The notes below the pieces were generated by a model. That model was not told the origin of the DNA. It was given only the letters and a program-made list of their open reading frames with translations, and did no database searches. DNA of 64,000 nt from positions 62,001 through 126,000 of the forward strand of contig JAHISP010000006.1 of NCBI GenBank assembly GCA_018818165.1. The letters run 5' to 3'. The number at the start of each line of letters is the position of its first letter. The stretch's first letter is position 1. Source of the DNA: Bacteroidota bacterium (GTDB lineage: Bacteria > Bacteroidota > Ignavibacteria > Ignavibacteriales > Melioribacteraceae). Positions 1 through 64,000 of the stretch are shown one piece after another. The translations under genes and the position numbers were made by a program.

Positions 1-2
1 AT

Positions 3-1055
3 TATACTGGTGCAAAATATGCGCACGCAGTTTCAAGCGGTTCTACAGCTGTAGCAACACTTCTCGCTGCCGCTGGCATTGGACTTGGAGATGAAATTAT
101 TGTTCCTCCATTTACATTTGTTGCTCCAATTGAAGCAGCTTTTTTAGCTGGAGCGTTACCAATATTTGCAGAAATTGATGAAACTCTTTGCTTAAGTCCA
201 GAAGGAATTGAAGCTGCACTTACTCCCAAAACTAAAGCTGTTTTACTTGTTCACATGCTTGGAACAGCTGCAGATATTGATGGAATTATGGAGGTTTGTA
301 AAAAGCATAATCTAATTTTAATTGAAGATTGTGGACAAGCAATGGGTGCCTTTTGGAAAGGGAAATCAGTTGGATTGTTTGGGAAAGTTGGTTCATTTTC
401 ATTCGATTATTTTAAGATTACAACTTGTGGGGAAGGTGGTGTAATTATTACTAATGATTTGGATATTTATAATAAAATTGATCAAGTAGCAGACCACGGT
501 CACACTCATGAGGGAAATAATAGAGGAATGGAACCTCATCATATTATGGGATTTAATTACAGAATTAGTGAGTTAAGTGCTGCTTTTGGTTTAGCTCAAA
601 TGAGAAAAATTGGTGTTGTAAAAGCTAATAATCAAAAAAATAAAGTTTATTTGAAAAATAGATTAAAAGAAATTCCACAATTAGAATTTAGAGCAAAAGT
701 GGATATTGAAGGCGATTCTGCCGCCACTTTAAATTTCTTTTTACCCACTGCTGATTTAGCGGTAAAAGTTATTGAACAATTTTCGGCTGTTGGAATTAGT
801 GGTGCAGCTTATTGGTTCAAAAATCAATATCACTTCATTAATCAATGGGATCACATAAAGAATTTAAGCTTTCCAGCAAAACTTGCGGTTCACCATTTTG
901 GTGCTCCTCAAGATTATAAAAATCTTCAATTACCAAAATCGCAAGATGTTATGAGCAGATTAGTGTCTTTAGGCATTAGAGCAACATGGACTCAAGAAGA
1001 ACTTGAAATTTTGGGTGATAAAATGGTTAACGCAATTAAAAAAGTAATAGGATAA
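3..1055 (+). CDS. kdnA: 8-amino-3,8-dideoxy-Kdo aminotransferase (KdnA-like, DegT family), 5' truncated by the window
   Basis: This is a PLP-dependent DegT/DnrJ/EryC1/StrS aminotransferase whose reading frame is open from the first bases, so the N-terminus lies outside the window. The fold-defining stretch around the PLP lysine reads SFDYFKITTCGEGG, with the lysine codon at 414-416. The generic DegT family covers many sugar aminotransferases. The specific KdnA call comes from the next gene, two bases downstream, which looks like KdnB. In Shewanella KdnB oxidises C8 of Kdo and KdnA transaminates the product to 8-amino-Kdo, which replaces Kdo in the lipopolysaccharide core. Family assignment is firm; the exact substrate is inferred from the gene pair. 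Confidence 0.85.
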   Translation, partial: YTGAKYAHAVSSGSTAVATLLAAAGIGLGDEIIVPPFTFVAPIEAAFLAGALPIFAEIDETLCLSPEGIEAALTPKTKAVLLVHMLGTAADIDGIMEVCKKHNLILIEDCGQAMGAFWKGKSVGLFGKVGSFSFDYFKITTCGEGGVIITNDLDIYNKIDQVADHGHTHEGNNRGMEPHHIMGFNYRISELSAAFGLAQMRKIGVVKANNQKNKVYLKNRLKEIPQLEFRAKVDIEGDSAATLNFFLPTADLAVKVIEQFSAVGISGAAYWFKNQYHFINQWDHIKNLSFPAKLAVHHFGAPQDYKNLQLPKSQDVMSRLVSLGIRATWTQEELEILGDKMVNAIKKVIG

Positions 1056-1057
1056 AA

Positions 1058-2137
1058 ATGCATAAAAATTTCAAAAATATAGATAAAATTGTATATGGCA
1101 AAGGAGCCTTTAGTCAATTAAATGATATTATTGAACCAATAAGAAAAGAAAACGATAAGTTTTTTGTTTTTGTGGTTGATAAATATTTTGAAGGAAAGGA
1201 ATTAGCAAATAGAATTCCAAACCGCGATGAAGATTTATTAATATTTATTGATGTTGATATCAAGGAACCATACACAGAGCAAATTGATAATCTCAGAGAT
1301 TCAATTTTAGCAAATAATGGACTTCCATCAGGTATTGTTGGAATTGGAGGAGGAAGTATTCTTGATATTGCAAAAGCCACTGCGCTCATGTTCACAAACG
1401 AAGGGTCATCAACTTTGTATCAAGGTTTAGATTTAATTAAAAAACCTGGAATATATCATCTTGGTGTTCCAACAATTTCTGGAACTGGTGCCGAATGTTC
1501 TATGACTGCCGTTTTAACCGGTCCAGAAAAAAAACTTGGTCTTAAATGCGAATGGACTGTTCTTAACCAAGTTATACTTGACCCAGAGCTAATTGCAAGT
1601 GTTCCAACCGATAAATGGTTTTATACTGGAATGGATTGCTATATTCATTGTATCGAATCTGAAAGTGGAATCTTTTATAATGCATACTCAAAAGCTTATG
1701 GAGACCAAGCATTGCAATTATGCCGTGAGGTTTTTGTTAACGAAGGACGTGGACAAAATGATGAGAATAATGAAAAATTAATGATTGCTTCATTATTTGG
1801 TGGATTAAGTTTAACATATTCCGAAGTTGGTGCTTGTCACGCTTTTTCTTATGGATTATCGGTTGTAAAAGGTTACCGACATGGAATTGCTAATTGTATT
1901 GCATTTAATCATCTCAAAGAATTTTATGGTGAAGCAGTTGATGAATTCAGAAATATGTTGGAAATTCATAATATTGACTTACCACAAAACTTAGCTAAAG
2001 ATTGGACTGAAGATGAAATTATGGAAATGTCCAAAATAGCTTATAATTTAACACACATGTGGAACCATGCAATTGGTTTGGATTGGAAACAAAAATGGAC
2101 AGTTGAAGATATTGCAAATTATTATAGAAAAATGTAA
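1058..2137 (+). CDS. kdnB: 3-deoxy-manno-octulosonate 8-oxidase (KdnB-like, iron-dependent alcohol dehydrogenase fold)
   Basis: The 359-residue protein has the iron-containing alcohol dehydrogenase fold: an N-terminal VYGKGAFSQL strand-turn, the glycine-rich nucleotide loop GIGGGSILDIAK, a PTISGTGAE segment, and metal-binding histidines in ACHAFSYGLS and YRHGIAN. Length and motifs match KdnB, which oxidises C8 of Kdo ahead of transamination by KdnA. It follows the aminotransferase by two bases, so the two are co-transcribed. The product sugar, 8-amino-Kdo, is cytoplasmic before activation as a CMP-sugar and use in the outer-membrane core; it is linked to lower negative charge and polymyxin tolerance. 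A general alcohol dehydrogenase is the alternative, made less likely by the partner gene. Confidence 0.82.
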   Translation: MHKNFKNIDKIVYGKGAFSQLNDIIEPIRKENDKFFVFVVDKYFEGKELANRIPNRDEDLLIFIDVDIKEPYTEQIDNLRDSILANNGLPSGIVGIGGGSILDIAKATALMFTNEGSSTLYQGLDLIKKPGIYHLGVPTISGTGAECSMTAVLTGPEKKLGLKCEWTVLNQVILDPELIASVPTDKWFYTGMDCYIHCIESESGIFYNAYSKAYGDQALQLCREVFVNEGRGQNDENNEKLMIASLFGGLSLTYSEVGACHAFSYGLSVVKGYRHGIANCIAFNHLKEFYGEAVDEFRNMLEIHNIDLPQNLAKDWTEDEIMEMSKIAYNLTHMWNHAIGLDWKQKWTVEDIANYYRKM

Positions 2138-2187
2138 TTGTAGTTCGCTTTTAATAACAGAATTTAGTAAAAAACAAAAGGTGAAAA

Positions 2188-3033
2188 ATGAAAAAAATGA
2201 TGCTGTTACTGTCGTTCCTAGCTTTAAATTTTTTATTTGCTCAAGAAGTAGATACAACAATAAATAAGTGGACTCCATCCCTAATTGCTTCGGCTAATTT
2301 AAGTCAAGTTGCATTTAATAACTGGACAAAAGGTGGCGAAAATTCACTTGCGTATTCTTTTGGAGTTGACTGGGGAATGGCTTATAAAGCTTCGGGTTGG
2401 TCGTTCAAAAATCAATTAAAAGGTGAATGGGGACAATCAAAAACTGGTTCAGATGAAGCAAAAATAACTTCCAACAATATATTTAACGAAACAGTATTCT
2501 TCTATAATCCAGGTTGGCTTTTTGAACCTTATGCAAGTAATTTAATACGTACACCAATAACAAATGGCTTCAATTATGATGTAATTCCAAAGGAACAGAT
2601 AGTTGCATTTTTTGATCCTGGTTATATTACACAATCAATTGGGTTTTCATATGATAAATCCGAAGTTATTAAAACCAGATTGGGTTTTGCATTAGAGGAA
2701 AGTTTTGCCGATAAATTTGCTCTTCATTATACAGATGATCCAGAAACTATAAATGAAATTGAAAAGTTTAAATTTGAAACGGGTATCGAAAGTATAACAG
2801 ATGTTAAATATGAAATTGTGGAAAATGTTTTGTATAAAGGCAAACTAAGACTTTTTTCAGCGTTTGATAGACTTGATACTTGGGATGTTTCAATGGATAA
2901 CTCATTTACAGCCAAAGTTAACAACTGGTTAAATGTTAGTTTTACTTATTTAGTTATTCATAAAGTTAGCGAATCGTTAAAAACTCAAACACAGCAAGCA
3001 CTTCAAGTTGGAGTTGTTTATAGCTTGTTCTAA
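2188..3033 (+). CDS. DUF3078 outer-membrane beta-barrel protein
   Basis: A 281-residue exported protein with a signal peptide (MKKMMLLLSFLALNFLFAQ) and no other hydrophobic helix. The mature part begins with the conserved block FNNWTKGGENS near residues 43-53 and continues as alternating aromatic/polar strands ending in a C-terminal VGVVYSLF, typical of an outer-membrane barrel. This matches DUF3078, a family of unknown role common in Bacteroidota. It starts 50 bases after kdnB and may share its transcript, which would place it with outer-membrane assembly functions, but that is only context. A perfect 14-bp hairpin follows it at 3066-3106. Confidence 0.8.
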   Translation: MKKMMLLLSFLALNFLFAQEVDTTINKWTPSLIASANLSQVAFNNWTKGGENSLAYSFGVDWGMAYKASGWSFKNQLKGEWGQSKTGSDEAKITSNNIFNETVFFYNPGWLFEPYASNLIRTPITNGFNYDVIPKEQIVAFFDPGYITQSIGFSYDKSEVIKTRLGFALEESFADKFALHYTDDPETINEIEKFKFETGIESITDVKYEIVENVLYKGKLRLFSAFDRLDTWDVSMDNSFTAKVNNWLNVSFTYLVIHKVSESLKTQTQQALQVGVVYSLF

Positions 3034-3051
3034 ATGAAGTTCTTATTTTTT

Positions 3052-3106
3052 CTTAATCTTAATCTTAATCTTAATCTAATCCTCTCCTTGGGTTAGATTA
3101 AGATTA
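3052..3106. repeat. TTAATC tandem repeat running into a 14-bp hairpin
   Basis: Four near-perfect head-to-tail copies of a 6-base unit (TTAATC) occupy about 3053-3077. The last two units form the left arm (3066-3079) of a perfect 14-bp stem with 3093-3106; the loop is 13 bases. It lies between the DUF3078 gene and uvrA and could end transcription, but there is no strong T-run after the stem. Loose copies of the same unit recur at 21399-21440. Confidence 0.7.
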
Positions 3107-3191
3107 GAAAGTAATTACAAAAAAATCTCACAATTATTTCACCAAATTCAACAATATTTTGTACTTTGTATCTCCATTTTAGAAAGTATTT

Positions 3192-5978
3192 ATGACAGAA
3201 AAATCAAAAAAAATATCTAATCAAAACATAGTTGTGAAGGGTGCTCGTCAGCATAATTTAAAAAATATTGATATTGAGCTTCCACGCAACAAATTAACTG
3301 TTGTTACAGGTGTTAGCGGCAGTGGTAAATCATCTTTAGTTTTTGATACAATTTACGCAGAAGGACAGCGTAGATATGTGGAATCACTTTCCTCATATGC
3401 CCGCCAATTTTTGGAAAGAATGAGCAAACCTGACGTAGATTTAATTTCTGGAATTAGTCCTGCAGTTGCAATTGAACAGAAAAAAGGAATTCGTAATCCT
3501 CGTTCAACAGTTGGAACAACAACAGAAATTTACGATTACCTTCGTTTATTATATGCGCGCATTGGAAAAACAATTTGTTTCGATTGCGGTAAAGAAGTGA
3601 AAAAAGATTCGGTAATGTCAATAACGGATTGGCTTGAAACTAAAGAGGAAGGCGAAAAGTTTTTTATTGGATTTCCAATTCACGAACATGAAGGAAGGAC
3701 TATTAAAGAAGAATTAGAACTTCTAAAAAAACGCGGATTTTTCCGAATATTTAACAAAAATAAAATTATCGATTTAAATGAAACTTATTCTGTTCCACGC
3801 TCAAAAAAAAATCTTGTAGTAGTAGTTGATAGATTTAAAATTAAAAAAGGGAAAGTCCGAGAACTACTTGCGGATTCAATTGAAACCACGTTTAAAGAAG
3901 GAGAAGGCAGGCTTTCGGTAATTGGAATTGATACAAATATAGTGCAAAATTTTACACAATTTTATGAATGTTGTGGAATTAAATACGAAGAACCTGAACC
4001 TAGATTTTTTTCATTTAATAATCCTTTTGGGGCTTGTCCAGTTTGTCAAGGCTTTGGAAAAACAGTTGGATTTGATGAAGAATTAATAATCCCAAATCCA
4101 AAATTAACTTTGCTTGAAGGAGCAATTGCCCCCTGGCGAACTGTTAAATTTAGTAAATATTTAAGAGATTTGGTTCGGGTGGCAAGCGAAGTTAAAATGC
4201 CATTAAACACTCCTTTTGAAAAATTAACAAAAGTTGAAAGAAATTTAGTATTTAACGGCTTTAGTGGTTTCATAGGTATTAATAAATTCTTTGAAAAACT
4301 GGAATCAAAAACCTATAAAATGCACATTCGTATTTTGCTAAGTAAATACAGAGGCTACACAGAATGCCGAGCTTGTAAAGGTTCACGAATTAGACGCGAG
4401 GCATTGCAGGTTAAGGTAGGAAATAAATCATTAGATGAAATTGTAAAACTATCAATAGGAAAAACAAGTCTGTTTTTTAATTCACTCGAATTATCAAACT
4501 ATGATAAAACCGTTGGTGAAAGAGTTTTGCTGGAAATTCAAAAACGACTTTCATTTTTAAATCAAGTTGGATTAGGATATTTATCACTTGACAGATTAAG
4601 CAGCACTCTATCTGGCGGTGAAATGCAGCGAATTAATCTTGCAACTTCACTTGGTTCAGCGTTAATGGGCACTTTATACGTTTTGGATGAACCAAGTATT
4701 GGCTTACATCCACGAGACAATGCAAAATTAATAAATATATTAAAATCATTACGCGATATTGGTAACACAGTTTTAGTTGTTGAACACGATTCTGAAATGA
4801 TGCGCGAAGCTGATTTAATTGTTGATATGGGTCCACTTGCTGGCGTTAATGGCGGAGAAATAATTGCAATTGATAATTATGCTGGAATTATAAAAAATGA
4901 AAAATCACTTACTGGCAAATATCTTTCTGGCAAAATGAAAATCCCAATTCCTAAACAGAGAAACCTGAAAGAGACAAAATCTATTTCAATTATTGGAGCT
5001 TCGGAAAATAATTTAAAAGATATAAATGTTGAAATTCCACTAAATAAATTTGTTGTTGTCACTGGTGTTAGTGGCTCTGGTAAAAGCACTTTAATACACG
5101 AAGTTCTTTATGGCGGAATTGTAAAAGCATTTGGCGGTAATCCAAATTCGATAGGAAAATTTAAAGAAATTAGAGGTACACAGTATATTCATGAAATTGA
5201 AATTGTTGACCAAACACCAATTGGAAAATCACCTCGATCAAATCCAATAAGTTATGTAAAAGGTTTTGAGCAAATAAGAGAACTTTTTTCGCAAACTCCA
5301 CAAGCTCGGGCAAGAGGATATAAACCAGGATATTTTTCATTTAACGTTTCTGGTGGAAGGTGTGAAACTTGTTCTGGTGATGGTTTTGTGAAAATTGAAA
5401 TGCAATTTCTTGCTGATCTTTATCTTGAATGTGAAGATTGTGCAGGAACTCGTTTCAAAAAGGAAGTCCGCGAAATAACATATAAAGGAAAGAATATAGT
5501 TGATGTACTTGATATGACAGTTGATGAAGCAATTACATATTTCGAAAACACTCCTAAAATTTTGAAATATTTAACCGTTCTAGAGCAAGTTGGATTAGGT
5601 TACATAAAACTTGGACAGCCCTCCAACACTCTTTCTGGTGGCGAGGCTCAACGAATAAAATTAGCGCTGCATCTTTCCACACAAAAAGAAAAACGCCACA
5701 CACTATTTATTTTTGATGAACCAACAACTGGTCTCCATTTTCACGATATAAATAAATTGCTAGAAAGCTTTTATCTACTGCTCGAAAAAAACAATTCTGT
5801 TGTTATTATTGAGCATAATCTGGATGTAATAAAATGTGCGGATTATGTAATTGATTTAGGTCCAGAAGCAGGTGATAATGGCGGTGAAATTGTTGCTGTT
5901 GGAACTCCAGAAGAAATTGTGAAAAATGATAAATCACACACTGGACGTTATTTGAAAGAGTGTTTGAATTTGGGTTAA
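3192..5978 (+). CDS. uvrA: UvrABC excinuclease subunit A
   Basis: UvrA finds bulky DNA lesions and loads UvrB in nucleotide excision repair; it acts in the cytoplasm as a dimer. The 928-residue product has the two-ABC-domain layout: Walker A motifs GVSGSGKS at 40-47 and 625-632, two LSGGE signatures, and two Walker B stretches (LYVLDEPSIGLHPRD and LFIFDEPTTGLHF). Zinc-binding Cys pairs are visible at CFDC, CPVC/CRAC and CETC/CEDC. Length agrees with the bacterial norm of about 940. It is a stand-alone transcription unit bordered by hairpins. Confidence 0.98.
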   Translation: MTEKSKKISNQNIVVKGARQHNLKNIDIELPRNKLTVVTGVSGSGKSSLVFDTIYAEGQRRYVESLSSYARQFLERMSKPDVDLISGISPAVAIEQKKGIRNPRSTVGTTTEIYDYLRLLYARIGKTICFDCGKEVKKDSVMSITDWLETKEEGEKFFIGFPIHEHEGRTIKEELELLKKRGFFRIFNKNKIIDLNETYSVPRSKKNLVVVVDRFKIKKGKVRELLADSIETTFKEGEGRLSVIGIDTNIVQNFTQFYECCGIKYEEPEPRFFSFNNPFGACPVCQGFGKTVGFDEELIIPNPKLTLLEGAIAPWRTVKFSKYLRDLVRVASEVKMPLNTPFEKLTKVERNLVFNGFSGFIGINKFFEKLESKTYKMHIRILLSKYRGYTECRACKGSRIRREALQVKVGNKSLDEIVKLSIGKTSLFFNSLELSNYDKTVGERVLLEIQKRLSFLNQVGLGYLSLDRLSSTLSGGEMQRINLATSLGSALMGTLYVLDEPSIGLHPRDNAKLINILKSLRDIGNTVLVVEHDSEMMREADLIVDMGPLAGVNGGEIIAIDNYAGIIKNEKSLTGKYLSGKMKIPIPKQRNLKETKSISIIGASENNLKDINVEIPLNKFVVVTGVSGSGKSTLIHEVLYGGIVKAFGGNPNSIGKFKEIRGTQYIHEIEIVDQTPIGKSPRSNPISYVKGFEQIRELFSQTPQARARGYKPGYFSFNVSGGRCETCSGDGFVKIEMQFLADLYLECEDCAGTRFKKEVREITYKGKNIVDVLDMTVDEAITYFENTPKILKYLTVLEQVGLGYIKLGQPSNTLSGGEAQRIKLALHLSTQKEKRHTLFIFDEPTTGLHFHDINKLLESFYLLLEKNNSVVIIEHNLDVIKCADYVIDLGPEAGDNGGEIVAVGTPEEIVKNDKSHTGRYLKECLNLG

Positions 5979-6045
5979 ATTAAAAATAAAATTAACTTAT
6001 AAATGGAAATAACAAAAACTTTTCAATACATATAAGGAGATTCAT

Positions 6046-6543
6046 ATGCCAACGACAACCGAAAATTTAAAGGAAGCATTTGCAGGCGAAAGTCAAGCAA
6101 ACCAAAAGTACAGAGCATTTGCGGTAAAAGCTGAAAAAGATGGTTTTGCTAACATTGCAAAATTATTTAGAACAACTGCTGAAGCAGAAAGAATTCATGC
6201 TGAAGGACATTTAAAAGCACTTGATAAAGTTGGTTCGACATTAGAAAACCTAAGAGAAGCTATCAGTGGTGAAACATACGAATTTGAAGAAATGTATCCT
6301 CCAATGTATGAACAAGCCGAAGCTGAAGGACATAAAGCAAAAAGAATGTTCAAATGGGCTGTTGAAGCTGAACAAGTTCACGCAAAACTTTATGCACTAG
6401 CACTAGAGGCAGCTCAAAATGGAAAAGATCTTGATGTAAATGATTTTTATCTTTGTCCAATTTGTGGACATATTGAGTTTGGCGAAGCTCCAGAAAAATG
6501 CCCTATTTGTGGTGTTTCAGGTGATAAATACGTTCAAGTATAG
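6046..6543 (+). CDS. Rubrerythrin
   Basis: A 165-residue non-heme iron peroxidase of the oxidative-stress response in anaerobes and microaerophiles. The N-terminal ferritin-like four-helix part carries the diiron carboxylates (FAGESQANQKYR, AEAERIHAEGH, EAEQVHAKLY). The C-terminal rubredoxin-like part carries two Cys pairs (CPICGH and CPICG). It has a strong Shine-Dalgarno (AAGGAGA) six bases before ATG and its own terminator, so it is likely monocistronic. It implies exposure to peroxide in an otherwise low-oxygen lifestyle. Confidence 0.95.
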   Translation: MPTTTENLKEAFAGESQANQKYRAFAVKAEKDGFANIAKLFRTTAEAERIHAEGHLKALDKVGSTLENLREAISGETYEFEEMYPPMYEQAEAEGHKAKRMFKWAVEAEQVHAKLYALALEAAQNGKDLDVNDFYLCPICGHIEFGEAPEKCPICGVSGDKYVQV

Positions 6544-6552
6544 TTTTATTTT

Positions 6553-6580
6553 AAGAGGGATTTAATTCCCTCTTTTTATT
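6553..6580 (+). terminator. Rho-independent terminator after rubrerythrin
   Basis: An 8-bp perfect stem (6553-6560 with 6567-6574), a 6-base loop, then a T-rich tract, starting nine bases after the stop codon. Confidence 0.9.
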
Positions 6581-6658
6581 TAGCTTTTATTCTCGTTAGA
6601 ACTATATCTTCAAAATAATAATTCACAAAAAACATTTAATAATTTTGGGAATAGCATT

Positions 6659-7357
6659 ATGGAAAAGACTAAAAAAGAGAGTTTTAAAAGCATTTTAAAA
6701 ACATCCGCATATTGGATAATATTCTTGTTTCTATTTTACTTGGGGATAGGATATTTTCTAATTCCACCAGTCGTAAAATCGAAAATTATAAAAGTAATTA
6801 ATAACAAATCTGATAGAGAAACAACTATAGAAAGTGTATCATTTAATCCTTTCACTATGGCTTTTTCAATTGAAGATATTGTGCTAAACGACAAAAGAAG
6901 AGGTTTCGTTTTAAACTGTAACGAATTCTATATCAATTTGAACTTCCTTTCCATATTAAAAAAAGACATTGAACTTGAAAATATAAAACTTAGCAATACT
7001 GAATTATCACTTAAAAAGGAAAATGAGACATTCAATTTTTTAAATCTAATGAATAACATTTTGGGAAAAATGGATTCGACAAAATCACATAATGAATGGA
7101 ATATTGTTATTCGCGAACTTACTACTGAAAATTTAGGAATTGTATTGATTGAAAACTCAGAAATAAAAGCTAGAATTGATAGCATAAATATTGAATTATC
7201 AAATATTTATCCATTAACACAGGATTCAACAAAAGTAGAAATAGCTGCAGATTCTCCAGAAAAAGCAAGCTTTGAAGCTCTATTTACTAATATGAATCTT
7301 TATTTGAGTATAAAAATTCCTACTGATACATTGGCTTTGGAGCAAATCAATAACTGA
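6659..7357 (+). CDS. Short DUF748/AsmA-like membrane-anchored protein
   Basis: A 232-residue protein with one N-terminal membrane segment (about residues 17-35) and a periplasmic domain. The start resembles DUF748, an AsmA-like family: a hydrophobic helix, then LIPPVVKSKI, then VSFNPFTMAFSIEDI, FYINLNFLSILKKDIEL and a FNFLNLMNN stretch, in the usual order. DUF748 proteins are normally around 1000 residues and are thought to bridge lipids between the membranes. Here only the first repeat-like portion exists, and the protein ends cleanly at a stop. Either it is a natural short paralogue or the remains of a longer gene; no homologous downstream sequence is seen before 7502. Confidence 0.65.
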   Translation: MEKTKKESFKSILKTSAYWIIFLFLFYLGIGYFLIPPVVKSKIIKVINNKSDRETTIESVSFNPFTMAFSIEDIVLNDKRRGFVLNCNEFYINLNFLSILKKDIELENIKLSNTELSLKKENETFNFLNLMNNILGKMDSTKSHNEWNIVIRELTTENLGIVLIENSEIKARIDSINIELSNIYPLTQDSTKVEIAADSPEKASFEALFTNMNLYLSIKIPTDTLALEQINN

Positions 7358-7501
7358 AACTAGCTTTTTTGAGACTATTTCTCATTCATGTAATATTAAA
7401 AATCTAAAAATTATTTTTTCTAAACGTTATCCTCATTTGCGGAAAATCCTATTAATTTTTTTAATTTGAATTATTAAAAAATAAAATAAAAGGAATAATC
7501 T

Positions 7502-9601
7502 ATGAAGGTCAAAATTATGGCAATATTATTTACAACATTACTTTTTGCAAGTTGCAGTAATGAAGTTAAAAATCCACTACTTGATAAATGGGATACTCCA
7601 TTTGAAACACCACCATTTGAACAGATTAAAGAAGACAACTATTTGCCAGCATTTTATGAAACAATGAAACTACATAATGCTGAGATTGATGCAATAGTAA
7701 ATAATTCTGAAGCTCCCACATTTGAAAACACAATAGTAGCTCTTGAAAACAGCGGTTTTCTTCTTACAAGAGTAAATAGAGTTTTTAGTGCAATGAATGA
7801 ATCAATGAATAGTGACAAAATCCAAGAAATTGCAAAAGAGATTTATCCAAAACTATCTGAGCATGATGATAATATTAATATGAATCCAGCTCTCTTTACT
7901 AAAATAAAATCACTTTATGAAAAGAAAGATGAATTAAACCTTAATAAAGAACAAATGATTGTTTTGAAAAATTACTATAAAGATTTTATCCGCGGTGGCG
8001 CAAATTTAAACACAGATGATAAAGCAAGATTTAGCAAAATAAATGGCGAGCTTTCTTCACTTGCCATACAGTTTGGAGATAATGTTCTAAAAGAAACAAA
8101 TAAATTTGAATTGGTAATTGATAACAAAGATGATTTAGCTGGACTTCCAGAAAGTGCAGTTGCAAATGCTGCTGAGACTGCCGCAAGCAAAGGACAAACA
8201 GGAAAATGGATTTTTACAATTCAGAAACCAAGCATGATTCCTTTTATTCAATATTCAACTAATAGAGCATTAAGAGAAAAAATATATTCTGCATATTTTA
8301 TGAAAGGTGATAATAACGATGAGTTAGATAATAAAAACATACTGCTCAAAATAGTTAACTTAAGATTAGAAAGAGCAAAGCTTTTAGGATTTAATTCCCA
8401 CGCAGATTTTGTGCTTGATGAGCAAATGGCAAAAAATCCTAGTAATGTTTATATGCTTTTAGAAAAAGTTTTAACTCCTGCTCTTAAACGCGCTGAAGAA
8501 GAAAGAGCGGAAATGCAAGAAATGATTAAGAAGGAAGGGAATAATTTTAAACTTGAATCGTGGGATTGGTTCTATTATTCTGAAAAAGTAAAAAAAGAGA
8601 AATACGATCTTGATGAAAATGATTTACGTCCTTATTTTGAAGTAAACAATGTTATAAAAGGAGTTTTTGGATTAGCAACAACACTTTTTGGAATTCAATT
8701 TGAAGAACGAAACGATATACAAAAATATCATCCAGATGTAAAAGTTTTTGAAGTTAAAGAAGCAGATGGTAAACATATAGGAATTTTATATACTGATTAC
8801 TTTCCTCGCGATAGTAAACGTTCTGGCGCTTGGATGGATGAATTCCGTCGTCAGTATAAAAAAGATGGCGAAATGATTACACCAATAATTTATAATGTTG
8901 GAAATTTTTCAAAACCAAGTGGCGACAAACCAGCGCTGCTAAGTCTTGACGAAGTTTTAACATTATTTCATGAATTTGGGCACGCAATGCATGGAATGCT
9001 TTCAAACTGTACTTACGAATCGGTTGCAGGAACCGAAACTCCACGTGACTTTGTTGAGTTTCCATCGCAAGTAATGGAAAATTGGGCTTTGCAACCAGAA
9101 GTATTAAAAACTTATGCAACACATTATGAAAATGGTGAAGTAATTCCAGTTGAGTTAGTTAATAAAATTGAAAACGCTTCTAAATTTAATCAAGGATTTG
9201 CTACAACCGAGTATCTTGCAGCATCATTCCTGGATATGGATTGGCATACAATTACTGAACCAGTTACTATTGATGTAAACACTTTTGAGAATAATTCAAT
9301 GAATAAAATTGGTCTCATTCCTGAAATTAAACCTCGTTACAGAAGTACGTATTTTAATCATATTTTTTCTGGTGATTATTCATCTGGATATTACAGCTAT
9401 ATTTGGGCGGAAGTTCTTGATGCTGACGCGTTTGCAGCATTTAAAAGTAGTGGTGATATTTTTAATCCAGAATTAGCAAAGAAATATCGCGAATTTATTC
9501 TTTCTGCTGGTGGAACTGATGACGCAATGGAATTATATAAAAAATTCAGAGGTACAGAACCAGGTATTGAACCACTTCTTGAACGAAGAGGATTAAACTA
9601 A
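7502..9601 (+). CDS. dcp: M3-family oligopeptidase / peptidyl-dipeptidase lipoprotein (Dcp-like)
   Basis: A zinc metallopeptidase of family M3 (oligopeptidase A / Dcp type) that trims short peptides. The zinc motif HEFGH lies at residues 490-494, and the third ligand lies about 25 residues on, within ESVAGTETPRDFVEFPSQ. Length (699) matches Dcp. The N-terminus has a lipoprotein signal with Cys18 in the lipobox (LLFASC), so the enzyme is anchored in the envelope, unlike cytoplasmic enterobacterial homologues. It is a single-gene unit closed by a strong terminator at 9614-9646. Whether it releases dipeptides or cuts internally cannot be told from the sequence. Confidence 0.93.
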   Translation: MKVKIMAILFTTLLFASCSNEVKNPLLDKWDTPFETPPFEQIKEDNYLPAFYETMKLHNAEIDAIVNNSEAPTFENTIVALENSGFLLTRVNRVFSAMNESMNSDKIQEIAKEIYPKLSEHDDNINMNPALFTKIKSLYEKKDELNLNKEQMIVLKNYYKDFIRGGANLNTDDKARFSKINGELSSLAIQFGDNVLKETNKFELVIDNKDDLAGLPESAVANAAETAASKGQTGKWIFTIQKPSMIPFIQYSTNRALREKIYSAYFMKGDNNDELDNKNILLKIVNLRLERAKLLGFNSHADFVLDEQMAKNPSNVYMLLEKVLTPALKRAEEERAEMQEMIKKEGNNFKLESWDWFYYSEKVKKEKYDLDENDLRPYFEVNNVIKGVFGLATTLFGIQFEERNDIQKYHPDVKVFEVKEADGKHIGILYTDYFPRDSKRSGAWMDEFRRQYKKDGEMITPIIYNVGNFSKPSGDKPALLSLDEVLTLFHEFGHAMHGMLSNCTYESVAGTETPRDFVEFPSQVMENWALQPEVLKTYATHYENGEVIPVELVNKIENASKFNQGFATTEYLAASFLDMDWHTITEPVTIDVNTFENNSMNKIGLIPEIKPRYRSTYFNHIFSGDYSSGYYSYIWAEVLDADAFAAFKSSGDIFNPELAKKYREFILSAGGTDDAMELYKKFRGTEPGIEPLLERRGLN

Positions 9602-9613
9602 AATATTAATTTC

Positions 9614-9646
9614 AAACACGGATTGTTTTTAAAGCAATCCGTGTTT
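9614..9646 (+). terminator. Terminator after the M3 peptidase
   Basis: A 12-bp perfect stem (9614-9625 with 9635-9646) with a 9-base loop, 12 bases past the stop codon. Confidence 0.85.
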
Positions 9647-9721
9647 AATCTATCTTTCACTTTATTGGTCTCGGCAGAGTTAAAACAATGCTCTTAAGTG
9701 TATCTTGCTTTAACTTTTAAA

Positions 9722-9960
9722 AATGACATAATAAATAGCAAACGACAAAAGATAAATTCCAAACAAATAGCAAAATCAAATAACCAAAACCCAAACTCAT
9801 TATTTTTGAAAGAATCATGCATAAAAAAGAAAAAAGCTTGGATATTAGAAATTGAAATCTGGATATTATTTGGTTTTTGTAGTTTGTCATTTGGTCTTTC
9901 AAATCGAATTGTATTCGTAACCAAAACTATGGACTTGCATTCCATAGTTTTGGTTTATTT
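9722..9960. repeat. Dispersed MITE-like repeat, copy 1 (full length)
   Basis: This element recurs at 61604-61790 and 62158-62310. The shared core includes ATGCATAAAAAAG, TTGGATATTAGAA and TTTGTCATTTGG. Its two halves are loosely inverted: CAAATAGCAAAATCAAATAA on the left resembles the reverse complement of the right end. Copy 1 ends in a perfect 15-bp hairpin (9919-9933 with 9941-9955, 7-base loop). It has no coding capacity of its own; open frames across it are by-products of its composition. Similar low-complexity dispersed repeats are common in FCB and candidate-phylum genomes. Confidence 0.75.
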
Positions 9961-10148
9961 GCATTTCATCTTGTTGAAATATGAACAGTAGAAAAAATAG
10001 TGTGCATCATTATTCCATCACCTTACATATTTTATATCTTCCATAATTTATCTCCCTTTTTATTCAGAATTCTCGTTAAAAAGTCTTAGATTTGTTAAAT
10101 AAAAATTTAAATAATTATTCCAAAATCTTATAAGATAAAGGAGGAAAA

Positions 10149-11384
10149 ATGGCAATTATAAGACCTTTTAAAGGATTAAGACCAGACCCTAGAGTAGCAC
10201 ATCTTGTGGCAAGTGTACCATACGATGTTGTAAATAAGCAAGAAGCAGCAGAATTAGCAAAAGACAATCCAATTTCATTTTTGCGTGTAACTCGTTCTGA
10301 AATTGAGTTGGATGAAAATGTTGATGTGTATTCAGACATAGTTTATCAAAAAGCTAATTCCAACATGCAGCGTTTAATCAATGAAGCTCCTCTTATTGCT
10401 GATACAGAAGAAAAATTTTACATCTACAGATTAATTTGGAAAGATGTTACACAAGTTGGAATTGCAGCCACATTCTCGGTTGAAGATTATAATAATGACG
10501 TTATAATGAAACACGAAAAAACACGCAGAGTAAAAGAAGATGATAGAACAAATCACATTGTTACAACCAATGTCCAGACTGGTGCTGTGTTTTTAACATA
10601 TAAAGGCATTACAGATGTAAATGATTTAGTCGAAAAAACAATCCAAAATAATGAACCCGTTTATAATTTTACTACTCCAGATGAAGTTACTCATACAATT
10701 TGGATAATGCCAAAAGAAGCAAATGATATTATTGTTTTTGAAATTGGAAAAGCTGAACATCTTTATATTGCTGATGGACATCATAGAGCAGCAAGTGCTA
10801 GCCGTGCTCAAAAAGTTAAAATGGAAGAAAACCCAAATCATACAGGTGATGAAGAGTACAATTATTTGATGGCAGTTCTTTTTCCAGCGGAACAATTGAA
10901 AATTTTACCTTATAACAGAGCAGTCTTTGAACTAGATAATTTGACAGACGAAGCATTCATAGAAAAAGTTAAAGTTAATTTTACAATTGAAGATTCTGAT
11001 ACTGCATCTCCAAAAGAGAAAGGTAAAATTGGAATGTACTTTAATAAAAAATGGTACATGTTAACTCCTAATGAAAACGTTATACCTGGCGAAGCAGCTG
11101 GCGACAAATTGGATGTATCAATACTTCAAAACTTTTTACTTGAACCAGTTCTCGGAATTAAAGACCCACGAACTGATAACAATATCGATTTTATTGGTGG
11201 AATTCGTGGTACTGAAGAATTAGAAAAGCGCATTAATTCAGGAGCCGCAAAAGTAGCTTTTTCGATGTATCCTGTTAGCGTTGATGATTTAATTAATATT
11301 TCTGAAGTTGGCGAAACTATGCCACCAAAATCAACTTGGTTTGAACCAAAATTGCGTGATGGTTTAGTAGTTCACACAATTTAA
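10149..11384 (+). CDS. DUF1015 family protein, co-operonic with serC
   Basis: A 411-residue cytoplasmic protein beginning RPFKGLRPDPRVAHLVASVPYDVV, the hallmark of DUF1015, with the conserved IADGHHRAASA block near residue 210 and a GIRGTEEL stretch near the C-terminus. The family is uncharacterised biochemically. Its frequent position next to serine-biosynthesis genes, as here 102 bases upstream of serC, suggests a role tied to 3-phosphohydroxypyruvate or serine metabolism; that is inference from context. The ribosome-binding site is near-consensus. Confidence 0.88.
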   Translation: MAIIRPFKGLRPDPRVAHLVASVPYDVVNKQEAAELAKDNPISFLRVTRSEIELDENVDVYSDIVYQKANSNMQRLINEAPLIADTEEKFYIYRLIWKDVTQVGIAATFSVEDYNNDVIMKHEKTRRVKEDDRTNHIVTTNVQTGAVFLTYKGITDVNDLVEKTIQNNEPVYNFTTPDEVTHTIWIMPKEANDIIVFEIGKAEHLYIADGHHRAASASRAQKVKMEENPNHTGDEEYNYLMAVLFPAEQLKILPYNRAVFELDNLTDEAFIEKVKVNFTIEDSDTASPKEKGKIGMYFNKKWYMLTPNENVIPGEAAGDKLDVSILQNFLLEPVLGIKDPRTDNNIDFIGGIRGTEELEKRINSGAAKVAFSMYPVSVDDLINISEVGETMPPKSTWFEPKLRDGLVVHTI

Positions 11385-11393
11385 AGCAACGCA

Positions 11394-11424
11394 ATTGCGA
11401 GCCCGCTTTTTGGGGTGAAGCAAT
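11394..11424. repeat. Degenerate REP-like palindromic element
   Basis: ATTGC and GCAAT arms enclose a GAGCCC/GGGTGA inner stem, resembling the widespread ATTGCGAG...GAAGCAAT palindromic repeats. It lies ten bases after the DUF1015 stop, inside the DUF1015-serC spacer, and is more GC-rich than its surroundings. Confidence 0.5.
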
Positions 11425-11486
11425 TTTAATAGATTTAAACGGAACAGCTTATATAAATATTATTAATATATTTAAAGGAAAACAAA

Positions 11487-12572
11487 ATGGAAAACAGAAT
11501 TTACAATTTCAGTGCTGGACCTGGTGTTTTACCAGATGAAGTTATGCTAGAAGCTCAAAAAGATTTTTATTCCTACAAAGGTGAAGGTTTATCCGTAATG
11601 GAAATGAGTCACCGCTCAAAAACTTATGACGGAATAATAGTTTCGGCAGAGAATGATTTGCGTACACTTCTAAATATTGGCGATGATTATGCGGTCCTAT
11701 TTTTACAAGGTGGAGCAACTTTACAATTTTCAATGGTTCCGCTAAACATAATGCCACCAGCTAACAAAGCTGATTATATTGTTACTGGAGCTTGGGCAAA
11801 AAAAGCTGTTGTTGAAGCTAAAAGAGTTGGAGCCGTTAATATTGCTGCAACTTCTGCAGATTCAAATTTTAATTATATTCCAAAACAAGATACACTTAAC
11901 TTAACTCCAGATGCTTCTTATGTTCATTACACATCAAACAATACTATTTTTGGAACTCAATTTAAAAGTGAACCAATAGTTGGAAATGTTCCATTAGTTT
12001 GCGATGCTTCTTCTGATATTCTTCACAAGCCTATTGATATAAATAGATACGGTTTAATTTATGCTGGCGCTCAAAAAAATATGGGTCCTGCTGGAGTTGC
12101 TCTAGTTATTGTTAAAAAAGCATTATTAAAAAGAAGTCCAGAAACTCTTCACACATATTTAAATTATAACGTGCATGTTGAAAATAATTCAATGTATAAT
12201 ACTCCAGCAACATACAGTATTTATATCATGGGATTAGTTTATAAATGGTTGCTTAAAAATGGTGGTTTGGACGTAATGTATAGTGTTAATAAAGAAAAAG
12301 CCAAACTACTTTATGATGCAATTGATAACTCCGATGGATATTACAAAGGCTCTGCTGCTGTTGAAGATCGTTCACTTATGAACGTTACATTCAATTTACA
12401 AAGTGAAGAACTTGAAAAGAAAATAATTGCTGAAGCCACAGCAAAAGGATTTTCTGGATTAAAAGGACATCGTTCAGTTGGTGGATTGCGTGCATCAATT
12501 TATAACGCATTTCCAACAAAAGGTGTTGAAGATTTAGTCCAATTTATGGCTGATTTTAAAGCTAAAAATTAA
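11487..12572 (+). CDS. serC: Phosphoserine aminotransferase
   Basis: SerC converts 3-phosphohydroxypyruvate and glutamate to phosphoserine (serine pathway; it also acts in pyridoxal phosphate synthesis in some bacteria). The 361-residue product opens with YNFSAGPGVLP, carries the PLP lysine at position 197 in YAGAQKNMGPAG, and ends with the GLKGHRSVGGLRASIYNA block. All match the family in place and spacing. It follows DUF1015 and is closed by a strong terminator, so these two genes form an operon. No serA is in the window. Confidence 0.97.
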   Translation: MENRIYNFSAGPGVLPDEVMLEAQKDFYSYKGEGLSVMEMSHRSKTYDGIIVSAENDLRTLLNIGDDYAVLFLQGGATLQFSMVPLNIMPPANKADYIVTGAWAKKAVVEAKRVGAVNIAATSADSNFNYIPKQDTLNLTPDASYVHYTSNNTIFGTQFKSEPIVGNVPLVCDASSDILHKPIDINRYGLIYAGAQKNMGPAGVALVIVKKALLKRSPETLHTYLNYNVHVENNSMYNTPATYSIYIMGLVYKWLLKNGGLDVMYSVNKEKAKLLYDAIDNSDGYYKGSAAVEDRSLMNVTFNLQSEELEKKIIAEATAKGFSGLKGHRSVGGLRASIYNAFPTKGVEDLVQFMADFKAKN

Positions 12573-12583
12573 TTAAGATTACC

Positions 12584-12616
12584 AAACCTTCGAGGTTTTG
12601 AAAACCTCGAAGGTTT
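12584..12616 (+). terminator. Terminator after serC
   Basis: A 16-base arm (12584-12599) is perfectly complementary to 12601-12616, leaving a one-base nominal centre that opens into a small AT loop, followed by TATTTT. It starts 11 bases after the stop codon. Confidence 0.9.
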
Positions 12617-12645
12617 TATTTTAAAATGAATATGTAGATAACCCA

Positions 12646-13065
12646 ATGAAAAAAACATTAATAATATCATTTCTTGCAACTCTAATTTTTACAAGCTGTT
12701 CAGAAGAACCCAAAACTGTACTTTTCAATTCTGAAGCTTTCGCATTTTCAATTGGTGATGGATGGGAAATAAACGCATCTGTAAATGCAAAAGGATTCGC
12801 TCAAATTGAAAAAGATAATAGTGAATTATATTTCACTAATCTTTATTACTCAGTAAACTTATACACTCCCGAAGATACTATTTATAATGCCGATTACGGC
12901 TCAGTTATTGATTCAACAAATGAAGAAATTTTGGATAAACAAATTGAATCGCAAATAGAACTCGATTCTGGCTTTATAGCTGGAAATTATTTAATTGAGT
13001 TTATTGTTCATGATAATTATTCTAATACAAAAGACACACTTTCAACAAAACTTGTTTTGGAATAA
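12646..13065 (+). CDS. Small lipoprotein of unknown function
   Basis: A 139-residue protein with a lipoprotein signal (Cys18 in LIFTSC). The mature part of about 120 residues is acidic and predicted mostly beta (FAFSIGDGWEINASVNAKGF, then a Tyr-rich strand and a C-terminal STKLVLE), suggestive of an Ig-like or similar sandwich domain; I recognise no family. It sits between the serC terminator and the restriction-modification gene, 24 bases before the latter's start, so it may be transcribed with it, but nothing ties its function to restriction. Confidence 0.7.
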   Translation: MKKTLIISFLATLIFTSCSEEPKTVLFNSEAFAFSIGDGWEINASVNAKGFAQIEKDNSELYFTNLYYSVNLYTPEDTIYNADYGSVIDSTNEEILDKQIESQIELDSGFIAGNYLIEFIVHDNYSNTKDTLSTKLVLE

Positions 13066-13089
13066 TTTAATATAAAGAGGTTGTTAAAG

Positions 13090-15981
13090 ATGGCACTAAG
13101 TTGGAATGAAATAAAGGATAAAGCTTTACAATTCTCAATAGATTGGGCTGATGAAAAAAGGGAACGTGCTGAGAAAGATTCTTTCTGGAATGACTTTTTT
13201 AGTGTCTTTGGAATTTCGAGAAGGCGTGTTGCTAATTTTGAAGAACCAGTTAAAAAAAATGGAAACAAACAGGGCTTTATTGATTTGTTTTGGAAAGGCA
13301 CACTACTTGTTGAGCACAAATCAAAAGGAAAAGATTTAGATAAAGCTTACACTCAAGCAATCGATTACTTTCCTGGACTCGCAGAACGCGATTTACCCAA
13401 ATATATTCTTGTTTCCGATTTTGCAAGATTTAAACTTTACGACTTAGATGAAAAAACTGAGCATGAATTTAATCTTTGCGATTTTTATAAAAATGTTCAA
13501 CTCTTTGGATTCATTGCTGGTTATCAGAAACATGTTTATAAGGAAGAAGACCCTGTTAACATAAAAGCTGCCGTGTTAATGGGTAAACTTCACGACCAGC
13601 TTAAAGAAATTGGTTATGATGGACATCAGCTTGAAATTTATCTTGTCCGATTACTTTTTATCCTTTTTGCGGATGATTCTGCAATTTTTGAAAAAGATAT
13701 TTTCAAGGAGTTTGTTGAACTTAGAACCAATGAAAATGGAAATGACCTTGGAGCATTCATTGCTCAATTATTCCAAATATTGAATACTCCACAAGAAAGT
13801 AGATTAAAAAATCTTGACGAATATCTAAAAGCCTTTCCTTATGTAAATGGAAAATTATTTGAAGAAGTTTTACCAATTGCATCTTTCAATTCCAAAATGA
13901 GAACCATCTTGCTGGAAACATCATCTTTAGATTGGGGTAAAATATCACCATCTATTTTTGGTTCACTTTTTCAATCAGTTATGAATCCAGAGCAACGTAG
14001 AAATTTGGGCGCTCATTATACTTCCGAAAGAAATATTCTTAAACTAATAAAACCATTATTTCTTGATGAACTTATTGCTGAATTTGAAAAGATAAAGACC
14101 AGCAAACCTAAATTGAGAGAATTCCAACAAAAGTTAGCAAAGCTTAAATTTCTTGATCCAGCTTGCGGAAGCGGAAATTTTTTAATTATTGCATACCGAG
14201 AATTACGGCAACTTGAGCTTGAAATTTTACGCGTTTTATATGACGACCAACTTGCAACAAATATTGAAAATTATATTTTTATTGATGTTGACCAATTTTT
14301 TGGAATTGAATACGATGAGTTTGCATCCAAAATTGCCGAAGTAGCAATGTGGCTTATTGACCATCAAATGAACATGAAAATATCGGAGGAGTTTGGTCAA
14401 TATTTTGCTCGTCTTCCACTAAAAAAAGCAGCTAAAATAGTAAATGGAAATGCTTTAAGAATTGATTGGAATACATTGGTTGAAGGAAGCTACTTAGATT
14501 TGTTGGCTAATAAAACCAATATAATTCAAGTAAATGAGCCTTTACAACATTATGAAACAATAAACGTTTATTCTAAGTCAGTTAACTTTACAAAAGGTGA
14601 ATTACCAAAACAAGATGATAAATGGCATATAACGAATAAAGGTAAAGTAGATTATATTCTTGGAAATCCTCCCTTTGTGGGAAAGCAGTTACAATCAAAA
14701 GAGCAGAAAGAAGATATGGATTTAATTTTTGCCAATGTAAAAGGTGCAGGAGTTTTAGATTATGTAACCGCTTGGTATATAAAAGCCGCCCAATATATTT
14801 ATGGAACAAAAATTAGAGTAGCATTTGTTTCAACAAATTCAATTACTCAAGGTGAGCAAGTTGGTGTTCTTTGGAATGAGCTTTTAAACAAATATAAATT
14901 AAAAATTCATTTTGCTCACAGAACATTTAATTGGAGCAATGAAGCTAAAAATAAAGCCGCTGTGCATGTTGTAATAATTGGTTTCGCAAATTTTGATATA
15001 AACGATAAATTACTTTTTGATTATAGTGATATAAATGGTGAGCCAAATAAATTAAGCGCAAAAAACATAAGTCCATATTTGGTAAATGCAAACGATACCG
15101 TTTTATTAAAAAGGAGAATAAATATTTCTAATGTTTCTGATATTTCATTTGGGAATATGCCTAACGATGGTGGAAATTTTTTGTTCACAACAGAAGAAAA
15201 AAATGAATTTTTAAAAGAAGAACCAAATGCCGAAAAATATTTTAGACAATTGCTAAGTGCGCATGAGTTTTTAAACGGAAAAGAGAGGTGGTGCTTATGG
15301 TTAGAAAACATTAGTCCAAAAGATTTAAATTCATTAAAGAAAGTTAAAGAACGAGTAATGAATGTTAGGGATTTAAGGGCTAAAAGCAATAGGGAATCAA
15401 CACGCAAATTAGCAGCTTTTCCAACACTTTTTGGCGAAATAAGACAACCTAAAAATGAATATATTTTAATTCCAAGACATTCTTCTGAAAATAGAGAAAT
15501 TATTCCAATGGGATTTTTCCAATCTGAAATAATTGTAAGTGATAGCTGTTTATCTATTGATGACGCAACACTTTATGACTTTGGAGTTTTGCAAAGTTCT
15601 ATGCACATGATTTGGGTTAAATATACTTGTGGAAGAATTAAAAGTGACTATCGTTATTCCAACGAACTTGTTTACAACAATTTTCCATGGCCACAAAGCC
15701 CGAGTGAAAAGAATAAAAATACCGTTGCAGAAAAAGCTCAAAATGTATTAGATATTAGAGCAGAATTTCCAGCAAGTAGTTTAGCAGATTTATACAATCC
15801 TATATCAATGCCACCAAAGTTGGTAAAAGCTCATCAAGAATTGGATAAAGCAGTTGATTTATGTTACCGTCCACAAACTTTTATAACTGAAAACACACGC
15901 ATTGAGTTTCTGTTCAATTTATATAATCAATACATAACTCCTATTTTTAACAAAAGAATAAAAACACAAAATGAAAAATGA
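13090..15981 (+). CDS. Type IIL/IIG (MmeI-like) restriction enzyme-methyltransferase fusion
   Basis: One 963-residue chain combines nuclease, adenine-N6 methyltransferase and target recognition, as in MmeI. The N-terminal PD-(D/E)XK nuclease motif is D65...E75-H-K77 within GFIDLFWKGTLLVEHKSKG. Methyltransferase motif I is DPACGSGNF (356-364) and motif IV is NPPF (526-529). The C-terminal third should hold the target recognition domain, ending in a helical tail conserved in the family. ATG at 13090 is preferred over TTG at 13081 because AGAGG lies nine bases upstream of the ATG. The stop overlaps the next gene by 11 bases. The last 46 codons are duplicated 1.9 kb downstream. The recognition site cannot be read from sequence. 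Confidence 0.92.
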   Translation: MALSWNEIKDKALQFSIDWADEKRERAEKDSFWNDFFSVFGISRRRVANFEEPVKKNGNKQGFIDLFWKGTLLVEHKSKGKDLDKAYTQAIDYFPGLAERDLPKYILVSDFARFKLYDLDEKTEHEFNLCDFYKNVQLFGFIAGYQKHVYKEEDPVNIKAAVLMGKLHDQLKEIGYDGHQLEIYLVRLLFILFADDSAIFEKDIFKEFVELRTNENGNDLGAFIAQLFQILNTPQESRLKNLDEYLKAFPYVNGKLFEEVLPIASFNSKMRTILLETSSLDWGKISPSIFGSLFQSVMNPEQRRNLGAHYTSERNILKLIKPLFLDELIAEFEKIKTSKPKLREFQQKLAKLKFLDPACGSGNFLIIAYRELRQLELEILRVLYDDQLATNIENYIFIDVDQFFGIEYDEFASKIAEVAMWLIDHQMNMKISEEFGQYFARLPLKKAAKIVNGNALRIDWNTLVEGSYLDLLANKTNIIQVNEPLQHYETINVYSKSVNFTKGELPKQDDKWHITNKGKVDYILGNPPFVGKQLQSKEQKEDMDLIFANVKGAGVLDYVTAWYIKAAQYIYGTKIRVAFVSTNSITQGEQVGVLWNELLNKYKLKIHFAHRTFNWSNEAKNKAAVHVVIIGFANFDINDKLLFDYSDINGEPNKLSAKNISPYLVNANDTVLLKRRINISNVSDISFGNMPNDGGNFLFTTEEKNEFLKEEPNAEKYFRQLLSAHEFLNGKERWCLWLENISPKDLNSLKKVKERVMNVRDLRAKSNRESTRKLAAFPTLFGEIRQPKNEYILIPRHSSENREIIPMGFFQSEIIVSDSCLSIDDATLYDFGVLQSSMHMIWVKYTCGRIKSDYRYSNELVYNNFPWPQSPSEKNKNTVAEKAQNVLDIRAEFPASSLADLYNPISMPPKLVKAHQELDKAVDLCYRPQTFITENTRIEFLFNLYNQYITPIFNKRIKTQNEK
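15805..15942 (+). repeat. Direct repeat, copy A: 3' end of the MmeI-like gene
   Basis: This segment matches 17689-17826 at a constant offset of 1884 bases. Over the first 130 bases only three mismatches are seen, two of them silent. It encodes the conserved C-terminal helix of the restriction enzyme. Confidence 0.93.
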
Positions 15982-17614
15982 AATTGATATTAAAAAATGG
16001 TTAAAACTAAAACCATACAGCACACAAACAAAAACGGATTACTATTATTTAAGATTGTGCAACACAATAAAGCACATGTTAAGAAAACCACAATATAAAG
16101 TGTTAAAAATATATTTAGGTCAAAAAGAAATAAATTTATTTATCTGCTTTTTAGTTTCATATTATGAAGATATTATATCAGGAACAAATATTTGGAATAC
16201 CTTTGTAAAAACACATTATAAACTTTATAAAAAAAGAATACCCTTTTTTGATACAGACGATACAAATAATAATGTTAATAAACAAGATGTTAGGTTTTTG
16301 GTCTGGTATTTTTTAAATACCGTCCAGGAAGAAAAATTTATCAACCCATACAATGATTTTCTATTAAATATTGCAAATACTGTAGGAGATCTCTTTGAAA
16401 AAATGTCTGGTTCAGCCCCAATAAATTTAGTATTAAAATCGTATTATAATCTAAAGCCAGAAATAGCTGATTATTATATTGTCCGAAATTTTATAGATAA
16501 TGTTCTTTTTAGGACTTACCTTTTTTACCCAGATACAGGTTTGAAAATATCCCAAGTAGAAAGGGAAATTTATAAAGATAGAATTGCGGAAGAATCATTT
16601 GAACCAATAAAAGATTTTGAAAAAGTTCTTCCTTATTTACAAGAAAATAGAGATGACTTTATTAGTAAAAAATGCACTCGTCTATTGAGTTTAAAAGGTA
16701 AAGAATGGGCTGCCGAAATACTTGGTGAAAATCATTCACTGTATAATGACATAAAAAATATTTCACAAAGAATTAGTGGTTTCTTTCTCTTCAGAAGTGC
16801 AGATAAACATCATGCTATTATTGAACATATTGCGTCTGGAAGAGAGTTTAACCTAATAAAAGAATTTTATGAACAATACAATGATCTTATTAAATCAGAT
16901 TTAATTGTTTATATAGGTATTGTTAAATGGAAAGATAGTTGGTGGTTTTCTGGCATTACCTTTAATAGAGAATTTGATGCAGATTTAATTTTGGATGAAA
17001 AGAACTCTTTAGAACACAGACGACAAGTGGCTTTTTTAGATTTCGAAACGGATGAAATGATTTCGTTATTAGACGAACAAAGGAAAAATTTTCTATCATT
17101 TAATAATAATTCATCAATTGCTTTTATGCCATCAGCAAAAATAAATAGTTTTATGAAAGATTTTATTAGCTATCATAATGCTAGAATACATATTTCTGAA
17201 GAAGAAGAGAATGATGCAATTGAAAGATTAAGAAAAGATGGCATTATAGATAATGAAGCAAAAATAGAATTAGATTTTTCAGAAGATGGCGGAACTGCGT
17301 TAATGTTTTTCAATCCTAAAAGTGGGGTGGAAATTGTCCTAAATATTAATAGTGCATTCCCCACAAAGGAGAATCCTTTTTTTGTTAAAGAAGAGAGCTA
17401 TGAAGATGTTTTACATTTATTAGTGTCTGACCAATGTTCAACCGAATTGGCAATGTATTGTATTGATAATTACAAGACTGTCCTACCATTTTTTACCAAT
17501 GATATTGGTGCAAAATACTTGTTTGATATAGATTTTCTCTTACGTTTTTGGAAAACAGAAAATTATCATACATTTCCGACTTTAACAATTACTGGTAAAA
17601 AGGAAATTAAATAA
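15971..17614 (+). CDS. DUF3843-like protein of unknown function, coupled to the restriction gene
   Basis: A 547-residue soluble protein, very AT-rich and rich in Lys, Asn and Tyr. The start (WLKLKPYSTQTKTDYYYLRL, then YYEDIISGTNIWNTFV and a VRFLVWYFLNT segment) resembles DUF3843, an uncharacterised Bacteroidota family. The C-terminal half (residues about 310-500) is acidic and has no motif I can name. It overlaps the MmeI-like gene by 11 bases, so translation is probably coupled. It lies between that gene and a second copy of its 3' end, so it appears to have entered the locus together with the restriction allele. A defence or accessory role is inference; nuclease or ATPase motifs are not visible. 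Confidence 0.75.
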   Translation: MKNEIDIKKWLKLKPYSTQTKTDYYYLRLCNTIKHMLRKPQYKVLKIYLGQKEINLFICFLVSYYEDIISGTNIWNTFVKTHYKLYKKRIPFFDTDDTNNNVNKQDVRFLVWYFLNTVQEEKFINPYNDFLLNIANTVGDLFEKMSGSAPINLVLKSYYNLKPEIADYYIVRNFIDNVLFRTYLFYPDTGLKISQVEREIYKDRIAEESFEPIKDFEKVLPYLQENRDDFISKKCTRLLSLKGKEWAAEILGENHSLYNDIKNISQRISGFFLFRSADKHHAIIEHIASGREFNLIKEFYEQYNDLIKSDLIVYIGIVKWKDSWWFSGITFNREFDADLILDEKNSLEHRRQVAFLDFETDEMISLLDEQRKNFLSFNNNSSIAFMPSAKINSFMKDFISYHNARIHISEEEENDAIERLRKDGIIDNEAKIELDFSEDGGTALMFFNPKSGVEIVLNINSAFPTKENPFFVKEESYEDVLHLLVSDQCSTELAMYCIDNYKTVLPFFTNDIGAKYLFDIDFLLRFWKTENYHTFPTLTITGKKEIK

Positions 17615-17865
17615 TGAATCATGGAAACCCATTAAATAGAGTTTCTGCGAAAAAAAGTATTTATAATTTTGCCATTTTCTATTTTTATTCAATGCCACCA
17701 AAGTTGGTAAAAGCTCATCAAGAATTGGATAAAGCAGTTGATTTATGCTACCGTTCACAAACATTTATAACTGAAAACACACGCATTGAGTTTCTGTTCA
17801 ATTTATATAATCAATACACAGCTCCATTAATCAAATCTGAAAATAAATCCAGAAAGAAGAAATGA
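17614..17865 (+). pseudogene. Remnant 3' end of an MmeI-like restriction gene
   Basis: An 83-codon frame whose codons 26-71 repeat the C-terminus of the upstream restriction enzyme with one Pro-to-Ser change. The first 25 codons are unrelated to that enzyme. Its last 12 codons differ from the upstream copy and end in a basic tail, overlapping the ATP-grasp gene by four bases (ATGA). This looks like the original end of a resident restriction gene, cut off when the present allele plus the DUF3843-like gene arrived. The ATG at 17614 overlaps the preceding stop (TAATG), so a short peptide could still be made. Confidence 0.8.
17689..17826 (+). repeat. Direct repeat, copy B
   Basis: Partner of 15805-15942. 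Divergence rises beyond about 17818, marking the likely edge of the recombined tract. Confidence 0.93.
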
Positions 17866-19034
17866 TATTAATTGATAAACCATTCGTTTCCGAGTTTTTG
17901 ATAGAAACTATTAAAAAAAACAATTTTTCAGTTGTTTCAACTGAAGTTGCAAAAGAGTTAATAAATGACGCAGGGATAAATTGGATTTCCGAAAATAAGG
18001 CAAAAAACCTCTTTCACAATAATCCAAATACTCTTTTATACACAAATTCAGAGAATTCAATAAGTTGGATTGAAAACAATTTAACTTTCACCACTTTGCC
18101 AAATCAAATTCATACTTTTAAGAATAAAATTAAGTTTAGAGAATTGTTAGAAGAAACATTTCCTAACTACTTTTTTAAAGGTGTAAAATATGAGCAATTA
18201 AAAACTTTGGATATCAGTAATTTTAAATTTCCATTTATCATTAAACCCGCTGTTGGATTTTTCAGTTTGGGTGTTCATAAAGTTGATAGCTTAAATGTTT
18301 GGAGCGAAATTTTACTTAAAATCGAAAGCGATATTTCAAAGTTGGAAGGTTTATATCCAAAAGAAGTTATTGATGTAACTGATTTTATAATTGAAGAATA
18401 TTTTGAAGGAGAAGAATATGCAATTGATTGCTATTTTAATGAAACTGGCGAACCAGTAATTTTAAATATTCTTCATCATGTCTTTTCGTCAGCTAGTGAT
18501 GTTAGTGACAGAATTTATTCCACTTCCAAAGATATAATTGAGAAAAACAAGGATGGCATCCAAAAATTTCTTCACACAATTGGAATAAAAACTAATCTGA
18601 AAAATTTTCCAGCTCATGTTGAAGTAAGAATTGATAACGAGGGACAAATTTTTCCAATTGAGGTAAATCCACTTCGATTTGGTGGTTGGTGCACAACTGC
18701 CGATTTATCGTGGTTCGCTTTCGGATTTAATTCCTACGAATATTTTTTGACACAACAAATTCCAAATTGGCAAAACATTTTCAATTTAAAAGCTGATAAA
18801 AAATATAGCATAATAGTTCTTGATAATAATTCTGGAATTAACGGAAATGATATTGAATCTTTCGATTATGATTTGCTGTTAAGTGATTTTCACCATCCTT
18901 TGGATTTACGCAAAGCAGATTTTAGCAAATTTCCAGTTTTTGGCTTTTTATTTGTTGAAACACAAGTTGGAAATGATTCTGAATTGATCAATATTTTAAC
19001 TTCAAATCTTAGAAAATATATAAAAGTGCGGTAA
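17862..19034 (+). CDS. ATP-grasp domain protein
   Basis: A 390-residue protein with the ATP-grasp fold: an N-terminal pre-ATP-grasp part (1-90), the nucleotide-binding strand FPFIIKPAVGFFSLGVHKV near 120-140, FIIEEYFEGEEYAIDCYF near 180, and the metal-binding IFPIEVNPLRFGGWC near 265. ATP-grasp enzymes join a carboxylate to an amine or thiol through an acyl phosphate; this subgroup has no assigned substrate. It starts four bases inside the restriction-gene remnant and is followed two bases later by a MauE-like gene, suggesting co-transcription. A role as a peptide or amino-acid ligase is possible but not shown. Confidence 0.8.
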   Translation: MILIDKPFVSEFLIETIKKNNFSVVSTEVAKELINDAGINWISENKAKNLFHNNPNTLLYTNSENSISWIENNLTFTTLPNQIHTFKNKIKFRELLEETFPNYFFKGVKYEQLKTLDISNFKFPFIIKPAVGFFSLGVHKVDSLNVWSEILLKIESDISKLEGLYPKEVIDVTDFIIEEYFEGEEYAIDCYFNETGEPVILNILHHVFSSASDVSDRIYSTSKDIIEKNKDGIQKFLHTIGIKTNLKNFPAHVEVRIDNEGQIFPIEVNPLRFGGWCTTADLSWFAFGFNSYEYFLTQQIPNWQNIFNLKADKKYSIIVLDNNSGINGNDIESFDYDLLLSDFHHPLDLRKADFSKFPVFGFLFVETQVGNDSELINILTSNLRKYIKVR

Positions 19035-19036
19035 TT

Positions 19037-19927
19037 ATGATTAAAAATAAAAATGCAATCACAAATTTTCTTAGAGCCATTTTAGGAATTATCTTTTTAA
19101 TGTCAGCAATTTCAAAAATGGTTGCTCCTGGCTTGTTCGAAATTACAATTTTGGAACAAGGTGTTTTCGCTTCGCGAGAATTTGTTGCTTATTTAAGCCG
19201 ATTTTTGATAATTATGGAATTATTTTTAGGTATCGCTTTGTTTCAATCTTTTTATCTAAAAAAAATAATTTTGCCAATTTCTATATTTATTCTGTTCGCT
19301 TTTACCATTTTGCTGTCTTTTTCGGTTTTTGCTGGCGATACAAATAATTGCGGATGTTTTGGCGAAGTTGTAAAAATGTCGCCTTTGCAAGCAATTGTTA
19401 AAAATATTTTTCTTATTATAATTGGAATTGTGATTTTTCGTTTGCAAGATGATAATCAGACAAAAATTTATGTTCCATTTTTTATTCTTTTAGTTTCTGT
19501 TGGAACTGTTTTTGGAATTGCACCTATTAAATCATACGAAAATCTTGTTTTTACACAATACACCAATTTTGAAAACGAAGGAAGAGTCGATTTAACAAAC
19601 GGAAATAATTTAGTTGCTGTCTTTTTTATCGAATGCGAACATTGCATCGAAACTGCAAAAGAAATAGTAAAATTGGAAAATGAAACTGGAAGAATTTCGA
19701 ATTTATATATTCTTTTTGCTGGAGAAGATTCTGATAGCGTTCAAAGCTTTATTGATAAAACCCAAATTGAGCATCCTTTTATGCGTATAAAAATGGTTGA
19801 TTTTTTCGAACTAATTGGAAACTCGCCACCAAGAATTTACTGGCTAAAAGATGGAAAAGTAAACGAATTTTGGGACAACGATTTTATCGAAAATATAAAA
19901 CGATATCAAGAAATATCAAACAACTAA
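19037..19927 (+). CDS. MauE/DoxX-like membrane protein with C-terminal thioredoxin-like domain
   Basis: A 296-residue protein. Four membrane helices in the first 150 residues follow the MauE/DoxX pattern, with Cys residues in NNCGCFGEVVKMSP, the motif seen in methylamine-utilisation-type redox membrane proteins. A fifth helix (about 145-165) leads to an exported thioredoxin-like domain carrying ECEHC and the cis-Pro-like SPPRIYWLKDG. This fusion suggests electron transfer across the membrane to exported disulfides. It directly follows the ATP-grasp gene. The last codons lie in a hairpin shared with the convergent decarboxylase gene. Confidence 0.78.
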   Translation: MIKNKNAITNFLRAILGIIFLMSAISKMVAPGLFEITILEQGVFASREFVAYLSRFLIIMELFLGIALFQSFYLKKIILPISIFILFAFTILLSFSVFAGDTNNCGCFGEVVKMSPLQAIVKNIFLIIIGIVIFRLQDDNQTKIYVPFFILLVSVGTVFGIAPIKSYENLVFTQYTNFENEGRVDLTNGNNLVAVFFIECEHCIETAKEIVKLENETGRISNLYILFAGEDSDSVQSFIDKTQIEHPFMRIKMVDFFELIGNSPPRIYWLKDGKVNEFWDNDFIENIKRYQEISNN

Positions 19928-19950
19928 TCTAAATTAGTCGTTTGATATTT
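19911..19950. terminator. Bidirectional terminator overlapping two convergent gene ends
   Basis: An 18-base stem (19911-19928 with 19933-19950, one mismatch) with loop CTAA, followed by a T-run on the plus strand and a T-rich stretch on the minus strand. The stop codons at 19925-19927 and 19934-19936 both lie inside it, and only six bases separate the two genes. Confidence 0.85.
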
Positions 19951-21388
19951 TTTCAAATTCAGCATTTATTAATTCAAATACGTCTTTAACGTGAATTTCT
20001 TCTGTTCTTATTCCGGAAATAACAACACGAATTGTAAATTTTCCATTTAAAACAGTGTGCGATAAAAATGCTTTTCCAGTTGCGTTTACATTATCCATCA
20101 AAGTTTTGTTGAAAATATTCAACTCTTGACCAGTTTTTGGCTTTTGTGGAATTGCTCTAAAACAGATTGTGCTAAGTGGAGTTGGTGCGAGTAATTCAAA
20201 ATTTGGATTTTTAACAATCCAATTACTAAACATTTTTCCAAGACGCAAATGCTCGCGTATTATTTCAATTATTCCTTCCGTTCCATAATGCCTAATTATA
20301 AACCACAATTTTAATGAACGAAATCTTCTTCCAAGTTGAATTCCGTAATCCATAAAATTTGTAACTTCGTTATCTTCGTCTGTTTTTAGGTACTCTGGAA
20401 TTAATGAAAATGCTTGCTTTAAGATGCCTTTGTGTTTTGTAAAAAGCACGGATAAATCAACGGGAGTGAACATCCATTTGTGTGGATTTACCACAACTGA
20501 ATCGGCATTTTCAACTCCATCAAGTAAAAATTTCATTTCTGGAACAATTGCCGCAACGCCAGCGTGAGCAGCATCAACGTGAAGCCAAATATTTTCGGTT
20601 TTGCATATTTTGGATATTTCACCAACTGGGTCAATGCTTGTTGTCGAAGTTGTTCCAACAGTGGCAACAACGCAGAATGGCTTCCAACCGTTTAATTTGT
20701 CTTCGGCAATTGCTTTTTCCAACTCTTTCGGAATCATTCTAAAATTTTCATCAACTTTAATTTTGCGAACGCCTTCTAAACCAATTCCAGCAACAATTGC
20801 TCCTTTTTCAATTGAGGAATGAGCTTGCTCTGAAGCGTAAAGTCGCAGACGAGGTTTGTTTTGAACGCCACCAAATCCTTTTTCGCGAATTGCATAATCG
20901 TCCAAATTTTCGCGAGCGGCAACAATTGCGTGCATTGTACTCGATGAAGCAAGGTCGTAAATAATTCCCCAAAAATTATCGCTCAAACCGAGCATTTTTC
21001 TAAACCAATTAAGCGTAACTTCTTCCAATTCAGTTGAAGCGGGATTCGATTTCCAAAGCATTCCGTTTGTGTTAAAAGCGGCGCTAACTAACTCAGCAAA
21101 TATTCCCGGATCACTTGAAGTTGAATTAAAATAAGCCATAAATTTTGGATGATTCCAATGCGTAACTCCAGGAAGAATTATATTAGTCAAATCCGAAATA
21201 ATGTTTTCGTAACTTTCACTTTTTTCTGGAGGATTTATCGGAAGTTGTTTTTTTATGTCACCAGGTTTCACATTTGCGAGAACTGGAAATTCCTCTAAAT
21301 TATTGAAGTAATTTTCAACCCAATTAAGAAAAAGTGTTCCATTTTCGTTTATATTTTTACTCGTTTCATCTTTCATACCTAAACTCAC
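19934..21388 (-). CDS. Group II PLP-dependent amino acid decarboxylase
   Basis: A 484-residue enzyme of the aromatic-L-amino-acid/tyrosine/glutamate decarboxylase family. The PLP lysine is K304 in NPHKWMFTP. The family block HVDAAHAGVAAIVPE and the N-terminal WNHPKFMAYFNSTSS are present. Bacterial members of this closeness usually act on aromatic amino acids, but substrate cannot be fixed from sequence. GTG at 21388 has AAGAG at good spacing; ATG at 21376 is an alternative start four codons later. It lies 55 bases downstream of the alpha/beta hydrolase and probably shares its transcript. Confidence 0.9.
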   Translation of the reverse strand: MSLGMKDETSKNINENGTLFLNWVENYFNNLEEFPVLANVKPGDIKKQLPINPPEKSESYENIISDLTNIILPGVTHWNHPKFMAYFNSTSSDPGIFAELVSAAFNTNGMLWKSNPASTELEEVTLNWFRKMLGLSDNFWGIIYDLASSSTMHAIVAARENLDDYAIREKGFGGVQNKPRLRLYASEQAHSSIEKGAIVAGIGLEGVRKIKVDENFRMIPKELEKAIAEDKLNGWKPFCVVATVGTTSTTSIDPVGEISKICKTENIWLHVDAAHAGVAAIVPEMKFLLDGVENADSVVVNPHKWMFTPVDLSVLFTKHKGILKQAFSLIPEYLKTDEDNEVTNFMDYGIQLGRRFRSLKLWFIIRHYGTEGIIEIIREHLRLGKMFSNWIVKNPNFELLAPTPLSTICFRAIPQKPKTGQELNIFNKTLMDNVNATGKAFLSHTVLNGKFTIRVVISGIRTEEIHVKDVFELINAEFEKISND

Positions 21389-21443
21389 ATTTTTGCTCTT
21401 AATCTAAATTCTTAATTCCTAATCTTAATCCAACTTTCAATCT

Positions 21444-22295
21444 CTAATTAAAAGTCAAACTTTTTAACCAATTTACAATTTCTGTAGTTAACTTAATTCT
21501 CATCGAAGAGAACGAATGCCCACATTTCAAGACTTGTGAATTTACACTAACATCAGCTTTTTTTAACGAATAAACCAATGGCGTGTTGTGAAGTTCTGAT
21601 GGAGCAACAGTATCAAGCTCGGCAGCAATTATGAGAATATTTTTCTCTTTTAACTCACTTGCTCGCTTTGCAATATTCCAATTTTCTCTGTTTTTTATCA
21701 TTTCGTCAAACAATTTTTCAGCATTGGAGTTTGTTACAAGCTCCGCTCCCGAAGCCAAACCTTCCATTGTAATTTCTTTAAATTCTGGATGAGTTAAAAT
21801 ATAATCGGTAAATAATCCAAAATTAAATCCCGCAAGTGAAGCAACATTTTTAATATTTGGATATTTCATTGAAGTAATTAGTGATAGAAATCCGCCCATG
21901 CTATGCCCAATTAGAATTATTTTTTCTTTATCATAATTATATTGTTCTGATACTTCTACTTTGCTAAAATGTTCTATTACTGAACTTACATCAATAAGTG
22001 AAGTTGAAATTGAGAAATTTCCACTACTTCCCCACGAACCACGATAGTGAAAAACCACCACATTAAAGCCAAATCGTCTTATTGCGTGTGCAATATCGTA
22101 ATTAACTTCGTTTCCGGGAAAGCCGTGTAGAAGAAAAACGATTGGACTTTTCTCTTTTCCAGCAGTTTTGAAAAACGTTCCAATTAACTTTTCATTTTCA
22201 ATTGTAACAATTATCGGTTTTATTGTTGGTGGATATTCCAAATTGATATTTGGATTATCTTCAGATACAGCATTAAATTTTATCATATTTTTCAT
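21444..22295 (-). CDS. Alpha/beta hydrolase
   Basis: A 283-residue cytoplasmic hydrolase. The oxyanion-hole motif is FLLHGFPGNE, the nucleophile is Ser132 in GHSMGG, an acid is seen in AAELDTVAPSE and the catalytic His in KCGHSFSSMR. The HYRGSWGSSGNF block is typical of the dienelactone-hydrolase/acyl-peptidase-like branch. Substrate unknown. ATG codons at 22295 and 22286 are both possible starts. It is the first gene of a two-gene unit with the decarboxylase. Confidence 0.85.
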   Translation of the reverse strand: MKNMIKFNAVSEDNPNINLEYPPTIKPIIVTIENEKLIGTFFKTAGKEKSPIVFLLHGFPGNEVNYDIAHAIRRFGFNVVVFHYRGSWGSSGNFSISTSLIDVSSVIEHFSKVEVSEQYNYDKEKIILIGHSMGGFLSLITSMKYPNIKNVASLAGFNFGLFTDYILTHPEFKEITMEGLASGAELVTNSNAEKLFDEMIKNRENWNIAKRASELKEKNILIIAAELDTVAPSELHNTPLVYSLKKADVSVNSQVLKCGHSFSSMRIKLTTEIVNWLKSLTFN

Positions 22296-22425
22296 TTTAT
22301 TATTTCTGACTTCCTAAAAATAACAAAGTGAGACAAAAGATTCCTATATACTTTCTGTTTTTGAAATGAGTGACTCTTTGAGTATTTTTGAAACTTAATT
22401 TTACTCAATAAATCATAAGAAAATA

Positions 22426-24114
22426 ATGCGAATTAGTAAATCATTTATTCCAACAATGAAGGAAGCTCCTTCCGACGCAATAATTCCAAGTCATGTTTTA
22501 ATGTTAAGAACTGGAATGGTAAGAATGCTCTCAGCCGGGATCTACTCTTTTTTACCACTTGGCTACAAAGTTGTAAAAAAAATAACAAATATAATTAATG
22601 AAGAAATGAATGCAATTGGCGGTCAGGAATTTTTGTTGCCAGCATTAAATCCACGTGAAATATGGGAATCGACCAATCGTGTTGAAGCATTTGGCGATAC
22701 AATGTTTCACCTAAAAAATAGAGATTATGTTCTTGCTCCAACTCACGAAGAAATAATGACATTTCACGCAAGAGGTGAAATGAAATCGTATAAAGATATG
22801 CCACAAATTTGGTATCAAATTCAAACAAAATTCCGAAACGAAGCCCGACCACGAAGTGGAATTATTCGTGGACGACAATTTTTGATGAAAGATGCTTATT
22901 CATTTGATTCAACTTGGGAAGGTTTGGATGAATCCTACGCAAAACATTATAAAGCCTATCAAAATATTTTTGACAGATGTGGAATTGAATATTTTGTAGT
23001 TGGTGCTTCAAGTGGCGCAATGGGTGGAAGCAAATCAGAAGAATTTATGGTAAAATCGGAAGCTGGTGAAGACACAGTTGCATATTGCAAAAGTTGCGGA
23101 TACGCTGCAAATGTTGAAGTTGCTGATTCAATTATTGAACAAATTGCAAGAAATGGTGAAAGCAAAGATGTTTACGAAATATCAACTCCAAATATTCATA
23201 GCATTGACGAACTTTGTGAATTTTTGAAAATTGATGAAAATGAAACTGCTAAATCACGAGTTTATATTCACGCTGGCAAACCAATTCTTGTTCTGATGTC
23301 TGGCAACGACGAAGTTAACGAAACTAAACTTCAATCCATTCTCGGCGGCGAAATTCGTCCAGCTCATCCAGAAGAACTTGTGGAAATAACTGGCGCAGAA
23401 GCTGGTTCTATTGGACCAATTGGATTTAAGCACAGAATAATTGCAGATAACAGACTTAAGAATTTAAATAATTTATTTAGTGGCGCTAATAAAACCGATT
23501 TCCATATTGGGGGAATTGATTTACAAAGAGATGTTGAAAATATTGAATATTTGGATATGCGAACTATTGAAAGTGGTGAAGAGTGCACTAGGTGTGGCGA
23601 AACTCTCGAAGTTTTTAAAGCAATTGAACTTGGACATATTTTCAAACTAGGCACAAAATATTCAGAAGCAATGGGCGCCACATTCTTAAATGAAAATGGT
23701 CAAGCAAATCCAATTATAATGGGAAGTTACGGAATTGGCGTTGACCGCGTTCTTGCTTGTTTTATTGAACAAAATTATGACGAAAAAGGCATTATTTGGA
23801 AAGCACCTTTAAAACCATTTGATATTCACCTTCTTGCTTTAAATATGAAGAAAGAAATTGTGGAAAATGAAAGTAATGAAATTTATGATTTGCTTCTAAA
23901 AGAAGGTTATGATGTGCTTTATGATGATAGAAGAGATGCTCAAGCTGGATTTAAGTTTAACGATGCCGAACTAATTGGAATTCCTTTACAAGTTATTATT
24001 GGCGAAAAAAATATTCAAGACGGTTTGGTTGAGATAAAAGAGCGTAAAACTGGTGAAAAATTGCTGATTAGTAAAGAGATTTTACTTGACCAGCTAAAAG
24101 ATTTAGTGAAATAA
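22426..24114 (+). CDS. proS: Prolyl-tRNA synthetase (bacterial type)
   Basis: ProS charges tRNA-Pro with proline. The 562-residue product carries class II motif 1 (SAGIYSFLPLGYKVVKKI), motif 2 (FRNEARPRSGIIRGRQFLMKD is its core) and motif 3 (GSYGIGVDRVLACFIEQ), plus the inserted YbaK-like editing domain of the bacterial form (about residues 225-385) with its GPIGFKHRI stretch. The C-terminal anticodon-binding domain is complete. The stop codon overlaps the rsmI start (TAATG). Confidence 0.97.
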   Translation: MRISKSFIPTMKEAPSDAIIPSHVLMLRTGMVRMLSAGIYSFLPLGYKVVKKITNIINEEMNAIGGQEFLLPALNPREIWESTNRVEAFGDTMFHLKNRDYVLAPTHEEIMTFHARGEMKSYKDMPQIWYQIQTKFRNEARPRSGIIRGRQFLMKDAYSFDSTWEGLDESYAKHYKAYQNIFDRCGIEYFVVGASSGAMGGSKSEEFMVKSEAGEDTVAYCKSCGYAANVEVADSIIEQIARNGESKDVYEISTPNIHSIDELCEFLKIDENETAKSRVYIHAGKPILVLMSGNDEVNETKLQSILGGEIRPAHPEELVEITGAEAGSIGPIGFKHRIIADNRLKNLNNLFSGANKTDFHIGGIDLQRDVENIEYLDMRTIESGEECTRCGETLEVFKAIELGHIFKLGTKYSEAMGATFLNENGQANPIIMGSYGIGVDRVLACFIEQNYDEKGIIWKAPLKPFDIHLLALNMKKEIVENESNEIYDLLLKEGYDVLYDDRRDAQAGFKFNDAELIGIPLQVIIGEKNIQDGLVEIKERKTGEKLLISKEILLDQLKDLVK

Positions 24115-24830
24115 TGAAAAACAAACTTTTTATTGTTTCAACGCCAATCGGAAATTTTGACGATATTACTTTACGAGCGCTTAAAATTCTTAAAGAAGTC
24201 GATATTGTTGTTTGCGAGGAATTTAAGCCTGCACGTAGATTGCTATCTTATTATGGAATTGCGAAAGAGCTAATTTCGGTTAATGAACATAACGAAAGCG
24301 AATCAACTTTTGAAGTAATTGCTCAAATTAATAGTGGTAAAACTGTTGCACTTATTTCGGATGCAGGAACTCCACTTTTTTCTGACCCTGGCAATACTCT
24401 TGTTGAGCAATGTATTTTGAGTGGAATTGAAATTGTTCCAGTTCCAGGTGCAAGTTCGCTTCTTGCTGCTCTTGTTGGAACTGGATATCACTTTGAACAA
24501 TTTTATTATTACGGGTGGCTTTCACCTAAAAAGGAAATTAGACAAGGACAGCTTAAGAGATTAAAAACTGTAAATGATATTATTGTTATTCTTGAAACTC
24601 CATATAGGCTAATTGCTCTATTAACAGATATAAAAAGGACATTTGGAAACAATCAAAATATTGTGATCGCATATAAACTAACACAAAAAGAAGAAAAATT
24701 CTATAGAGGAAATGTTGATACAGTTTTAAACAAAATTTCAAATGAAAAACTGAAAGGTGAATTTGTACTTATAATTGAAAATCGCCATTCTGAAAACAAC
24801 AATAAATCTCTGCAAAATAGAAGAATTTAG
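24114..24830 (+). CDS. rsmI: 16S rRNA C1402 2'-O-methyltransferase
   Basis: RsmI methylates the ribose of C1402 in the ribosomal decoding centre, using S-adenosylmethionine. The 238-residue product starts with the family signature FIVSTPIGNFDDITLRAL, has the CEEF-KPARRLL stretch, LISDAGTPLFSDPG and VPVPGASSLLAALVG in the usual order. It overlaps proS by one base, so translation is probably coupled. The C-terminal tail is slightly shorter than in E. coli. Confidence 0.95.
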   Translation: MKNKLFIVSTPIGNFDDITLRALKILKEVDIVVCEEFKPARRLLSYYGIAKELISVNEHNESESTFEVIAQINSGKTVALISDAGTPLFSDPGNTLVEQCILSGIEIVPVPGASSLLAALVGTGYHFEQFYYYGWLSPKKEIRQGQLKRLKTVNDIIVILETPYRLIALLTDIKRTFGNNQNIVIAYKLTQKEEKFYRGNVDTVLNKISNEKLKGEFVLIIENRHSENNNKSLQNRRI

Positions 24831-24980
24831 AATCTTTTCTATTTAATATGAACACCTATTTCTAATAAAAATAATCAATCTCGTTTTGACAATGGTGTGG
24901 GTTCTAGGAAATTTTAATTTAATAAAAGTGTGAATTGTTTTCACTATTTTTAGGAAACAAATTAAGTAATTGAGGAAATT

Positions 24981-25523
24981 ATGTTAAAAATATTAGATGT
25001 GGATTTGACTCCTAATCCACAAGCATTAAAATTTATTTTAAGCGAAAACTTATTAAATATAGAAACCAGAAGTTTTAATACAAAAGAACAAGCTGCAAAA
25101 GATCCACTTGCAAAACTGATATTTGAATTGGAAGGGGTTGTTTCTGTTTTTTATATGGATAGATTTATAACAATCGAAAAAGAACCTTCTATTAGCTGGG
25201 GTAAAATTCAAAAACCGTTTGCGGAAATAATTGAGTCTTTTGATATTTCTACAATTCCAGCCGAAAAACCATTTGAAGGAAAATCAGAAGATGAAACTGC
25301 GACACTTAAAAAAATTAATGAAATTATTGATTTACGTATAAAACCAGCACTTGCTGGCGATGGTGGTGGTTTGGAAGTTCTAGGGTTTGAAGAAAACACT
25401 TTGACTATCAGATACCAAGGAGCTTGCGGTTCGTGCCCAAGTTCAATTCGTGGTACTTTAGTAGCTATTGAAAATTTACTACGCCGCGAAGTTAATCCAG
25501 ATATTTCTGTGATTTCTGGATAG
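24981..25523 (+). CDS. Nfu-type iron-sulfur cluster carrier
   Basis: A 180-residue protein with two domains: the Nfu N-terminal domain (TPNPQALKFILSENLL, residues 10-90) and the NifU C-terminal domain (about 105-180) with the cluster-binding CGSCPSS. The protein dimerises to hold a 4Fe-4S cluster and passes it to client enzymes. The radical SAM gene converging from the other side is one plausible type of client. It has a GAGGAAATT ribosome-binding region and is followed by a terminator. Confidence 0.93.
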   Translation: MLKILDVDLTPNPQALKFILSENLLNIETRSFNTKEQAAKDPLAKLIFELEGVVSVFYMDRFITIEKEPSISWGKIQKPFAEIIESFDISTIPAEKPFEGKSEDETATLKKINEIIDLRIKPALAGDGGGLEVLGFEENTLTIRYQGACGSCPSSIRGTLVAIENLLRREVNPDISVISG

Positions 25524-25561
25524 TTAAAAATTATTTATTAGAATCTTTTATTTTGCAAAAT

Positions 25562-25587
25562 CCCAATCTCGAAAACTCGGAATTGGG
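25562..25587. terminator. Terminator between nfu and the KamA-family gene
   Basis: CCCAAT (25562-25567) pairs with ATTGGG (25582-25587); the interior adds partial pairing and a T-rich tract follows on the plus strand. It lies in the convergent spacer and may serve both genes. Confidence 0.7.
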
Positions 25588-25650
25588 CTTTTCTTTAACC
25601 ATTTTGATTTTTTTTATTTCTGAACTAGTTTAAATAATTTAAAGTCAATA

Positions 25651-27009
25651 TTAATTTCTATTATCTTTTATCCTTCTGTATTCAGTAGCTTTTTTCTGAA
25701 GAAACGCAGTTAACTCATTTTCATAAAAGAATTCTTTATCTCCAAATGCCGGGGTTAATTGTCTTAACCAAGTTGATGTTTCATCATATTTTGCAAAAAA
25801 TGGTCTTTTAACCCAATCTGGATTTCTAGCTTGCAAAAAATTAAGTACAAATACTTTTTCACCTTTTACTTTTGTAACTCCTTCAATTACAACCTTTCCA
25901 GGAGTAGCAGACATTACCGGTCCACGTGCCGTTCTATGTAATCCTGATACTTGATTGAAGGCGTCTCTATATATTTCAAATGCACGATATAATGGAATTT
26001 GGAAATAACCTTTAGCTCCAGTCTCTCTTTCAATAAACATATAATATGGAATCATTCCTAAATTTACTTGCTTATGCCATAAATCTGCCCACGCTGTAGA
26101 AGAATCATTTATATGCTTAATAATTGGACTTTGAGTTCTTATTTTTACACCAACATTTCTCAAGCGTCTAACCGCTTGGTGAAGTATCTTGGTCTTTAAT
26201 TCTGCTACATGGTTAACATGAGCCATAAACGCTAAATGTTTGCCTGCATTCATTACTTTTTCAAAAAGTTTCAAAATGCCAGTCGCATCTTTATCCGTAA
26301 CAAAACGATAAGGCCAATAAGACAATGATTTTGTTCCGATCCTAATGTTTTTTATATGTGCAAACTCTGGTTCAAGAAATGGTAAAATATAGGTTTCTAA
26401 TTTTTGCAATGACATTACTAACGGATCACCACCAGTAAAAAGGATATCACTAATTTCTGGATGCGATTGCAGATAAAGTTTAAATCTTTTTGACTCATCT
26501 GTCATAAATTTCAAATCGTGGTCACCAACAAATTGAGCCCATCTAAAGCAGAATGTACAATAAGCATGGCAAGTTTGTCCGGCAGACGGAAATAACAAAG
26601 CAGTTTCTTTATATTTGTGCTGAATACCTGAAACAAAACCGTTATCCATTATAGGAACATTTGCTGTAATTTGCCCTGATGGATGTGGATTTAAATCAAA
26701 TCTAATACTTTTTGCTAGTTTATTTATTTCATCTTTTGAAGCATTACTTTTAATTAAATTAGCAATTTTGTTATACTGATGCTCTTCGAGCATTCCACGT
26801 TGCATAAAAGTTAATTGGAAGATTGGATCGTTCGGAATATTATTCCAATCAATTAATTCTTCAATTACATAATTATTTGTTCTAAAAGGGAGAATATTTG
26901 CAACAACTTTAATTTCAAATATTTCCTCTTCGGAAAGATTTGATTTTAAGATTCCAATAGAATCAATATCTTTTAAACTATAAAATTTTATTTTTTTAGG
27001 AGGAACCAC
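25651..27009 (-). CDS. KamA-family radical SAM protein (lysine 2,3-aminomutase-like)
   Basis: A 452-residue radical SAM enzyme with the CX3CX2C cluster motif at C147, C151 and C154 (CHAYCTFC), followed by the FTGGDPLVMS glycine-rich SAM-binding block. Overall layout follows lysine 2,3-aminomutase, which also needs PLP, but this longer branch with the FLQARNPDWVKRPFFA C-terminal stretch is a separate KamA-related group of unproven substrate. The start is GTG at 27009, with AAGAGG about ten bases upstream. A beta-lysine osmolyte or EF-P modification role is possible only by analogy. Confidence 0.88.
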   Translation of the reverse strand: MVPPKKIKFYSLKDIDSIGILKSNLSEEEIFEIKVVANILPFRTNNYVIEELIDWNNIPNDPIFQLTFMQRGMLEEHQYNKIANLIKSNASKDEINKLAKSIRFDLNPHPSGQITANVPIMDNGFVSGIQHKYKETALLFPSAGQTCHAYCTFCFRWAQFVGDHDLKFMTDESKRFKLYLQSHPEISDILFTGGDPLVMSLQKLETYILPFLEPEFAHIKNIRIGTKSLSYWPYRFVTDKDATGILKLFEKVMNAGKHLAFMAHVNHVAELKTKILHQAVRRLRNVGVKIRTQSPIIKHINDSSTAWADLWHKQVNLGMIPYYMFIERETGAKGYFQIPLYRAFEIYRDAFNQVSGLHRTARGPVMSATPGKVVIEGVTKVKGEKVFVLNFLQARNPDWVKRPFFAKYDETSTWLRQLTPAFGDKEFFYENELTAFLQKKATEYRRIKDNRN

Positions 27010-27134
27010 AACATATAACCTCTTAGAATATTCTAATTTTAGTTATAGTAATTTATGTAATTTTATTGGTCTATTAGACCGAATATGATAAATTTGATTC
27101 TTGTAGATTTATAAACATTTTAGATATGAGAAAA

Positions 27135-27156
27135 AAGCGGTAAAATTTTACCGCTT
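27135..27156 (-). terminator. Terminator after the 54-residue protein gene
   Basis: A perfect 22-base palindrome (11-bp arms AAGCGGTAAAA) followed on the minus strand by a run of T. It overlaps the last two bases of the stop codon at 27155-27157. Confidence 0.85.
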
Positions 27157-27319
27157 ATTTTAATGTTGTAACTTGACTTGCATCTTCTAATTTTACAAAT
27201 TTTTCGTTGAATTTATAACTTCCTTTATCAGATTTTACAGTTTTAATAAACTTTACTGTTATTCCTGCTGCAGCACCTTTGCTTTTAGTTTTATCAACAA
27301 ATGTTTGTTTTTTAGCCAT
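27155..27319 (-). CDS. Small basic protein (54 residues), possibly DUF4295-like
   Basis: ATG at 27319 opens a 54-codon frame starting MAKKQTFVDKTKSKG and containing KFIKTVKSDKGSYKFNEKF, ending with TTLK. It has an excellent ribosome-binding site (AAGGAGAT, seven to eight bases upstream) and a terminator at its stop, so it is a real monocistronic gene. The Lys-rich, beta-hairpin-like KTVKSDKGSYKFNEK part resembles DUF4295, a small protein normally encoded beside ribosomal protein genes in Bacteroidota. That similarity is weak and from memory. No function can be assigned. Confidence 0.75.
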   Translation of the reverse strand: MAKKQTFVDKTKSKGAAAGITVKFIKTVKSDKGSYKFNEKFVKLEDASQVTTLK

Positions 27320-27480
27320 GAATTATCTCCTTATATATTTAGACCGTAAATATAATAAATTAATATCGATATTTAAAGAAAATGAATATCTAATAATTTC
27401 ACTTTTATAAAAATATTTATTTAGAGCATTGTGCATATTATTAGAAGTAATTCAATGCGGTTAATTTAGTTTTATAATTT

Positions 27481-27515
27481 CTCTCGCAAAATATCACTTG
27501 TATATCTTGCGAGAG
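27481..27515 (-). terminator. Terminator after the C45-type hydrolase
   Basis: CTCTCGCAA (27481-27489) pairs with TTGCGAGAG (27507-27515), 50 bases beyond the hydrolase stop, closing the long minus-strand operon. The T-run is weak. Confidence 0.65.
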
Positions 27516-27565
27516 TAGGGAGGCAACTTATATAACTAAATATATCCCATAATTATATTCCATAA

Positions 27566-28804
27566 TTATATTCCAAATTCTTTCTGATAAACCGAATTGA
27601 TATATTCGTCGAGCCATTTATAATACTCTTCTGCTTCTTTTTGTTGAAAAGAATTTGTTCTCCAATTTTTTATTAGAGTTTGAGCTTTGTCCATAATCTC
27701 TTTTTCATAAGGAAATAATTTTTGAATTATTCCTGTTTCTTCTTTATTAAGTAAAGCAGATACATTTAAATAATCTAAACCATGACCATACTCAACTGGA
27801 AAACATTTCTCTTTAAGCTGAAGAGATTTTTTATTGATTGGTGCTGTTACGCCTTTACTCCCAATAGTAACCATTGGTAAATTTTCACCAGCAGCTACCC
27901 AAACTGGCGTAACAAGTGTTGTTACAGGAAATCCCAAAACTGTCCACAAAGTAGTTAATGCAGGGTCTTCTCCAGGTTCAACACCCTGAATAATCATAGA
28001 AGATACTGTAGAATACCTAACAATAAAATCTTGAAATGCTATAAACTTTTTATTTGTGGTATCCTTAGGTAAATCCATTTTATACACATCAACACCAGTT
28101 AAAGAGTGAAGCATACTTCTATCCACGGTTTTCAATAAAAAAGAAAGGCAAATATGTTTATCTTTAGTAAAATGTTCGCTAAATAATTCTTTTGCAGTTT
28201 CATAACGGATGTAACCTTGTCCCTTTAAGTCCTTGCCACTTACAGAGTAATTAGAGCGTATTAGGTAACCATCAGGAGCTATTAGCGTATCATTAACATC
28301 AAACTTTTTATAAGAATCAATATCAACTTCATAATAAGCAGCACCTCCATTAGCATCAATAACACCATAATTTGATGCAACAGCCCATACACCCACAAGT
28401 TCATCCAATAATGCTTCAAAGTCTTCAAGAGTAGCACATTCGGCAAGTGCTCTCTTCATAACAGCGCCATCTTGTTGACGTGGAATATTATTGGTATTTG
28501 TTGTATCAACATTGTAGGAAGCAGTATTCATGATACTGAAACCCGTAGTATTGCTACCCATCCAAACTGATTTTGCGAGTGTATCTCTTACATTAACATC
28601 GGCAACAAAATCATATTTTAATCCTTTAAAAAACATAAGTTTATTTTCATAACCGCTTGAATCACGATGTTTCCACAATAAAGGCCTACCGTTAGGTGAA
28701 GCCTTCACTGATACTATTGCAGAGGTACAAGGGAAAAGCAATGATTGTGTAAAAAGCAGTAAAATCAAAATTGTCTTATAATTTTTTTTTATTTGATTTG
28801 TCAT
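27566..28804 (-). CDS. Secreted Ntn-type amide hydrolase (C45 / linear amide C-N hydrolase family)
   Basis: A 412-residue exported protein. The signal peptide ends in LLFPC, leaving Cys26 as the first residue of a CTSAIVSVKA segment, the N-terminal nucleophile arrangement of C45/acyl-transferase and choloylglycine-type hydrolases. The following RPLLWKHRDS, SNTTGFSIMN and VASNYGVIDANGGAAYYEVD blocks fit the fold. Such enzymes cut linear amide bonds, such as N-acyl amino acids or carcinine. ATG at 28804 is chosen over 28861 because AAGGAA precedes it and it gives a clean signal peptide. It is the last gene of the operon, 132 bases after susD. Confidence 0.8.
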   Translation of the reverse strand: MTNQIKKNYKTILILLLFTQSLLFPCTSAIVSVKASPNGRPLLWKHRDSSGYENKLMFFKGLKYDFVADVNVRDTLAKSVWMGSNTTGFSIMNTASYNVDTTNTNNIPRQQDGAVMKRALAECATLEDFEALLDELVGVWAVASNYGVIDANGGAAYYEVDIDSYKKFDVNDTLIAPDGYLIRSNYSVSGKDLKGQGYIRYETAKELFSEHFTKDKHICLSFLLKTVDRSMLHSLTGVDVYKMDLPKDTTNKKFIAFQDFIVRYSTVSSMIIQGVEPGEDPALTTLWTVLGFPVTTLVTPVWVAAGENLPMVTIGSKGVTAPINKKSLQLKEKCFPVEYGHGLDYLNVSALLNKEETGIIQKLFPYEKEIMDKAQTLIKNWRTNSFQQKEAEEYYKWLDEYINSVYQKEFGI

Positions 28805-28870
28805 AAATATTCCTTTTTTAAGCTTTAATTTGTAATGAATTGATTTGAACAACTGAAACAATTTAAATAT

Positions 28871-28903
28871 ACCGGCTCAATTAACATTTACTAATGAGCC
28901 GGT
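28871..28903. terminator. Hairpin between susD and the C45 hydrolase
   Basis: ACCGGCTCA (28871-28879) pairs with TGAGCCGGT (28895-28903). The T-rich side is on the plus strand; in the direction of the operon the tail is only ATATTTAAATT, so it may act as a partial terminator that lowers hydrolase expression relative to SusCD, or as an mRNA end stabiliser. Confidence 0.6.
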
Positions 28904-28936
28904 TTTAATTTACAATAACTTATTTTATATTAATGA

Positions 28937-30322
28937 CTAATAATTATCATTTGGGTCGTTATTATTCCTTAACGGTTGAAGAGAAGGAGCAAGAATAAAA
29001 GGATTAGAAGCTCTTTCATTGCTACTATACAATAATCTTCTAGGGATTTGACCACCGGAATAAGGAGTTACAAATGGACGATTAGTTCTTTTCCAATCGT
29101 TATATATTTCCACATTCATGAATAAAGCAATATACTTTTCTTGCATTATTGTATTTATTAAAGCATCACCGTTTAGTCCTACAGCAGTGCCAAGTGTATC
29201 GGCTGGAAGTCCCCATCGATTTTCTTCAGCACGTCTAGCCTCGTTTAACTTTGCTAATGCTGTAGACTCATCTCCTGTTTTAAATGCACACTCAGCCCAA
29301 ATTAAATTTGCTTCGGTAAAAGTCATAATTTCAAAAGCATTATCAGGATTTTTTGTTGTTTCACTTAGATTTGAAGCATCAGTTAAAGTCCCACCAGGTT
29401 CAACTCCAATAAATTGACCAGCAACAGAACCAACACCTTCTTGGAAATATTTTTCAAGACGTGGATCATTTTTTGAAATTAATAAATCAACTAAAAATTT
29501 ACCAGCACGAATATCAGAATTTCTTGTTCGCCAGTATTGATAGATAGTACTTGATTCATTTTCAACAGTTGTATGGTATGTTTTAAAGTTATTAGCATTT
29601 GATGATAATCCCTTTTGAATTGCTGAAAGTGCACGAGTATAATTTACTGGATCGACTTCAGCCCAATGTAGATAAAATCTTGCTTTTAAAGAATTAGCTG
29701 CCTCAATCCATTTTGAAGAATTTGCGCTATAAACAAAATCGTTAGGTGGTAAATATCCTCCACCCTCAGTTAGGTTTATAATTGCTTGATCAAGTAAAGC
29801 TTGTATTGCCGTATAAATGTCTTCTTGTTTATCGAGCTTTGGTGTTGATGTTTCGCTAACAGCCTCAGAGTAAGGTAAATCCCCCCATAAACTTGCTGAC
29901 ATACCAACAGAAAGTGCTTCCCAAACTTTAGCAATTCCTGAATAAGTTTTCCAACCCTTGGCTTCAGTCTCTTTTAGAATTTTGCGAATATCAACTAATC
30001 CACCCCCAGTATAAAGCCCATCCATATCAGTTCTCCATTCGCTTTCGGTAATATCATATATACCTAAACTAATTGCCTGACGATCAACCCCCGCTAATTG
30101 CTGTGTCCAAATTGCTGCAGTTCGAGATGTATGTCCTTCATATCTGGAAAACTGACGAACTTGAACTGCATTAAAAAGTAAGTCTGGGGATACTTTTGTA
30201 GCTCGGTTAGGATCATTTTGAATATCAGGATCATTTATAAAATCACTGCAACTTATAAACAATAAACTATAAAGTGTTGCCAATATTAAAATGATTTTTT
30301 TAGTATTTTTATTTTTTTTCAT
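28937..30322 (-). CDS. SusD/RagB-family nutrient-binding lipoprotein
   Basis: A 461-residue surface lipoprotein (Cys25 in LLFISC) of the SusD-like group 2, with the N-terminal DFINDPDIQNDPNRA block, the WTQQLAGVDRQ helix and ALSVGMSASLWGDLPYSEA. Such proteins form the lid on a SusC pore and capture the ligand. It lies nine bases after susC. Group-2 members often accompany peptide-type SusC channels rather than classic glycan loci; together with the peptidase and OPT genes upstream, a peptide or amide ligand is more likely than a glycan here. Confidence 0.93.
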   Translation of the reverse strand: MKKNKNTKKIILILATLYSLLFISCSDFINDPDIQNDPNRATKVSPDLLFNAVQVRQFSRYEGHTSRTAAIWTQQLAGVDRQAISLGIYDITESEWRTDMDGLYTGGGLVDIRKILKETEAKGWKTYSGIAKVWEALSVGMSASLWGDLPYSEAVSETSTPKLDKQEDIYTAIQALLDQAIINLTEGGGYLPPNDFVYSANSSKWIEAANSLKARFYLHWAEVDPVNYTRALSAIQKGLSSNANNFKTYHTTVENESSTIYQYWRTRNSDIRAGKFLVDLLISKNDPRLEKYFQEGVGSVAGQFIGVEPGGTLTDASNLSETTKNPDNAFEIMTFTEANLIWAECAFKTGDESTALAKLNEARRAEENRWGLPADTLGTAVGLNGDALINTIMQEKYIALFMNVEIYNDWKRTNRPFVTPYSGGQIPRRLLYSSNERASNPFILAPSLQPLRNNNDPNDNY

Positions 30323-30331
30323 TTGGAACTC

Positions 30332-33300
30332 CTAATAATTAAATCTTAGAGATAAAATGATAGATCGCGTCTGAGGATTATTGAAGTAATCAAATCCGCG
30401 TGCATTTACAGTACCTGCTAAATTGGTTTCTGGGTCAATACCTTTATAATTTGTCCAAGTATGAAGATTTCGAGCACTTAGACGTATATCAACAGAGCTA
30501 ACACTAATCCATGATTTTAATAATTCGTTTCTCAAAGTATATGCAATAGCGATTTCTCTGAGTTTAACATAACTACCGTCTTCAATAGCAAGACTAGCTG
30601 GCCCATTAAAACTACTGCCAATTCCTTGATAATATGCTTGATTAAGTTCAACTTCCTTACCAGCACCTGGACCCTTGCCATCAAACACAGTTACTTGACC
30701 TCTATTTTCAGTTTCCTTAGCCGTACCAAAATACATTAATGCGCCTAAGGTACCGTTAGAAACTTCCCCACCTTGAGAGAAATCAAATAAAGCAGAGATT
30801 TCAATATTATTAAAAAGAGTAAATGAGGTTCTAATGCTTCCAGTCCAATCTGGATTGGGATCACCAATTATTCTTAATTCTGGATCTTTAACTGGATATC
30901 CTGTGTCTGTGATATAAAGGTCACCAGTTTTCCAACCAGAGTATGCCTCATCAATATTTACACCATTATAAATAACACCGCGTCCAAATCTTAAATAATC
31001 GGTACCTCTTATAACGCCATAAGGCTGACCTTCAATAACCGATGCAGAACCTATTGCAGAACTACCGAGAGATATAAAATCAGCTCCAGGTAATTCTAAA
31101 ACTTTATTTTCATTGCTTGCATATAGTAAATTAATATCCCATTTAAAATTTGGAATGTTAATAGGCTGGAAACTAATGCCAGCTTCAATACCTTTGTTCT
31201 GAATAACACCTGCATTTTGAACTTGAGAAGTGCTACCAGTTGAAGGCGATAAAGGTAAAGAATAAATAGCATCTGTTGTTTTTGAATTATAATAAGTAAG
31301 TTCTATACCAACTCTTTCATCTAAAAATGCAAGATTAATTCCCATTTCAATTTCTTTCGATCTTTGGGGAAGTATGTTATCTTGCCCTTTTGCCAAACTT
31401 GTATAAAAACCACTATAGCCATAAGCATTTGAAGTTAAAGTAGCAGCCCATCCATCTCCAAAAGCAGTAGGGCTTGATGAGAATCCTGTTATTGTTGAAT
31501 AAACTTCAGGTTCCTGACCGGCTTCACCATAAGCTAAATGAAGTTTACCAAAGTTAAACCAATCAGAATGATTACTAAATATACTTAACTTGGAAAACTC
31601 CCATGCAGTACTGAATTTAGGATACCAATGGCGGCTCTTACTTTTTCCAAAAGTAGAAGAACCATCATTTCTCAAACCAGCAGTAAAATATAATTGATTA
31701 AATATATCAAATGTAAGTTGACCAAAATAAGATTCAGTTCTTCTTGTCGATTCATATTCATCGGGTACGCTAGCTGCTGTATTATCCAGTTGCTGAAAAT
31801 CATATACAGCCATATCATCTCCAGTAACACCGATGTAGCTATATTTTCTTTCATTCATATTTTGACCAAGCAACAAGGTTGCTTTAGCATCAGCAAAATC
31901 AAAATCCCTCTTCGCTGTAATCAATAAATTACCATCTGTTTCCTGGTTCTTCAATCTCTCTGCTATTATTTGTCCATTTGGACGGTAAGAACTGCTAGGT
32001 GGTATTATAGTAATTCTCTCATCATTGGAATAATCATGCCCTAATATATAACTAATATTTAACCAATTTAATGGGTCATAATCAACTTTTATGTTTCCAA
32101 ATGTTCTCGCAACTTTTGAATTATTAAGACCTTCATAAGCAATGAAAAATGGATTATCATATCCACGCGTTTTTTTTAATATAGTTGGATTTTGATATCT
32201 ATACGATCGATGTAATCCTGTAATTGGATCTATATAATTAGAATTATTAAAATCAGGAGGTGTTCTCCATGAGCCAGTTAATAAGCCACTAACAGATGAT
32301 CCCTTTCTAATTTTATCAGCATTAATATCAACAAATTGAATATTTCCTGTTACATTAATATCTTCATTAATCCTCTGTGATGCTTTAAGTCTAACAGAAT
32401 TTCTTAAATATTCTGAATTACCAATCAATGTACTTTGAGTACTTGTTTGACCTGCAGATAAAAAATAAGTAGTCCACTCATTTCCACCTGAGATACTTAG
32501 ATTATTATTTAGAGTATGCCCAGTTTGGAACATTTCTCTTTCATGGTTATAAGTTGGTATATCCTCTGTTAAAAGTGGTCCCCAAGCTCCAACTGCAGTA
32601 GGACTTGCAACCCCTTTATTGCCTTGTCCATAGATTTGTTGCAAAGGTTGAACATTTGTTACTTCATCAAAGGAATAAGAAACATCGTAAGTTACTTTTG
32701 GTTTTCCAGGCTTCCCACTTTTAGTTTTAATTAGAATAACACCATTTTGTGCACGAGAACCGTACATAGCAGCAGCAGCAGGACCTTTAAGAATATCAAT
32801 AGATTCTATGTCCTTAGGATTAATATCTGAAGCACGATTGGATTGAGTATAGCCACCAGTACTTGTACCAATTTCGGAATTATCAATTGGTGAACCGTCA
32901 ACAACTATTAGCGGTTGTGTTCCGCCTGTTATTGAATTTGAACCTCTAATTCTAATATAGGATGAAGCTCCAGGTTCACCGCTGGATGAAGTAATTTCAA
33001 CGTTTGCAACTTTACCCTGAAGAGCAGAAATTGCATCTATTGCTTTACTATTATCAATTGATTCAGCAGATACATTTCCTATTGTAACACCAAGCTTTTG
33101 TTTCTCCATTTCTACACCCATTCCAGTAACAACAACTGTGTTCATTAGCAGTATATCTTCTTTTAGAGAAATGTTTTGAACAACATCTTTATCTAATGTA
33201 ATTTCTAAAGTCACTTTTATATAGCCAACATAGCTAACTTCAAGTGTTGCTTTTTCGCCAATAAGATTTGATGGGATATCAATTGAATACATACCCGCAA

Positions 33301-33496
33301 CATCAGTAGAAGCGCCCAATAAAAATGGTTTTATTACCACGTTAGCACCAATTAAGGGCTCCTGTGTTTTTGCATCGGTAACTCTTCCCCTAATTGTATC
33401 TGCATACATTGCATTTATTGTAAATACTTGAAGCATAATGCCGAGAAATGAGTACAAAGCAATTTTTTTTACTACTTGCTCTAAATTATTTTTCAT
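30332..33496 (-). CDS. SusC/RagA TonB-linked outer-membrane transporter
   Basis: A 1054-residue protein with a signal peptide, an N-terminal carboxypeptidase-regulatory-like domain (RGRVTDAKTQEPLIGANVVI), a TonB-box-like and plug region (TVVVTGMGVEMEKQKLGVTI; DILKGPAAAAMYGSRAQNGVILIKT is its end) and a 22-strand barrel finishing in a C-terminal aromatic (SLRFNY). It imports a ligand bound by the SusD partner using TonB energy. No extracytoplasmic sigma or anti-sigma gene is adjacent; the XRE gene upstream in the operon is the only visible regulator. A plus-facing hairpin lies in its leader. Confidence 0.96.
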   Translation of the reverse strand: MKNNLEQVVKKIALYSFLGIMLQVFTINAMYADTIRGRVTDAKTQEPLIGANVVIKPFLLGASTDVAGMYSIDIPSNLIGEKATLEVSYVGYIKVTLEITLDKDVVQNISLKEDILLMNTVVVTGMGVEMEKQKLGVTIGNVSAESIDNSKAIDAISALQGKVANVEITSSSGEPGASSYIRIRGSNSITGGTQPLIVVDGSPIDNSEIGTSTGGYTQSNRASDINPKDIESIDILKGPAAAAMYGSRAQNGVILIKTKSGKPGKPKVTYDVSYSFDEVTNVQPLQQIYGQGNKGVASPTAVGAWGPLLTEDIPTYNHEREMFQTGHTLNNNLSISGGNEWTTYFLSAGQTSTQSTLIGNSEYLRNSVRLKASQRINEDINVTGNIQFVDINADKIRKGSSVSGLLTGSWRTPPDFNNSNYIDPITGLHRSYRYQNPTILKKTRGYDNPFFIAYEGLNNSKVARTFGNIKVDYDPLNWLNISYILGHDYSNDERITIIPPSSSYRPNGQIIAERLKNQETDGNLLITAKRDFDFADAKATLLLGQNMNERKYSYIGVTGDDMAVYDFQQLDNTAASVPDEYESTRRTESYFGQLTFDIFNQLYFTAGLRNDGSSTFGKSKSRHWYPKFSTAWEFSKLSIFSNHSDWFNFGKLHLAYGEAGQEPEVYSTITGFSSSPTAFGDGWAATLTSNAYGYSGFYTSLAKGQDNILPQRSKEIEMGINLAFLDERVGIELTYYNSKTTDAIYSLPLSPSTGSTSQVQNAGVIQNKGIEAGISFQPINIPNFKWDINLLYASNENKVLELPGADFISLGSSAIGSASVIEGQPYGVIRGTDYLRFGRGVIYNGVNIDEAYSGWKTGDLYITDTGYPVKDPELRIIGDPNPDWTGSIRTSFTLFNNIEISALFDFSQGGEVSNGTLGALMYFGTAKETENRGQVTVFDGKGPGAGKEVELNQAYYQGIGSSFNGPASLAIEDGSYVKLREIAIAYTLRNELLKSWISVSSVDIRLSARNLHTWTNYKGIDPETNLAGTVNARGFDYFNNPQTRSIILSLRFNY

Positions 33497-33550
33497 ATTT
33501 TTACCTAATGATGATTAAACATTGGTTAATTAAATTAGTGTTTAGATTCC

Positions 33551-33588
33551 AAGCCATAACGATCTAGCCATCGTTGTGGCTTTTTTAA
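33551..33588 (+). terminator. Plus-facing terminator-like hairpin in the susC leader
   Basis: A 13-bp stem (33551-33563 with 33570-33582) with loop CTAGCC, then TTTTTT on the plus strand. The one irregular pair is a G-U wobble in plus-strand RNA but an A-C mismatch in minus-strand RNA, so the structure is optimal for plus-strand transcripts, although both neighbouring genes are on the minus strand. Confidence 0.65.
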
Positions 33589-33638
33589 TAATAATTCACA
33601 TTATATTTTCTCCTATTTTTTTAATAATAATATTTGCA

Positions 33639-35099
33639 TTAGCATTTAACAGATTCAGTAATATCAATTATAAAATCTAACTTATTTAGAGGGTCAAAAT
33701 CACCCTTGTGTGGATCAAATTTATAATTCTTTATCCAATCCTTATGATTTTTTGTGATTTCATTAACTGCGTAAACAATGTAATCAACTTCTCCATCTGT
33801 CATAGTTGGATGAATAGAGATTCTTACCCAGCCAGGCTTTTCACTAAGATCGCCAATATCAATTTTTTCAGTAATTCGTTTGGATTCGTGATAGGTAATA
33901 TTTAACAAAACATGTCCATAAGTACCTGCACACGAACATCCACCACGAGTTTGAATTCCAAAACGATCATTTAGCAATCTTACAATCAAGTTATGATGTA
34001 TGTCTTTTATATAAAATGAAATATAGCCAAGTCTATTTCGTTGTGAAGCTTCCATCACAGTTAAACCATTTATCAACATGATTTTATTTAGTAATCTTTC
34101 TTTCAACTCATGTTCACGATGTAGGATTTTATCTACACTCATTTCGTCTTTCAACAAAATTGCTAATGCAGCTTTTATGCCCTGCAGAAAGCCAGGTGTA
34201 CCACCATCTTCCCTAAGTTCTACATCATTAAAGTAACTATGATTACCCCAAGGATTTGTCCATAAAACCGTTCCTCCACCAACTTGATCTGGAATTTTAT
34301 TTTGATAAAGTTGTGTGTTGAATAATATAACTCCTGATGAGCCTGGTCCACCTAAAAATTTATGTGGTGAGAAAAAGATTGCATCTAAATTTTGTTTTTC
34401 ATTTTTGGGATGCATGTCAACATTTACATATGAAGCCGATGCTGAGAAATCAACAAAACATAAACGATTATATTCGTGCATTATTTCTGCCATTTCATGA
34501 TATGGGGTAATAATTCCGGTTACGTTTGAACATGCCGTAAATGAACCAATAATCATCTTTCTATTTTCATTATCCTTTAAAATGTCGCGTAAATGTTCGA
34601 GATTAGGTAAACCATCTTCAGTTCTTTTCAGAATTTCAATATCAACCAAGCATTCTACCCATGATGTTTGATTGGAGTGATGTTCCATGTGAGTTAGTAT
34701 CACCAAAGGTTTGTTCTCAATGGTTACTTTATCTTTAAATTGCTCAGGAACTCGTAAGCCAAGTATACGCTGGAATTTATTGATTACAGCAGTCATTCCA
34801 AATCCGGCAAAAAGTAACAGGTCATCAGAATTTGCATTTACGTGATTTTTAATAATTACGGAAGCCTGGTGATAAGCATTTGTCATCACCGTTCCTGTTA
34901 ATGTAGTTTCGGTATGAGTATTTGCTACGTAGGGACCCAAAGTATTTGAGATATAGTCTTCTATTGGTTTATAAAGGCGTCCGCTTGCTGCCCAGTCTGC
35001 ATAGATTATTGGTTTTTTACCAGTTTCAAATTCATGCATAAAATTGTAACCAATAATATTATTTCTGAATTTTTCAAAATATTTTTCTAATGAATTCAT
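33639..35099 (-). CDS. Class V aminotransferase (cysteine desulfurase/epimerase-like)
   Basis: A 486-residue PLP enzyme with the class V fold: IIYADWAASGRLY start, the ligand block THMEHHSNQTSW, and the PLP lysine K247 in FFSPHKFLGGPG. Near the C-terminus RGGCSCAGTYGH places a Cys about where cysteine desulfurases carry the active thiol. The family spans cysteine desulfurases, selenocysteine lyases and isopenicillin N epimerase-like enzymes; which applies is not clear. It lies 13 bases after dsbD in an operon with peptidase, transporter and thiol-redox genes, so breakdown of a sulfur-containing amino acid released from an imported peptide is a reasonable inference. Confidence 0.85.
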   Translation of the reverse strand: MNSLEKYFEKFRNNIIGYNFMHEFETGKKPIIYADWAASGRLYKPIEDYISNTLGPYVANTHTETTLTGTVMTNAYHQASVIIKNHVNANSDDLLLFAGFGMTAVINKFQRILGLRVPEQFKDKVTIENKPLVILTHMEHHSNQTSWVECLVDIEILKRTEDGLPNLEHLRDILKDNENRKMIIGSFTACSNVTGIITPYHEMAEIMHEYNRLCFVDFSASASYVNVDMHPKNEKQNLDAIFFSPHKFLGGPGSSGVILFNTQLYQNKIPDQVGGGTVLWTNPWGNHSYFNDVELREDGGTPGFLQGIKAALAILLKDEMSVDKILHREHELKERLLNKIMLINGLTVMEASQRNRLGYISFYIKDIHHNLIVRLLNDRFGIQTRGGCSCAGTYGHVLLNITYHESKRITEKIDIGDLSEKPGWVRISIHPTMTDGEVDYIVYAVNEITKNHKDWIKNYKFDPHKGDFDPLNKLDFIIDITESVKC

Positions 35100-35112
35100 T
35101 GATTATAAAACC

Positions 35113-36960
35113 TTATTTGTTATTTAAAGCGTTTTGCATAATTGGTAATAATTCTTCTTCCTCTAAAAAACCTACGACCCGCAAATCTTGCAATTCTTCA
35201 CCATTTGGAGTTAAAAAAACAATTGTTGGTACCCCTTTTATCATAAACTTAGATTTTTGTTCTTTTGCTTGTGGAGTGTCTTCGGTGGTTAAATCAACTT
35301 TAAGCATTATAAAATTTTTAGACATCTTAATAACTTCGGGTTGAGAAAAAGTAAATGCGTCCATTTCTTTGCAAGGAACGCACCAGTCGGCAAAGAAATC
35401 TATTATCACAGGAACGTTTTGTTCTTTTGCCTCTTGGAGTTTTTGTTCGGAATACTCTGTCCAGATTATTTGTTCAGCAGAGGCAGAATTCCCAAATTCT
35501 GTCTTTGCAATTGCTAAAGACTTATTCACGTATGATTGTATAGCACTTGTTGAAATTACTATGGACAGAATAAAGAAAATAACTCCAATTATGTTACGCA
35601 TTATTGGAAATATTTTTCCATTTGATTTACTTGACTCAATCCATGCTAAATAAATACCAGCAAGTAAAAAGACTAATGCTAATGAGAAATTAAATATCAA
35701 CAGTGTAGGAAATAGGGGTTCCAAAAAGTAAATTGCCATTGCTATTAATACAAATCCGAATATAGAACGTACCCAAATCATCCATGTGCCAGAACGTGGC
35801 AATTTTTTAATACTGCCCGAAAATATTCCAATAAATATAAATGGAATTCCCATACCAATTGCTAGCACAAAAAATAACCAAAAACCTAACAGTACATCTC
35901 CTTTTTCACCAACATAAGTCAATAAAGCAAGTACAAATGGACCAATACAGGGAGCAGCAACAATTCCTACAGTTAGACCCATAAAAAATGTACCCCAAAA
36001 TCCCTTTTTAGTATCACCTGCAATTTGATTTAAAGCTGCTGGAAGACGAATTTCATATAAATCGAACATACTTAGTGCTAGAGCAACAAGTATAATAGCA
36101 ATAACTATAAGTACAATAGGATTTTGTAAAGCAGCACCAAACAAGCTTCCCGTAAAAGCGGCAATCATTCCTAAAATTGAATATGTAATTGCCATTCCCA
36201 ACACATACAGCAAAGAATGTATAATTAGATTACCTTTTTTACCTTGGGTTTGTCCTCCAAAATAACTAATAGTTATTGGAATTAAGGGGTACACACAGGG
36301 AGTTAAGTTTAACGCTAGTCCACTTAAAAACACCAAAATAAAAGTCCACAATAGTCCTTTTTCTTCTGCTGTCTTTGTAAGATCATATTTAGTTGATATA
36401 TCTGTTTCTTTTATAGCAACATCTGTAGATTGATGTTGTGCAAAAATATTTTGATTAATTGCAGTTGTTTTTTCGTCATTTTGGGCAATTAAAAATTCTT
36501 TTCTAAAAACTACCTTCTCTGGTTCCAAGCAATATTCATCATTACATGGTTGAAACTCTAGTTCTCCTTCTACTAATATTTTGTTTTCATTACTATTTGA
36601 ACCAAAAGTAATTGAAGAAAAGATATTTACCGTATCATCATAAACTGCTAAGGGTTTTTCGGAAAATGAAAATATTTTGTTTTTAGATTCAGGGTATTCA
36701 ATTTTTCCAAATGTAACCTCTTTCTGCGACAAAAAGTTTATAACTGTGGGAATTAAATATTCGTCATTCGGCTTATTTCCATTTATATGATAGGATGGAT
36801 TTATATACAAAACAACTGCAATAGGATAAGTTTCACCCGCCTTAAATTTATCCATTGAGCTAATAATTTCGACTGTGAGAACCTGATTGGAATCCTGACT
36901 GTTAATTGATATAGGTAAAACTGATAACAGAAAAATTAAAATTGCTATATAAGATTTCAT
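35113..36960 (-). CDS. dsbD: DsbD-family thiol:disulfide interchange protein
   Basis: A 615-residue inner-membrane protein that carries electrons from cytoplasmic thioredoxin to the periplasm. Order: signal peptide; DsbD N-terminal domain (about 25-165, with Cys in CNDEYC); eight-helix CcdA-like core (about 200-480) with LTPCVYPLIP and VAAPCIGPF Cys motifs; C-terminal thioredoxin domain with C527-V-P-C530 in FFADWCVPCKE. All redox cysteines are present. It lies 88 bases after the TlpA-like gene, a likely periplasmic partner. Confidence 0.95.
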   Translation of the reverse strand: MKSYIAILIFLLSVLPISINSQDSNQVLTVEIISSMDKFKAGETYPIAVVLYINPSYHINGNKPNDEYLIPTVINFLSQKEVTFGKIEYPESKNKIFSFSEKPLAVYDDTVNIFSSITFGSNSNENKILVEGELEFQPCNDEYCLEPEKVVFRKEFLIAQNDEKTTAINQNIFAQHQSTDVAIKETDISTKYDLTKTAEEKGLLWTFILVFLSGLALNLTPCVYPLIPITISYFGGQTQGKKGNLIIHSLLYVLGMAITYSILGMIAAFTGSLFGAALQNPIVLIVIAIILVALALSMFDLYEIRLPAALNQIAGDTKKGFWGTFFMGLTVGIVAAPCIGPFVLALLTYVGEKGDVLLGFWLFFVLAIGMGIPFIFIGIFSGSIKKLPRSGTWMIWVRSIFGFVLIAMAIYFLEPLFPTLLIFNFSLALVFLLAGIYLAWIESSKSNGKIFPIMRNIIGVIFFILSIVISTSAIQSYVNKSLAIAKTEFGNSASAEQIIWTEYSEQKLQEAKEQNVPVIIDFFADWCVPCKEMDAFTFSQPEVIKMSKNFIMLKVDLTTEDTPQAKEQKSKFMIKGVPTIVFLTPNGEELQDLRVVGFLEEEELLPIMQNALNNK

Positions 36961-37048
36961 AAAACCTCTTCTACGAATATTATTATAATATATTGTTAAT
37001 ATTTAAATTAATTGTTTTAGAACAACAGTTAATGCAGCTTAGATGTAA

Positions 37049-37573
37049 TCATTTCTTTTCAAGTTCATTATTTATTACTTTAAAAATATCTTCAACACTC
37101 GTTACTTTCGTTCCTTTTGATATCATTTTTATTTTACCATCCTTTCCAACAACAAAGGCTCGTGGAATGTATTTTTCCGCATACTTACCGTAAATTTCAC
37201 CTTTGGGATCTTCAGCAAAGGGCACATTAATATTTTTAGATTCCTTAAATTTTACTAACTCCTCAACGGAATGTTTACGTCCAAAAACTATTAGCTCAAA
37301 GTCTTTTCTATCTTTAAGTACTTTATAAATTTTCTCTTCAATTTGTGGTAGCTCAGCCAAACAGTGAGGACACCAAGTTGCAAAAAATGTTATTAAAACA
37401 ACTTTACCTTTATGTTCAGTTAATGAAAATTTTTCGCCTTTAATTGTATTGCCTACAAATTCAGGTGCGTTTTCGCCAACTTTAACTAGAGTTTTTTGTA
37501 TGTAATCATTTTCAGATTCCTCCTGAGCAAATAGAGCAACTGTTAATGAAATAAGAAAAATAAGTGTTTTCAG
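37049..37573 (-). CDS. TlpA/ResA-like exported thioredoxin, apparent CTG start
   Basis: A 174-residue exported thioredoxin-fold protein with C68-P-H-C71 in FFATWCPHC and a cis-Pro in KYIPRAFVVG. The reading frame upstream of the CxxC has no ATG, GTG or TTG before an in-frame stop. CTG at 37573 fits best: AAAGGA lies exactly seven bases upstream, and from it the product reads MKTLIFLISLTVALFAQ, a standard signal peptide. Starting later (TTG at 37360) would remove the signal and the active site. It sits two bases after the M20 peptidase stop and upstream of dsbD, its probable reductant. Confidence 0.85.
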   Translation of the reverse strand: MKTLIFLISLTVALFAQEESENDYIQKTLVKVGENAPEFVGNTIKGEKFSLTEHKGKVVLITFFATWCPHCLAELPQIEEKIYKVLKDRKDFELIVFGRKHSVEELVKFKESKNINVPFAEDPKGEIYGKYAEKYIPRAFVVGKDGKIKMISKGTKVTSVEDIFKVINNELEKK

Positions 37574-37575
37574 TT

Positions 37576-38718
37576 TTATGTCCTTTCAATTGTTGATAAA
37601 TAAGAATGCTTAACATTTTCTATAATGAAATCTTTTAATGAATTATACATTGGTACAATTGATGGAATGTGTAGTCTTTCTATTGGTGTATGATGATCTT
37701 CACCAACCATTTTTACTATCACAATTGAATTTCCTTTATTTGCAAAAAAACGTGCATCTGATGAACCATTTTCCGCGCGTATAACTATTGGTAGGTTAAA
37801 ATGCTGTTTCATTTTTTGCTGCAATTGAGTTATTTGTTCATTATTTGGTTCGAGAAAAACACGTTCACTATACATTAATTTCTCAATTATAGAATACTTT
37901 AAAACATTTTTAATTTTTAAATACAATGTTTCACTTGAAATATCTTCGGTGAAGTAGATATTAATTTTCATTTCAGCATAATGGGGTGCCAATAATGGTT
38001 CGTTTTCTACAGTAATATCATATGATGAATATGTGGTGTACCAATTGTCTAAATCCGTTGCTATATCGTGATTTTTAAATAATGACATTATTTGAAAATA
38101 ATCTTCCACAAGTAAATCAAAAGCATTTTGACCATTCCACGGATATGTATGTCTCGTAGATATACTTTCCACTTTTAATTTAAACTTTAATATCCCTTTT
38201 TCGGCATTGATAACTGCATAATTATAGCCGCCATCTCCATTAATTAAAATATCACATAGATAATTTTCCTCGGCTAAACGAGCAGCTCCATTACTTCCAC
38301 CAATTTCCTCATCAAATGTTAACATTAATCCAATTGAAATTTCTGGATATGATTTATGAATATCTTTAATTAAATGCATTGCTAATGAATCAAAACCTTT
38401 CATATCAACACTACCGCGTCCGTACAAATACTCATCTTTGTATTGTGGTTCAAATTGTGAATCTAAACCATCAACTACATCCAAATGACCTTGTAGCAAA
38501 AATGTGGGATTACTTGTTTCTGATGATAAAAATACTAATGCCGGATATCCTGAGTAATTGTACTTTTTTATTATAATGTTTGAATCTGCAAAAAAGTTTT
38601 CACAATACTGAATAGATTTCTCAAATTCATCAAATGCCCCATCTATAGTTCTGAGTTTGATTAAATCTTCAGTTGTCTTTAATATTTGATTAACCAAAAC
38701 ATTATTAGTTTGATTCAT
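37576..38718 (-). CDS. M20-family metallopeptidase/deacylase
   Basis: A 380-residue cytoplasmic di-zinc hydrolase of family M20 (ArgE/DapE/CPG2 group). Metal ligands are seen in FLLQGHLDVVDG, GRGSVDMKG, TFDEEIGGSNGA and, near the C-terminus, GEDHHTPIERLHI; the dimerisation domain lies between (about 180-290). Members remove acyl groups from amino acids or split dipeptides. It overlaps the XRE gene by 14 bases, so the two are translationally coupled. In this operon it is the likely cytoplasmic step after OPT-mediated uptake. Confidence 0.9.
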   Translation of the reverse strand: MNQTNNVLVNQILKTTEDLIKLRTIDGAFDEFEKSIQYCENFFADSNIIIKKYNYSGYPALVFLSSETSNPTFLLQGHLDVVDGLDSQFEPQYKDEYLYGRGSVDMKGFDSLAMHLIKDIHKSYPEISIGLMLTFDEEIGGSNGAARLAEENYLCDILINGDGGYNYAVINAEKGILKFKLKVESISTRHTYPWNGQNAFDLLVEDYFQIMSLFKNHDIATDLDNWYTTYSSYDITVENEPLLAPHYAEMKINIYFTEDISSETLYLKIKNVLKYSIIEKLMYSERVFLEPNNEQITQLQQKMKQHFNLPIVIRAENGSSDARFFANKGNSIVIVKMVGEDHHTPIERLHIPSIVPMYNSLKDFIIENVKHSYLSTIERT

Positions 38719-39550
38719 CCAATTGCCTCCTTAAAAATTCAATAGTAGATTCCCTATCTGAGTAACAAGCTAAATTATATTTATATTTCTCTACTTCTTT
38801 TAAGAAATTTTGCAAAATATTAGGGTGTGTTTGACGGAATAAGGCGCTACCAAAATCAAATACTAAAACTTCTCTATTAATAATTTCATAATTTACCGAG
38901 AAGAATTGGCGTGGTATGATGATTAGATCAAAACTTAATGGATTATTTTCAAGTTTATTTATTATTCCATTTACACATTCATGAATAAGTTCTTTGTCAA
39001 TTAGATTAAAAGGTTCTCGCTGCTTTATAAAATCAATAATCTCACTTTGAACAACTATTTCAATTCTACTTTTTTCTTTTTTGTCGATAATCTTCTGACG
39101 TTTAAGAAATGCTTGCATTGCAGGTTCAACCTGGTCAGCTGGCAAACGATAGATGTTTTTATAAATAATTCTCCTCATTTTTTCAGATTGATTAGCAGTA
39201 CTAAAATTTCGAGAAACAACAATCCTCTCCCCACCATTTTGCCCAAACCAAACATCTTCAAATTTTGCAAGTAAAAGGCTTTCATCAACTTTTTGCGAAT
39301 AAACTGGAAAGGTATTAACTTCTAAATCAAGCAGTGCATCCATACTAATCTGAAGTGTTGAACATATTCGTTCCAACTTGTCAACGCTTGGCTGTTGATG
39401 TCCGTTAATAATTGAATATAAAGTATTCAACTCTATTCCCGTTTCTTTAGATAGATTTTTAGCAGTAATTCCAAAAGTATTAATGTAATCTTTAATTTTT
39501 TTGCTAATCTTATTGTCCTTTTTTGAGTCTTTTGATGTATTCATATTCAC
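38705..39550 (-). CDS. XRE-family transcriptional regulator with a large unknown C-terminal domain
   Basis: A 281-residue protein. Residues about 16-72 form a Cro/CI-type helix-turn-helix (ITAKNLSKETGIELNTLYSI, then NGHQQPSVDKLERICSTL). The remaining 200 residues have no domain I recognise; they include an RRIIYKNIYRLPADQVEPAM helix and a FDLIIIPRQFFSVNYEIINREVLVFDFGS core that could bind a ligand. Overlaps of four and 14 bases with its neighbours make it an integral part of the operon and its probable autoregulator. Confidence 0.85.
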   Translation of the reverse strand: MNMNTSKDSKKDNKISKKIKDYINTFGITAKNLSKETGIELNTLYSIINGHQQPSVDKLERICSTLQISMDALLDLEVNTFPVYSQKVDESLLLAKFEDVWFGQNGGERIVVSRNFSTANQSEKMRRIIYKNIYRLPADQVEPAMQAFLKRQKIIDKKEKSRIEIVVQSEIIDFIKQREPFNLIDKELIHECVNGIINKLENNPLSFDLIIIPRQFFSVNYEIINREVLVFDFGSALFRQTHPNILQNFLKEVEKYKYNLACYSDRESTIEFLRRQLDESN

Positions 39551-40062
39551 ACTTCTTTTATTTTATTAATTTCTTCATTTGTCATTTTGAAAAAAACAAG
39601 ACTTTGGGTTAAACTTTGCTTTGCTTCTTCATAATAGCCATCGGTTGCTGAAGAATAACCGCGATATAGTAAACGTTCTGCACGGGCACATGGTGAAATT
39701 ATTGCTATATATTTTCCCATTCCCAATTGGTTTATTAAAGCAACTTTTAAATAATCAATCTGGTTATATAAATGTTCAATTTTGTAATTGTCTAATAGGC
39801 TATTCATCACATCTTCATTTTTAATAAATCCAGTTAGCTGATCAATTTGGTCATTTATTAGTATTTCAAATTCAATTAATGGATTTACATTATTACTTTT
39901 GGCTAAATATTTCTCCGAAGCATTTTTACGATTTAAGTATATTCCAATAGATATGATGATTAGGAATAATCCAAATTCAAGCCAAAGCGGAGGAATATGT
40001 GAGGCTGTTATTGCAGCTCCAATAGTTCCAATTATGATACAAAAAACTGAAAATATTTTCAT
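39547..40062 (-). CDS. Small membrane protein of unknown function in the OPT operon
   Basis: A 171-residue protein with two membrane helices (about 1-20 and 26-45) and a soluble helical C-terminal part of about 120 residues (IDQLTGFIKNEDVM, LLYRGYSSATDGYYEEAKQSL), the end of which resembles a tetratricopeptide-like helix pair. No family recognised. It begins directly after the OPT stop and overlaps the XRE gene by four bases, so a role linked to transporter assembly or signalling to the regulator is possible but unproven. Confidence 0.75.
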   Translation of the reverse strand: MKIFSVFCIIIGTIGAAITASHIPPLWLEFGLFLIIISIGIYLNRKNASEKYLAKSNNVNPLIEFEILINDQIDQLTGFIKNEDVMNSLLDNYKIEHLYNQIDYLKVALINQLGMGKYIAIISPCARAERLLYRGYSSATDGYYEEAKQSLTQSLVFFKMTNEEINKIKEV

Positions 40063-41799
40063 TTATTCTAAAACTCCGCTAACAGTTAAAAACGCGAACA
40101 TTATAATTAAAAGTGCTTCGCCTACTATTAATCCTGCTGCAAAAGGAACGCCCCATTTTTCTGACCAATCTTTACCTTTTTTCCAAACTACTATTAAGTT
40201 TAGAATACTTCCTAAACCGTATGGAAGAATATGCTTTATTGAAAGATACATTGCTATTCCCATTATAACGCCCAAACCTGGAATACCACTAAAAGATAAT
40301 AATGCGCCTATAATTCCTCCAGCAAGAAATTTATCACCTGGTACATTTCCTTGAATAATGCTATCTATAGTAGCTCCAAGTGCTACTGCTTGTGGTGCTT
40401 GAACATCAGTTCCAGGACCAAAGCCAGGTAGTTTAGCTCCAGTTACTGCATCAATTGCTCCACTATTCCAAATTAACATCATTACTGCAATTGAAACAAT
40501 AGGACCTATTCCAGCTACAATTAATTGTACAGTTTGTTGTTTTGCTGGAATGCTACCAACTAAATAACCTGTTTTCAAATCCTGCATCATATCCGCAGAT
40601 TCTGCAATTGCAACAGCCACAGCAGCTCCTATTAAAACGGCAGTAACTATTTGATCAGAAGGTAAAAACATCATTAAAATAGCCACAGCTAATAGAGACA
40701 TTCCGCTTATTGGTGTCCAATCAGTCATACCAGTTGCCTGCGAAATAATAATTCCAGCAAACATTAACCAAATTGTTCCAACCAAGGATACAATAAGTGC
40801 TGTAACAAATGAAACCGATGAAGTAAACCAGGCTGCAAAGAAGAACAGAATAAATGCAGCAATTGTTACTATATATAAAGTCTTTATTGGAAGTTCATCG
40901 GAACTAACATTATTCAATGATTTTATATTGAAACTTTTAATGGTAGCTTTTAATGCAGGAAGAGTAAAAATTATGCTCATAAGTGAACCACCAATTAGCA
41001 TACCAATTCCAATTGGGCGAGTCATTTGAGCGTGTATAAATGTCGTCATTCCAGCTCCAGTTATATTCTCAGGAATCCATCCTAAGGAAATAACAAAGGG
41101 CGTTATGAACCAATATGCCAAAATTCCGCCTGCAAGTACAAATAATCCATTTCTGCCTGAGATAAAACCAATTCCAAGGCTTAATAAAGATATAGCCCAA
41201 ACATTATTAATATAAGCGGGAAAATTGAGTAGTGCACCAAAATCTATAGAATCAGAAAGAATTTCAGGCAATCCCATTTTAGGGAATTGAGTGAAAAAAA
41301 AGACAGACGCCGAAATCAAAGCTCCATAAATCAGCAACCTTGATTTTTTTATTCCCTCTGCTGGAGATCTTAATATACTGGCAACTGCTGTTCCTGAAGG
41401 AAATCGCAATCGTTCTATATCTAACATTTGTTTTCTTATTGGAATGATAAAACCAACACCTAAAATGGCTCCGGCAACTGTAGCTGCAACAATCCACCAA
41501 ATATTAAAATCAACACCGCGTATTAAAAGAATTGGTAATGTAAATATTACTCCAGAAGTTGCTGTATTAATTCCAGATGCGATTGTTTGCACAATATTGT
41601 TTTCAACAATAGTTCCCCTTTTAAATATTGTACGCATTATTCCCCAACCTAAAACTGCCGCAACAGGTGAGCCATTTGTTGAAAAACCTAATAGAAGAGC
41701 AGCGTAGGAAAAACTTGCTGTCATTAGCAAACCAATAGTAAAACCAACTAAGATTGCTTGCGGTGTTATTTCAGGATATTTAGTTCTATCGTTTTTCAT
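40063..41799 (-). CDS. OPT-family oligopeptide (or metal-chelate) transporter
   Basis: A 578-residue integral membrane protein with about 14 helices, starting ITPQAILVGFTIGLLMTASFSYAALLLGFSTNGSPVAAVL, split as in prokaryotic OPT proteins, with the conserved AESADMMQDLKTGYLVGSIPAKQQ loop. OPT carriers import small peptides, glutathione-like compounds or metal-siderophores with protons. It is the first gene of the ten-gene minus-strand run and transcribes away from aroK across a 467-bp spacer. Confidence 0.92.
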   Translation of the reverse strand: MKNDRTKYPEITPQAILVGFTIGLLMTASFSYAALLLGFSTNGSPVAAVLGWGIMRTIFKRGTIVENNIVQTIASGINTATSGVIFTLPILLIRGVDFNIWWIVAATVAGAILGVGFIIPIRKQMLDIERLRFPSGTAVASILRSPAEGIKKSRLLIYGALISASVFFFTQFPKMGLPEILSDSIDFGALLNFPAYINNVWAISLLSLGIGFISGRNGLFVLAGGILAYWFITPFVISLGWIPENITGAGMTTFIHAQMTRPIGIGMLIGGSLMSIIFTLPALKATIKSFNIKSLNNVSSDELPIKTLYIVTIAAFILFFFAAWFTSSVSFVTALIVSLVGTIWLMFAGIIISQATGMTDWTPISGMSLLAVAILMMFLPSDQIVTAVLIGAAVAVAIAESADMMQDLKTGYLVGSIPAKQQTVQLIVAGIGPIVSIAVMMLIWNSGAIDAVTGAKLPGFGPGTDVQAPQAVALGATIDSIIQGNVPGDKFLAGGIIGALLSFSGIPGLGVIMGIAMYLSIKHILPYGLGSILNLIVVWKKGKDWSEKWGVPFAAGLIVGEALLIIMFAFLTVSGVLE

Positions 41800-42266
41800 A
41801 ATGACTATCTGATAAATAGTAATAAAAATGGATTTCCTTTATTAAATTAGAAATCAGCATTGTGTTTCTTAATAGCATAACCAAATATATTTTTTGTCTC
41901 ACAATTATCAATTATTTAGAATTCTAAAAATATCTTATTCTATTTAAATTATTTTGTGTTCACACCACAATATAATATTATTACCAAGTTTTGTCAAGTT
42001 TTCTGATATTATTTTAAAAATAATTTTCTTATCTCTATAACAACGTCATAGATAAGTCTCTATCACTATTTTAGTATAAATGATATATTATTATTTTTCA
42101 AAAAATGGATGCATATATGGGGAGAAATAGGGATTTGCTTAAAAATTTGAAGGGAAAAGATAAATACCTACTTTAGGTAAAGGTCAATAGCTGAATAATT
42201 TTACAATAGTTCTTCTTTTATAATTTTATAAATATGGTTATCATTGCACATATTTATTAGGATAAA
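41800..42266. other. 467-bp divergent control region between the OPT operon and aroK
   Basis: No gene seen. It must hold promoters for both directions. Notable are a 17-base dyad TTGTG-n7-CACAA at 41954-41970 abutting a TATAAT at 41971-41976, and a TACCTA-CTT-TAGGTA hairpin at 42165-42179. The dyad is a candidate operator for the XRE protein of the operon; this is only positional inference. Confidence 0.5.
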
Positions 42267-42827
42267 ATGGAAACTGCAATAAAGCGAATTTACTTAACTG
42301 GTTTTATGACTAGTGGAAAAAGTACAATTGGACCAATTTTGGCAAATGTTATAGGATGGGAATTTTCTGATCTTGATAGAGAAGTGGAAGAACAGGAAGG
42401 CAAAACGGTTGTTGAAATTTTTGAAACTAATGGCGAAGAGTATTTTAGAGATATTGAGAATAGACTTTTATTGAATTTATCAAAAAAAACGAATATTATT
42501 CTTTCACTTGGTGGCGGAACAATGGCTTTTGATAGAAATTTGAGCATTTTGAAAAATACTGGCATGACTGTTTACTTAAAATCATCACCCGAAATGATTT
42601 ATCAAAGAATTAAAAACAAAATTGACCGTCCAATTTTTAGAGATTTGGTTTTATCGGGAACTGCAAAGCCAAAAGATTTTATTGAACGAATTGAAAATTT
42701 ATTAAAAAAACGTGAACCTTATTATCTCGAATCTGATATTTGTATTGATACTGATTTATCAAATATTGGCATAACTGTTGACAAATTAGCAAAAACTTTA
42801 ATTAAGGCAATAAATGGAAACAATTAA
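42267..42827 (+). CDS. aroK: Shikimate kinase
   Basis: AroK phosphorylates shikimate at O3 in the aromatic amino acid pathway. The 186-residue product has the P-loop GFMTSGKST (residues 12-20), the shikimate-binding DLDREVEEQEG, the FRDIE arginine motif and ILSLGGGTM, in family order, and an RPIF lid segment. It overlaps aroB by 14 bases. Confidence 0.96.
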   Translation: METAIKRIYLTGFMTSGKSTIGPILANVIGWEFSDLDREVEEQEGKTVVEIFETNGEEYFRDIENRLLLNLSKKTNIILSLGGGTMAFDRNLSILKNTGMTVYLKSSPEMIYQRIKNKIDRPIFRDLVLSGTAKPKDFIERIENLLKKREPYYLESDICIDTDLSNIGITVDKLAKTLIKAINGNN

Positions 42828-43905
42828 CATAAATTTACCACAAAATGGATACAACGTTTTTGTCGGAAATGGAATTTTTAATCAGCTTATTAAAATGGTT
42901 AAATCGCATGGTTTGAACAAAAATCTGTTTTTTGTGATTGATAAAAATGTACATTCGCTTTACTCCACTCAAATTGATTTGATTTTCAGCAATTATAAAG
43001 GAAAAGTAAATCTTATTAAAATTGAGGCAAGCGAAAAGCTAAAATCGTTCAAAACAATGGAAAAGATTTATGCTAATTTGTTAGAAAATGATTATTCGAG
43101 AGATACTCTTTTAATTGCAATTGGCGGTGGAATTGTTGGTGATATTTGCGGATTTGTAGCGGCAACTTTTTCACGTGGAATTCAGTCTGTGCAAATTCCA
43201 ACAACTCTTCTATCCGCAGTTGATAGTTCGGTGGGTGGCAAAACGGGAGTTAATTTTGGAAATACTAAAAACATAATTGGTGCTTTTAATCAACCTAATT
43301 TTGTATTAATTGATGTAAATTTTCTTAAATCACTTAATCGTGAAGAGCTACTTTCCGGTCTTGGTGAAGTAATAAAATATGCTTATTTAACAAACATTGA
43401 GTTTCATAATTATATCAAAAATAATTTTGGAAAGGTCTTTAATAAAAATCCTAAAATACTTTTAAAAATAATTAATGAGACCGTGAGGTTTAAAGGTGAT
43501 GTTGTAATAAGTGACGAAAAAGAAACAGGAAACCGCAAAATGTTAAATCTTGGTCATACTTTTGCTCATGCTTTTGAAGTGGAATCCAAATTTAAATTAA
43601 AACACGGACAAGCGGTCATTATCGGAATTGCATCTGCAATATTTCTTTCCTTTAAAATTGGCTTAATTACAAAATCAAAAATGGATGAACTTCTTGAACT
43701 TATTTACCTTTTCAAAGACGAAATTAACGTTGGAAAAATAAATTATGATAATGCAATTTCCATTATGCAGCGTGATAAAAAGAATAAAGATGGAAAAATT
43801 AAATTTGTTTTATTGAAAGACGTTGGTAGTATATTGCTTGATGTTGAGGCTAATAGAGATGATATTGTTTATGCGCTCGAAAACGGAATTGGAGTTTTTA
43901 AGTGA
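42814..43905 (+). CDS. aroB: 3-Dehydroquinate synthase
   Basis: AroB cyclises DAHP to 3-dehydroquinate with transient NAD use and a bound metal. The 363-residue product has the NAD loop IGGGIVGDICGFVA, the substrate segment TTLLSAVDSSVGGKTGVN, GEVIKYA, and metal-binding His in LNLGHTFAHAFE and KHGQAV. It is complete and sits between aroK and a GHL10 hydrolase whose GTG start overlaps its TGA. Confidence 0.97.
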   Translation: METININLPQNGYNVFVGNGIFNQLIKMVKSHGLNKNLFFVIDKNVHSLYSTQIDLIFSNYKGKVNLIKIEASEKLKSFKTMEKIYANLLENDYSRDTLLIAIGGGIVGDICGFVAATFSRGIQSVQIPTTLLSAVDSSVGGKTGVNFGNTKNIIGAFNQPNFVLIDVNFLKSLNREELLSGLGEVIKYAYLTNIEFHNYIKNNFGKVFNKNPKILLKIINETVRFKGDVVISDEKETGNRKMLNLGHTFAHAFEVESKFKLKHGQAVIIGIASAIFLSFKIGLITKSKMDELLELIYLFKDEINVGKINYDNAISIMQRDKKNKDGKIKFVLLKDVGSILLDVEANRDDIVYALENGIGVFK

Positions 43906-45740
43906 AAATAATTTCATTGAGAAACTCTTCACAATTAATTGAATTTAGTAAATTTTTAACACACTCTTTAATCCCCTCTCAAGAGGGGACTTATAGAAAT
44001 CCCCTCTTGAGAGGGGCAGATGCGAAGCATCAGGGATATGTAAATACCACTCAAAAGCTGAAATACTTTTTTGTAATTTCATTCCTTCTAATTCAATTAA
44101 ATATAAATGCTCAAACTCTTCGTGAAACAAGAGCTGTTTGGGTTTCAACAAATTACAAATTAGATTGGCCTCCGCAGACTTACGATGAAAATGCTCAAAA
44201 AGAAACATTAATTAACATTTTCAACAATATTGAAAGCAAAAATCTTAACACAATTTATTTCCAAGTTAGAAGCAATGGAACAGTTTTATTTAAAAGCTCA
44301 TTAGAATTATTTTCACCATACATTGCTGGCGAAGTTGGAAAATTTGGTGGTTATGACCCACTTGAATTTGCCATTCAGGAAGCTCACAAACGTGGACTTG
44401 AAATACATGCTGTAATTAATACAATGAGGGTTTTTAGTGGAAATGATATTTCGGCAAAAAATAACCCGCTTCATATATCTCAAATTCATCCAGAATGGGT
44501 TTATTCTAAAAGCGATGATAATTCATTGTGGTTAAATCCCGGAATTCCTGCAGTCCGTGATTATCTTATTCAGCTAATTGATGAAATTGTTGAAAATTAT
44601 AATGTTGATGGAATACAACTCGATTTTATTCGCTATCCTCAAAAACCGATAAATGATAATTCGCCATTAAATGATGCTGGAAGAGATGAAAACGCAAGCA
44701 ATTGGCGACGCAATAACATCACAAAATTTATTACTCAATTAAATCAAAAAATTAAAGCTACAAATCCAAAAATAAAACTTGGTGTAACGCCAATTGGTAT
44801 TTATAAATCAATAGCCAATGGAAGAGGTCTGGAAGGTTTTAATGATGTATTTCAAGATACACGAGAATGGTTGAGGCTTGGAATTATAGATTATGCAGTG
44901 CCACAAATTTATTGGGATGCAAAAACAAATCCAAAGTTTGATGTTCTTGCTAAAGACTGGATTGAAAACTCTTTTGGCAAAAATATTATTATTGGAATTG
45001 GAGCATACAAGTCTGAAGTTCTAAATGAAATTGAACGCGAAATAAATATTACTCGTACTTTAGAATCTTCTGGGATGGCTTTTTTTCGTTTTAAAAACAT
45101 TGAACAAAAAAGATTCTACACATTTGAAGAGAAAACATTGCCTTCTGAAATGCCATGGATTGAAAACATTCCGAAATTAGTTGAACTAAATTTAGCTTCA
45201 AATTTTGGGCAAAATAAAATATCACTTAATTTTAATATTGAAGGAAAGAGTAAATCTGACAAGGGTTATTTTGCTATATATGAACATGAAAATTCCCAAA
45301 TAAATTCCAATAATGAGTTAATAAAGGTAGTTCCTAACTATATTTCTGAAATGAGTTTTTTGCTACCTAAAGCAGCTAAAATAAATTATTTTTATTCAGC
45401 TATGCAGTTTGACCAACTTTGGAATGAAACAAGTAAAAACAGCAATATTATTAAAATTACAATACCAAAGTTAAAAGAAATTGAACAAAGTATTTCCATT
45501 TTTGATAACCCCATTCTTTTACAAAACGGAAATACAAGCAAAGTTGTTATTTTCAGTAATCAGGATGAAACTATAAGTTTACATAGCAATCCATATAAAA
45601 ATCAGAATTCATTTCTTTCCAAACACTTCCTAAAAAAAGGTTTTAATGAAATAAATTTGAATTATAATTTTAATAAATATAAAAATATAAGTATTCATTT
45701 TTTGAATAATAATAGAGCAGTTAGTTTAAGAAGTAATTAA
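43902..45740 (+). CDS. GHL10/DUF187 family glycoside hydrolase-like lipoprotein-type exported protein with extended N-terminus
   Basis: A 612-residue protein. Residues about 74-400 form the GHL10 (DUF187, YngK-like) TIM barrel: ETRAVWVSTNY, FQVRSNGTVLFKS, GLEIHAVINTMRVF, HPEWVYSKS, GIQLDFIRYP and DYAVPQIYWD. Such proteins are thought to act on cell-wall or other glycans outside the cytoplasm. The export signal (KYFFVISFLLIQLNINAQ) starts only at residue 54, unusually late. The intervening 53 residues start at a GTG overlapping the aroB stop and include a palindromic repeat translated as residues 24-45. No lipobox Cys is visible, so it is probably cleaved and soluble in the periplasm. Confidence 0.82.
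   Translation: MKIISLRNSSQLIEFSKFLTHSLIPSQEGTYRNPLLRGADAKHQGYVNTTQKLKYFFVISFLLIQLNINAQTLRETRAVWVSTNYKLDWPPQTYDENAQKETLINIFNNIESKNLNTIYFQVRSNGTVLFKSSLELFSPYIAGEVGKFGGYDPLEFAIQEAHKRGLEIHAVINTMRVFSGNDISAKNNPLHISQIHPEWVYSKSDDNSLWLNPGIPAVRDYLIQLIDEIVENYNVDGIQLDFIRYPQKPINDNSPLNDAGRDENASNWRRNNITKFITQLNQKIKATNPKIKLGVTPIGIYKSIANGRGLEGFNDVFQDTREWLRLGIIDYAVPQIYWDAKTNPKFDVLAKDWIENSFGKNIIIGIGAYKSEVLNEIEREINITRTLESSGMAFFRFKNIEQKRFYTFEEKTLPSEMPWIENIPKLVELNLASNFGQNKISLNFNIEGKSKSDKGYFAIYEHENSQINSNNELIKVVPNYISEMSFLLPKAAKINYFYSAMQFDQLWNETSKNSNIIKITIPKLKEIEQSISIFDNPILLQNGNTSKVVIFSNQDETISLHSNPYKNQNSFLSKHFLKKGFNEINLNYNFNKYKNISIHFLNNNRAVSLRSN
43973..44031. repeat. Palindromic REP-like element inside the GHL10 coding sequence
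   Basis: Two 16-base near-palindromes (43973-43988 and 44001-44016), each CCCCTCT-2-AGAGGGG and reverse complements of one another, followed by a GATGC-GAA-GCATC hairpin at 44019-44031. This resembles the CCCCTCT/AGAGGGG repeats common between genes of FCB bacteria, here in frame within a gene. Confidence 0.85.
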
Positions 45741-45905
45741 AATATTTTGCGATTAACAATAGTATTCATCATCCCATAAAACTCATTGCTGGTTAAAATG
45801 TTATAATTTTGCTTGTTGTTATGTTATTGATTTTAGGGAATACTCTAACTAAATTTGTTATCGTGTTTTTTATAAATAGTCTTTTAGTCGGAGGATATTG
45901 ATATT

Positions 45906-47975
45906 ATGGGAATGATGGCCAAGATGAGGAGCTTAGCTCCATGGTTCATAGTTACTGTTGGTGGTTTGTTTGTGCTGTTTATGGTACTTTCAGATTCAAA
46001 ACTAAGTGATGCACTAGGAAGAAGAAGTAATGATATTGGTAAAGTTAATGGTGAAAAAATATCTTATCAAGAATTTGCAAATCTTTTAGATAGATATAGA
46101 GAATTTCAATTGAAACAAAATGGTCAAGAAATTCCAGAAAGTCAGATGGATCAGTTTCGAGATCAAGTTTGGGAAAGTATTATTAGCCAAAAGTTGATGG
46201 AACAAAAAATTAGAGAGTATGATTTAACAGTTTCTGATACTGAAATTAGAGATGTACTTCTTGGACCTAATCCACCACAATCGGTTACGCAATACTTCAT
46301 TGATTCAACAGGAAGATTTAATAGAGAAGCATATGATGCTGCTATTAGAAATCCACAGAATAAAACTGCAATTCTTCAAATTGAAGATCAAGTTAAACAA
46401 CAAATACTTCAAGAAAAATTATCAAGCTTAGTAAATGCTTCTGCTTTTGTTACAGACGAAGAAATTAAAAGAAAATTTGATGATGATAATGTTAAAATGA
46501 ATGCTGATTATATTTTGGTTACTGTACCAATGACTTCAGATTCAACTTTAAATGCTACTGAAGATGAAATTAAGGATTACTACTCTGAAAACAAAAATGA
46601 GTACAAAAAAGAAGAAACCAGAAAAATTAAATATGTTCTTTTCAAAACAGGTGCTTCACATGCAGATACAATTGCAATTAAAAATAACTTAAGTGCTATT
46701 CTTGAAAAAGTTTTGGTAGATTCTAGCGGGTTTAAAACATTTGTAGAAATTTACTCAGAAAAACCTTATTCAAAAGACACTTTGCAAGTTTCACAAATTC
46801 CTTTGGAAGCTCAGGATTTAGTTATAAATTCTAAAGTTGGTGCTTTTGTTGGACCAGTTTTAACAAATGAAGGCTTTATTCTTTATAAAGTGAATAACAG
46901 TATAGATACAAAAGAAACTCTTGTAAAGGCTTCTCATATTCTAATAAAAGATGAAGCTCAGGCAAATGTAGCTTATAAAGAATTATTAGCTGGAGCTGAT
47001 TTTGCTAAAATGGCAATTGAAAAATCGGAAGATCCTGGTAGTGGAAAAAATGGCGGCTCTCTTGGTTGGTTTGGAAAAGGCCAAATGGTTACAGAATTTG
47101 ACAAAGCTGCGTTTGATGGAAAAATTGGTAAAATTCAAAGTCCAATAAAAACTCAATTTGGATGGCACATAATTCGTGTAGAAGATAAAACAAATAAAAA
47201 ATATGTAGTTGAAAGCATAGTAAACAAAGTAGTAGCTTCTCCAACAACTGTAGATAAGATATACAATAATGCAAATGATTTTCAATTTTTAGCTGAAGAA
47301 AATGGCTTTGAAACAACTGCAAAAGAACTAGATTATCAAGTTGTTGAAACTCCAGAATTGCTAAAGGCAGCTAGTTCTATTCCTGGTCTTGGTTCAAACC
47401 GCTCTTTATTGCTTTACACTTTTGATAATGATGTTGATGACGTTACACCAGCTTTTAAATTCCAAAGTGGTTATGTTGTAGCTATGATTTCAGAAATTTC
47501 GGATGCTGGTTTTAAACCGCTTGATGAAGTTAAAGATAATATTAAATTATTAGTGACAAAAGAGAAAAAAGGCGAAAAGGAATTAACAATTGCTAAAGAA
47601 ATTAAAGCAAAAATTGGTGAAAATGGTGATTTTAATTTAGCGAAAGAAGCATTTCCACAAGCGAAGATTGGTACAACAACTAGTTTTTCAACATCTGGTT
47701 CAATTCCTAATTTAGGAAGGGATTTTGCTTTTTCACAAAAAGCATATGAGTTGCCAGTCAATAAAGTTTCTGAACCTTTCAAAGGTAATAGAGGAAGTTA
47801 TATAATTAAAGTAATTGAAAAAACTCCTTTTGATTCAACTGCATTTTCAATACAAAAAAATTCTATTAGAACTTCATTGCTTAATCAGAAAAAATCAGCA
47901 CTATACTCTCAATGGCTAGTTGATATCACAAAAGAAGCTGATATAGTTGACAATAGATATCAGTTTTATAGATAA
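45906..47975 (+). CDS. PpiD-like periplasmic peptidyl-prolyl isomerase/foldase
   Basis: A 689-residue inner-membrane-anchored chaperone. One membrane helix (about 12-30) is followed by a SurA-like N-terminal chaperone part (GKVNGEKISYQEFANLLDRY; about 40-230), a parvulin rotamase domain (about 340-440, with ASHILIK, GGSLGWFGKGQMVTEFDKAAF and FGWHIIRVED) and a long C-terminal chaperone section. Layout equals PpiD, which holds outer-membrane proteins leaving the Sec channel. It is a single-gene unit with a strong terminator. Confidence 0.9.
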   Translation: MGMMAKMRSLAPWFIVTVGGLFVLFMVLSDSKLSDALGRRSNDIGKVNGEKISYQEFANLLDRYREFQLKQNGQEIPESQMDQFRDQVWESIISQKLMEQKIREYDLTVSDTEIRDVLLGPNPPQSVTQYFIDSTGRFNREAYDAAIRNPQNKTAILQIEDQVKQQILQEKLSSLVNASAFVTDEEIKRKFDDDNVKMNADYILVTVPMTSDSTLNATEDEIKDYYSENKNEYKKEETRKIKYVLFKTGASHADTIAIKNNLSAILEKVLVDSSGFKTFVEIYSEKPYSKDTLQVSQIPLEAQDLVINSKVGAFVGPVLTNEGFILYKVNNSIDTKETLVKASHILIKDEAQANVAYKELLAGADFAKMAIEKSEDPGSGKNGGSLGWFGKGQMVTEFDKAAFDGKIGKIQSPIKTQFGWHIIRVEDKTNKKYVVESIVNKVVASPTTVDKIYNNANDFQFLAEENGFETTAKELDYQVVETPELLKAASSIPGLGSNRSLLLYTFDNDVDDVTPAFKFQSGYVVAMISEISDAGFKPLDEVKDNIKLLVTKEKKGEKELTIAKEIKAKIGENGDFNLAKEAFPQAKIGTTTSFSTSGSIPNLGRDFAFSQKAYELPVNKVSEPFKGNRGSYIIKVIEKTPFDSTAFSIQKNSIRTSLLNQKKSALYSQWLVDITKEADIVDNRYQFYR

Positions 47976-47999
47976 AATAGATTTAGTATTTTGTTTGAT

Positions 48000-48028
48000 A
48001 AGCCACAAATTTATTTGTGGCTTTTTTT
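48000..48028 (+). terminator. Terminator after the PpiD-like gene
   Basis: A 10-bp stem (48000-48009 with 48012-48021), two-base nominal loop, followed by seven to eight T. Confidence 0.9.
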
Positions 48029-48087
48029 ATGGAACTTTTACAATAAGTAAACATCTAAAACTTACAAATAAATAACCTGGAGATAAA

Positions 48088-48372
48088 ATGGAATTTAAAG
48101 TAAAAGGCAAAGAACTATTAAACAAAATTGAAGATTTAATAAAAGAAGGAAATATTCGTAGAATTATTATAAAGGATGCACAAGGCAAAACATTTATAGA
48201 AATACCATTAAGTTTTGGTGTAATAGGAGCTATCGCAGCCCCAATTTTAACAGCCGTTGGGGCTTTAGCCGGAGTTGTTGCTAATTTTACTGTTGAAATA
48301 ATTAAAAATGAAGACACTGACACAGCTGAATTTACTGAAATAATAGACGAAGATGAAACAGAAGAAAAGTAA
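48088..48372 (+). CDS. DUF4342 protein
   Basis: A 94-residue protein. The first 45 residues, FKVKGKELLNKIEDLIKEGNIRRIIIKD and on, are the DUF4342 core, followed by one glycine/alanine-rich membrane helix (about 47-70) and an acidic tail. Family function unknown. It is preceded by a good ribosome-binding site (CCTGGAG region) and its stop lies seven bases from that of the convergent gene. Confidence 0.85.
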   Translation: MEFKVKGKELLNKIEDLIKEGNIRRIIIKDAQGKTFIEIPLSFGVIGAIAAPILTAVGALAGVVANFTVEIIKNEDTDTAEFTEIIDEDETEEK

Positions 48373-48398
48373 ATTGTTATTAATCTTTTCTGTTTTTT
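48363..48398 (+). terminator. Terminator across the DUF4342 / minus-strand gene junction
   Basis: AGAAAAG (48363-48369) pairs with CTTTTCT (48385-48391), extended by an outer AACAG/CTGTT after a bulge, followed by TTTTTT. It overlaps both convergent gene ends. Confidence 0.6.
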
Positions 48399-49144
48399 AA
48401 GATAGTACGTGCACTAAATTCCCAATCAATAGATTCGCCAAATGAATTAAAAACATCTTTTAAGTGAATGTATTCTTTGTCTTCAAGATTAAATATAATA
48501 TATTCAGCAAAACTACTTAATGTTACAACCGCATTTCTACTTGTATCATTCAATTCCACATCTGAAAGTTTTGTAACAATATTCCTATTTACAACTTGAA
48601 TTTTTTCGTAAGATGCTTTCAGTTTTGATAAATCCCAGTCTGGGTCACCTCCAGTAATAAATTTAAAATACTGAGCAAAAATGTAAGTTGAAAAAACGCG
48701 ATATTCGGTTTCTTCCAATGAGGCAAATGGAAGATGAAAACGCACAAGTGGGCGAAGAACCCCAATAACTGGACAACCACTGCTAGCCATTATTATTCCA
48801 AGTAAACTTCCAACACCAATTTGAACCGTAGTTTCTTTATATGTAATTCTCTCGTTAGTTTCAACAGAAACGGTGGCTTCTTTATATGATGGTAGCTCAT
48901 TAAAAAAATGTAATACACCTTCTAGATTTATCGCAAGTGGACAAAATTCATTTTCCTTTTCATCTAGTGGACAATTGGGGCATTTGAAATTTTTCAACTT
49001 TGTCCATTCTTTATCACTATGCGTTATATTATTTTCGATAAGTAGTGTTTGATAATTAATTTTAATCTCAAAAGAAACGGTTATTTGTTCCTTGAAATTA
49101 AATTTGTAAATAAATTTGATTTGTTCTGGTTGTATTTCTTCCAT
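48380..49144 (-). CDS. Conserved protein with Cys-rich motifs, DUF6901-like
   Basis: A 254-residue soluble protein with CPNCPLDEKENEFCPLAINL (about 54-73), a metal-type Cys cluster, then SSGCPVIGVLRPLVRFHLPF (about 121-140) and an ET-rich helix YRVFSTYIFAQYF. These blocks in this order recall the uncharacterised family DUF6901. The four closely placed Cys suggest a zinc or Fe-S site. No functional partner is nearby. Confidence 0.7.
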   Translation of the reverse strand: MEEIQPEQIKFIYKFNFKEQITVSFEIKINYQTLLIENNITHSDKEWTKLKNFKCPNCPLDEKENEFCPLAINLEGVLHFFNELPSYKEATVSVETNERITYKETTVQIGVGSLLGIIMASSGCPVIGVLRPLVRFHLPFASLEETEYRVFSTYIFAQYFKFITGGDPDWDLSKLKASYEKIQVVNRNIVTKLSDVELNDTSRNAVVTLSSFAEYIIFNLEDKEYIHLKDVFNSFGESIDWEFSARTILKNRKD

Positions 49145-49351
49145 TTTAATCCACTGATGTAATGAGACTAAACTATTATTGCAATAAAGATAATATTAAT
49201 TTTATTTATATGTTGAAATATTTATTGAAATATCATACTTTTCTAATAGTACTTGTTCATTAAAATTTCTTTTTCTCGGTATTTGTATAACTATAATTTT
49301 GATTTAATAAAATCAAAAAAATTGTTAAGTGTTGTAAAATAAGGAGGTCAA

Positions 49352-49435
49352 ATGTTTAGAAAATTACATATAGTTTTAAGTCAAATTCTGTCCTTGGGAA
49401 TTTACTTATTATCCATAATTATATTAATCCATTAA
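49352..49435 (+). CDS. Possible 27-residue membrane peptide with consensus ribosome-binding site
   Basis: ATG at 49352 opens a 27-codon frame giving one hydrophobic helix with a basic start (MFRKLHIV...SLGIYLLSIIILIH). The upstream AAGGAGGT (49341-49348) is a perfect Shine-Dalgarno three bases before the ATG, rather close. Nothing else in the 600-bp spacer explains that site. Could be a small regulatory or toxin-like membrane peptide; no antisense RNA is evident. Confidence 0.5.
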   Translation: MFRKLHIVLSQILSLGIYLLSIIILIH

Positions 49436-49762
49436 ATTTATTTGTGAATGCCAAATTTTAATTAGTGTGGAATATAAATCTTGAAAATGATTTTTCACTT
49501 TAAACCTTATATAATGAATTCCAACATTGGTATACTTGAAATTAAAGTTGTTTTGTTGTAACTACAAACGAGAAAGTTTAGACAAATAATGAAGTTATAG
49601 ATGGTAATTATTCTTAACAAATATTAACATTTAATTTGAAAGGAAATTAAAGCGGGTAATTTTACAGATGTAAAAAAACTCATTTTAATTAAATAGTATC
49701 CAATGACCAATTAAGAATATAAAATAATTTGACATATACACTAACTTAAACGGAGAAAGAGT
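49436..49762. other. 327-bp AT-rich spacer
   Basis: No gene, repeat or strong hairpin seen. It should contain the promoter of the barrel protein gene downstream, whose ribosome-binding site CGGAGAAAGAG lies at 49751-49761. Confidence 0.5.
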
Positions 49763-50638
49763 ATGAAAAAATCTATTTTACTTATTATTTGTAATTTTCT
49801 GATAGTCACTAGCATTACATTTGCTCAAGTAGGTTACAGAGATGTTGTGTACTTAAAAAATGGGGGAAAAGTAATTGGAATTATCATCGAACAAATTCCA
49901 AATATTTCTATTAAAATTGAAACATCCAATGGTAGTTTATTAGTTTTCAAAATGGATGAAATTGAGAAAATGGTGAAGGAAAAAATTGCAACTCCATCAC
50001 TTGAGGTTAAACAGCCAGTTATTCCAGAGCCACCTAAAATTGAGCAGCCTATTGCTAATGTGCAGAATAGTTATCAAAATTCGTGGGCAGGGAACAAAAT
50101 TGAAGGTATGTATGCAACGTTTGCTATTGGCAGTCATAACGTGAAACCAACTAGTTCGGAAACAAAGGTTAATGGCGATTCTTTTGAGTTAGAGTATGAT
50201 TCATACTCTGGTATGGTATTTCATGCTCAGATAGTCTTTCAAAGTAAAGATAAATACGCATTCCTTTTTGGAGGAACAGTTGACAAGTATGCAAATGGAA
50301 CGTTTACTTCATACTATGTTGGCGGTCATTTCTATTTAAAGGATAAAGAATTTTCCCCTTTTCTTTACTTGAAAGGTGGATATGGTTTTGGCAATTTAGA
50401 AAATCCATTTGATTCTGATGAAGAGATAAAATTTACTGGACCATATGTCACAGTTGGAGCAGGGACTAAATATTATTTAGGAAATTCTTGGGGATTGTAT
50501 GTCGAAGCTGGTTATAAATATCAAGGAACTTCTGCTGATTGGAGCACAGAGGATAGTTATGGTAGAACTTACAAAATAGAAACCTCTCAAGATATTGCTG
50601 GATTTCAATTTTTGGGTGGACTCTTTTTCTATCCTTAA
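49763..50638 (+). CDS. Exported outer-membrane beta-barrel-like protein
   Basis: A 291-residue protein with a signal peptide (to TFAQ, residue 22), a small N-terminal beta domain (DVVYLKNGGKVIGIIIEQIP, residues 27-75, of the type seen ahead of barrels in this phylum), a proline-rich linker (about 80-105) and a C-terminal eight-strand barrel with YVGGHFYLKDKEFSPFLYLK and ending LFFYP. Function unknown; similar proteins are annotated only as outer-membrane beta-barrel proteins. Confidence 0.78.
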   Translation: MKKSILLIICNFLIVTSITFAQVGYRDVVYLKNGGKVIGIIIEQIPNISIKIETSNGSLLVFKMDEIEKMVKEKIATPSLEVKQPVIPEPPKIEQPIANVQNSYQNSWAGNKIEGMYATFAIGSHNVKPTSSETKVNGDSFELEYDSYSGMVFHAQIVFQSKDKYAFLFGGTVDKYANGTFTSYYVGGHFYLKDKEFSPFLYLKGGYGFGNLENPFDSDEEIKFTGPYVTVGAGTKYYLGNSWGLYVEAGYKYQGTSADWSTEDSYGRTYKIETSQDIAGFQFLGGLFFYP

Positions 50639-50654
50639 TAATTATGATTAATTA

Positions 50655-50686
50655 AAAGAAACCCAACTAATCAGTTGGGTTTCTTT
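50655..50686. terminator. Bidirectional terminator between convergent genes
   Basis: A perfect 14-bp stem (50655-50668 with 50673-50686), loop AATC, with A-rich left and T-rich right arm ends, suited to both the barrel gene and the cytosine deaminase gene. Confidence 0.92.
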
Positions 50687-50696
50687 AATGAAATAT

Positions 50697-51137
50697 TTAT
50701 TCTTCTCCTATATCTTCATTCCAAAGTACTGGATTTTCATCAATAAATTTATTCATCATTTCAATACATGAGTTATCATTAACTACTTCTACACTAATTC
50801 CTTTGGAGCGTAAGTGCTCTTCCTCACCCATAAAAGTTTTATTTTCACCAATAACTACTTTTGGAATTCCATAAAGATGAATTGCCCCCGAACACATTGG
50901 GCAGGGAGAAAGAGTTGTATAAAGTACCGATTCTTTATAGATTTTTGCTGGTAACCTGCCAGCATTTTCTAAAGCATCCATTTCACCATGCAAAATTGCG
51001 CTACCTTTTTGAATTCTGCGATTATGACCACGCCCAATTATTTGATTATTATGAACAAGTACAGAACCAATTGGAATACCACCTTCCTCAAGGCCTTTTT
51101 TTGCTTCATCAATAGCAGCTTGTAAAAAAACATCCAT
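50697..51137 (-). CDS. Cytosine deaminase, yeast Fcy1 type (small CDA fold)
   Basis: A 146-residue zinc deaminase with ligands H50 (catalytic HGE, E52), C79 and C82 (SPCPMC). The stretch LYTTLSPCPMCSGAIHLYGI, the GENKTFMG that follows, and the very end NPVLWNEDIGEE match yeast cytosine deaminase more closely than tRNA adenosine deaminase or guanine deaminase. It would convert cytosine to uracil for salvage. Most bacteria use the unrelated CodA. Its stop-start region touches the MBL gene (shared base at 51137), so both are co-transcribed. Confidence 0.85.
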   Translation of the reverse strand: MDVFLQAAIDEAKKGLEEGGIPIGSVLVHNNQIIGRGHNRRIQKGSAILHGEMDALENAGRLPAKIYKESVLYTTLSPCPMCSGAIHLYGIPKVVIGENKTFMGEEEHLRSKGISVEVVNDNSCIEMMNKFIDENPVLWNEDIGEE

Positions 51138-51955
51138 TATAACTCCACTTCTAAATTATCTTTTGCTAATTCCACATTATCAAAATGTTTTTTACATTCT
51201 AATTCAACATTATCAAGAAATTTATCATCATGGTCTGGATCGTGGTGAGTTATAAACAATTTCTTAACGTTTGCTAATTTGGCAACCTCAATTGCTTGCA
51301 TCCAACTGCTATGCCCCCAGCCTTTATGGCGTTCCAATTCATCAGGTGTATATTGCGCTTCATGAATTAAAATATCCGCATCTTTTGAAATTGCAACAAC
51401 TCTTGGGTCAATTCCATCTATATGTTCAACATCTGTTACAAAAACAATAACTTTACCTTCAATTTCAATTCTATAACTGTATGCACGTCCAGGATGATTA
51501 TGTTCAGATGAAATGATTTTTACTTTTCCGTTTTGAAAGAGATTTGTTTTTTCTTGTATAAAATTTAATTTAGATCCCATTTTCTCAAGCGGAACTGGAA
51601 AAAATTCTTTTCTCATTTGATTTTCAAAAATAGATTTCAAATCAAAATAATCATCAGTCCTACCAATTGTGGTAATTGTTAACTCTCTGCTGGTATCGTA
51701 TGCAGGAAGAAAAAATGGAAAGCCCTGAATATGATCCCAATGAAAATGCGAAAAAGTAAGTATGATGTTTGATAACTTATGGTTTTGGTTAGAGAAATAT
51801 TCTCTACCTAAATTTCTGATACCTGTACCAGCATCAAAAATATAAACTTCTTTTTCGTTACATAAAGCTACACAAGTAGTATTTCCACCGTATTTCTGAA
51901 ATGATTCTTCACAAATAGGAATTGAACCCCTTGTCCCATAAAATTTTAGTTTCAT
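51137..51955 (-). CDS. MBL-fold metallohydrolase
   Basis: A 272-residue metallo-beta-lactamase-fold hydrolase with the di-metal motif H70-F-H72-W-D74-H75 and further ligands in SSEHNHPGRAY, VTDVEHIDG and THHDPDHDD. The N-terminus KFYGTRGSIPI and the overall order match the RNase Z/PhnP-like phosphodiesterase subgroup. The natural substrate is unknown; the co-transcribed cytosine deaminase hints at nucleotide metabolism, but this is weak. Confidence 0.88.
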   Translation of the reverse strand: MKLKFYGTRGSIPICEESFQKYGGNTTCVALCNEKEVYIFDAGTGIRNLGREYFSNQNHKLSNIILTFSHFHWDHIQGFPFFLPAYDTSRELTITTIGRTDDYFDLKSIFENQMRKEFFPVPLEKMGSKLNFIQEKTNLFQNGKVKIISSEHNHPGRAYSYRIEIEGKVIVFVTDVEHIDGIDPRVVAISKDADILIHEAQYTPDELERHKGWGHSSWMQAIEVAKLANVKKLFITHHDPDHDDKFLDNVELECKKHFDNVELAKDNLEVEL

Positions 51956-52305
51956 AAAATTAAAATATTACTGATAAAATGTTTAATAATACTAAAATTC
52001 AATAAATATTATTGAAATTAAGTGAGTAAAAATACAGTATATTCAAAATAAATATTGATTTGATATGTTGATTGTAAAATAATAGTAATTTAAGATTTAA
52101 TCAAATAAGAAAAAAAATATTATGTGTTATAAATCACAATTTAATACACTATAGTAATGATAATAGCTATTTCTAAATATGGCAAAATTGTATAAAGTTT
52201 CATAAATATGGAATAAAACAAAAGAAAATTGAGTAATATTCAATTTTCTCTTTCATAGAATTTTTCGAAATACTAATTTTGCCATACAAATAATTTGAGG
52301 AAGTT
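51956..52305. other. 350-bp spacer with a possible structured leader
   Basis: A perfect 12-bp inverted repeat (52178-52189 with 52275-52286) encloses 85 bases that contain a second 10-bp hairpin (52223-52232 with 52240-52249). The closing arm ends 11 bases before the GAGG ribosome-binding site of the aminotransferase gene. No gene is seen. Confidence 0.5.
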
Positions 52306-53499
52306 ATGCACATATCAGCAAAAGTAAATACAATGGAATTTTCAGGAACAATGCAAATATCTGGCAAAGCAAAAGAGCTTAAAGCACAAGGAATAAATGT
52401 AATTGATTTATCAGTAGGTGAGCCAGATTTTCCAACCCCACAGCGAATTAAAGATGCTGCTATTGTAGCTATGGATAAAGGTCATACTGGTTATACTTTA
52501 GCTAGTGGAATTGTTCCCTTGCGTGAAGCAGTTGGTTTGTGGATTGAAAAATTTTCTGGAGTGAAATATGCTGCTAATGAAATTATTATTTCTAATGGTG
52601 CGAAACATTCATTATATAACACTCTACAGACAATAATTGAAAAAGGAGAAGAGGTTATTATTCCTGCACCATACTGGGTTACTTATCCTGCATTAGTAGA
52701 AATTGTTGATGGTATTCCTGTTTATATTGACACAACAAGCGAAAATGATTTTAAAATTACCCCCCTACAATTAAAAGCTGCAATTACGGATAAAACTAGA
52801 GCAATAATTTTATGCAATCCATCAAACCCAACTGGTTCCGTTTATTCAAAATCGGAGCTAGAAGAGATTGGAAAAATAGTGCTGGAAAATGATTTATATG
52901 TAATTAGTGACGAAATTTATTCCCGATTAGTTTATGATGATTTTGAATTTGTAAGTTTTCCTTCTTTAAGTCCAGAATTGAAAAAGAAAACAATCCTTAT
53001 CGATGGTGTTTCAAAAGCATATTCTATGACAGGTTGGAGAATAGGGTTTACTGCTGCTGATAAAGAATTAATTAGTGGAATGGGCAAATTACAAAGTCAG
53101 ATGACTTCAAATCCATGTTCTATTTCGCAATATGCTGCTCTTGAGGCAATTACAGGTCCTCAAGAAGATGTTGAGGAAATGCGTAAAATATTTGCCGAAA
53201 GAAGAGAGTTTCTATATAATGCACTTAATGAAATTCCAGGAGTTAAAACAGCTAATGCAAAAGGTGCGTTTTATCTTTTCCCAGATTTTTCTTCTTTCTT
53301 TGGAAAAAGCTATAATGGAACTAAAATAAAAGGATCTTTTGATTTAGCAATGTATTTAATTTCAGAGGGGCAAGTGGCAACTGTGCCTGGTTCTGTTTTT
53401 GGAGCTGAGGAATTTATTAGAATAGCTTATGCAACATCAATGGAAAATTTAGTAGAAGGAATTAGTAGAATAAAAAAAGCTGTTGCTAAGTTACAATAA
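52306..53499 (+). CDS. Class I aminotransferase, aspartate type (AspC/AAT-I)
   Basis: A 397-residue PLP aminotransferase of the Thermus/Bacillus aspartate aminotransferase subgroup. DLSVGEPDFPTP, NGAKHSLYNTLQ, PAPYWVTYP and the AILCNPSNPTGSVY segment are in order; the PLP lysine is K237 in DGVSKAYSMTGWRIG; the substrate carboxylate Arg lies in EFIRIAYATS. Likely aspartate/2-oxoglutarate transamination, with possible activity on prephenate or aromatic acids in this subgroup. Confidence 0.93.
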   Translation: MHISAKVNTMEFSGTMQISGKAKELKAQGINVIDLSVGEPDFPTPQRIKDAAIVAMDKGHTGYTLASGIVPLREAVGLWIEKFSGVKYAANEIIISNGAKHSLYNTLQTIIEKGEEVIIPAPYWVTYPALVEIVDGIPVYIDTTSENDFKITPLQLKAAITDKTRAIILCNPSNPTGSVYSKSELEEIGKIVLENDLYVISDEIYSRLVYDDFEFVSFPSLSPELKKKTILIDGVSKAYSMTGWRIGFTAADKELISGMGKLQSQMTSNPCSISQYAALEAITGPQEDVEEMRKIFAERREFLYNALNEIPGVKTANAKGAFYLFPDFSSFFGKSYNGTKIKGSFDLAMYLISEGQVATVPGSVFGAEEFIRIAYATSMENLVEGISRIKKAVAKLQ

Positions 53500-53638
53500 T
53501 TTCTTTTTTTTATTACAGTCTTGAAAATATTCTTTATTAATATTAAATTAGGGTACGAAATATATGAGAATAAGAAATAAATATATAATAAAGCTTTTAG
53601 GATCAATTCATAAAACAACTGAGTTGAAATAAGAATTC

Positions 53639-53675
53639 AAAAATGCACCTCCAAATTTAGAGGTGCATTTTTTTT
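53639..53675 (+). terminator. Strong terminator-like hairpin just before the nif3 start
   Basis: A 13-bp perfect stem (53639-53651 with 53660-53672), 8-base loop, then a run of T ending at 53675. The nif3 ATG is at 53683. Confidence 0.88.
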
Positions 53676-53682
53676 GGATAGT

Positions 53683-54795
53683 ATGAAAATAAATTATGTG
53701 ATAAAACATTTTGAAAATTGGACACCACCTGGTGTTGCTTGGATTAAAGATAACGTTGGCTTGCAGGTGGGAAATCCAAAAGATGAAGTGGCTAATGTAC
53801 TTTTAGCACTTGACGTGGATGAAAAGGTACTGCAGCAAGCCATCAAAAAAAAGTGTAACTTAATAATTACTCACCATCCATTCATTTTCAATCCAATCAG
53901 TAAACTCAATTTTGATACAAGTAAAAAATCCCAAATAATTAAAACCCTCATTAAAAATAACATCACACTTTATTCCGCCCATACAAATTTGGACTATACA
54001 AAAGGTGGAGTTAGTTTTGAACTTGCAAGTAGGCTAAAATTAAAAAACATAAATTTCTTGGTACCTCAAGAAAGCAATCAATATAAATTAGTTGTTTATA
54101 CTCCAGAAAAAAGTAGTGAAGCTGTTGTTAATGCAATTTTTAATGCTGGTGGTGGAATTATTGGTGAATACTCAAAATGTAGCTCAAGGAGTAATGTTGA
54201 AGGTACTTTTGAAGGTTCTATAATTTCAAATCCAACAATTGGTAAAGCAAATAAATTTGAAGTTGTAAATGAAGTTAGAGTTGAAGTTTTAGTAAATTCG
54301 TGGGAATTAAATTCGGTAGTTACCGCTATGAAATTAGTGCATCCCTATGAAGAACCTGCATTTGATATTTTTGTATTGAAAAATAAAAATGTTAATTATG
54401 GAGCTGGCGCTATTGGTAACTTGGAATTTAAAATGACGCCAAATGAATTTCTGGCACATGTTACAAAGCATTTACAGACAAATGGATTAAAATTCACTCT
54501 TGGCAACAGCTCAAAAATAGAAAAAGTGGCTGTTTGTGGAGGTTCATGTTCCGATTTAATTGAAAATGCAATTGCTCAAAATGCTGATGCTTTTATAACT
54601 GCGGATGTAAAGTTTCATTCCTTCCAAGATGCTGAAAATAGAATTATGCTTATTGATGCTGGACATTACGAAACAGAAGTTCCTGTCTTAAATCAAATAA
54701 AAAAAATATTAGATAAGTTTATTAAAAACGAAAATGCAACTATTAAAGTTTTTAAATATAATGGGTCAACTAACCCAGTAAAGTTTTATTATTAA
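53683..54795 (+). CDS. NIF3/YqfO-like dinuclear metal-centre protein
   Basis: A 370-residue member of the NIF3 family with metal ligands in LIITHHPFIFNP and LYSAHTNLDYTKGG near the N-terminus and in ITADVKFHSFQDA and LIDAGHYETE near the C-terminus; the middle (about 125-230) is the YqfO-type inserted PII-like domain. Related to GTP cyclohydrolase I type 2 in annotation, but cellular role is unsettled. ATG at 53683 is preferred; a TTG nine bases earlier lies in the terminator T-run. Followed 13 bases later by the zinc-ribbon gene. Confidence 0.9.
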   Translation: MKINYVIKHFENWTPPGVAWIKDNVGLQVGNPKDEVANVLLALDVDEKVLQQAIKKKCNLIITHHPFIFNPISKLNFDTSKKSQIIKTLIKNNITLYSAHTNLDYTKGGVSFELASRLKLKNINFLVPQESNQYKLVVYTPEKSSEAVVNAIFNAGGGIIGEYSKCSSRSNVEGTFEGSIISNPTIGKANKFEVVNEVRVEVLVNSWELNSVVTAMKLVHPYEEPAFDIFVLKNKNVNYGAGAIGNLEFKMTPNEFLAHVTKHLQTNGLKFTLGNSSKIEKVAVCGGSCSDLIENAIAQNADAFITADVKFHSFQDAENRIMLIDAGHYETEVPVLNQIKKILDKFIKNENATIKVFKYNGSTNPVKFYY

Positions 54796-54808
54796 TTAGG
54801 AGAAATAA

Positions 54809-55546
54809 ATGGTAAACCGATTGGTTACACTCTTCTCGCTACAAATTGTTGATGACGAGTTGGATGAATTAGAAGAGTTGCGTGGAGACCTTCCATTGAG
54901 GGTAAACGGCTTGAATGCTAAAATTAAAGAAATTCAAGACCAAATTGATGAAAAGGAGAATTCTCGAACTGAATCATTGGAAAAGCGAAAAGAAAATGAA
55001 GAAGAAATTGAGAGACTAACTAGCAATTTGAAAAAATTTAAAGCACAACTTTATAAAGTAAGAAACAATAAGGAATATGATGCTTTAACTAAAGAGATTG
55101 ATCATTCAGAATCTGAAATTGAGCGGCTAACTTCAGAAAATGAGGAATTTGAACTCAAAGGCGAAAAACTAAAAAATGAAATTGCAGAACTTACTCCTGG
55201 TGTTGACGAAAATTCAATTGTGCTTGAGGAAAATCAAGTTGAGTTAAAAAAAATAATTAAAGAGAATGTAATTCAAGAAACCATACTGAGAGAAAAAAGA
55301 GAAAAAATTGCTGAACAAGTTAAAAAGCCAGATTATAATGTTTATATGAAAATTAGAAAAGCATTAAAAGGTAAAGCAATTGTAACAATTAATCGTTCTG
55401 CTTGTAGTGGATGCCATAATATTGTTCCTTCTCAGCGTCAAATTGAATTGAGACAAAACAGACGCCTTTTCACTTGTGAATCTTGTGGTAGAATTTTAGT
55501 TTCGGCAGAAGTTGCTATTGAAGCTGAAAAGAGTTTAGGTAAATAA
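54809..55546 (+). CDS. Coiled-coil protein with C-terminal C4 zinc ribbon
   Basis: A 245-residue protein: residues about 20-170 are a long charged coiled coil (EKENSRTESLEKRKENEEE and on) and the last 50 carry the zinc ribbon CSGCHNIVP...CESCGRIL. This layout is a conserved family found next to nif3 in many bacteria, as here. It is thought to bind nucleic acid or a metal partner, but the function is not established. A clean ribosome-binding site (TTAGGAGA) precedes it. Confidence 0.88.
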   Translation: MVNRLVTLFSLQIVDDELDELEELRGDLPLRVNGLNAKIKEIQDQIDEKENSRTESLEKRKENEEEIERLTSNLKKFKAQLYKVRNNKEYDALTKEIDHSESEIERLTSENEEFELKGEKLKNEIAELTPGVDENSIVLEENQVELKKIIKENVIQETILREKREKIAEQVKKPDYNVYMKIRKALKGKAIVTINRSACSGCHNIVPSQRQIELRQNRRLFTCESCGRILVSAEVAIEAEKSLGK

Positions 55547-55568
55547 TTTATTAAATTATTAAAATTTG

Positions 55569-55599
55569 AAGGGTGTCTTTTATGACACCCTTATTTTTG
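55569..55599 (+). terminator. Terminator after the zinc-ribbon gene
   Basis: A 9-bp stem (55569-55577 with 55584-55592), loop TTTTAT, followed by ATTTTTG. Confidence 0.9.
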
Positions 55600-55613
55600 T
55601 ATAAGGAATTAAT

Positions 55614-55814
55614 ATGAAAAAGTTATATATAAATTACGCCCTCCGTTTTTTGTTTTTCATAACTTCAATTATTTATTTCTTTTTTATCAATACAGATTTT
55701 GAGTTTAAAAATTTATTGCCTTTTTCTCTAATTTTAATTGCTGGGGTTACTGCACTTTATTTTTTGTTTAATTATGATAAGAGAAATAAGCAAAGCAAAA
55801 CAATTGCTAAATGA
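55614..55814 (+). CDS. Small two-helix membrane protein
   Basis: A 66-residue protein with two hydrophobic helices (about 8-26 and 34-53) and a basic C-terminal tail. AAGGA lies seven bases before ATG. It follows the terminator above by 14 bases and converges with radA. No family recognised. Confidence 0.6.
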   Translation: MKKLYINYALRFLFFITSIIYFFFINTDFEFKNLLPFSLILIAGVTALYFLFNYDKRNKQSKTIAK

Positions 55815-55824
55815 TGAAGGTAAG

Positions 55825-57171
55825 TTATCCCATTATCTCAACTAAAGCGTCAAAGACATTTTTTACAGGAAGTACGTTTATAGAATATTTTCCTTTTACG
55901 GATTTATAATTTGTTTTTGGAATTATAATTGAAGTAAACCCTAATTTTTCTGCCTCTTGAATCCTTTTTTCAATTTGACTAACGCTGCGTATTTCTCCAC
56001 CAAGACCAACTTCACCAATTGCTACAAAACCTTCTTTGCACGATTTATCTTTAAAACTTGATACAATTGAACAGCAAACGGCTAAATCGGCAGCGGGTTC
56101 ATAAATTTTTAATCCACCTGCAATATTAATAAAAACATTTGCTGAGGATAATCTAAGTTTAACTCGTTTTTCCAAAACAGCTAGTAGAATTGATAATCGT
56201 TTATAATCAAAGCCAGTAGCTACACGCTGTGGGTTTCCATAATTGGATGGTGTAACAAGCGCCTGTATTTCAAGTAACACAGGGCGGCTGCCTTCAATTG
56301 TGGCTGTAATTACAGAGCCTGTCGAATCGGCAGAATGCTCACTTAAGAAAATTTCACTCGGATTTTTTACTTCTGTTAAACCATCATCGTGCATTTCAAA
56401 AATGCCAATCTCATTTGTTCCACCAAAACGATTTTTTAGCGAACGCAAAATTCTGTAATTGTGATTTCTATCGCCTTCAAATTGTAAAACTGCATCAACC
56501 ATATGCTCAAGTAATTTTGGCCCAGCAATGTAACCTTCTTTTGTAATGTGACCAACAAGAACGGCAACAAAATTTTTCCCTTTTGCAAGCTGCATTATTT
56601 TATTTGCCGATTCACGTATTTGAGTAACAGTGCCTGGAGCATTATCCAACTCAGCCCTTTGCATTGTCTGTATTGAATCTATAATTACAACATCTGGATT
56701 TATTTTATTGACAGCAGCTTCAATTAGCTCAATTTCTGTAACAGCAAGAACGTATAAATTGGAAGTATGCAGCTTCAACCTTTTTGCTCTCTGATTTAAT
56801 TGAGTAGTTGATTCTTCACCGCTAACATACAAAACCTTTCCTTTTATTGACGAAGCTGCTTGCATAACAAGAGTTGATTTTCCAATTCCAGGATCTCCAC
56901 CAATTAAAACAACTGAGCCTTGCATAAATCCGCCACCAAGCACTCTATCAAACTCAGAAATATTTGTTTCAATCCTTTTTTCTTCGGTTTCCACAATTTC
57001 ATCAAGTTTAACAATATTCAAAATTGTTGTTAAAACAGGGGAAGAATTTTTGTTATCAACCAACTCTTCGGAGAAAGTATTCCACTCATTGCACTCCGGA
57101 CATTTGCCAAGCCATTTAAGAGTTTCATAACCGCAGCTTGAACAAACATATTTTACTTTTAATTTAGACAT
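55825..57171 (-). CDS. radA: DNA repair protein RadA
   Basis: RadA promotes branch migration during homologous recombination. The 448-residue product has the N-terminal C4 zinc finger (C10, C13, C24, C27), Walker A GGDPGIGKST (91-100), the RadA-specific KNRFGGTNEIG motif and a C-terminal Lon-like domain (about 275-448). It shares its end-start base with mlaF and is translated in the same operon. Confidence 0.97.
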   Translation of the reverse strand: MSKLKVKYVCSSCGYETLKWLGKCPECNEWNTFSEELVDNKNSSPVLTTILNIVKLDEIVETEEKRIETNISEFDRVLGGGFMQGSVVLIGGDPGIGKSTLVMQAASSIKGKVLYVSGEESTTQLNQRAKRLKLHTSNLYVLAVTEIELIEAAVNKINPDVVIIDSIQTMQRAELDNAPGTVTQIRESANKIMQLAKGKNFVAVLVGHITKEGYIAGPKLLEHMVDAVLQFEGDRNHNYRILRSLKNRFGGTNEIGIFEMHDDGLTEVKNPSEIFLSEHSADSTGSVITATIEGSRPVLLEIQALVTPSNYGNPQRVATGFDYKRLSILLAVLEKRVKLRLSSANVFINIAGGLKIYEPAADLAVCCSIVSSFKDKSCKEGFVAIGEVGLGGEIRSVSQIEKRIQEAEKLGFTSIIIPKTNYKSVKGKYSINVLPVKNVFDALVEIMG

Positions 57172-57902
57172 TAAATAATTGTCCTCTTTACAAAACTTTT
57201 AATTACGCTATCGTTACTATTTAATATTTCACTGTAAGTCCCAGAATAATAAATTTTTCCTTCGTGCATCATTGATACTTTATCGGCAACATTTTTAACA
57301 CTAAACATATCATGGGTTACAACAATTGAGGTTACATTTATTTGCTTGTTAAGATGCACAATTAACTCATCTATTGAATCTGACATGATAGGGTCAAGTC
57401 CAGTGGTTGGTTCATCATATAAAATATATTTTGGATTTGTAACTAGAGCACGCGCCAACCCAACTCGTTTTTTCATCCCGCCAGAAAGTTCGGAAGGCTT
57501 TTTCTTTTGTATTCCAGGCAAATCGACAAGCGCAAGTTTTTCAGCAACAATGGCATCTAACTTTGCTTGCGAATAATTATAATCATTTTCAACCAATGGC
57601 AACGCTATGTTTTCTTCAATTGTCATCGAATCAAACAGAGCTGCTCCTTGAAACAGAAAGCCAAATAATTTGCGAATTTCGTAAAGTTCAGCAGATGATA
57701 AATCGTTTATGTTTTTGCCTTCAATACAAACACAGCCTTTATCAGGTTGCAACAATCCAACAATATGTTTTAATAAAACACTTTTTCCACAGCCGCTTGG
57801 ACCAATAATGGCGAGAGTTTCACCTTGATTAATTGTTAAATCAACTCCACGTAAAACAAAATTATCTTCAAATTGTTTATATAAATTTTTTATTTCTATC
57901 AT
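57171..57902 (-). CDS. mlaF: ABC transporter ATP-binding protein, MlaF-like
   Basis: A 243-residue ATPase of the Mla/Mce phospholipid transport type. Walker A GPSGCGKS (34-41), signature LSGGMKKRVGLARAL (the MKKR form is typical of MlaF), Walker B YILYDEPTTGLDP and the switch His in VVTHDM are present. No mlaE or mlaD is visible next to it in this window, so its permease and MCE partners must lie elsewhere or upstream homologues have moved. Confidence 0.88.
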   Translation of the reverse strand: MIEIKNLYKQFEDNFVLRGVDLTINQGETLAIIGPSGCGKSVLLKHIVGLLQPDKGCVCIEGKNINDLSSAELYEIRKLFGFLFQGAALFDSMTIEENIALPLVENDYNYSQAKLDAIVAEKLALVDLPGIQKKKPSELSGGMKKRVGLARALVTNPKYILYDEPTTGLDPIMSDSIDELIVHLNKQINVTSIVVTHDMFSVKNVADKVSMMHEGKIYYSGTYSEILNSNDSVIKSFVKRTII

Positions 57903-57981
57903 TGTATAAATTTTATTTATTTTAACAAAAATAGAATAATAATTATGGAGTTGAAAGAGGAATAATTGAATGGAGATGGAC

Positions 57982-58009
57982 TAAATGGGGAAATTCCTTT
58001 CCCCATTTA
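57982..58009. terminator. Terminator-like hairpin after the acidic exported protein gene
   Basis: A 12-bp stem (57982-57993 with 57998-58009), loop TTCC, 21 bases beyond the minus-strand stop. The T-run is modest. Confidence 0.7.
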
Positions 58010-58029
58010 ATTGTATTTATATGAAATTA

Positions 58030-58776
58030 CTATTTATCTTCTTCTATAATAATTATTTTCTTTTTAATCACTTTTTTATTGTCGTCCATTGAATTAAATA
58101 TCATTTTATAACCATGTTCTTTCTCTAAAAAGTTATCCGCTTTTTCTCCCTCATATACTTCTACTTTTTCCTCTCCGTTTTCGGTTGTAGTAACCGTTAC
58201 TTTTTTAACACCATCTTCAATATTCACTTCAATCTTCTTCATAACCTCAGCTGAATCTCCTTTGGAAACCCAATCAAGTTCATCAGAATCCATTTCCATA
58301 ATTATTTGAAGTTCTCCATCATCTGAAAGAAATTCCATGTTGCCATTTCCCATTGAGTGATTTTTAAGTAATTTATCAGCTTCTTCGCCCTTATACTCCT
58401 CAATTAATTCTTTACCATCAATATTCTTTTTGATAATAATAACTTTTCCGCTATCAGAATCATTTATATCAACATCAACATCAATTTTAATATTACCATT
58501 ATCATTTTTATCTTTCCAAAAAATCATGTTTTTGTGTTTATTGGTGTCACCATGCCTAAGCTTTTTAATCATAATATTTTGTTTAGCAAGCATCTTTTTA
58601 AAAAGAACCACAGCATCTTCACCAGTAATTACAGTACTGCCATCTTCAGTTTCAATTGTAATTTTAGCAATATCACCTTTTAAATTTTCTAATTTCTCTT
58701 TTGTTTCATCCGTTTGTGCAAATGCCGAAATAGCCCCAAATAAGACTAACGCGAATATTAGATTTAGCTTTTTCAT
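58030..58776 (-). CDS. Acidic exported protein with an internal repeat
   Basis: A 248-residue protein with a signal peptide (to AFAQ, residue 21) and a very acidic, Lys/Asp/Glu-rich mature part without Cys. Two segments repeat a pattern of strand, Gly-(Lys/Glu)-Glu, Glu-Tyr or Val-Tyr, then G-E-x-A-D-x-(L/F)-L: about 112-141 (KVIIIKKNIDGKELIEEYKG...) and about 189-220 (KKVTVTTTENGEEKVEVYEG...). I recognise no family. It is divergent from the histidine kinase gene 160 bases away, which suggests, without proof, that it is a target or a periplasmic input of that two-component system. Confidence 0.72.
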   Translation of the reverse strand: MKKLNLIFALVLFGAISAFAQTDETKEKLENLKGDIAKITIETEDGSTVITGEDAVVLFKKMLAKQNIMIKKLRHGDTNKHKNMIFWKDKNDNGNIKIDVDVDINDSDSGKVIIIKKNIDGKELIEEYKGEEADKLLKNHSMGNGNMEFLSDDGELQIIMEMDSDELDWVSKGDSAEVMKKIEVNIEDGVKKVTVTTTENGEEKVEVYEGEKADNFLEKEHGYKMIFNSMDDNKKVIKKKIIIIEEDK

Positions 58777-58936
58777 TTAACCTCCTGTGATTGATTGAAT
58801 AATTTATATCAAAAGATATGATTCTTAGGCGAATAAAATTGTTAAACAATATCTAAATAATGTTAAAAAATGTTAAAAATAGGATTTGGCTTTTAGGAAT
58901 AATTAAATTGTATTAGCAAATTGAGAAAATATACTA

Positions 58937-60511
58937 ATGAAAGAAAATAAAATTAAAATATTAATAGTTGTAATGGCATTAGCTGTTGTAGGTTTGATAT
59001 CATTGCAAATATTTTGGAGTGTAAAAACAATAAATACTGAAGAAATAAGATTCGATGCTACAATCAATAATGTTCTTGCTGATGCTGTTCGTTCAATAGA
59101 AAAAAATAGAACTGCAAATATTCTTCTTAAAAAGGTTGGCGAGGGCACAAATACAATTATTTGGGTCGATAGCACTTCCAATAATGGTGATTCAAATAAA
59201 ATTATGTTTTTTGGAAGCAATTCAAACGCTACAATTCAGCAAAAAGTTGAAGGCGACCTAATTAATCTGGATATTGAAATATCGACTGATACCGTTGACC
59301 TAAAGACGGGGAAGAATAAAGAAAGGGTGTTTAAAAGAATAGTAAAATTTGATAAAGATTCCCAACCAACTAAGCTAGATACTGTGGCAAAAGTTGATAC
59401 CTTCAGTTTTAATAAAAGTAATCTTGTTAAAGAAGTATTAGAAGAAATGCTTTCTTTTGAAAAGGAAAAGTACTTTAGCGAAAATATTGAGCTTGAAGTA
59501 ATTGATTCTGCAATTAGCATGGAGCTTAAAAACAAGGGCATTAAAACTATATTTAACTTTGGCATTTATGATAACAAAGAAAATAAATTTTTATCAATAA
59601 ATAAAAATGCAGATGAAGCTAAACTAATTAACTCAAAATATAAAACGTCACTATCTCCTAATGATATCTTTTCTAAATCCATTATGCTTGTTGTTGAAAT
59701 ACCAAATAGATTCCCTTTAATTTTAAAATCCATTTGGATTACGTTTGCACTCTCTTTAACATTTATTAGTGTAATAATTTGGGTTTTTGTTAAAACTGTA
59801 AAAATGTTTTATGAGCAGAAAAAAGTAACCGAATTAAAAAATGATTTAATAAATAATATAACACATGAATTTAAAACCCCAATTGCTTCAATTGCTCTAG
59901 CTTCCGAAGCGCTGGAAGAACCAAAACTTTTGGAGCAAAAAAATTCTGTACAACGATATTCCAAAATAATAAATGAAGAGAATAAGAAATTAAATACACT
60001 TGTTGAAAACCTTTTAAATTCTGCTGCTTTTGAAAAGAGTGATATTAAATTGAAAAAAGAACGAGTTAATATCATTGAAATTATTAACGATACAATTTCT
60101 CAATTTGAGGAGCGCAACAAGGAAGTTAAAATTAGTATAAATATAGTTTCCAAAGATTATTCTTTTGTAAGTGTTGATAAATTTCATTTTGCAAATGTCG
60201 TTACTAATCTATTTGATAATGCTTATAAATACTCAAGTGACAGTAAAGAAATAATTGTTGATGTAATTTCTAACAAGAATGGCATACAAATAAATGTATC
60301 TGATAAAGGCATAGGAATTAGCAAAACAAATCAGCAAAAGATATTTGATACTTTCTTTCGTGTTCACTCTGGTAATATTCATGATGTTAAAGGCTATGGT
60401 ATTGGCCTCAGTTATGTAAAAAAAATAGTTGAAGCACATAAAGGGAAAATAGAAGTTTTAAGTAAATTGGGGTTTGGAACAACATTTAAAATATATTTGC
60501 CATATGAATGA
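58937..60511 (+). CDS. Sensor histidine kinase
   Basis: A 524-residue membrane kinase with an N-terminal helix (about 10-28), a periplasmic sensor domain of about 230 residues, a second helix (about 262-285) and a cytoplasmic HisKA domain with phospho-acceptor H310 in ITHEFKTPIAS. The ATPase domain has the N box (NLFDNAYKYS), G1 (VSDKGIGIS), F box (FDTFFRV) and G2 (GYGIGLSYVKK). It ends eight bases inside the response regulator gene. The sensor part matches no domain I know. Confidence 0.95.
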   Translation: MKENKIKILIVVMALAVVGLISLQIFWSVKTINTEEIRFDATINNVLADAVRSIEKNRTANILLKKVGEGTNTIIWVDSTSNNGDSNKIMFFGSNSNATIQQKVEGDLINLDIEISTDTVDLKTGKNKERVFKRIVKFDKDSQPTKLDTVAKVDTFSFNKSNLVKEVLEEMLSFEKEKYFSENIELEVIDSAISMELKNKGIKTIFNFGIYDNKENKFLSINKNADEAKLINSKYKTSLSPNDIFSKSIMLVVEIPNRFPLILKSIWITFALSLTFISVIIWVFVKTVKMFYEQKKVTELKNDLINNITHEFKTPIASIALASEALEEPKLLEQKNSVQRYSKIINEENKKLNTLVENLLNSAAFEKSDIKLKKERVNIIEIINDTISQFEERNKEVKISINIVSKDYSFVSVDKFHFANVVTNLFDNAYKYSSDSKEIIVDVISNKNGIQINVSDKGIGISKTNQQKIFDTFFRVHSGNIHDVKGYGIGLSYVKKIVEAHKGKIEVLSKLGFGTTFKIYLPYE

Positions 60512-61187
60512 AATAATAAAAATACTTTTAGTTGAAGACGATCCAAACTTAGGAAGTTTAATTAAAGAATTCCTTGAAATAAAAGATTATAAAGTTAAGC
60601 TTGCAGTTGATGGCATTGAGGGTGGAAAGGCGTTCAATAATGATGGGTATGATTTAATTATTTTAGATATAATGATGCCCCGAAAAGATGGTTTTACTCT
60701 TGCGCGTGAAATCAGAAAAATTGATGAAGAAATACCTTTGATATTTCTAACTGCAAAATCATTGCAAGTTGATAAAATTGAAGGTTTTAAAATAGGAGCT
60801 GATGATTATATTACAAAACCATTTAGCATGGAAGAACTCTTTTTGAGAATAGCAGTAATATTAAAACGCAGTATCAAAAAGGAAAATTATAATGAAATAA
60901 TTACAATTGGCAAATATAAATATGATATTTCGAAGCAAACATTAGCAGTAAATAATTCCCTCCATAAATTGACTTCAAAGGAAACTCAATTATTAGCTTT
61001 ACTCATAAGTAGAAAAGGAGAAGTCGTTTCTAGATCTGAAGCTTTGCGAAAAATATGGAAATCGGATAGCTACTTTAATTCCAGAAGCATGGATGTTTAC
61101 ATTAGCAAATTAAGGGGACTTTTAAAGGAGGATAATTCAATTGAAATTATTAATATTCATGGTGAAGGATTTAAAATTATTTATTGA
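60504..61187 (+). CDS. OmpR/PhoB-type response regulator
   Basis: A 227-residue regulator: receiver domain with phospho-acceptor D55 in LIILDIMMP, T83 and K105 in ITKPFS; C-terminal winged helix (about 135-227) with LTSKETQLLALL and SRSMDVYISKLRGLL. ATG at 60504 overlaps the kinase stop by eight bases and is preferred over a start at 60474 that lies inside kinase-coding sequence. It is the cognate partner of the kinase. Confidence 0.95.
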   Translation: MNEIIKILLVEDDPNLGSLIKEFLEIKDYKVKLAVDGIEGGKAFNNDGYDLIILDIMMPRKDGFTLAREIRKIDEEIPLIFLTAKSLQVDKIEGFKIGADDYITKPFSMEELFLRIAVILKRSIKKENYNEIITIGKYKYDISKQTLAVNNSLHKLTSKETQLLALLISRKGEVVSRSEALRKIWKSDSYFNSRSMDVYISKLRGLLKEDNSIEIINIHGEGFKIIY

Positions 61188-61193
61188 GTTTAT

Positions 61194-61532
61194 ATGAACA
61201 TTCAAATTATTGGCACTAAAAAATGCAACGGCACAAAAAAGGCTCAGCGCTTTTTTAAAGAAAGAAGAATCAATTTTCACTTTAAAGATTTGGATGAAAA
61301 AGGTTTAAGCAAAGGTGAGCTTGAAAACATCTGTCGAGTTTTTGAATTGGATGATATTATTGACAAAGACAGTAAACAATATAAAAAACGTGGTTTGCAA
61401 TTTATGGTGTTTAATATTGAAGATGAATTATTAAATGACTCTCAATTAGTAAAAACCCCAATTGTTCGTAATGGAAATAAAATAACTATTGGAGTTGAAG
61501 AAAATACTTGGAATGATTGGATTAAAGAGTAA
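61194..61532 (+). CDS. ArsC/Spx-family protein with a single N-terminal Cys
   Basis: A 112-residue thioredoxin-like ArsC-family protein. The catalytic-type Cys11 sits in TKKCNGTKKAQRFF, and the cis-Pro in LVKTPIVRNGNK. Only this one Cys is present, and the downstream arginine of true arsenate reductases is not evident, so it is more likely a YfgD/Spx-like or glutaredoxin-linked relative than a proven arsenate reductase. It lies six bases after the response regulator and is probably co-transcribed. Confidence 0.8.
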   Translation: MNIQIIGTKKCNGTKKAQRFFKERRINFHFKDLDEKGLSKGELENICRVFELDDIIDKDSKQYKKRGLQFMVFNIEDELLNDSQLVKTPIVRNGNKITIGVEENTWNDWIKE

Positions 61533-61603
61533 TTTCTAAGCAGGAGTTAAATCTTTCCACTTATGCGCACCCCCTCTATGCCTATATTAGTGAGACAAAA
61601 AAT

Positions 61604-61790
61604 GTTATAATAAATAACAAACATCAAAAAATAAATTTCAAACAAATAGCAAAAACTAATAACCAAACCCACACTCATTACTTTTGAATAAATAATGCAT
61701 AAAAAAGTTTGGATATTAGAAATTGAAATTTGGATATTATTTGGTTTTTGTGGTTTGTCATTTGGTTTTTCAAAACCAAGATCATTCATG
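61604..61790. repeat. Dispersed MITE-like repeat, copy 2
   Basis: Same element and orientation as 9722-9960: the left half (AAACAAATAGCAAAA, ACTCATTA) and right half (TTGGATATTAGAAATTGAAA, TTTGGTTTTTGTGGTTTG) both match. The terminal hairpin of copies 1 and 3 is replaced by a weak TCAAAAC/GTTTTGA pairing. Confidence 0.75.
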
Positions 61791-61885
61791 TTTTCAGTTT
61801 TGAGACACTTCTACTTTTTAAGAACATTGTTGTAATTTAGACTATTTCTAATACAGTTTTACAAGTTTGTCAGTATCGGGGCCTT

Positions 61886-61933
61886 GCGATTCGGCGAATC
61901 GCCCTACATTGTAGCTCGAATCGCTGATTCGAG
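61886..61933. repeat. Cluster of three palindromes (REP-like)
   Basis: Hairpin 1: GCGATTCG / CGAATCGC at 61886-61902. Hairpin 2: CTAC / GTAG at 61904-61914. Hairpin 3: CTCGAATC / GATTCGAG at 61915-61933. The first and third share GATTCG/CGAATC so they can also pair with one another. GC content is well above the surroundings. It resembles widespread GCGATTCG...CGAATCGC repeats in diverse bacteria. Confidence 0.8.
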
Positions 61934-62157
61934 AGCTTTGCCATTTACAAGTTTGCTATTCACACTACAAAAATTAATATAATGAATTTATCTTGTCTTT
62001 TTTATCAAAAAACCAATTGTCTTATCGATTCAAAAACTAGAAAACTCCCGAATTATTTAAATGGAAAAGTCATATTATTATAAAAACAATCCTTTTGAGG
62101 TGTAAATTATGGGAGTTTATTTTTGTATGTTTTTATTTTGGACAGATGTATTATTTA

Positions 62158-62310
62158 TGAATGAATCATGCATAAAAAAGAAAAAAGTTTGGATATTAGA
62201 ACTTGAAATTTGGATATTATTTGGTTTTTATAGTTTGTCATTTGGTCTTTCAAAACGAAGTTTATTCGTGACCAAAACAATACACTTGCAGACCATAGTT
62301 TTGGTTTATT
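62158..62310. repeat. Dispersed MITE-like repeat, copy 3 (left end missing)
   Basis: It matches the right part of copy 1 closely from GAATCATGCATAAAAAAG to the terminal hairpin, including the CTTGCA loop and the following TTTGGTTTATTT. The hairpin arms here carry mismatches. Its right end runs to the stop codon of the UPF0316 gene. Confidence 0.75.
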
Positions 62311-62893
62311 TCTTTTTGTTTTGTGTCCTTCTAAACCAAGACCCTTTTTCTGGCAAGATAGTACCAAAATTTGTTTCAGATACATAGCGAATATCTTCTA
62401 TTGAATAAAAGGCTCTTGGGTTATATTCCTTAATAATATTTACAACCTTGCCAACTTGAGATCTTTTAATAACAGTAAAAATCATATGAACGGGACCAGT
62501 TGAACCGATAGCATCAACAATTGTAATACCATATTTAGCGGTTTTTAAAACCTTAATTAATTCACTAGCATCTCTTTTTGAAATTACTCTAACAATTACT
62601 TGCCCTAACGCAAGTTTGCCTTCAAGTAATATTCCAAAATAATTTCCTAATGCAAATCCAAGAGCATAAGCAACATAATTAACTGGATTGTTCAAATTTT
62701 GCATTACCTGCCCAATTGCAATAATCCAAACTAAAACTTCAAAGAAACCAAGCAATGGTGCTAAAGATTTTGAGCCTTTGGAGACCAATATTATTCTTAG
62801 CGTTCCTAGTGATACATCAATAATTTTGGCAAGAATAATTAATATGGGTACTATAATTGTACCAAAGTACCATGAGTTTAAAATATTTTCCAT
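62306..62893 (-). CDS. UPF0316 membrane protein (DUF5698 + DUF2179)
   Basis: A 195-residue protein with three membrane helices in the first 85 residues (with IDVSLGTLRIILVSKGSK, the UPF0316 signature) and a C-terminal DUF2179 domain (about 100-175; GITIVDAIGSTGPVHMIFTVIKR). DUF2179 folds like a ligand-binding regulatory domain. Function unknown. The last codons and stop abut a dispersed repeat, so the basic C-terminal tail (RRTQNKKK) may have been shaped by its insertion. Confidence 0.9.
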   Translation of the reverse strand: MENILNSWYFGTIIVPILIILAKIIDVSLGTLRIILVSKGSKSLAPLLGFFEVLVWIIAIGQVMQNLNNPVNYVAYALGFALGNYFGILLEGKLALGQVIVRVISKRDASELIKVLKTAKYGITIVDAIGSTGPVHMIFTVIKRSQVGKVVNIIKEYNPRAFYSIEDIRYVSETNFGTILPEKGSWFRRTQNKKK

Positions 62894-62908
62894 TAAAAAT
62901 TTTCCTAA

Positions 62909-63523
62909 TTAAGTTAAAATATTATGCGATTTTAAATCGGATAAAAGCTTTTCGTTTGTAACAAACTGAATTCCTTTCCATCCACAGCTTCTTGCGCCAT
63001 ACACATACTCTGCAATATCGTCAATAAATAGGTGACATTCTGGAAGCTGATTAGTAAAGTTTTCAACTGCTTTATATATTTTCTCTTCTGGTTTTATTGC
63101 TCCAACTTCGTGAGACAATATAAGCTTATCAAAATATTTGAGGAAACTGTATTTCTCCCAACCATATTTTTGGTGAATAAAATTAGTATTTGAAAGAAGA
63201 ACTAGTTGATAATTTTCTTTTAATTTAGAAAGCAAAGCAATGGTCTTAAAGTTTTCTGTAAATAAATCAGCATAAATATGTTTGAAAGTTTCTGCATCTA
63301 TTTTATTTTCGCACCATTCCAACATTATTTTAAGAAATTCGTCATTATTCAATTCCCATTTTTCATACTGTTTATGAACTTGGTAATTTTCATAATATAT
63401 TTTTATGAATCTATCACCAAGACCATTATCTATTTTATTTAAGGCTTTATTTATTCTACTATAGTCAAAGTAAATTAAAACATTACCAAGATCAAAAACA
63501 ATTACTTTAATTTTATCAATCAA
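62909..63523 (-). CDS. HAD-superfamily hydrolase (subfamily IA)
   Basis: A 204-residue HAD phosphatase with nucleophile D11 in VIVFDLGNVLIYFD, motif II in LVLLSNTNF, Lys in GAIKPEEKIY and motif IV in CHLFIDDIAEYV. The helical cap between motifs I and II is type C1. Substrate not predictable. It overlaps the Nudix gene by eight bases. Confidence 0.92.
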   Translation of the reverse strand: MIDKIKVIVFDLGNVLIYFDYSRINKALNKIDNGLGDRFIKIYYENYQVHKQYEKWELNNDEFLKIMLEWCENKIDAETFKHIYADLFTENFKTIALLSKLKENYQLVLLSNTNFIHQKYGWEKYSFLKYFDKLILSHEVGAIKPEEKIYKAVENFTNQLPECHLFIDDIAEYVYGARSCGWKGIQFVTNEKLLSDLKSHNILT

Positions 63524-63941
63524 TATCTTTCCTTTTCAGAAACTTTAATTCCTTTTCAAAAGAAGTTAAAATTATTTCACTTAATTTTTTATTTTTTATT
63601 GATTTAGAAACTTCAGATAAAGGTATCCAAAGTCGTTCTCTAAAATCATCTTCTTCCCATTTGGATAAAACTTTTGTTACCTTCATTTTATAAACTTTAA
63701 CCTTGCAAATACCGCCCCATTTTTTGTATTTGAAAGTGCCTACTTTAGGTTCGTCCACAACACCCCAAACGCCAGCTTCTTCAATACATTCTTTAAGTGC
63801 CGATTCTTGCGGTGTGTGGTTATATTCAATGATACCTTTGGGGATTGTCCAGTTACCTTTGCGAGTTGAGATAATTAGAACTTCAATAGCTCCATTATGC
63901 TTTCTAAATGGAATAACTCCAGATTGTTCAAATATTTCCAT
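63516..63941 (-). CDS. Nudix hydrolase
   Basis: A 141-residue Nudix enzyme with box residues G-x-x-E...ESALKECIEEAGVWG (about 36-60). The Glu usually found seven residues into the box is replaced by His-Thr-Pro, a variant seen in the diphosphoinositol-polyphosphate/ApnA-hydrolase-like subgroup whose box reads IEPGLTPQESA. The ISTRKGNWTIPKG start and KVYKMKVTKVLSKWEE end fit that group. It is translated just before the HAD phosphatase. Confidence 0.9.
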   Translation of the reverse strand: MEIFEQSGVIPFRKHNGAIEVLIISTRKGNWTIPKGIIEYNHTPQESALKECIEEAGVWGVVDEPKVGTFKYKKWGGICKVKVYKMKVTKVLSKWEEDDFRERLWIPLSEVSKSIKNKKLSEIILTSFEKELKFLKRKDID

Positions 63942-64000
63942 AATCCTTTTATTTATTAAATGTGAAAAGTTAAATTATTACCTATATTTTAGAAATAAAA

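Follow-up and report, generated by a model that had tools for sequence, protein, structure and literature searches.

A putative XRE-repressed peptide-scavenging operon of interchangeable modules, probably acquired laterally, in a Melioribacteraceae bacterium

What purpose might be served by a single run of genes that joins an outer-membrane SusC/SusD receptor, an OPT-family transporter, two hydrolases, thiol-redox proteins, a PLP enzyme and a DNA-binding regulator? In the window (the whole 64-kb stretch of DNA analysed, from genome G000), ten neighboring ORFs stand in a row on the minus strand between 27566 and 41799. We read them, at a probability of roughly 0.6, as an operon for scavenging small peptides that was acquired laterally, is repressed by XRE and is composed of interchangeable modules. 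The features are as follows:

41969..41997, minus strand: promoter-like TTGACA-17-TATATT, overlapped by the predicted operator and conserved in the relative G026
41954..41970, minus strand: predicted XRE operator TTGTGGTGTGAACACAA, with 1 mismatch to TTRTGGTNNNACCAYAA, the best match in the window
40063..41799, minus strand: OPT-family inner-membrane transporter of 578 aa, the first gene (PF03169, E 9e-58)
39547..40062, minus strand: sm171, a small helical membrane protein accompanying OPT and kept beside it in relatives
38705..39550, minus strand: XRE regulator, HTH_3 plus a putative PLD-like C-terminal domain (aa ~77-281), from profiles and structure comparison
37576..38718, minus strand: M20 metallopeptidase (PF01546) with its metal-site motifs
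37049..37579, minus strand: TlpA/ResA-like thiol-disulfide protein (WCPHC; AhpC/TSA-ResA-like) with a non-standard start (ATA or CTG)
35113..36960, minus strand: DsbD-type membrane disulfide reductase (DsbD_TM, E 4e-55; NF001419 above cut-off)
33639..35099, minus strand: PLP5, a SufS/CsdA-like class V PLP enzyme (Aminotran_5) with the Lys and Cys motifs SPHKF and GCSCAG
30332..33496, minus strand: SusC/RagA-type TonB-linked receptor (TIGR04056 above cut-off)
28937..30322, minus strand: SusD-like lipoprotein (SusD-like_2; PF12771, E 6e-53)
27566..28861, minus strand: C45/Ntn-like exported hydrolase (motif CTSAI, the Cys following an apparent signal peptide; weak NF040521 match)
27403..42195, no strand: the stretch missing between kamA and aroK in the close relative G002, by nucleotide alignment

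The single-strand layout described in the sequence-only reading is borne out at these coordinates. OPT abuts sm171 (gap of 0 nt), sm171 and XRE overlap by 4 nt and XRE and M20 by 14 nt; downstream, the gaps are 88 nt (TlpA-DsbD), 13 nt (DsbD-PLP5), 142 nt (PLP5-SusC, which holds a hairpin), 9 nt (SusC-SusD) and 75 nt (SusD-C45). Judged from this layout, the ten genes look like an operon, and their order appears to go beyond chance because eight of them keep it in another genus, where the promoter block in front of OPT is also retained. An Rfam search of the region gave 0 matches. The same reading had placed a regulator inside the locus, as the XRE gene confirms, and had combined outer-membrane capture with inner-membrane import and hydrolysis, which the assigned families support; like that reading, our literature search found no description of such a locus.

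OPT matches PF03169 over its full length (residues 10-571; 196.8 bits against a curated cut-off of 25.8) and is thus a member of the family; it scores below the cut-off of the TIGR00733 equivalog (152.5 against 182.5 bits) and shares 24% and 29% identity with the genome's two other OPTs. With E up to 1 allowed, the one solved structure it matches is 7wsr, an iron-phytosiderophore transporter from a plant (E 1e-6). The second gene product, sm171 (171 aa), has hydrophobic stretches near residues 1-19 and 25-43 and an all-helical AF2 model (pLDDT 86); it matched no Pfam, NCBIfam or PHROGs family at E 0.001, and a structure search yielded nothing useful (best PDB E 0.65). M20 is probably cytosolic, to judge by eye from the absence of a signal peptide; its closest solved chain is 2rb7 (E 2e-35), and DapE-type models are nearest among the best 25 of 38 NCBIfam matches.

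The regulator has an unusual architecture. HTH_3 occurs in 17/17 members of its family and the TrmB winged helix (PF01978) in 1/17 at E 0.042, so that the proteins do not qualify as TrmB regulators. The top Foldseek match of the C-terminal domain is TrmBL2 (E 1e-4, with a TM of 0.33), and structural comparison gave Z 10.6 with 9fhk (150 aligned residues, 3.2 A) and Z 10.2 with 7clg (144 aligned, 3.1 A). TrmB effector domains are PLD-like, and the present proteins may share with TrmB-type regulators the fusion of such a domain to a DNA-binding domain; they differ in having a Cro/C1-type HTH where TrmB has a winged helix. HxKx4D, the motif of active PLD nucleases and lipases, is found in none of the 17 aligned sequences. 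DUF5753 was considered as a name for the C-terminus on a presumed resemblance and set aside: it is not among the best 25 of 36 Pfam matches with E values of 10 or less, and the literature did not help. No match to the XRE protein was found among 72,556 plasmid records.

We posit that XRE probably represses the operon at the predicted site TTRTGGTNNNACCAYAA. The operator score was equalled in 1/2000 shuffles of the 400-nt region, a figure to which the site itself contributed by helping to derive the pattern. The promoter-like site matches at 11/12 positions and is joint best among the 86 in the region, which are no more than shuffled sequence yields. The pattern also lies 9-18 nt 5' of the TonB-receptor gene in four relatives outside the derivation set; the 300 nt preceding the Marinimicrobia receptor lack it, as do those preceding the KSB1 XRE. 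Genome-wide, at <=1 mismatch, pattern counts equal or fall below the reversed control in 7/10 genomes (5 sites against 9 in G000), and G002 has 4 sites though it has no XRE match. Two of the 5 sites in G000 were inspected, namely the operon site and one inside an ORF. We therefore set aside a wide XRE regulon, as overall counts do not top the reversed control.

Among the thiol genes, the TlpA-like ORF has no ATG, GTG or TTG start 5' of its CxxC; reading a signal peptide calls for a non-standard initiation codon, for instance CTG or the ATA at 37579 that overlaps the M20 stop, and the program-listed TTG at 37360 truncates the domain. The gene may lack a working start, which, like the hairpin before SusC, counts against the reading proposed below. 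PLP5 is the second copy in this genome, resembles solved SufS chains and keeps the Lys and Cys motifs; it scores 135 bits against SufS TIGR01979, under the cut-off of 475.1. Further downstream, adjacent genes with a 9-bp gap and matches to TIGR04056 and PF12771 mark a SusCD pair. The SusC lacks the STN-like N-terminus carried by its G038 relative; those of G005 and G016 are short too, so no direction of change is assigned. C45 scores 26.8 bits against NF040521 (cut-off 85) and has no solved-structure relative at E 1; its true start is probably an internal ATG (MTNQIKK...) and not the listed TTG, given the signal peptide. SusCD adjoins C45 in G038, with its own sigma/FecR pair; a fixed SusCD-C45 pairing was rejected, as G016 has no C45 after SusD and the G005 contig stops at SusD.

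On the preferred reading, SusD and SusC would bring the substrate across the outer membrane, and in the periplasm the C45/Ntn hydrolase would trim an amide bond (acyl or gamma-glutamyl) while DsbD and the TlpA-like protein would hold thiols reduced. OPT with sm171 would import the product, M20 would cleave it in the cytosol, and the PLP enzyme might act on the released cysteine to yield either sulfur or H2S plus pyruvate. XRE bound over the -10 region would shut off the operon together with its own gene; a small molecule binding the PLD-like domain, probably the imported peptide or one of its products, would lift this repression. Thiol or gamma-glutamyl peptides would be the likeliest cargo, a choice we make tentatively and at less than even odds. 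Computation gives the gene order, the families, the exchange of modules, the empty site in G002 and the recurrence of the DNA site; lateral movement, repression, the ligand, the substrates of the enzymes and the cargo are inferred.

The relatives allow this proposal to be examined. XRE has eight orthologs, its own genome included, after 7 of 15 matching genomes were dropped for matching in the HTH part only. OPT lies beside sm171 and XRE in 7/7 relatives (sm171 being partial in one), and M20 belongs to the core in six, the seventh contig stopping inside XRE. TlpA-DsbD-PLP5-C45 is joined to that core in 1/7, and SusD stands beside XRE in none of the seven stretches; the G056 and G030 contigs, which stop soon after XRE or M20, are weak tests of downstream genes. 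Hence, of the synteny expected on the sequence-only reading, the OPT-sm171-XRE-M20 part was kept and the rest largely was not, and the block is therefore a composite of modules rather than one ancestral locus. Its separable parts are (A) OPT-sm171-XRE-M20, (B) TlpA-DsbD-PLP5 and (C) SusC-SusD-C45. In G026, the nearest relative and a member of another genus, eight of the ten genes are in order, and gamma-glutamyltransferase (GGT) with a different TonB receptor replaces SusCD. An independent operon in G045 unites PLP5, GGT and a TonB receptor with a dicarboxylate symporter, and its PLP5 falls in the ordinary clade, so that it is a second recruitment; GGT and C45-like genes cluster in G001 too. 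The GGT inside the sister operon and this second PLP5 operon lend some weight to the sulfur- or acyl-peptide cargo suggested earlier, which stays a suggestion.

No GGT is found among the ten operon proteins, the single copy found lying elsewhere in the genome. PLP5 occurs in 84/97 and GGT in 81/97 relatives; that both are near-universal, and that the window operon has no GGT, speaks against the preferred reading.

Members of the XRE-PLD family occur in Ignavibacteria, KSB1, Caldithrix, Marinimicrobia, Planctomycetes and SAR324. Of 17 named XRE loci, which overlap the set of relatives (L028, for example, appears to be G026) and hence do not give independent counts, 14 carry M20 after XRE and 13 have an OPT gene nearby. 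Parts of A recur across phyla, often with a TonB receptor, a PorV-like protein, an FGE-domain lipoprotein and a C10 protease. The lipoprotein matches in 6/9 genomes (none in G000, G026 or G038) and is tied to many cassettes. This commoner cluster, with C10 protease and lipoprotein, suggests general protein-derived peptides and weighs against a thiol cargo.

It is accordingly conceivable, if short of an even chance, that the operon feeds on mixed oligopeptides from proteins, with the thiol enzymes and PLP5 as incidental housekeeping passengers. The C10 protease gene is present in 9/17 loci, several others ending too early to judge, and in the single locus scanned it is T9SS-tagged and accompanied by the PorV-like protein; in SAR324, XRE stands opposite a peptide ABC operon that holds a family 5 peptide-binding system, DUF1028, glutaminase and M20, an arrangement that supports the preferred reading as well, on a contig that ends inside XRE, beyond which OPT could not be sought. 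Against mere passengers, two genera have TlpA-DsbD-PLP5-C45 joined to the core, each at another place in the chromosome, and a second-copy PLP5 is twice coupled to a second-copy GGT.

Lateral movement is suggested by the comparison of G000 with G026. Of the eight operon genes they share, six show 74-86% identity, versus 61-70% for the ordinary PLP5 and the ProS, RsmI and NfuA-like genes, while an alpha/beta-hydrolase reaches 43%; TlpA (62.5%) and sm171 (63%) are no closer than non-operon genes. As the site is empty in G002 and most block genes are more alike than these five other genes, we infer that the block was probably acquired laterally as a unit. The GC content of the block (29-35%) is the same as that of its flanks, so foreign composition was discarded, and we claim no transposon, since the candidate target-site duplication, a 9-bp overlap of two alignments, is AT-rich and imperfect.

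These comparisons also bear on a chance neighborhood in which A, B and C are unrelated co-directional units, each with its own promoter. B and C do occur apart from A elsewhere, and the hairpin before SusC and the sigma/FecR pair of G038 fit such a view; the overlapping or near-zero gaps within A, the joint presence of A, B and C45 in G026 and the absence of the entire block from G002 make it improbable. Uptake of a metal-peptide or metallophore by a YSL-side OPT, with SusCD capturing it and M20/C45 dismantling the ligand, accords with the 7wsr match and the TonB receptors, and is very improbable given that metallophore-synthesis and metal-regulator families are absent among the ten proteins and that the regulator accompanies M20 peptidases in the groups seen.

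The peptide-scavenging reading finds likenesses in known systems. The accessible parts of the literature describe bacterial precedents for GGT followed by Cys-Gly uptake (PMC7340319, PMC8015009), with glutathione used through Francisella GGT/DptA, Campylobacter GGT/CptA and GGT/cysteinylglycinase/cystalysin of oral bacteria (PMC7340319, PMC8015009, PMC4808752). DptA is given there as a POT-family transporter; CptA is called OPT in PMC7340319 and POT in PMC4178425. As far as these sources go, the routes share with our proposal the succession of periplasmic amide cleavage, inner-membrane peptide import, cytosolic peptidase and PLP C-S enzyme, and G026 has GGT; they differ in that here an XRE-PLD regulator, DsbD/TlpA and SusCD share the operon, and the window has C45 in place of GGT. 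RagAB/SusCD peptide-uptake loci likewise set a SusC-SusD pair beside a degrading enzyme, unlike the present joining of XRE-PLD regulator, OPT and M20 in one operon.

Yeast OPT1/HGT1 with DUG1-DUG2-DUG3 resembles the present set in joining an OPT importer, an M20 peptidase and an Ntn-type hydrolase. Opt1 imports glutathione mixed disulfides, in the accessible part of PMC12406275, and a title cited in PMC7340319 names Dug2-Dug3 as a glutamine amidotransferase complex. In contrast, the C45-like protein is no glutamine amidotransferase and looks exported, and M20 is nearest DapE-type models and 2rb7; none of the ten proteins matches a Dug3-type glutamine amidotransferase in Pfam or NCBIfam at E 0.001 (for M20, among the best 25 of 38 NCBIfam matches). 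We would venture, as a doubtful extension, that an XRE-PLD repressor family runs a portable peptide core in which the outer-membrane receptor and the enzyme making the first amide cut are exchanged as cassettes, and that a Melioribacteraceae branch refitted it as a mobile thiol/gamma-glutamyl route (GGT or C45 with DsbD, TlpA and a dedicated PLP enzyme), a bacterial counterpart of yeast OPT-DUG.

To our knowledge, the substrates of bacterial OPT proteins are poorly known. How GGT products enter the cytoplasm is unclear for most bacteria, according to the accessible part of PMC7340319. Because OPT is paired here with a peptidase of its own, and because the regulator is unusually built and comes with a definite candidate DNA site, ligand and substrate can both be tested directly. 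Moreover, the exchange of receptor modules around an import-and-cleave core counsels caution against inferring substrates from SusCD neighbors alone.

Ten ORFs proposed by the sequence-only reading as a single minus-strand operon are present as it stated, and the spacing measured in the window, which lies at C52:62001-126000 of a 4.9-Mb assembly, agrees with the gaps and overlaps claimed; its family names stand, save for certain corrections that include the start codons of the TlpA-like and C45 genes. The features discussed below are:

27566-41799, minus strand: operon, in the order OPT, sm171 (a 171-aa membrane protein), XRE, M20, TlpA, DsbD, PLP5 (a class V PLP enzyme), SusC, SusD, C45 (an exported C45/Ntn-like hydrolase)
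41954-41970, minus strand: predicted operator of XRE
37571-37579, minus strand: start region of the TlpA-like gene
33639-35099: PLP5 of the operon type
33551-33582: hairpin in the gap between PLP5 and SusC

No ATG, GTG or TTG precedes the signal peptide of the TlpA-like gene, where an ATA overlapping the M20 stop (ATAA) is followed by CTG; the gene may use a rare start codon or coupled re-initiation, or have lost its start by mutation. The PLP5-SusC gap, which folds only slightly more strongly than shuffles (z -1.3), holds a 13-bp hairpin with no T tract on the operon strand, possibly a processing site or a partial boundary. The operon-type PLP5 ends in Cys in both the window and the nearest relative, G026 (VKC and FKC), a residue absent from the six other copies aligned. 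The open-licence PMC literature searched, weak evidence of absence, yielded no paper describing this gene set.

Compared across genomes, the operon is of modular make-up, resolving into three modules: OPT-sm171-XRE-M20, TlpA-DsbD-PLP5 and SusC-SusD-C45. XRE is matched in 15 of 97 genomes searched, eight of them (own included) with full-length proteins at >=50% identity and seven with the HTH part only. In all seven full-length relatives OPT and sm171 adjoin XRE (one sm171 being partial), and in six of them M20 comes next, the contig of the seventh stopping inside XRE; only in G026 do TlpA, DsbD, PLP5 and C45 also lie beside it. The order there is OPT-sm171-XRE-M20-GGT-TonB receptor-TlpA-DsbD-PLP5-C45. 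Eight of the ten window genes thus keep their sequence, at identities of 62.5 to 86%; SusCD is missing, and a gamma-glutamyltransferase (GGT) and a different TonB receptor are inserted between M20 and TlpA. The third module stands separately in the relative G038 (76 to 80% identical to the window), where genes for an ECF sigma factor and a FecR protein precede it; the SusC of G038 carries an additional N-terminal stretch with an STN match below threshold. At E 1e-60, relatives of SusD are found in four of the 97 genomes, own included; G016 has SusCD without C45.

Only the window and G026 matched XRE in a phylum sample of 395 genomes, and it is therefore rare in the phylum. Seventeen loci came out of a scan of named genomes, with KSB1, Caldithrix, Marinimicrobia, the planctomycete Adhaeretor mobilis and SAR324 among them; several of these loci reach contig ends. 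M20 comes after XRE in 14 and OPT lies inside the locus in 13, being missing from KSB1, the two Marinimicrobia and SAR324, whose contig stops inside XRE. A C10 protease is present in nine, and lip650, a lipoprotein-like protein, in 13, among them Adhaeretor, KSB1, Caldithrix and Marinimicrobia. The C-terminal FGE-sulfatase domain of lip650 (L022:11346-13301 and relatives) scores highest with EgtB/SenA models, far under their cut-offs. The fullest cassette (G001, G047) comprises a TonB receptor, a ~1060-aa protein, a PorV-like protein, OPT, sm171, XRE, M20, lip650, C10 protease and a T9SS-tagged ~765-aa protein; the Adhaeretor order is XRE-M20-OPT-small protein-lip650. The KSB1 and Caldithrix clusters hold a glutamine synthetase-like gene (L039:16627-18063, L040:16266-17687; Pfam check on the former only). 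In SAR324 (L044:1079-9986) XRE diverges from an operon that encodes a family 5 peptide ABC system together with DUF1028, glutaminase and M20, the predicted operator sitting between XRE and that operon. Adhaeretor has a further operator-like site (L043:7038) at a distance of 2.9 kb from its first one; it also has, at L043:7846-9823, a divergent gene whose product resembles N-formylglutamate amidohydrolase and matches dockerin.

The structure model of XRE (17 sequences; mean pLDDT 86.2, pTM 0.69) combines a Cro/C1 HTH with a C-terminal alpha/beta domain. Foldseek placed TrmBL2 at the top (E 1e-4), at a TM of only 0.33. VIA superposes residues 77-274 on F13 of vaccinia (Z 10.6 over 150 residues at 3.2 A) and residues 72-281 on SauUSI (Z 10.2 over 144 residues at 3.1 A), both PLD-fold proteins; most remaining VIA matches cover the HTH alone. 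The HxKx4D motif occurs in none of the 17 aligned sequences. The C-terminal domain is likely a non-catalytic, ligand-sensing, PLD-like one.

A block ahead of OPT is common to the window and G026 (blastn E 5e-12) and reads TTGACA-17-TATATT, then TTGTGGTGT. The pattern TTRTGGTNNNACCAYAA, read by eye from these two and the pre-XRE regions of Adhaeretor and SAR324, has its best match within the 64 kb window at the operon; shuffled windows give 12 matches per 640 kb at <=2 mismatches. Four related genomes outside its derivation were then considered. In G001 a site with 1 mismatch lies 9 nt upstream of the TonB-receptor gene heading the cluster; in G047 one with 2 mismatches lies 15 nt upstream of the head receptor. 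The sole genome-wide sites at <=1 mismatch in G030 and G045 lie 9 and 18 nt upstream of receptors 71% and 69% identical to the head receptor of G047, away from the XRE contig. Shuffles equalled the match in 0 (G001), 5 (G047), 2 (G030) and 0 (G045) of 2000 each, the counts for G030 and G045 not being blind as their regions were chosen by genome scan. XRE loci account for two of three sites in Adhaeretor, one of three in SAR324 and one of eight in G001, and the operon for one of five in its genome. Against the pattern, however, counts equal or fall below the reversed control in seven of ten genomes; G002, which lacks XRE, holds four sites; and the own site of G026 carries 2 mismatches. The single site of G029 is off its cluster's contig with no receptor downstream, and none precedes the Marinimicrobia receptor, the KSB1 XRE or the Caldithrix PorV (not a cluster head). 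In the six Ignavibacteria sites and Adhaeretor, by eye, the operator starts 27 to 30 bases past the first base of a -35 element of TTGAC or TTTG type, a spacing SAR324 lacks; this spacing suggests that XRE acts by repression.

Comparison with G002 bears on a probable lateral movement of the block: G002 is close to the window's genome (ProS 97% identical), has aroK directly after kamA, and gives no XRE match. Window 19949-27402 and 42196-43980 align to 447-7816 and 7808-9592 of its stretch L189, and the intervening 14.8 kb has no counterpart in that aligned stretch. Neither kamA nor aroK is among the genes neighbouring the G026 operon. Between the window's genome and G026, identities are 86% each for OPT, XRE and PLP5, 78 for C45, 75 for DsbD, 74 for M20, 63 for sm171 and 62.5 for TlpA, vs 70 for ProS, 69 for the ordinary PLP5, 68 for NfuA-like, 61 for RsmI-like and 43 for an alpha/beta-hydrolase; six of the eight operon genes rise above all five others, sm171 and TlpA do not, and the block is not distinguished by its base composition. 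From this one genome pair, gain in the window lineage appears likelier than loss in G002.

As to cargo, established family functions and links to GGT point tentatively, at rather less than even odds, to thiol or gamma-glutamyl peptides; against this, the commoner cassette indicates general protein-derived peptides, and GGT is missing from the window operon. Sources differ on the family of CptA, a Campylobacter transporter, PMC7340319 giving OPT vs POT in PMC4178425. Gene order, families and the recurring DNA site are sequence facts; repression, ligand and substrates are what we infer. PLP5-like genes (E 1e-40) are found in 84 of the 97 genomes, three of which have two copies (the window's, G026 and G045), and GGT (E 1e-30) in 81; one cluster in G001 joins a GGT to a partial GGT and a C45-like protein. 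The extra PLP5 of G045 shares an operon with one of that genome's two GGTs, a dicarboxylate symporter, a DUF819 permease and a TonB receptor that has 62% identity with the one in the G026 operon. In a tree of 30 PLP5 proteins, whose bootstrap had not settled, this copy falls inside the ordinary clade and those of the window and G026 on a long branch of their own (support 100/100); by this placement PLP5 and GGT were joined twice. The DUF819 permease (L107:2490-3668) adjoins the dicarboxylate symporter, a pairing that offers a lead to the DUF819 substrate.
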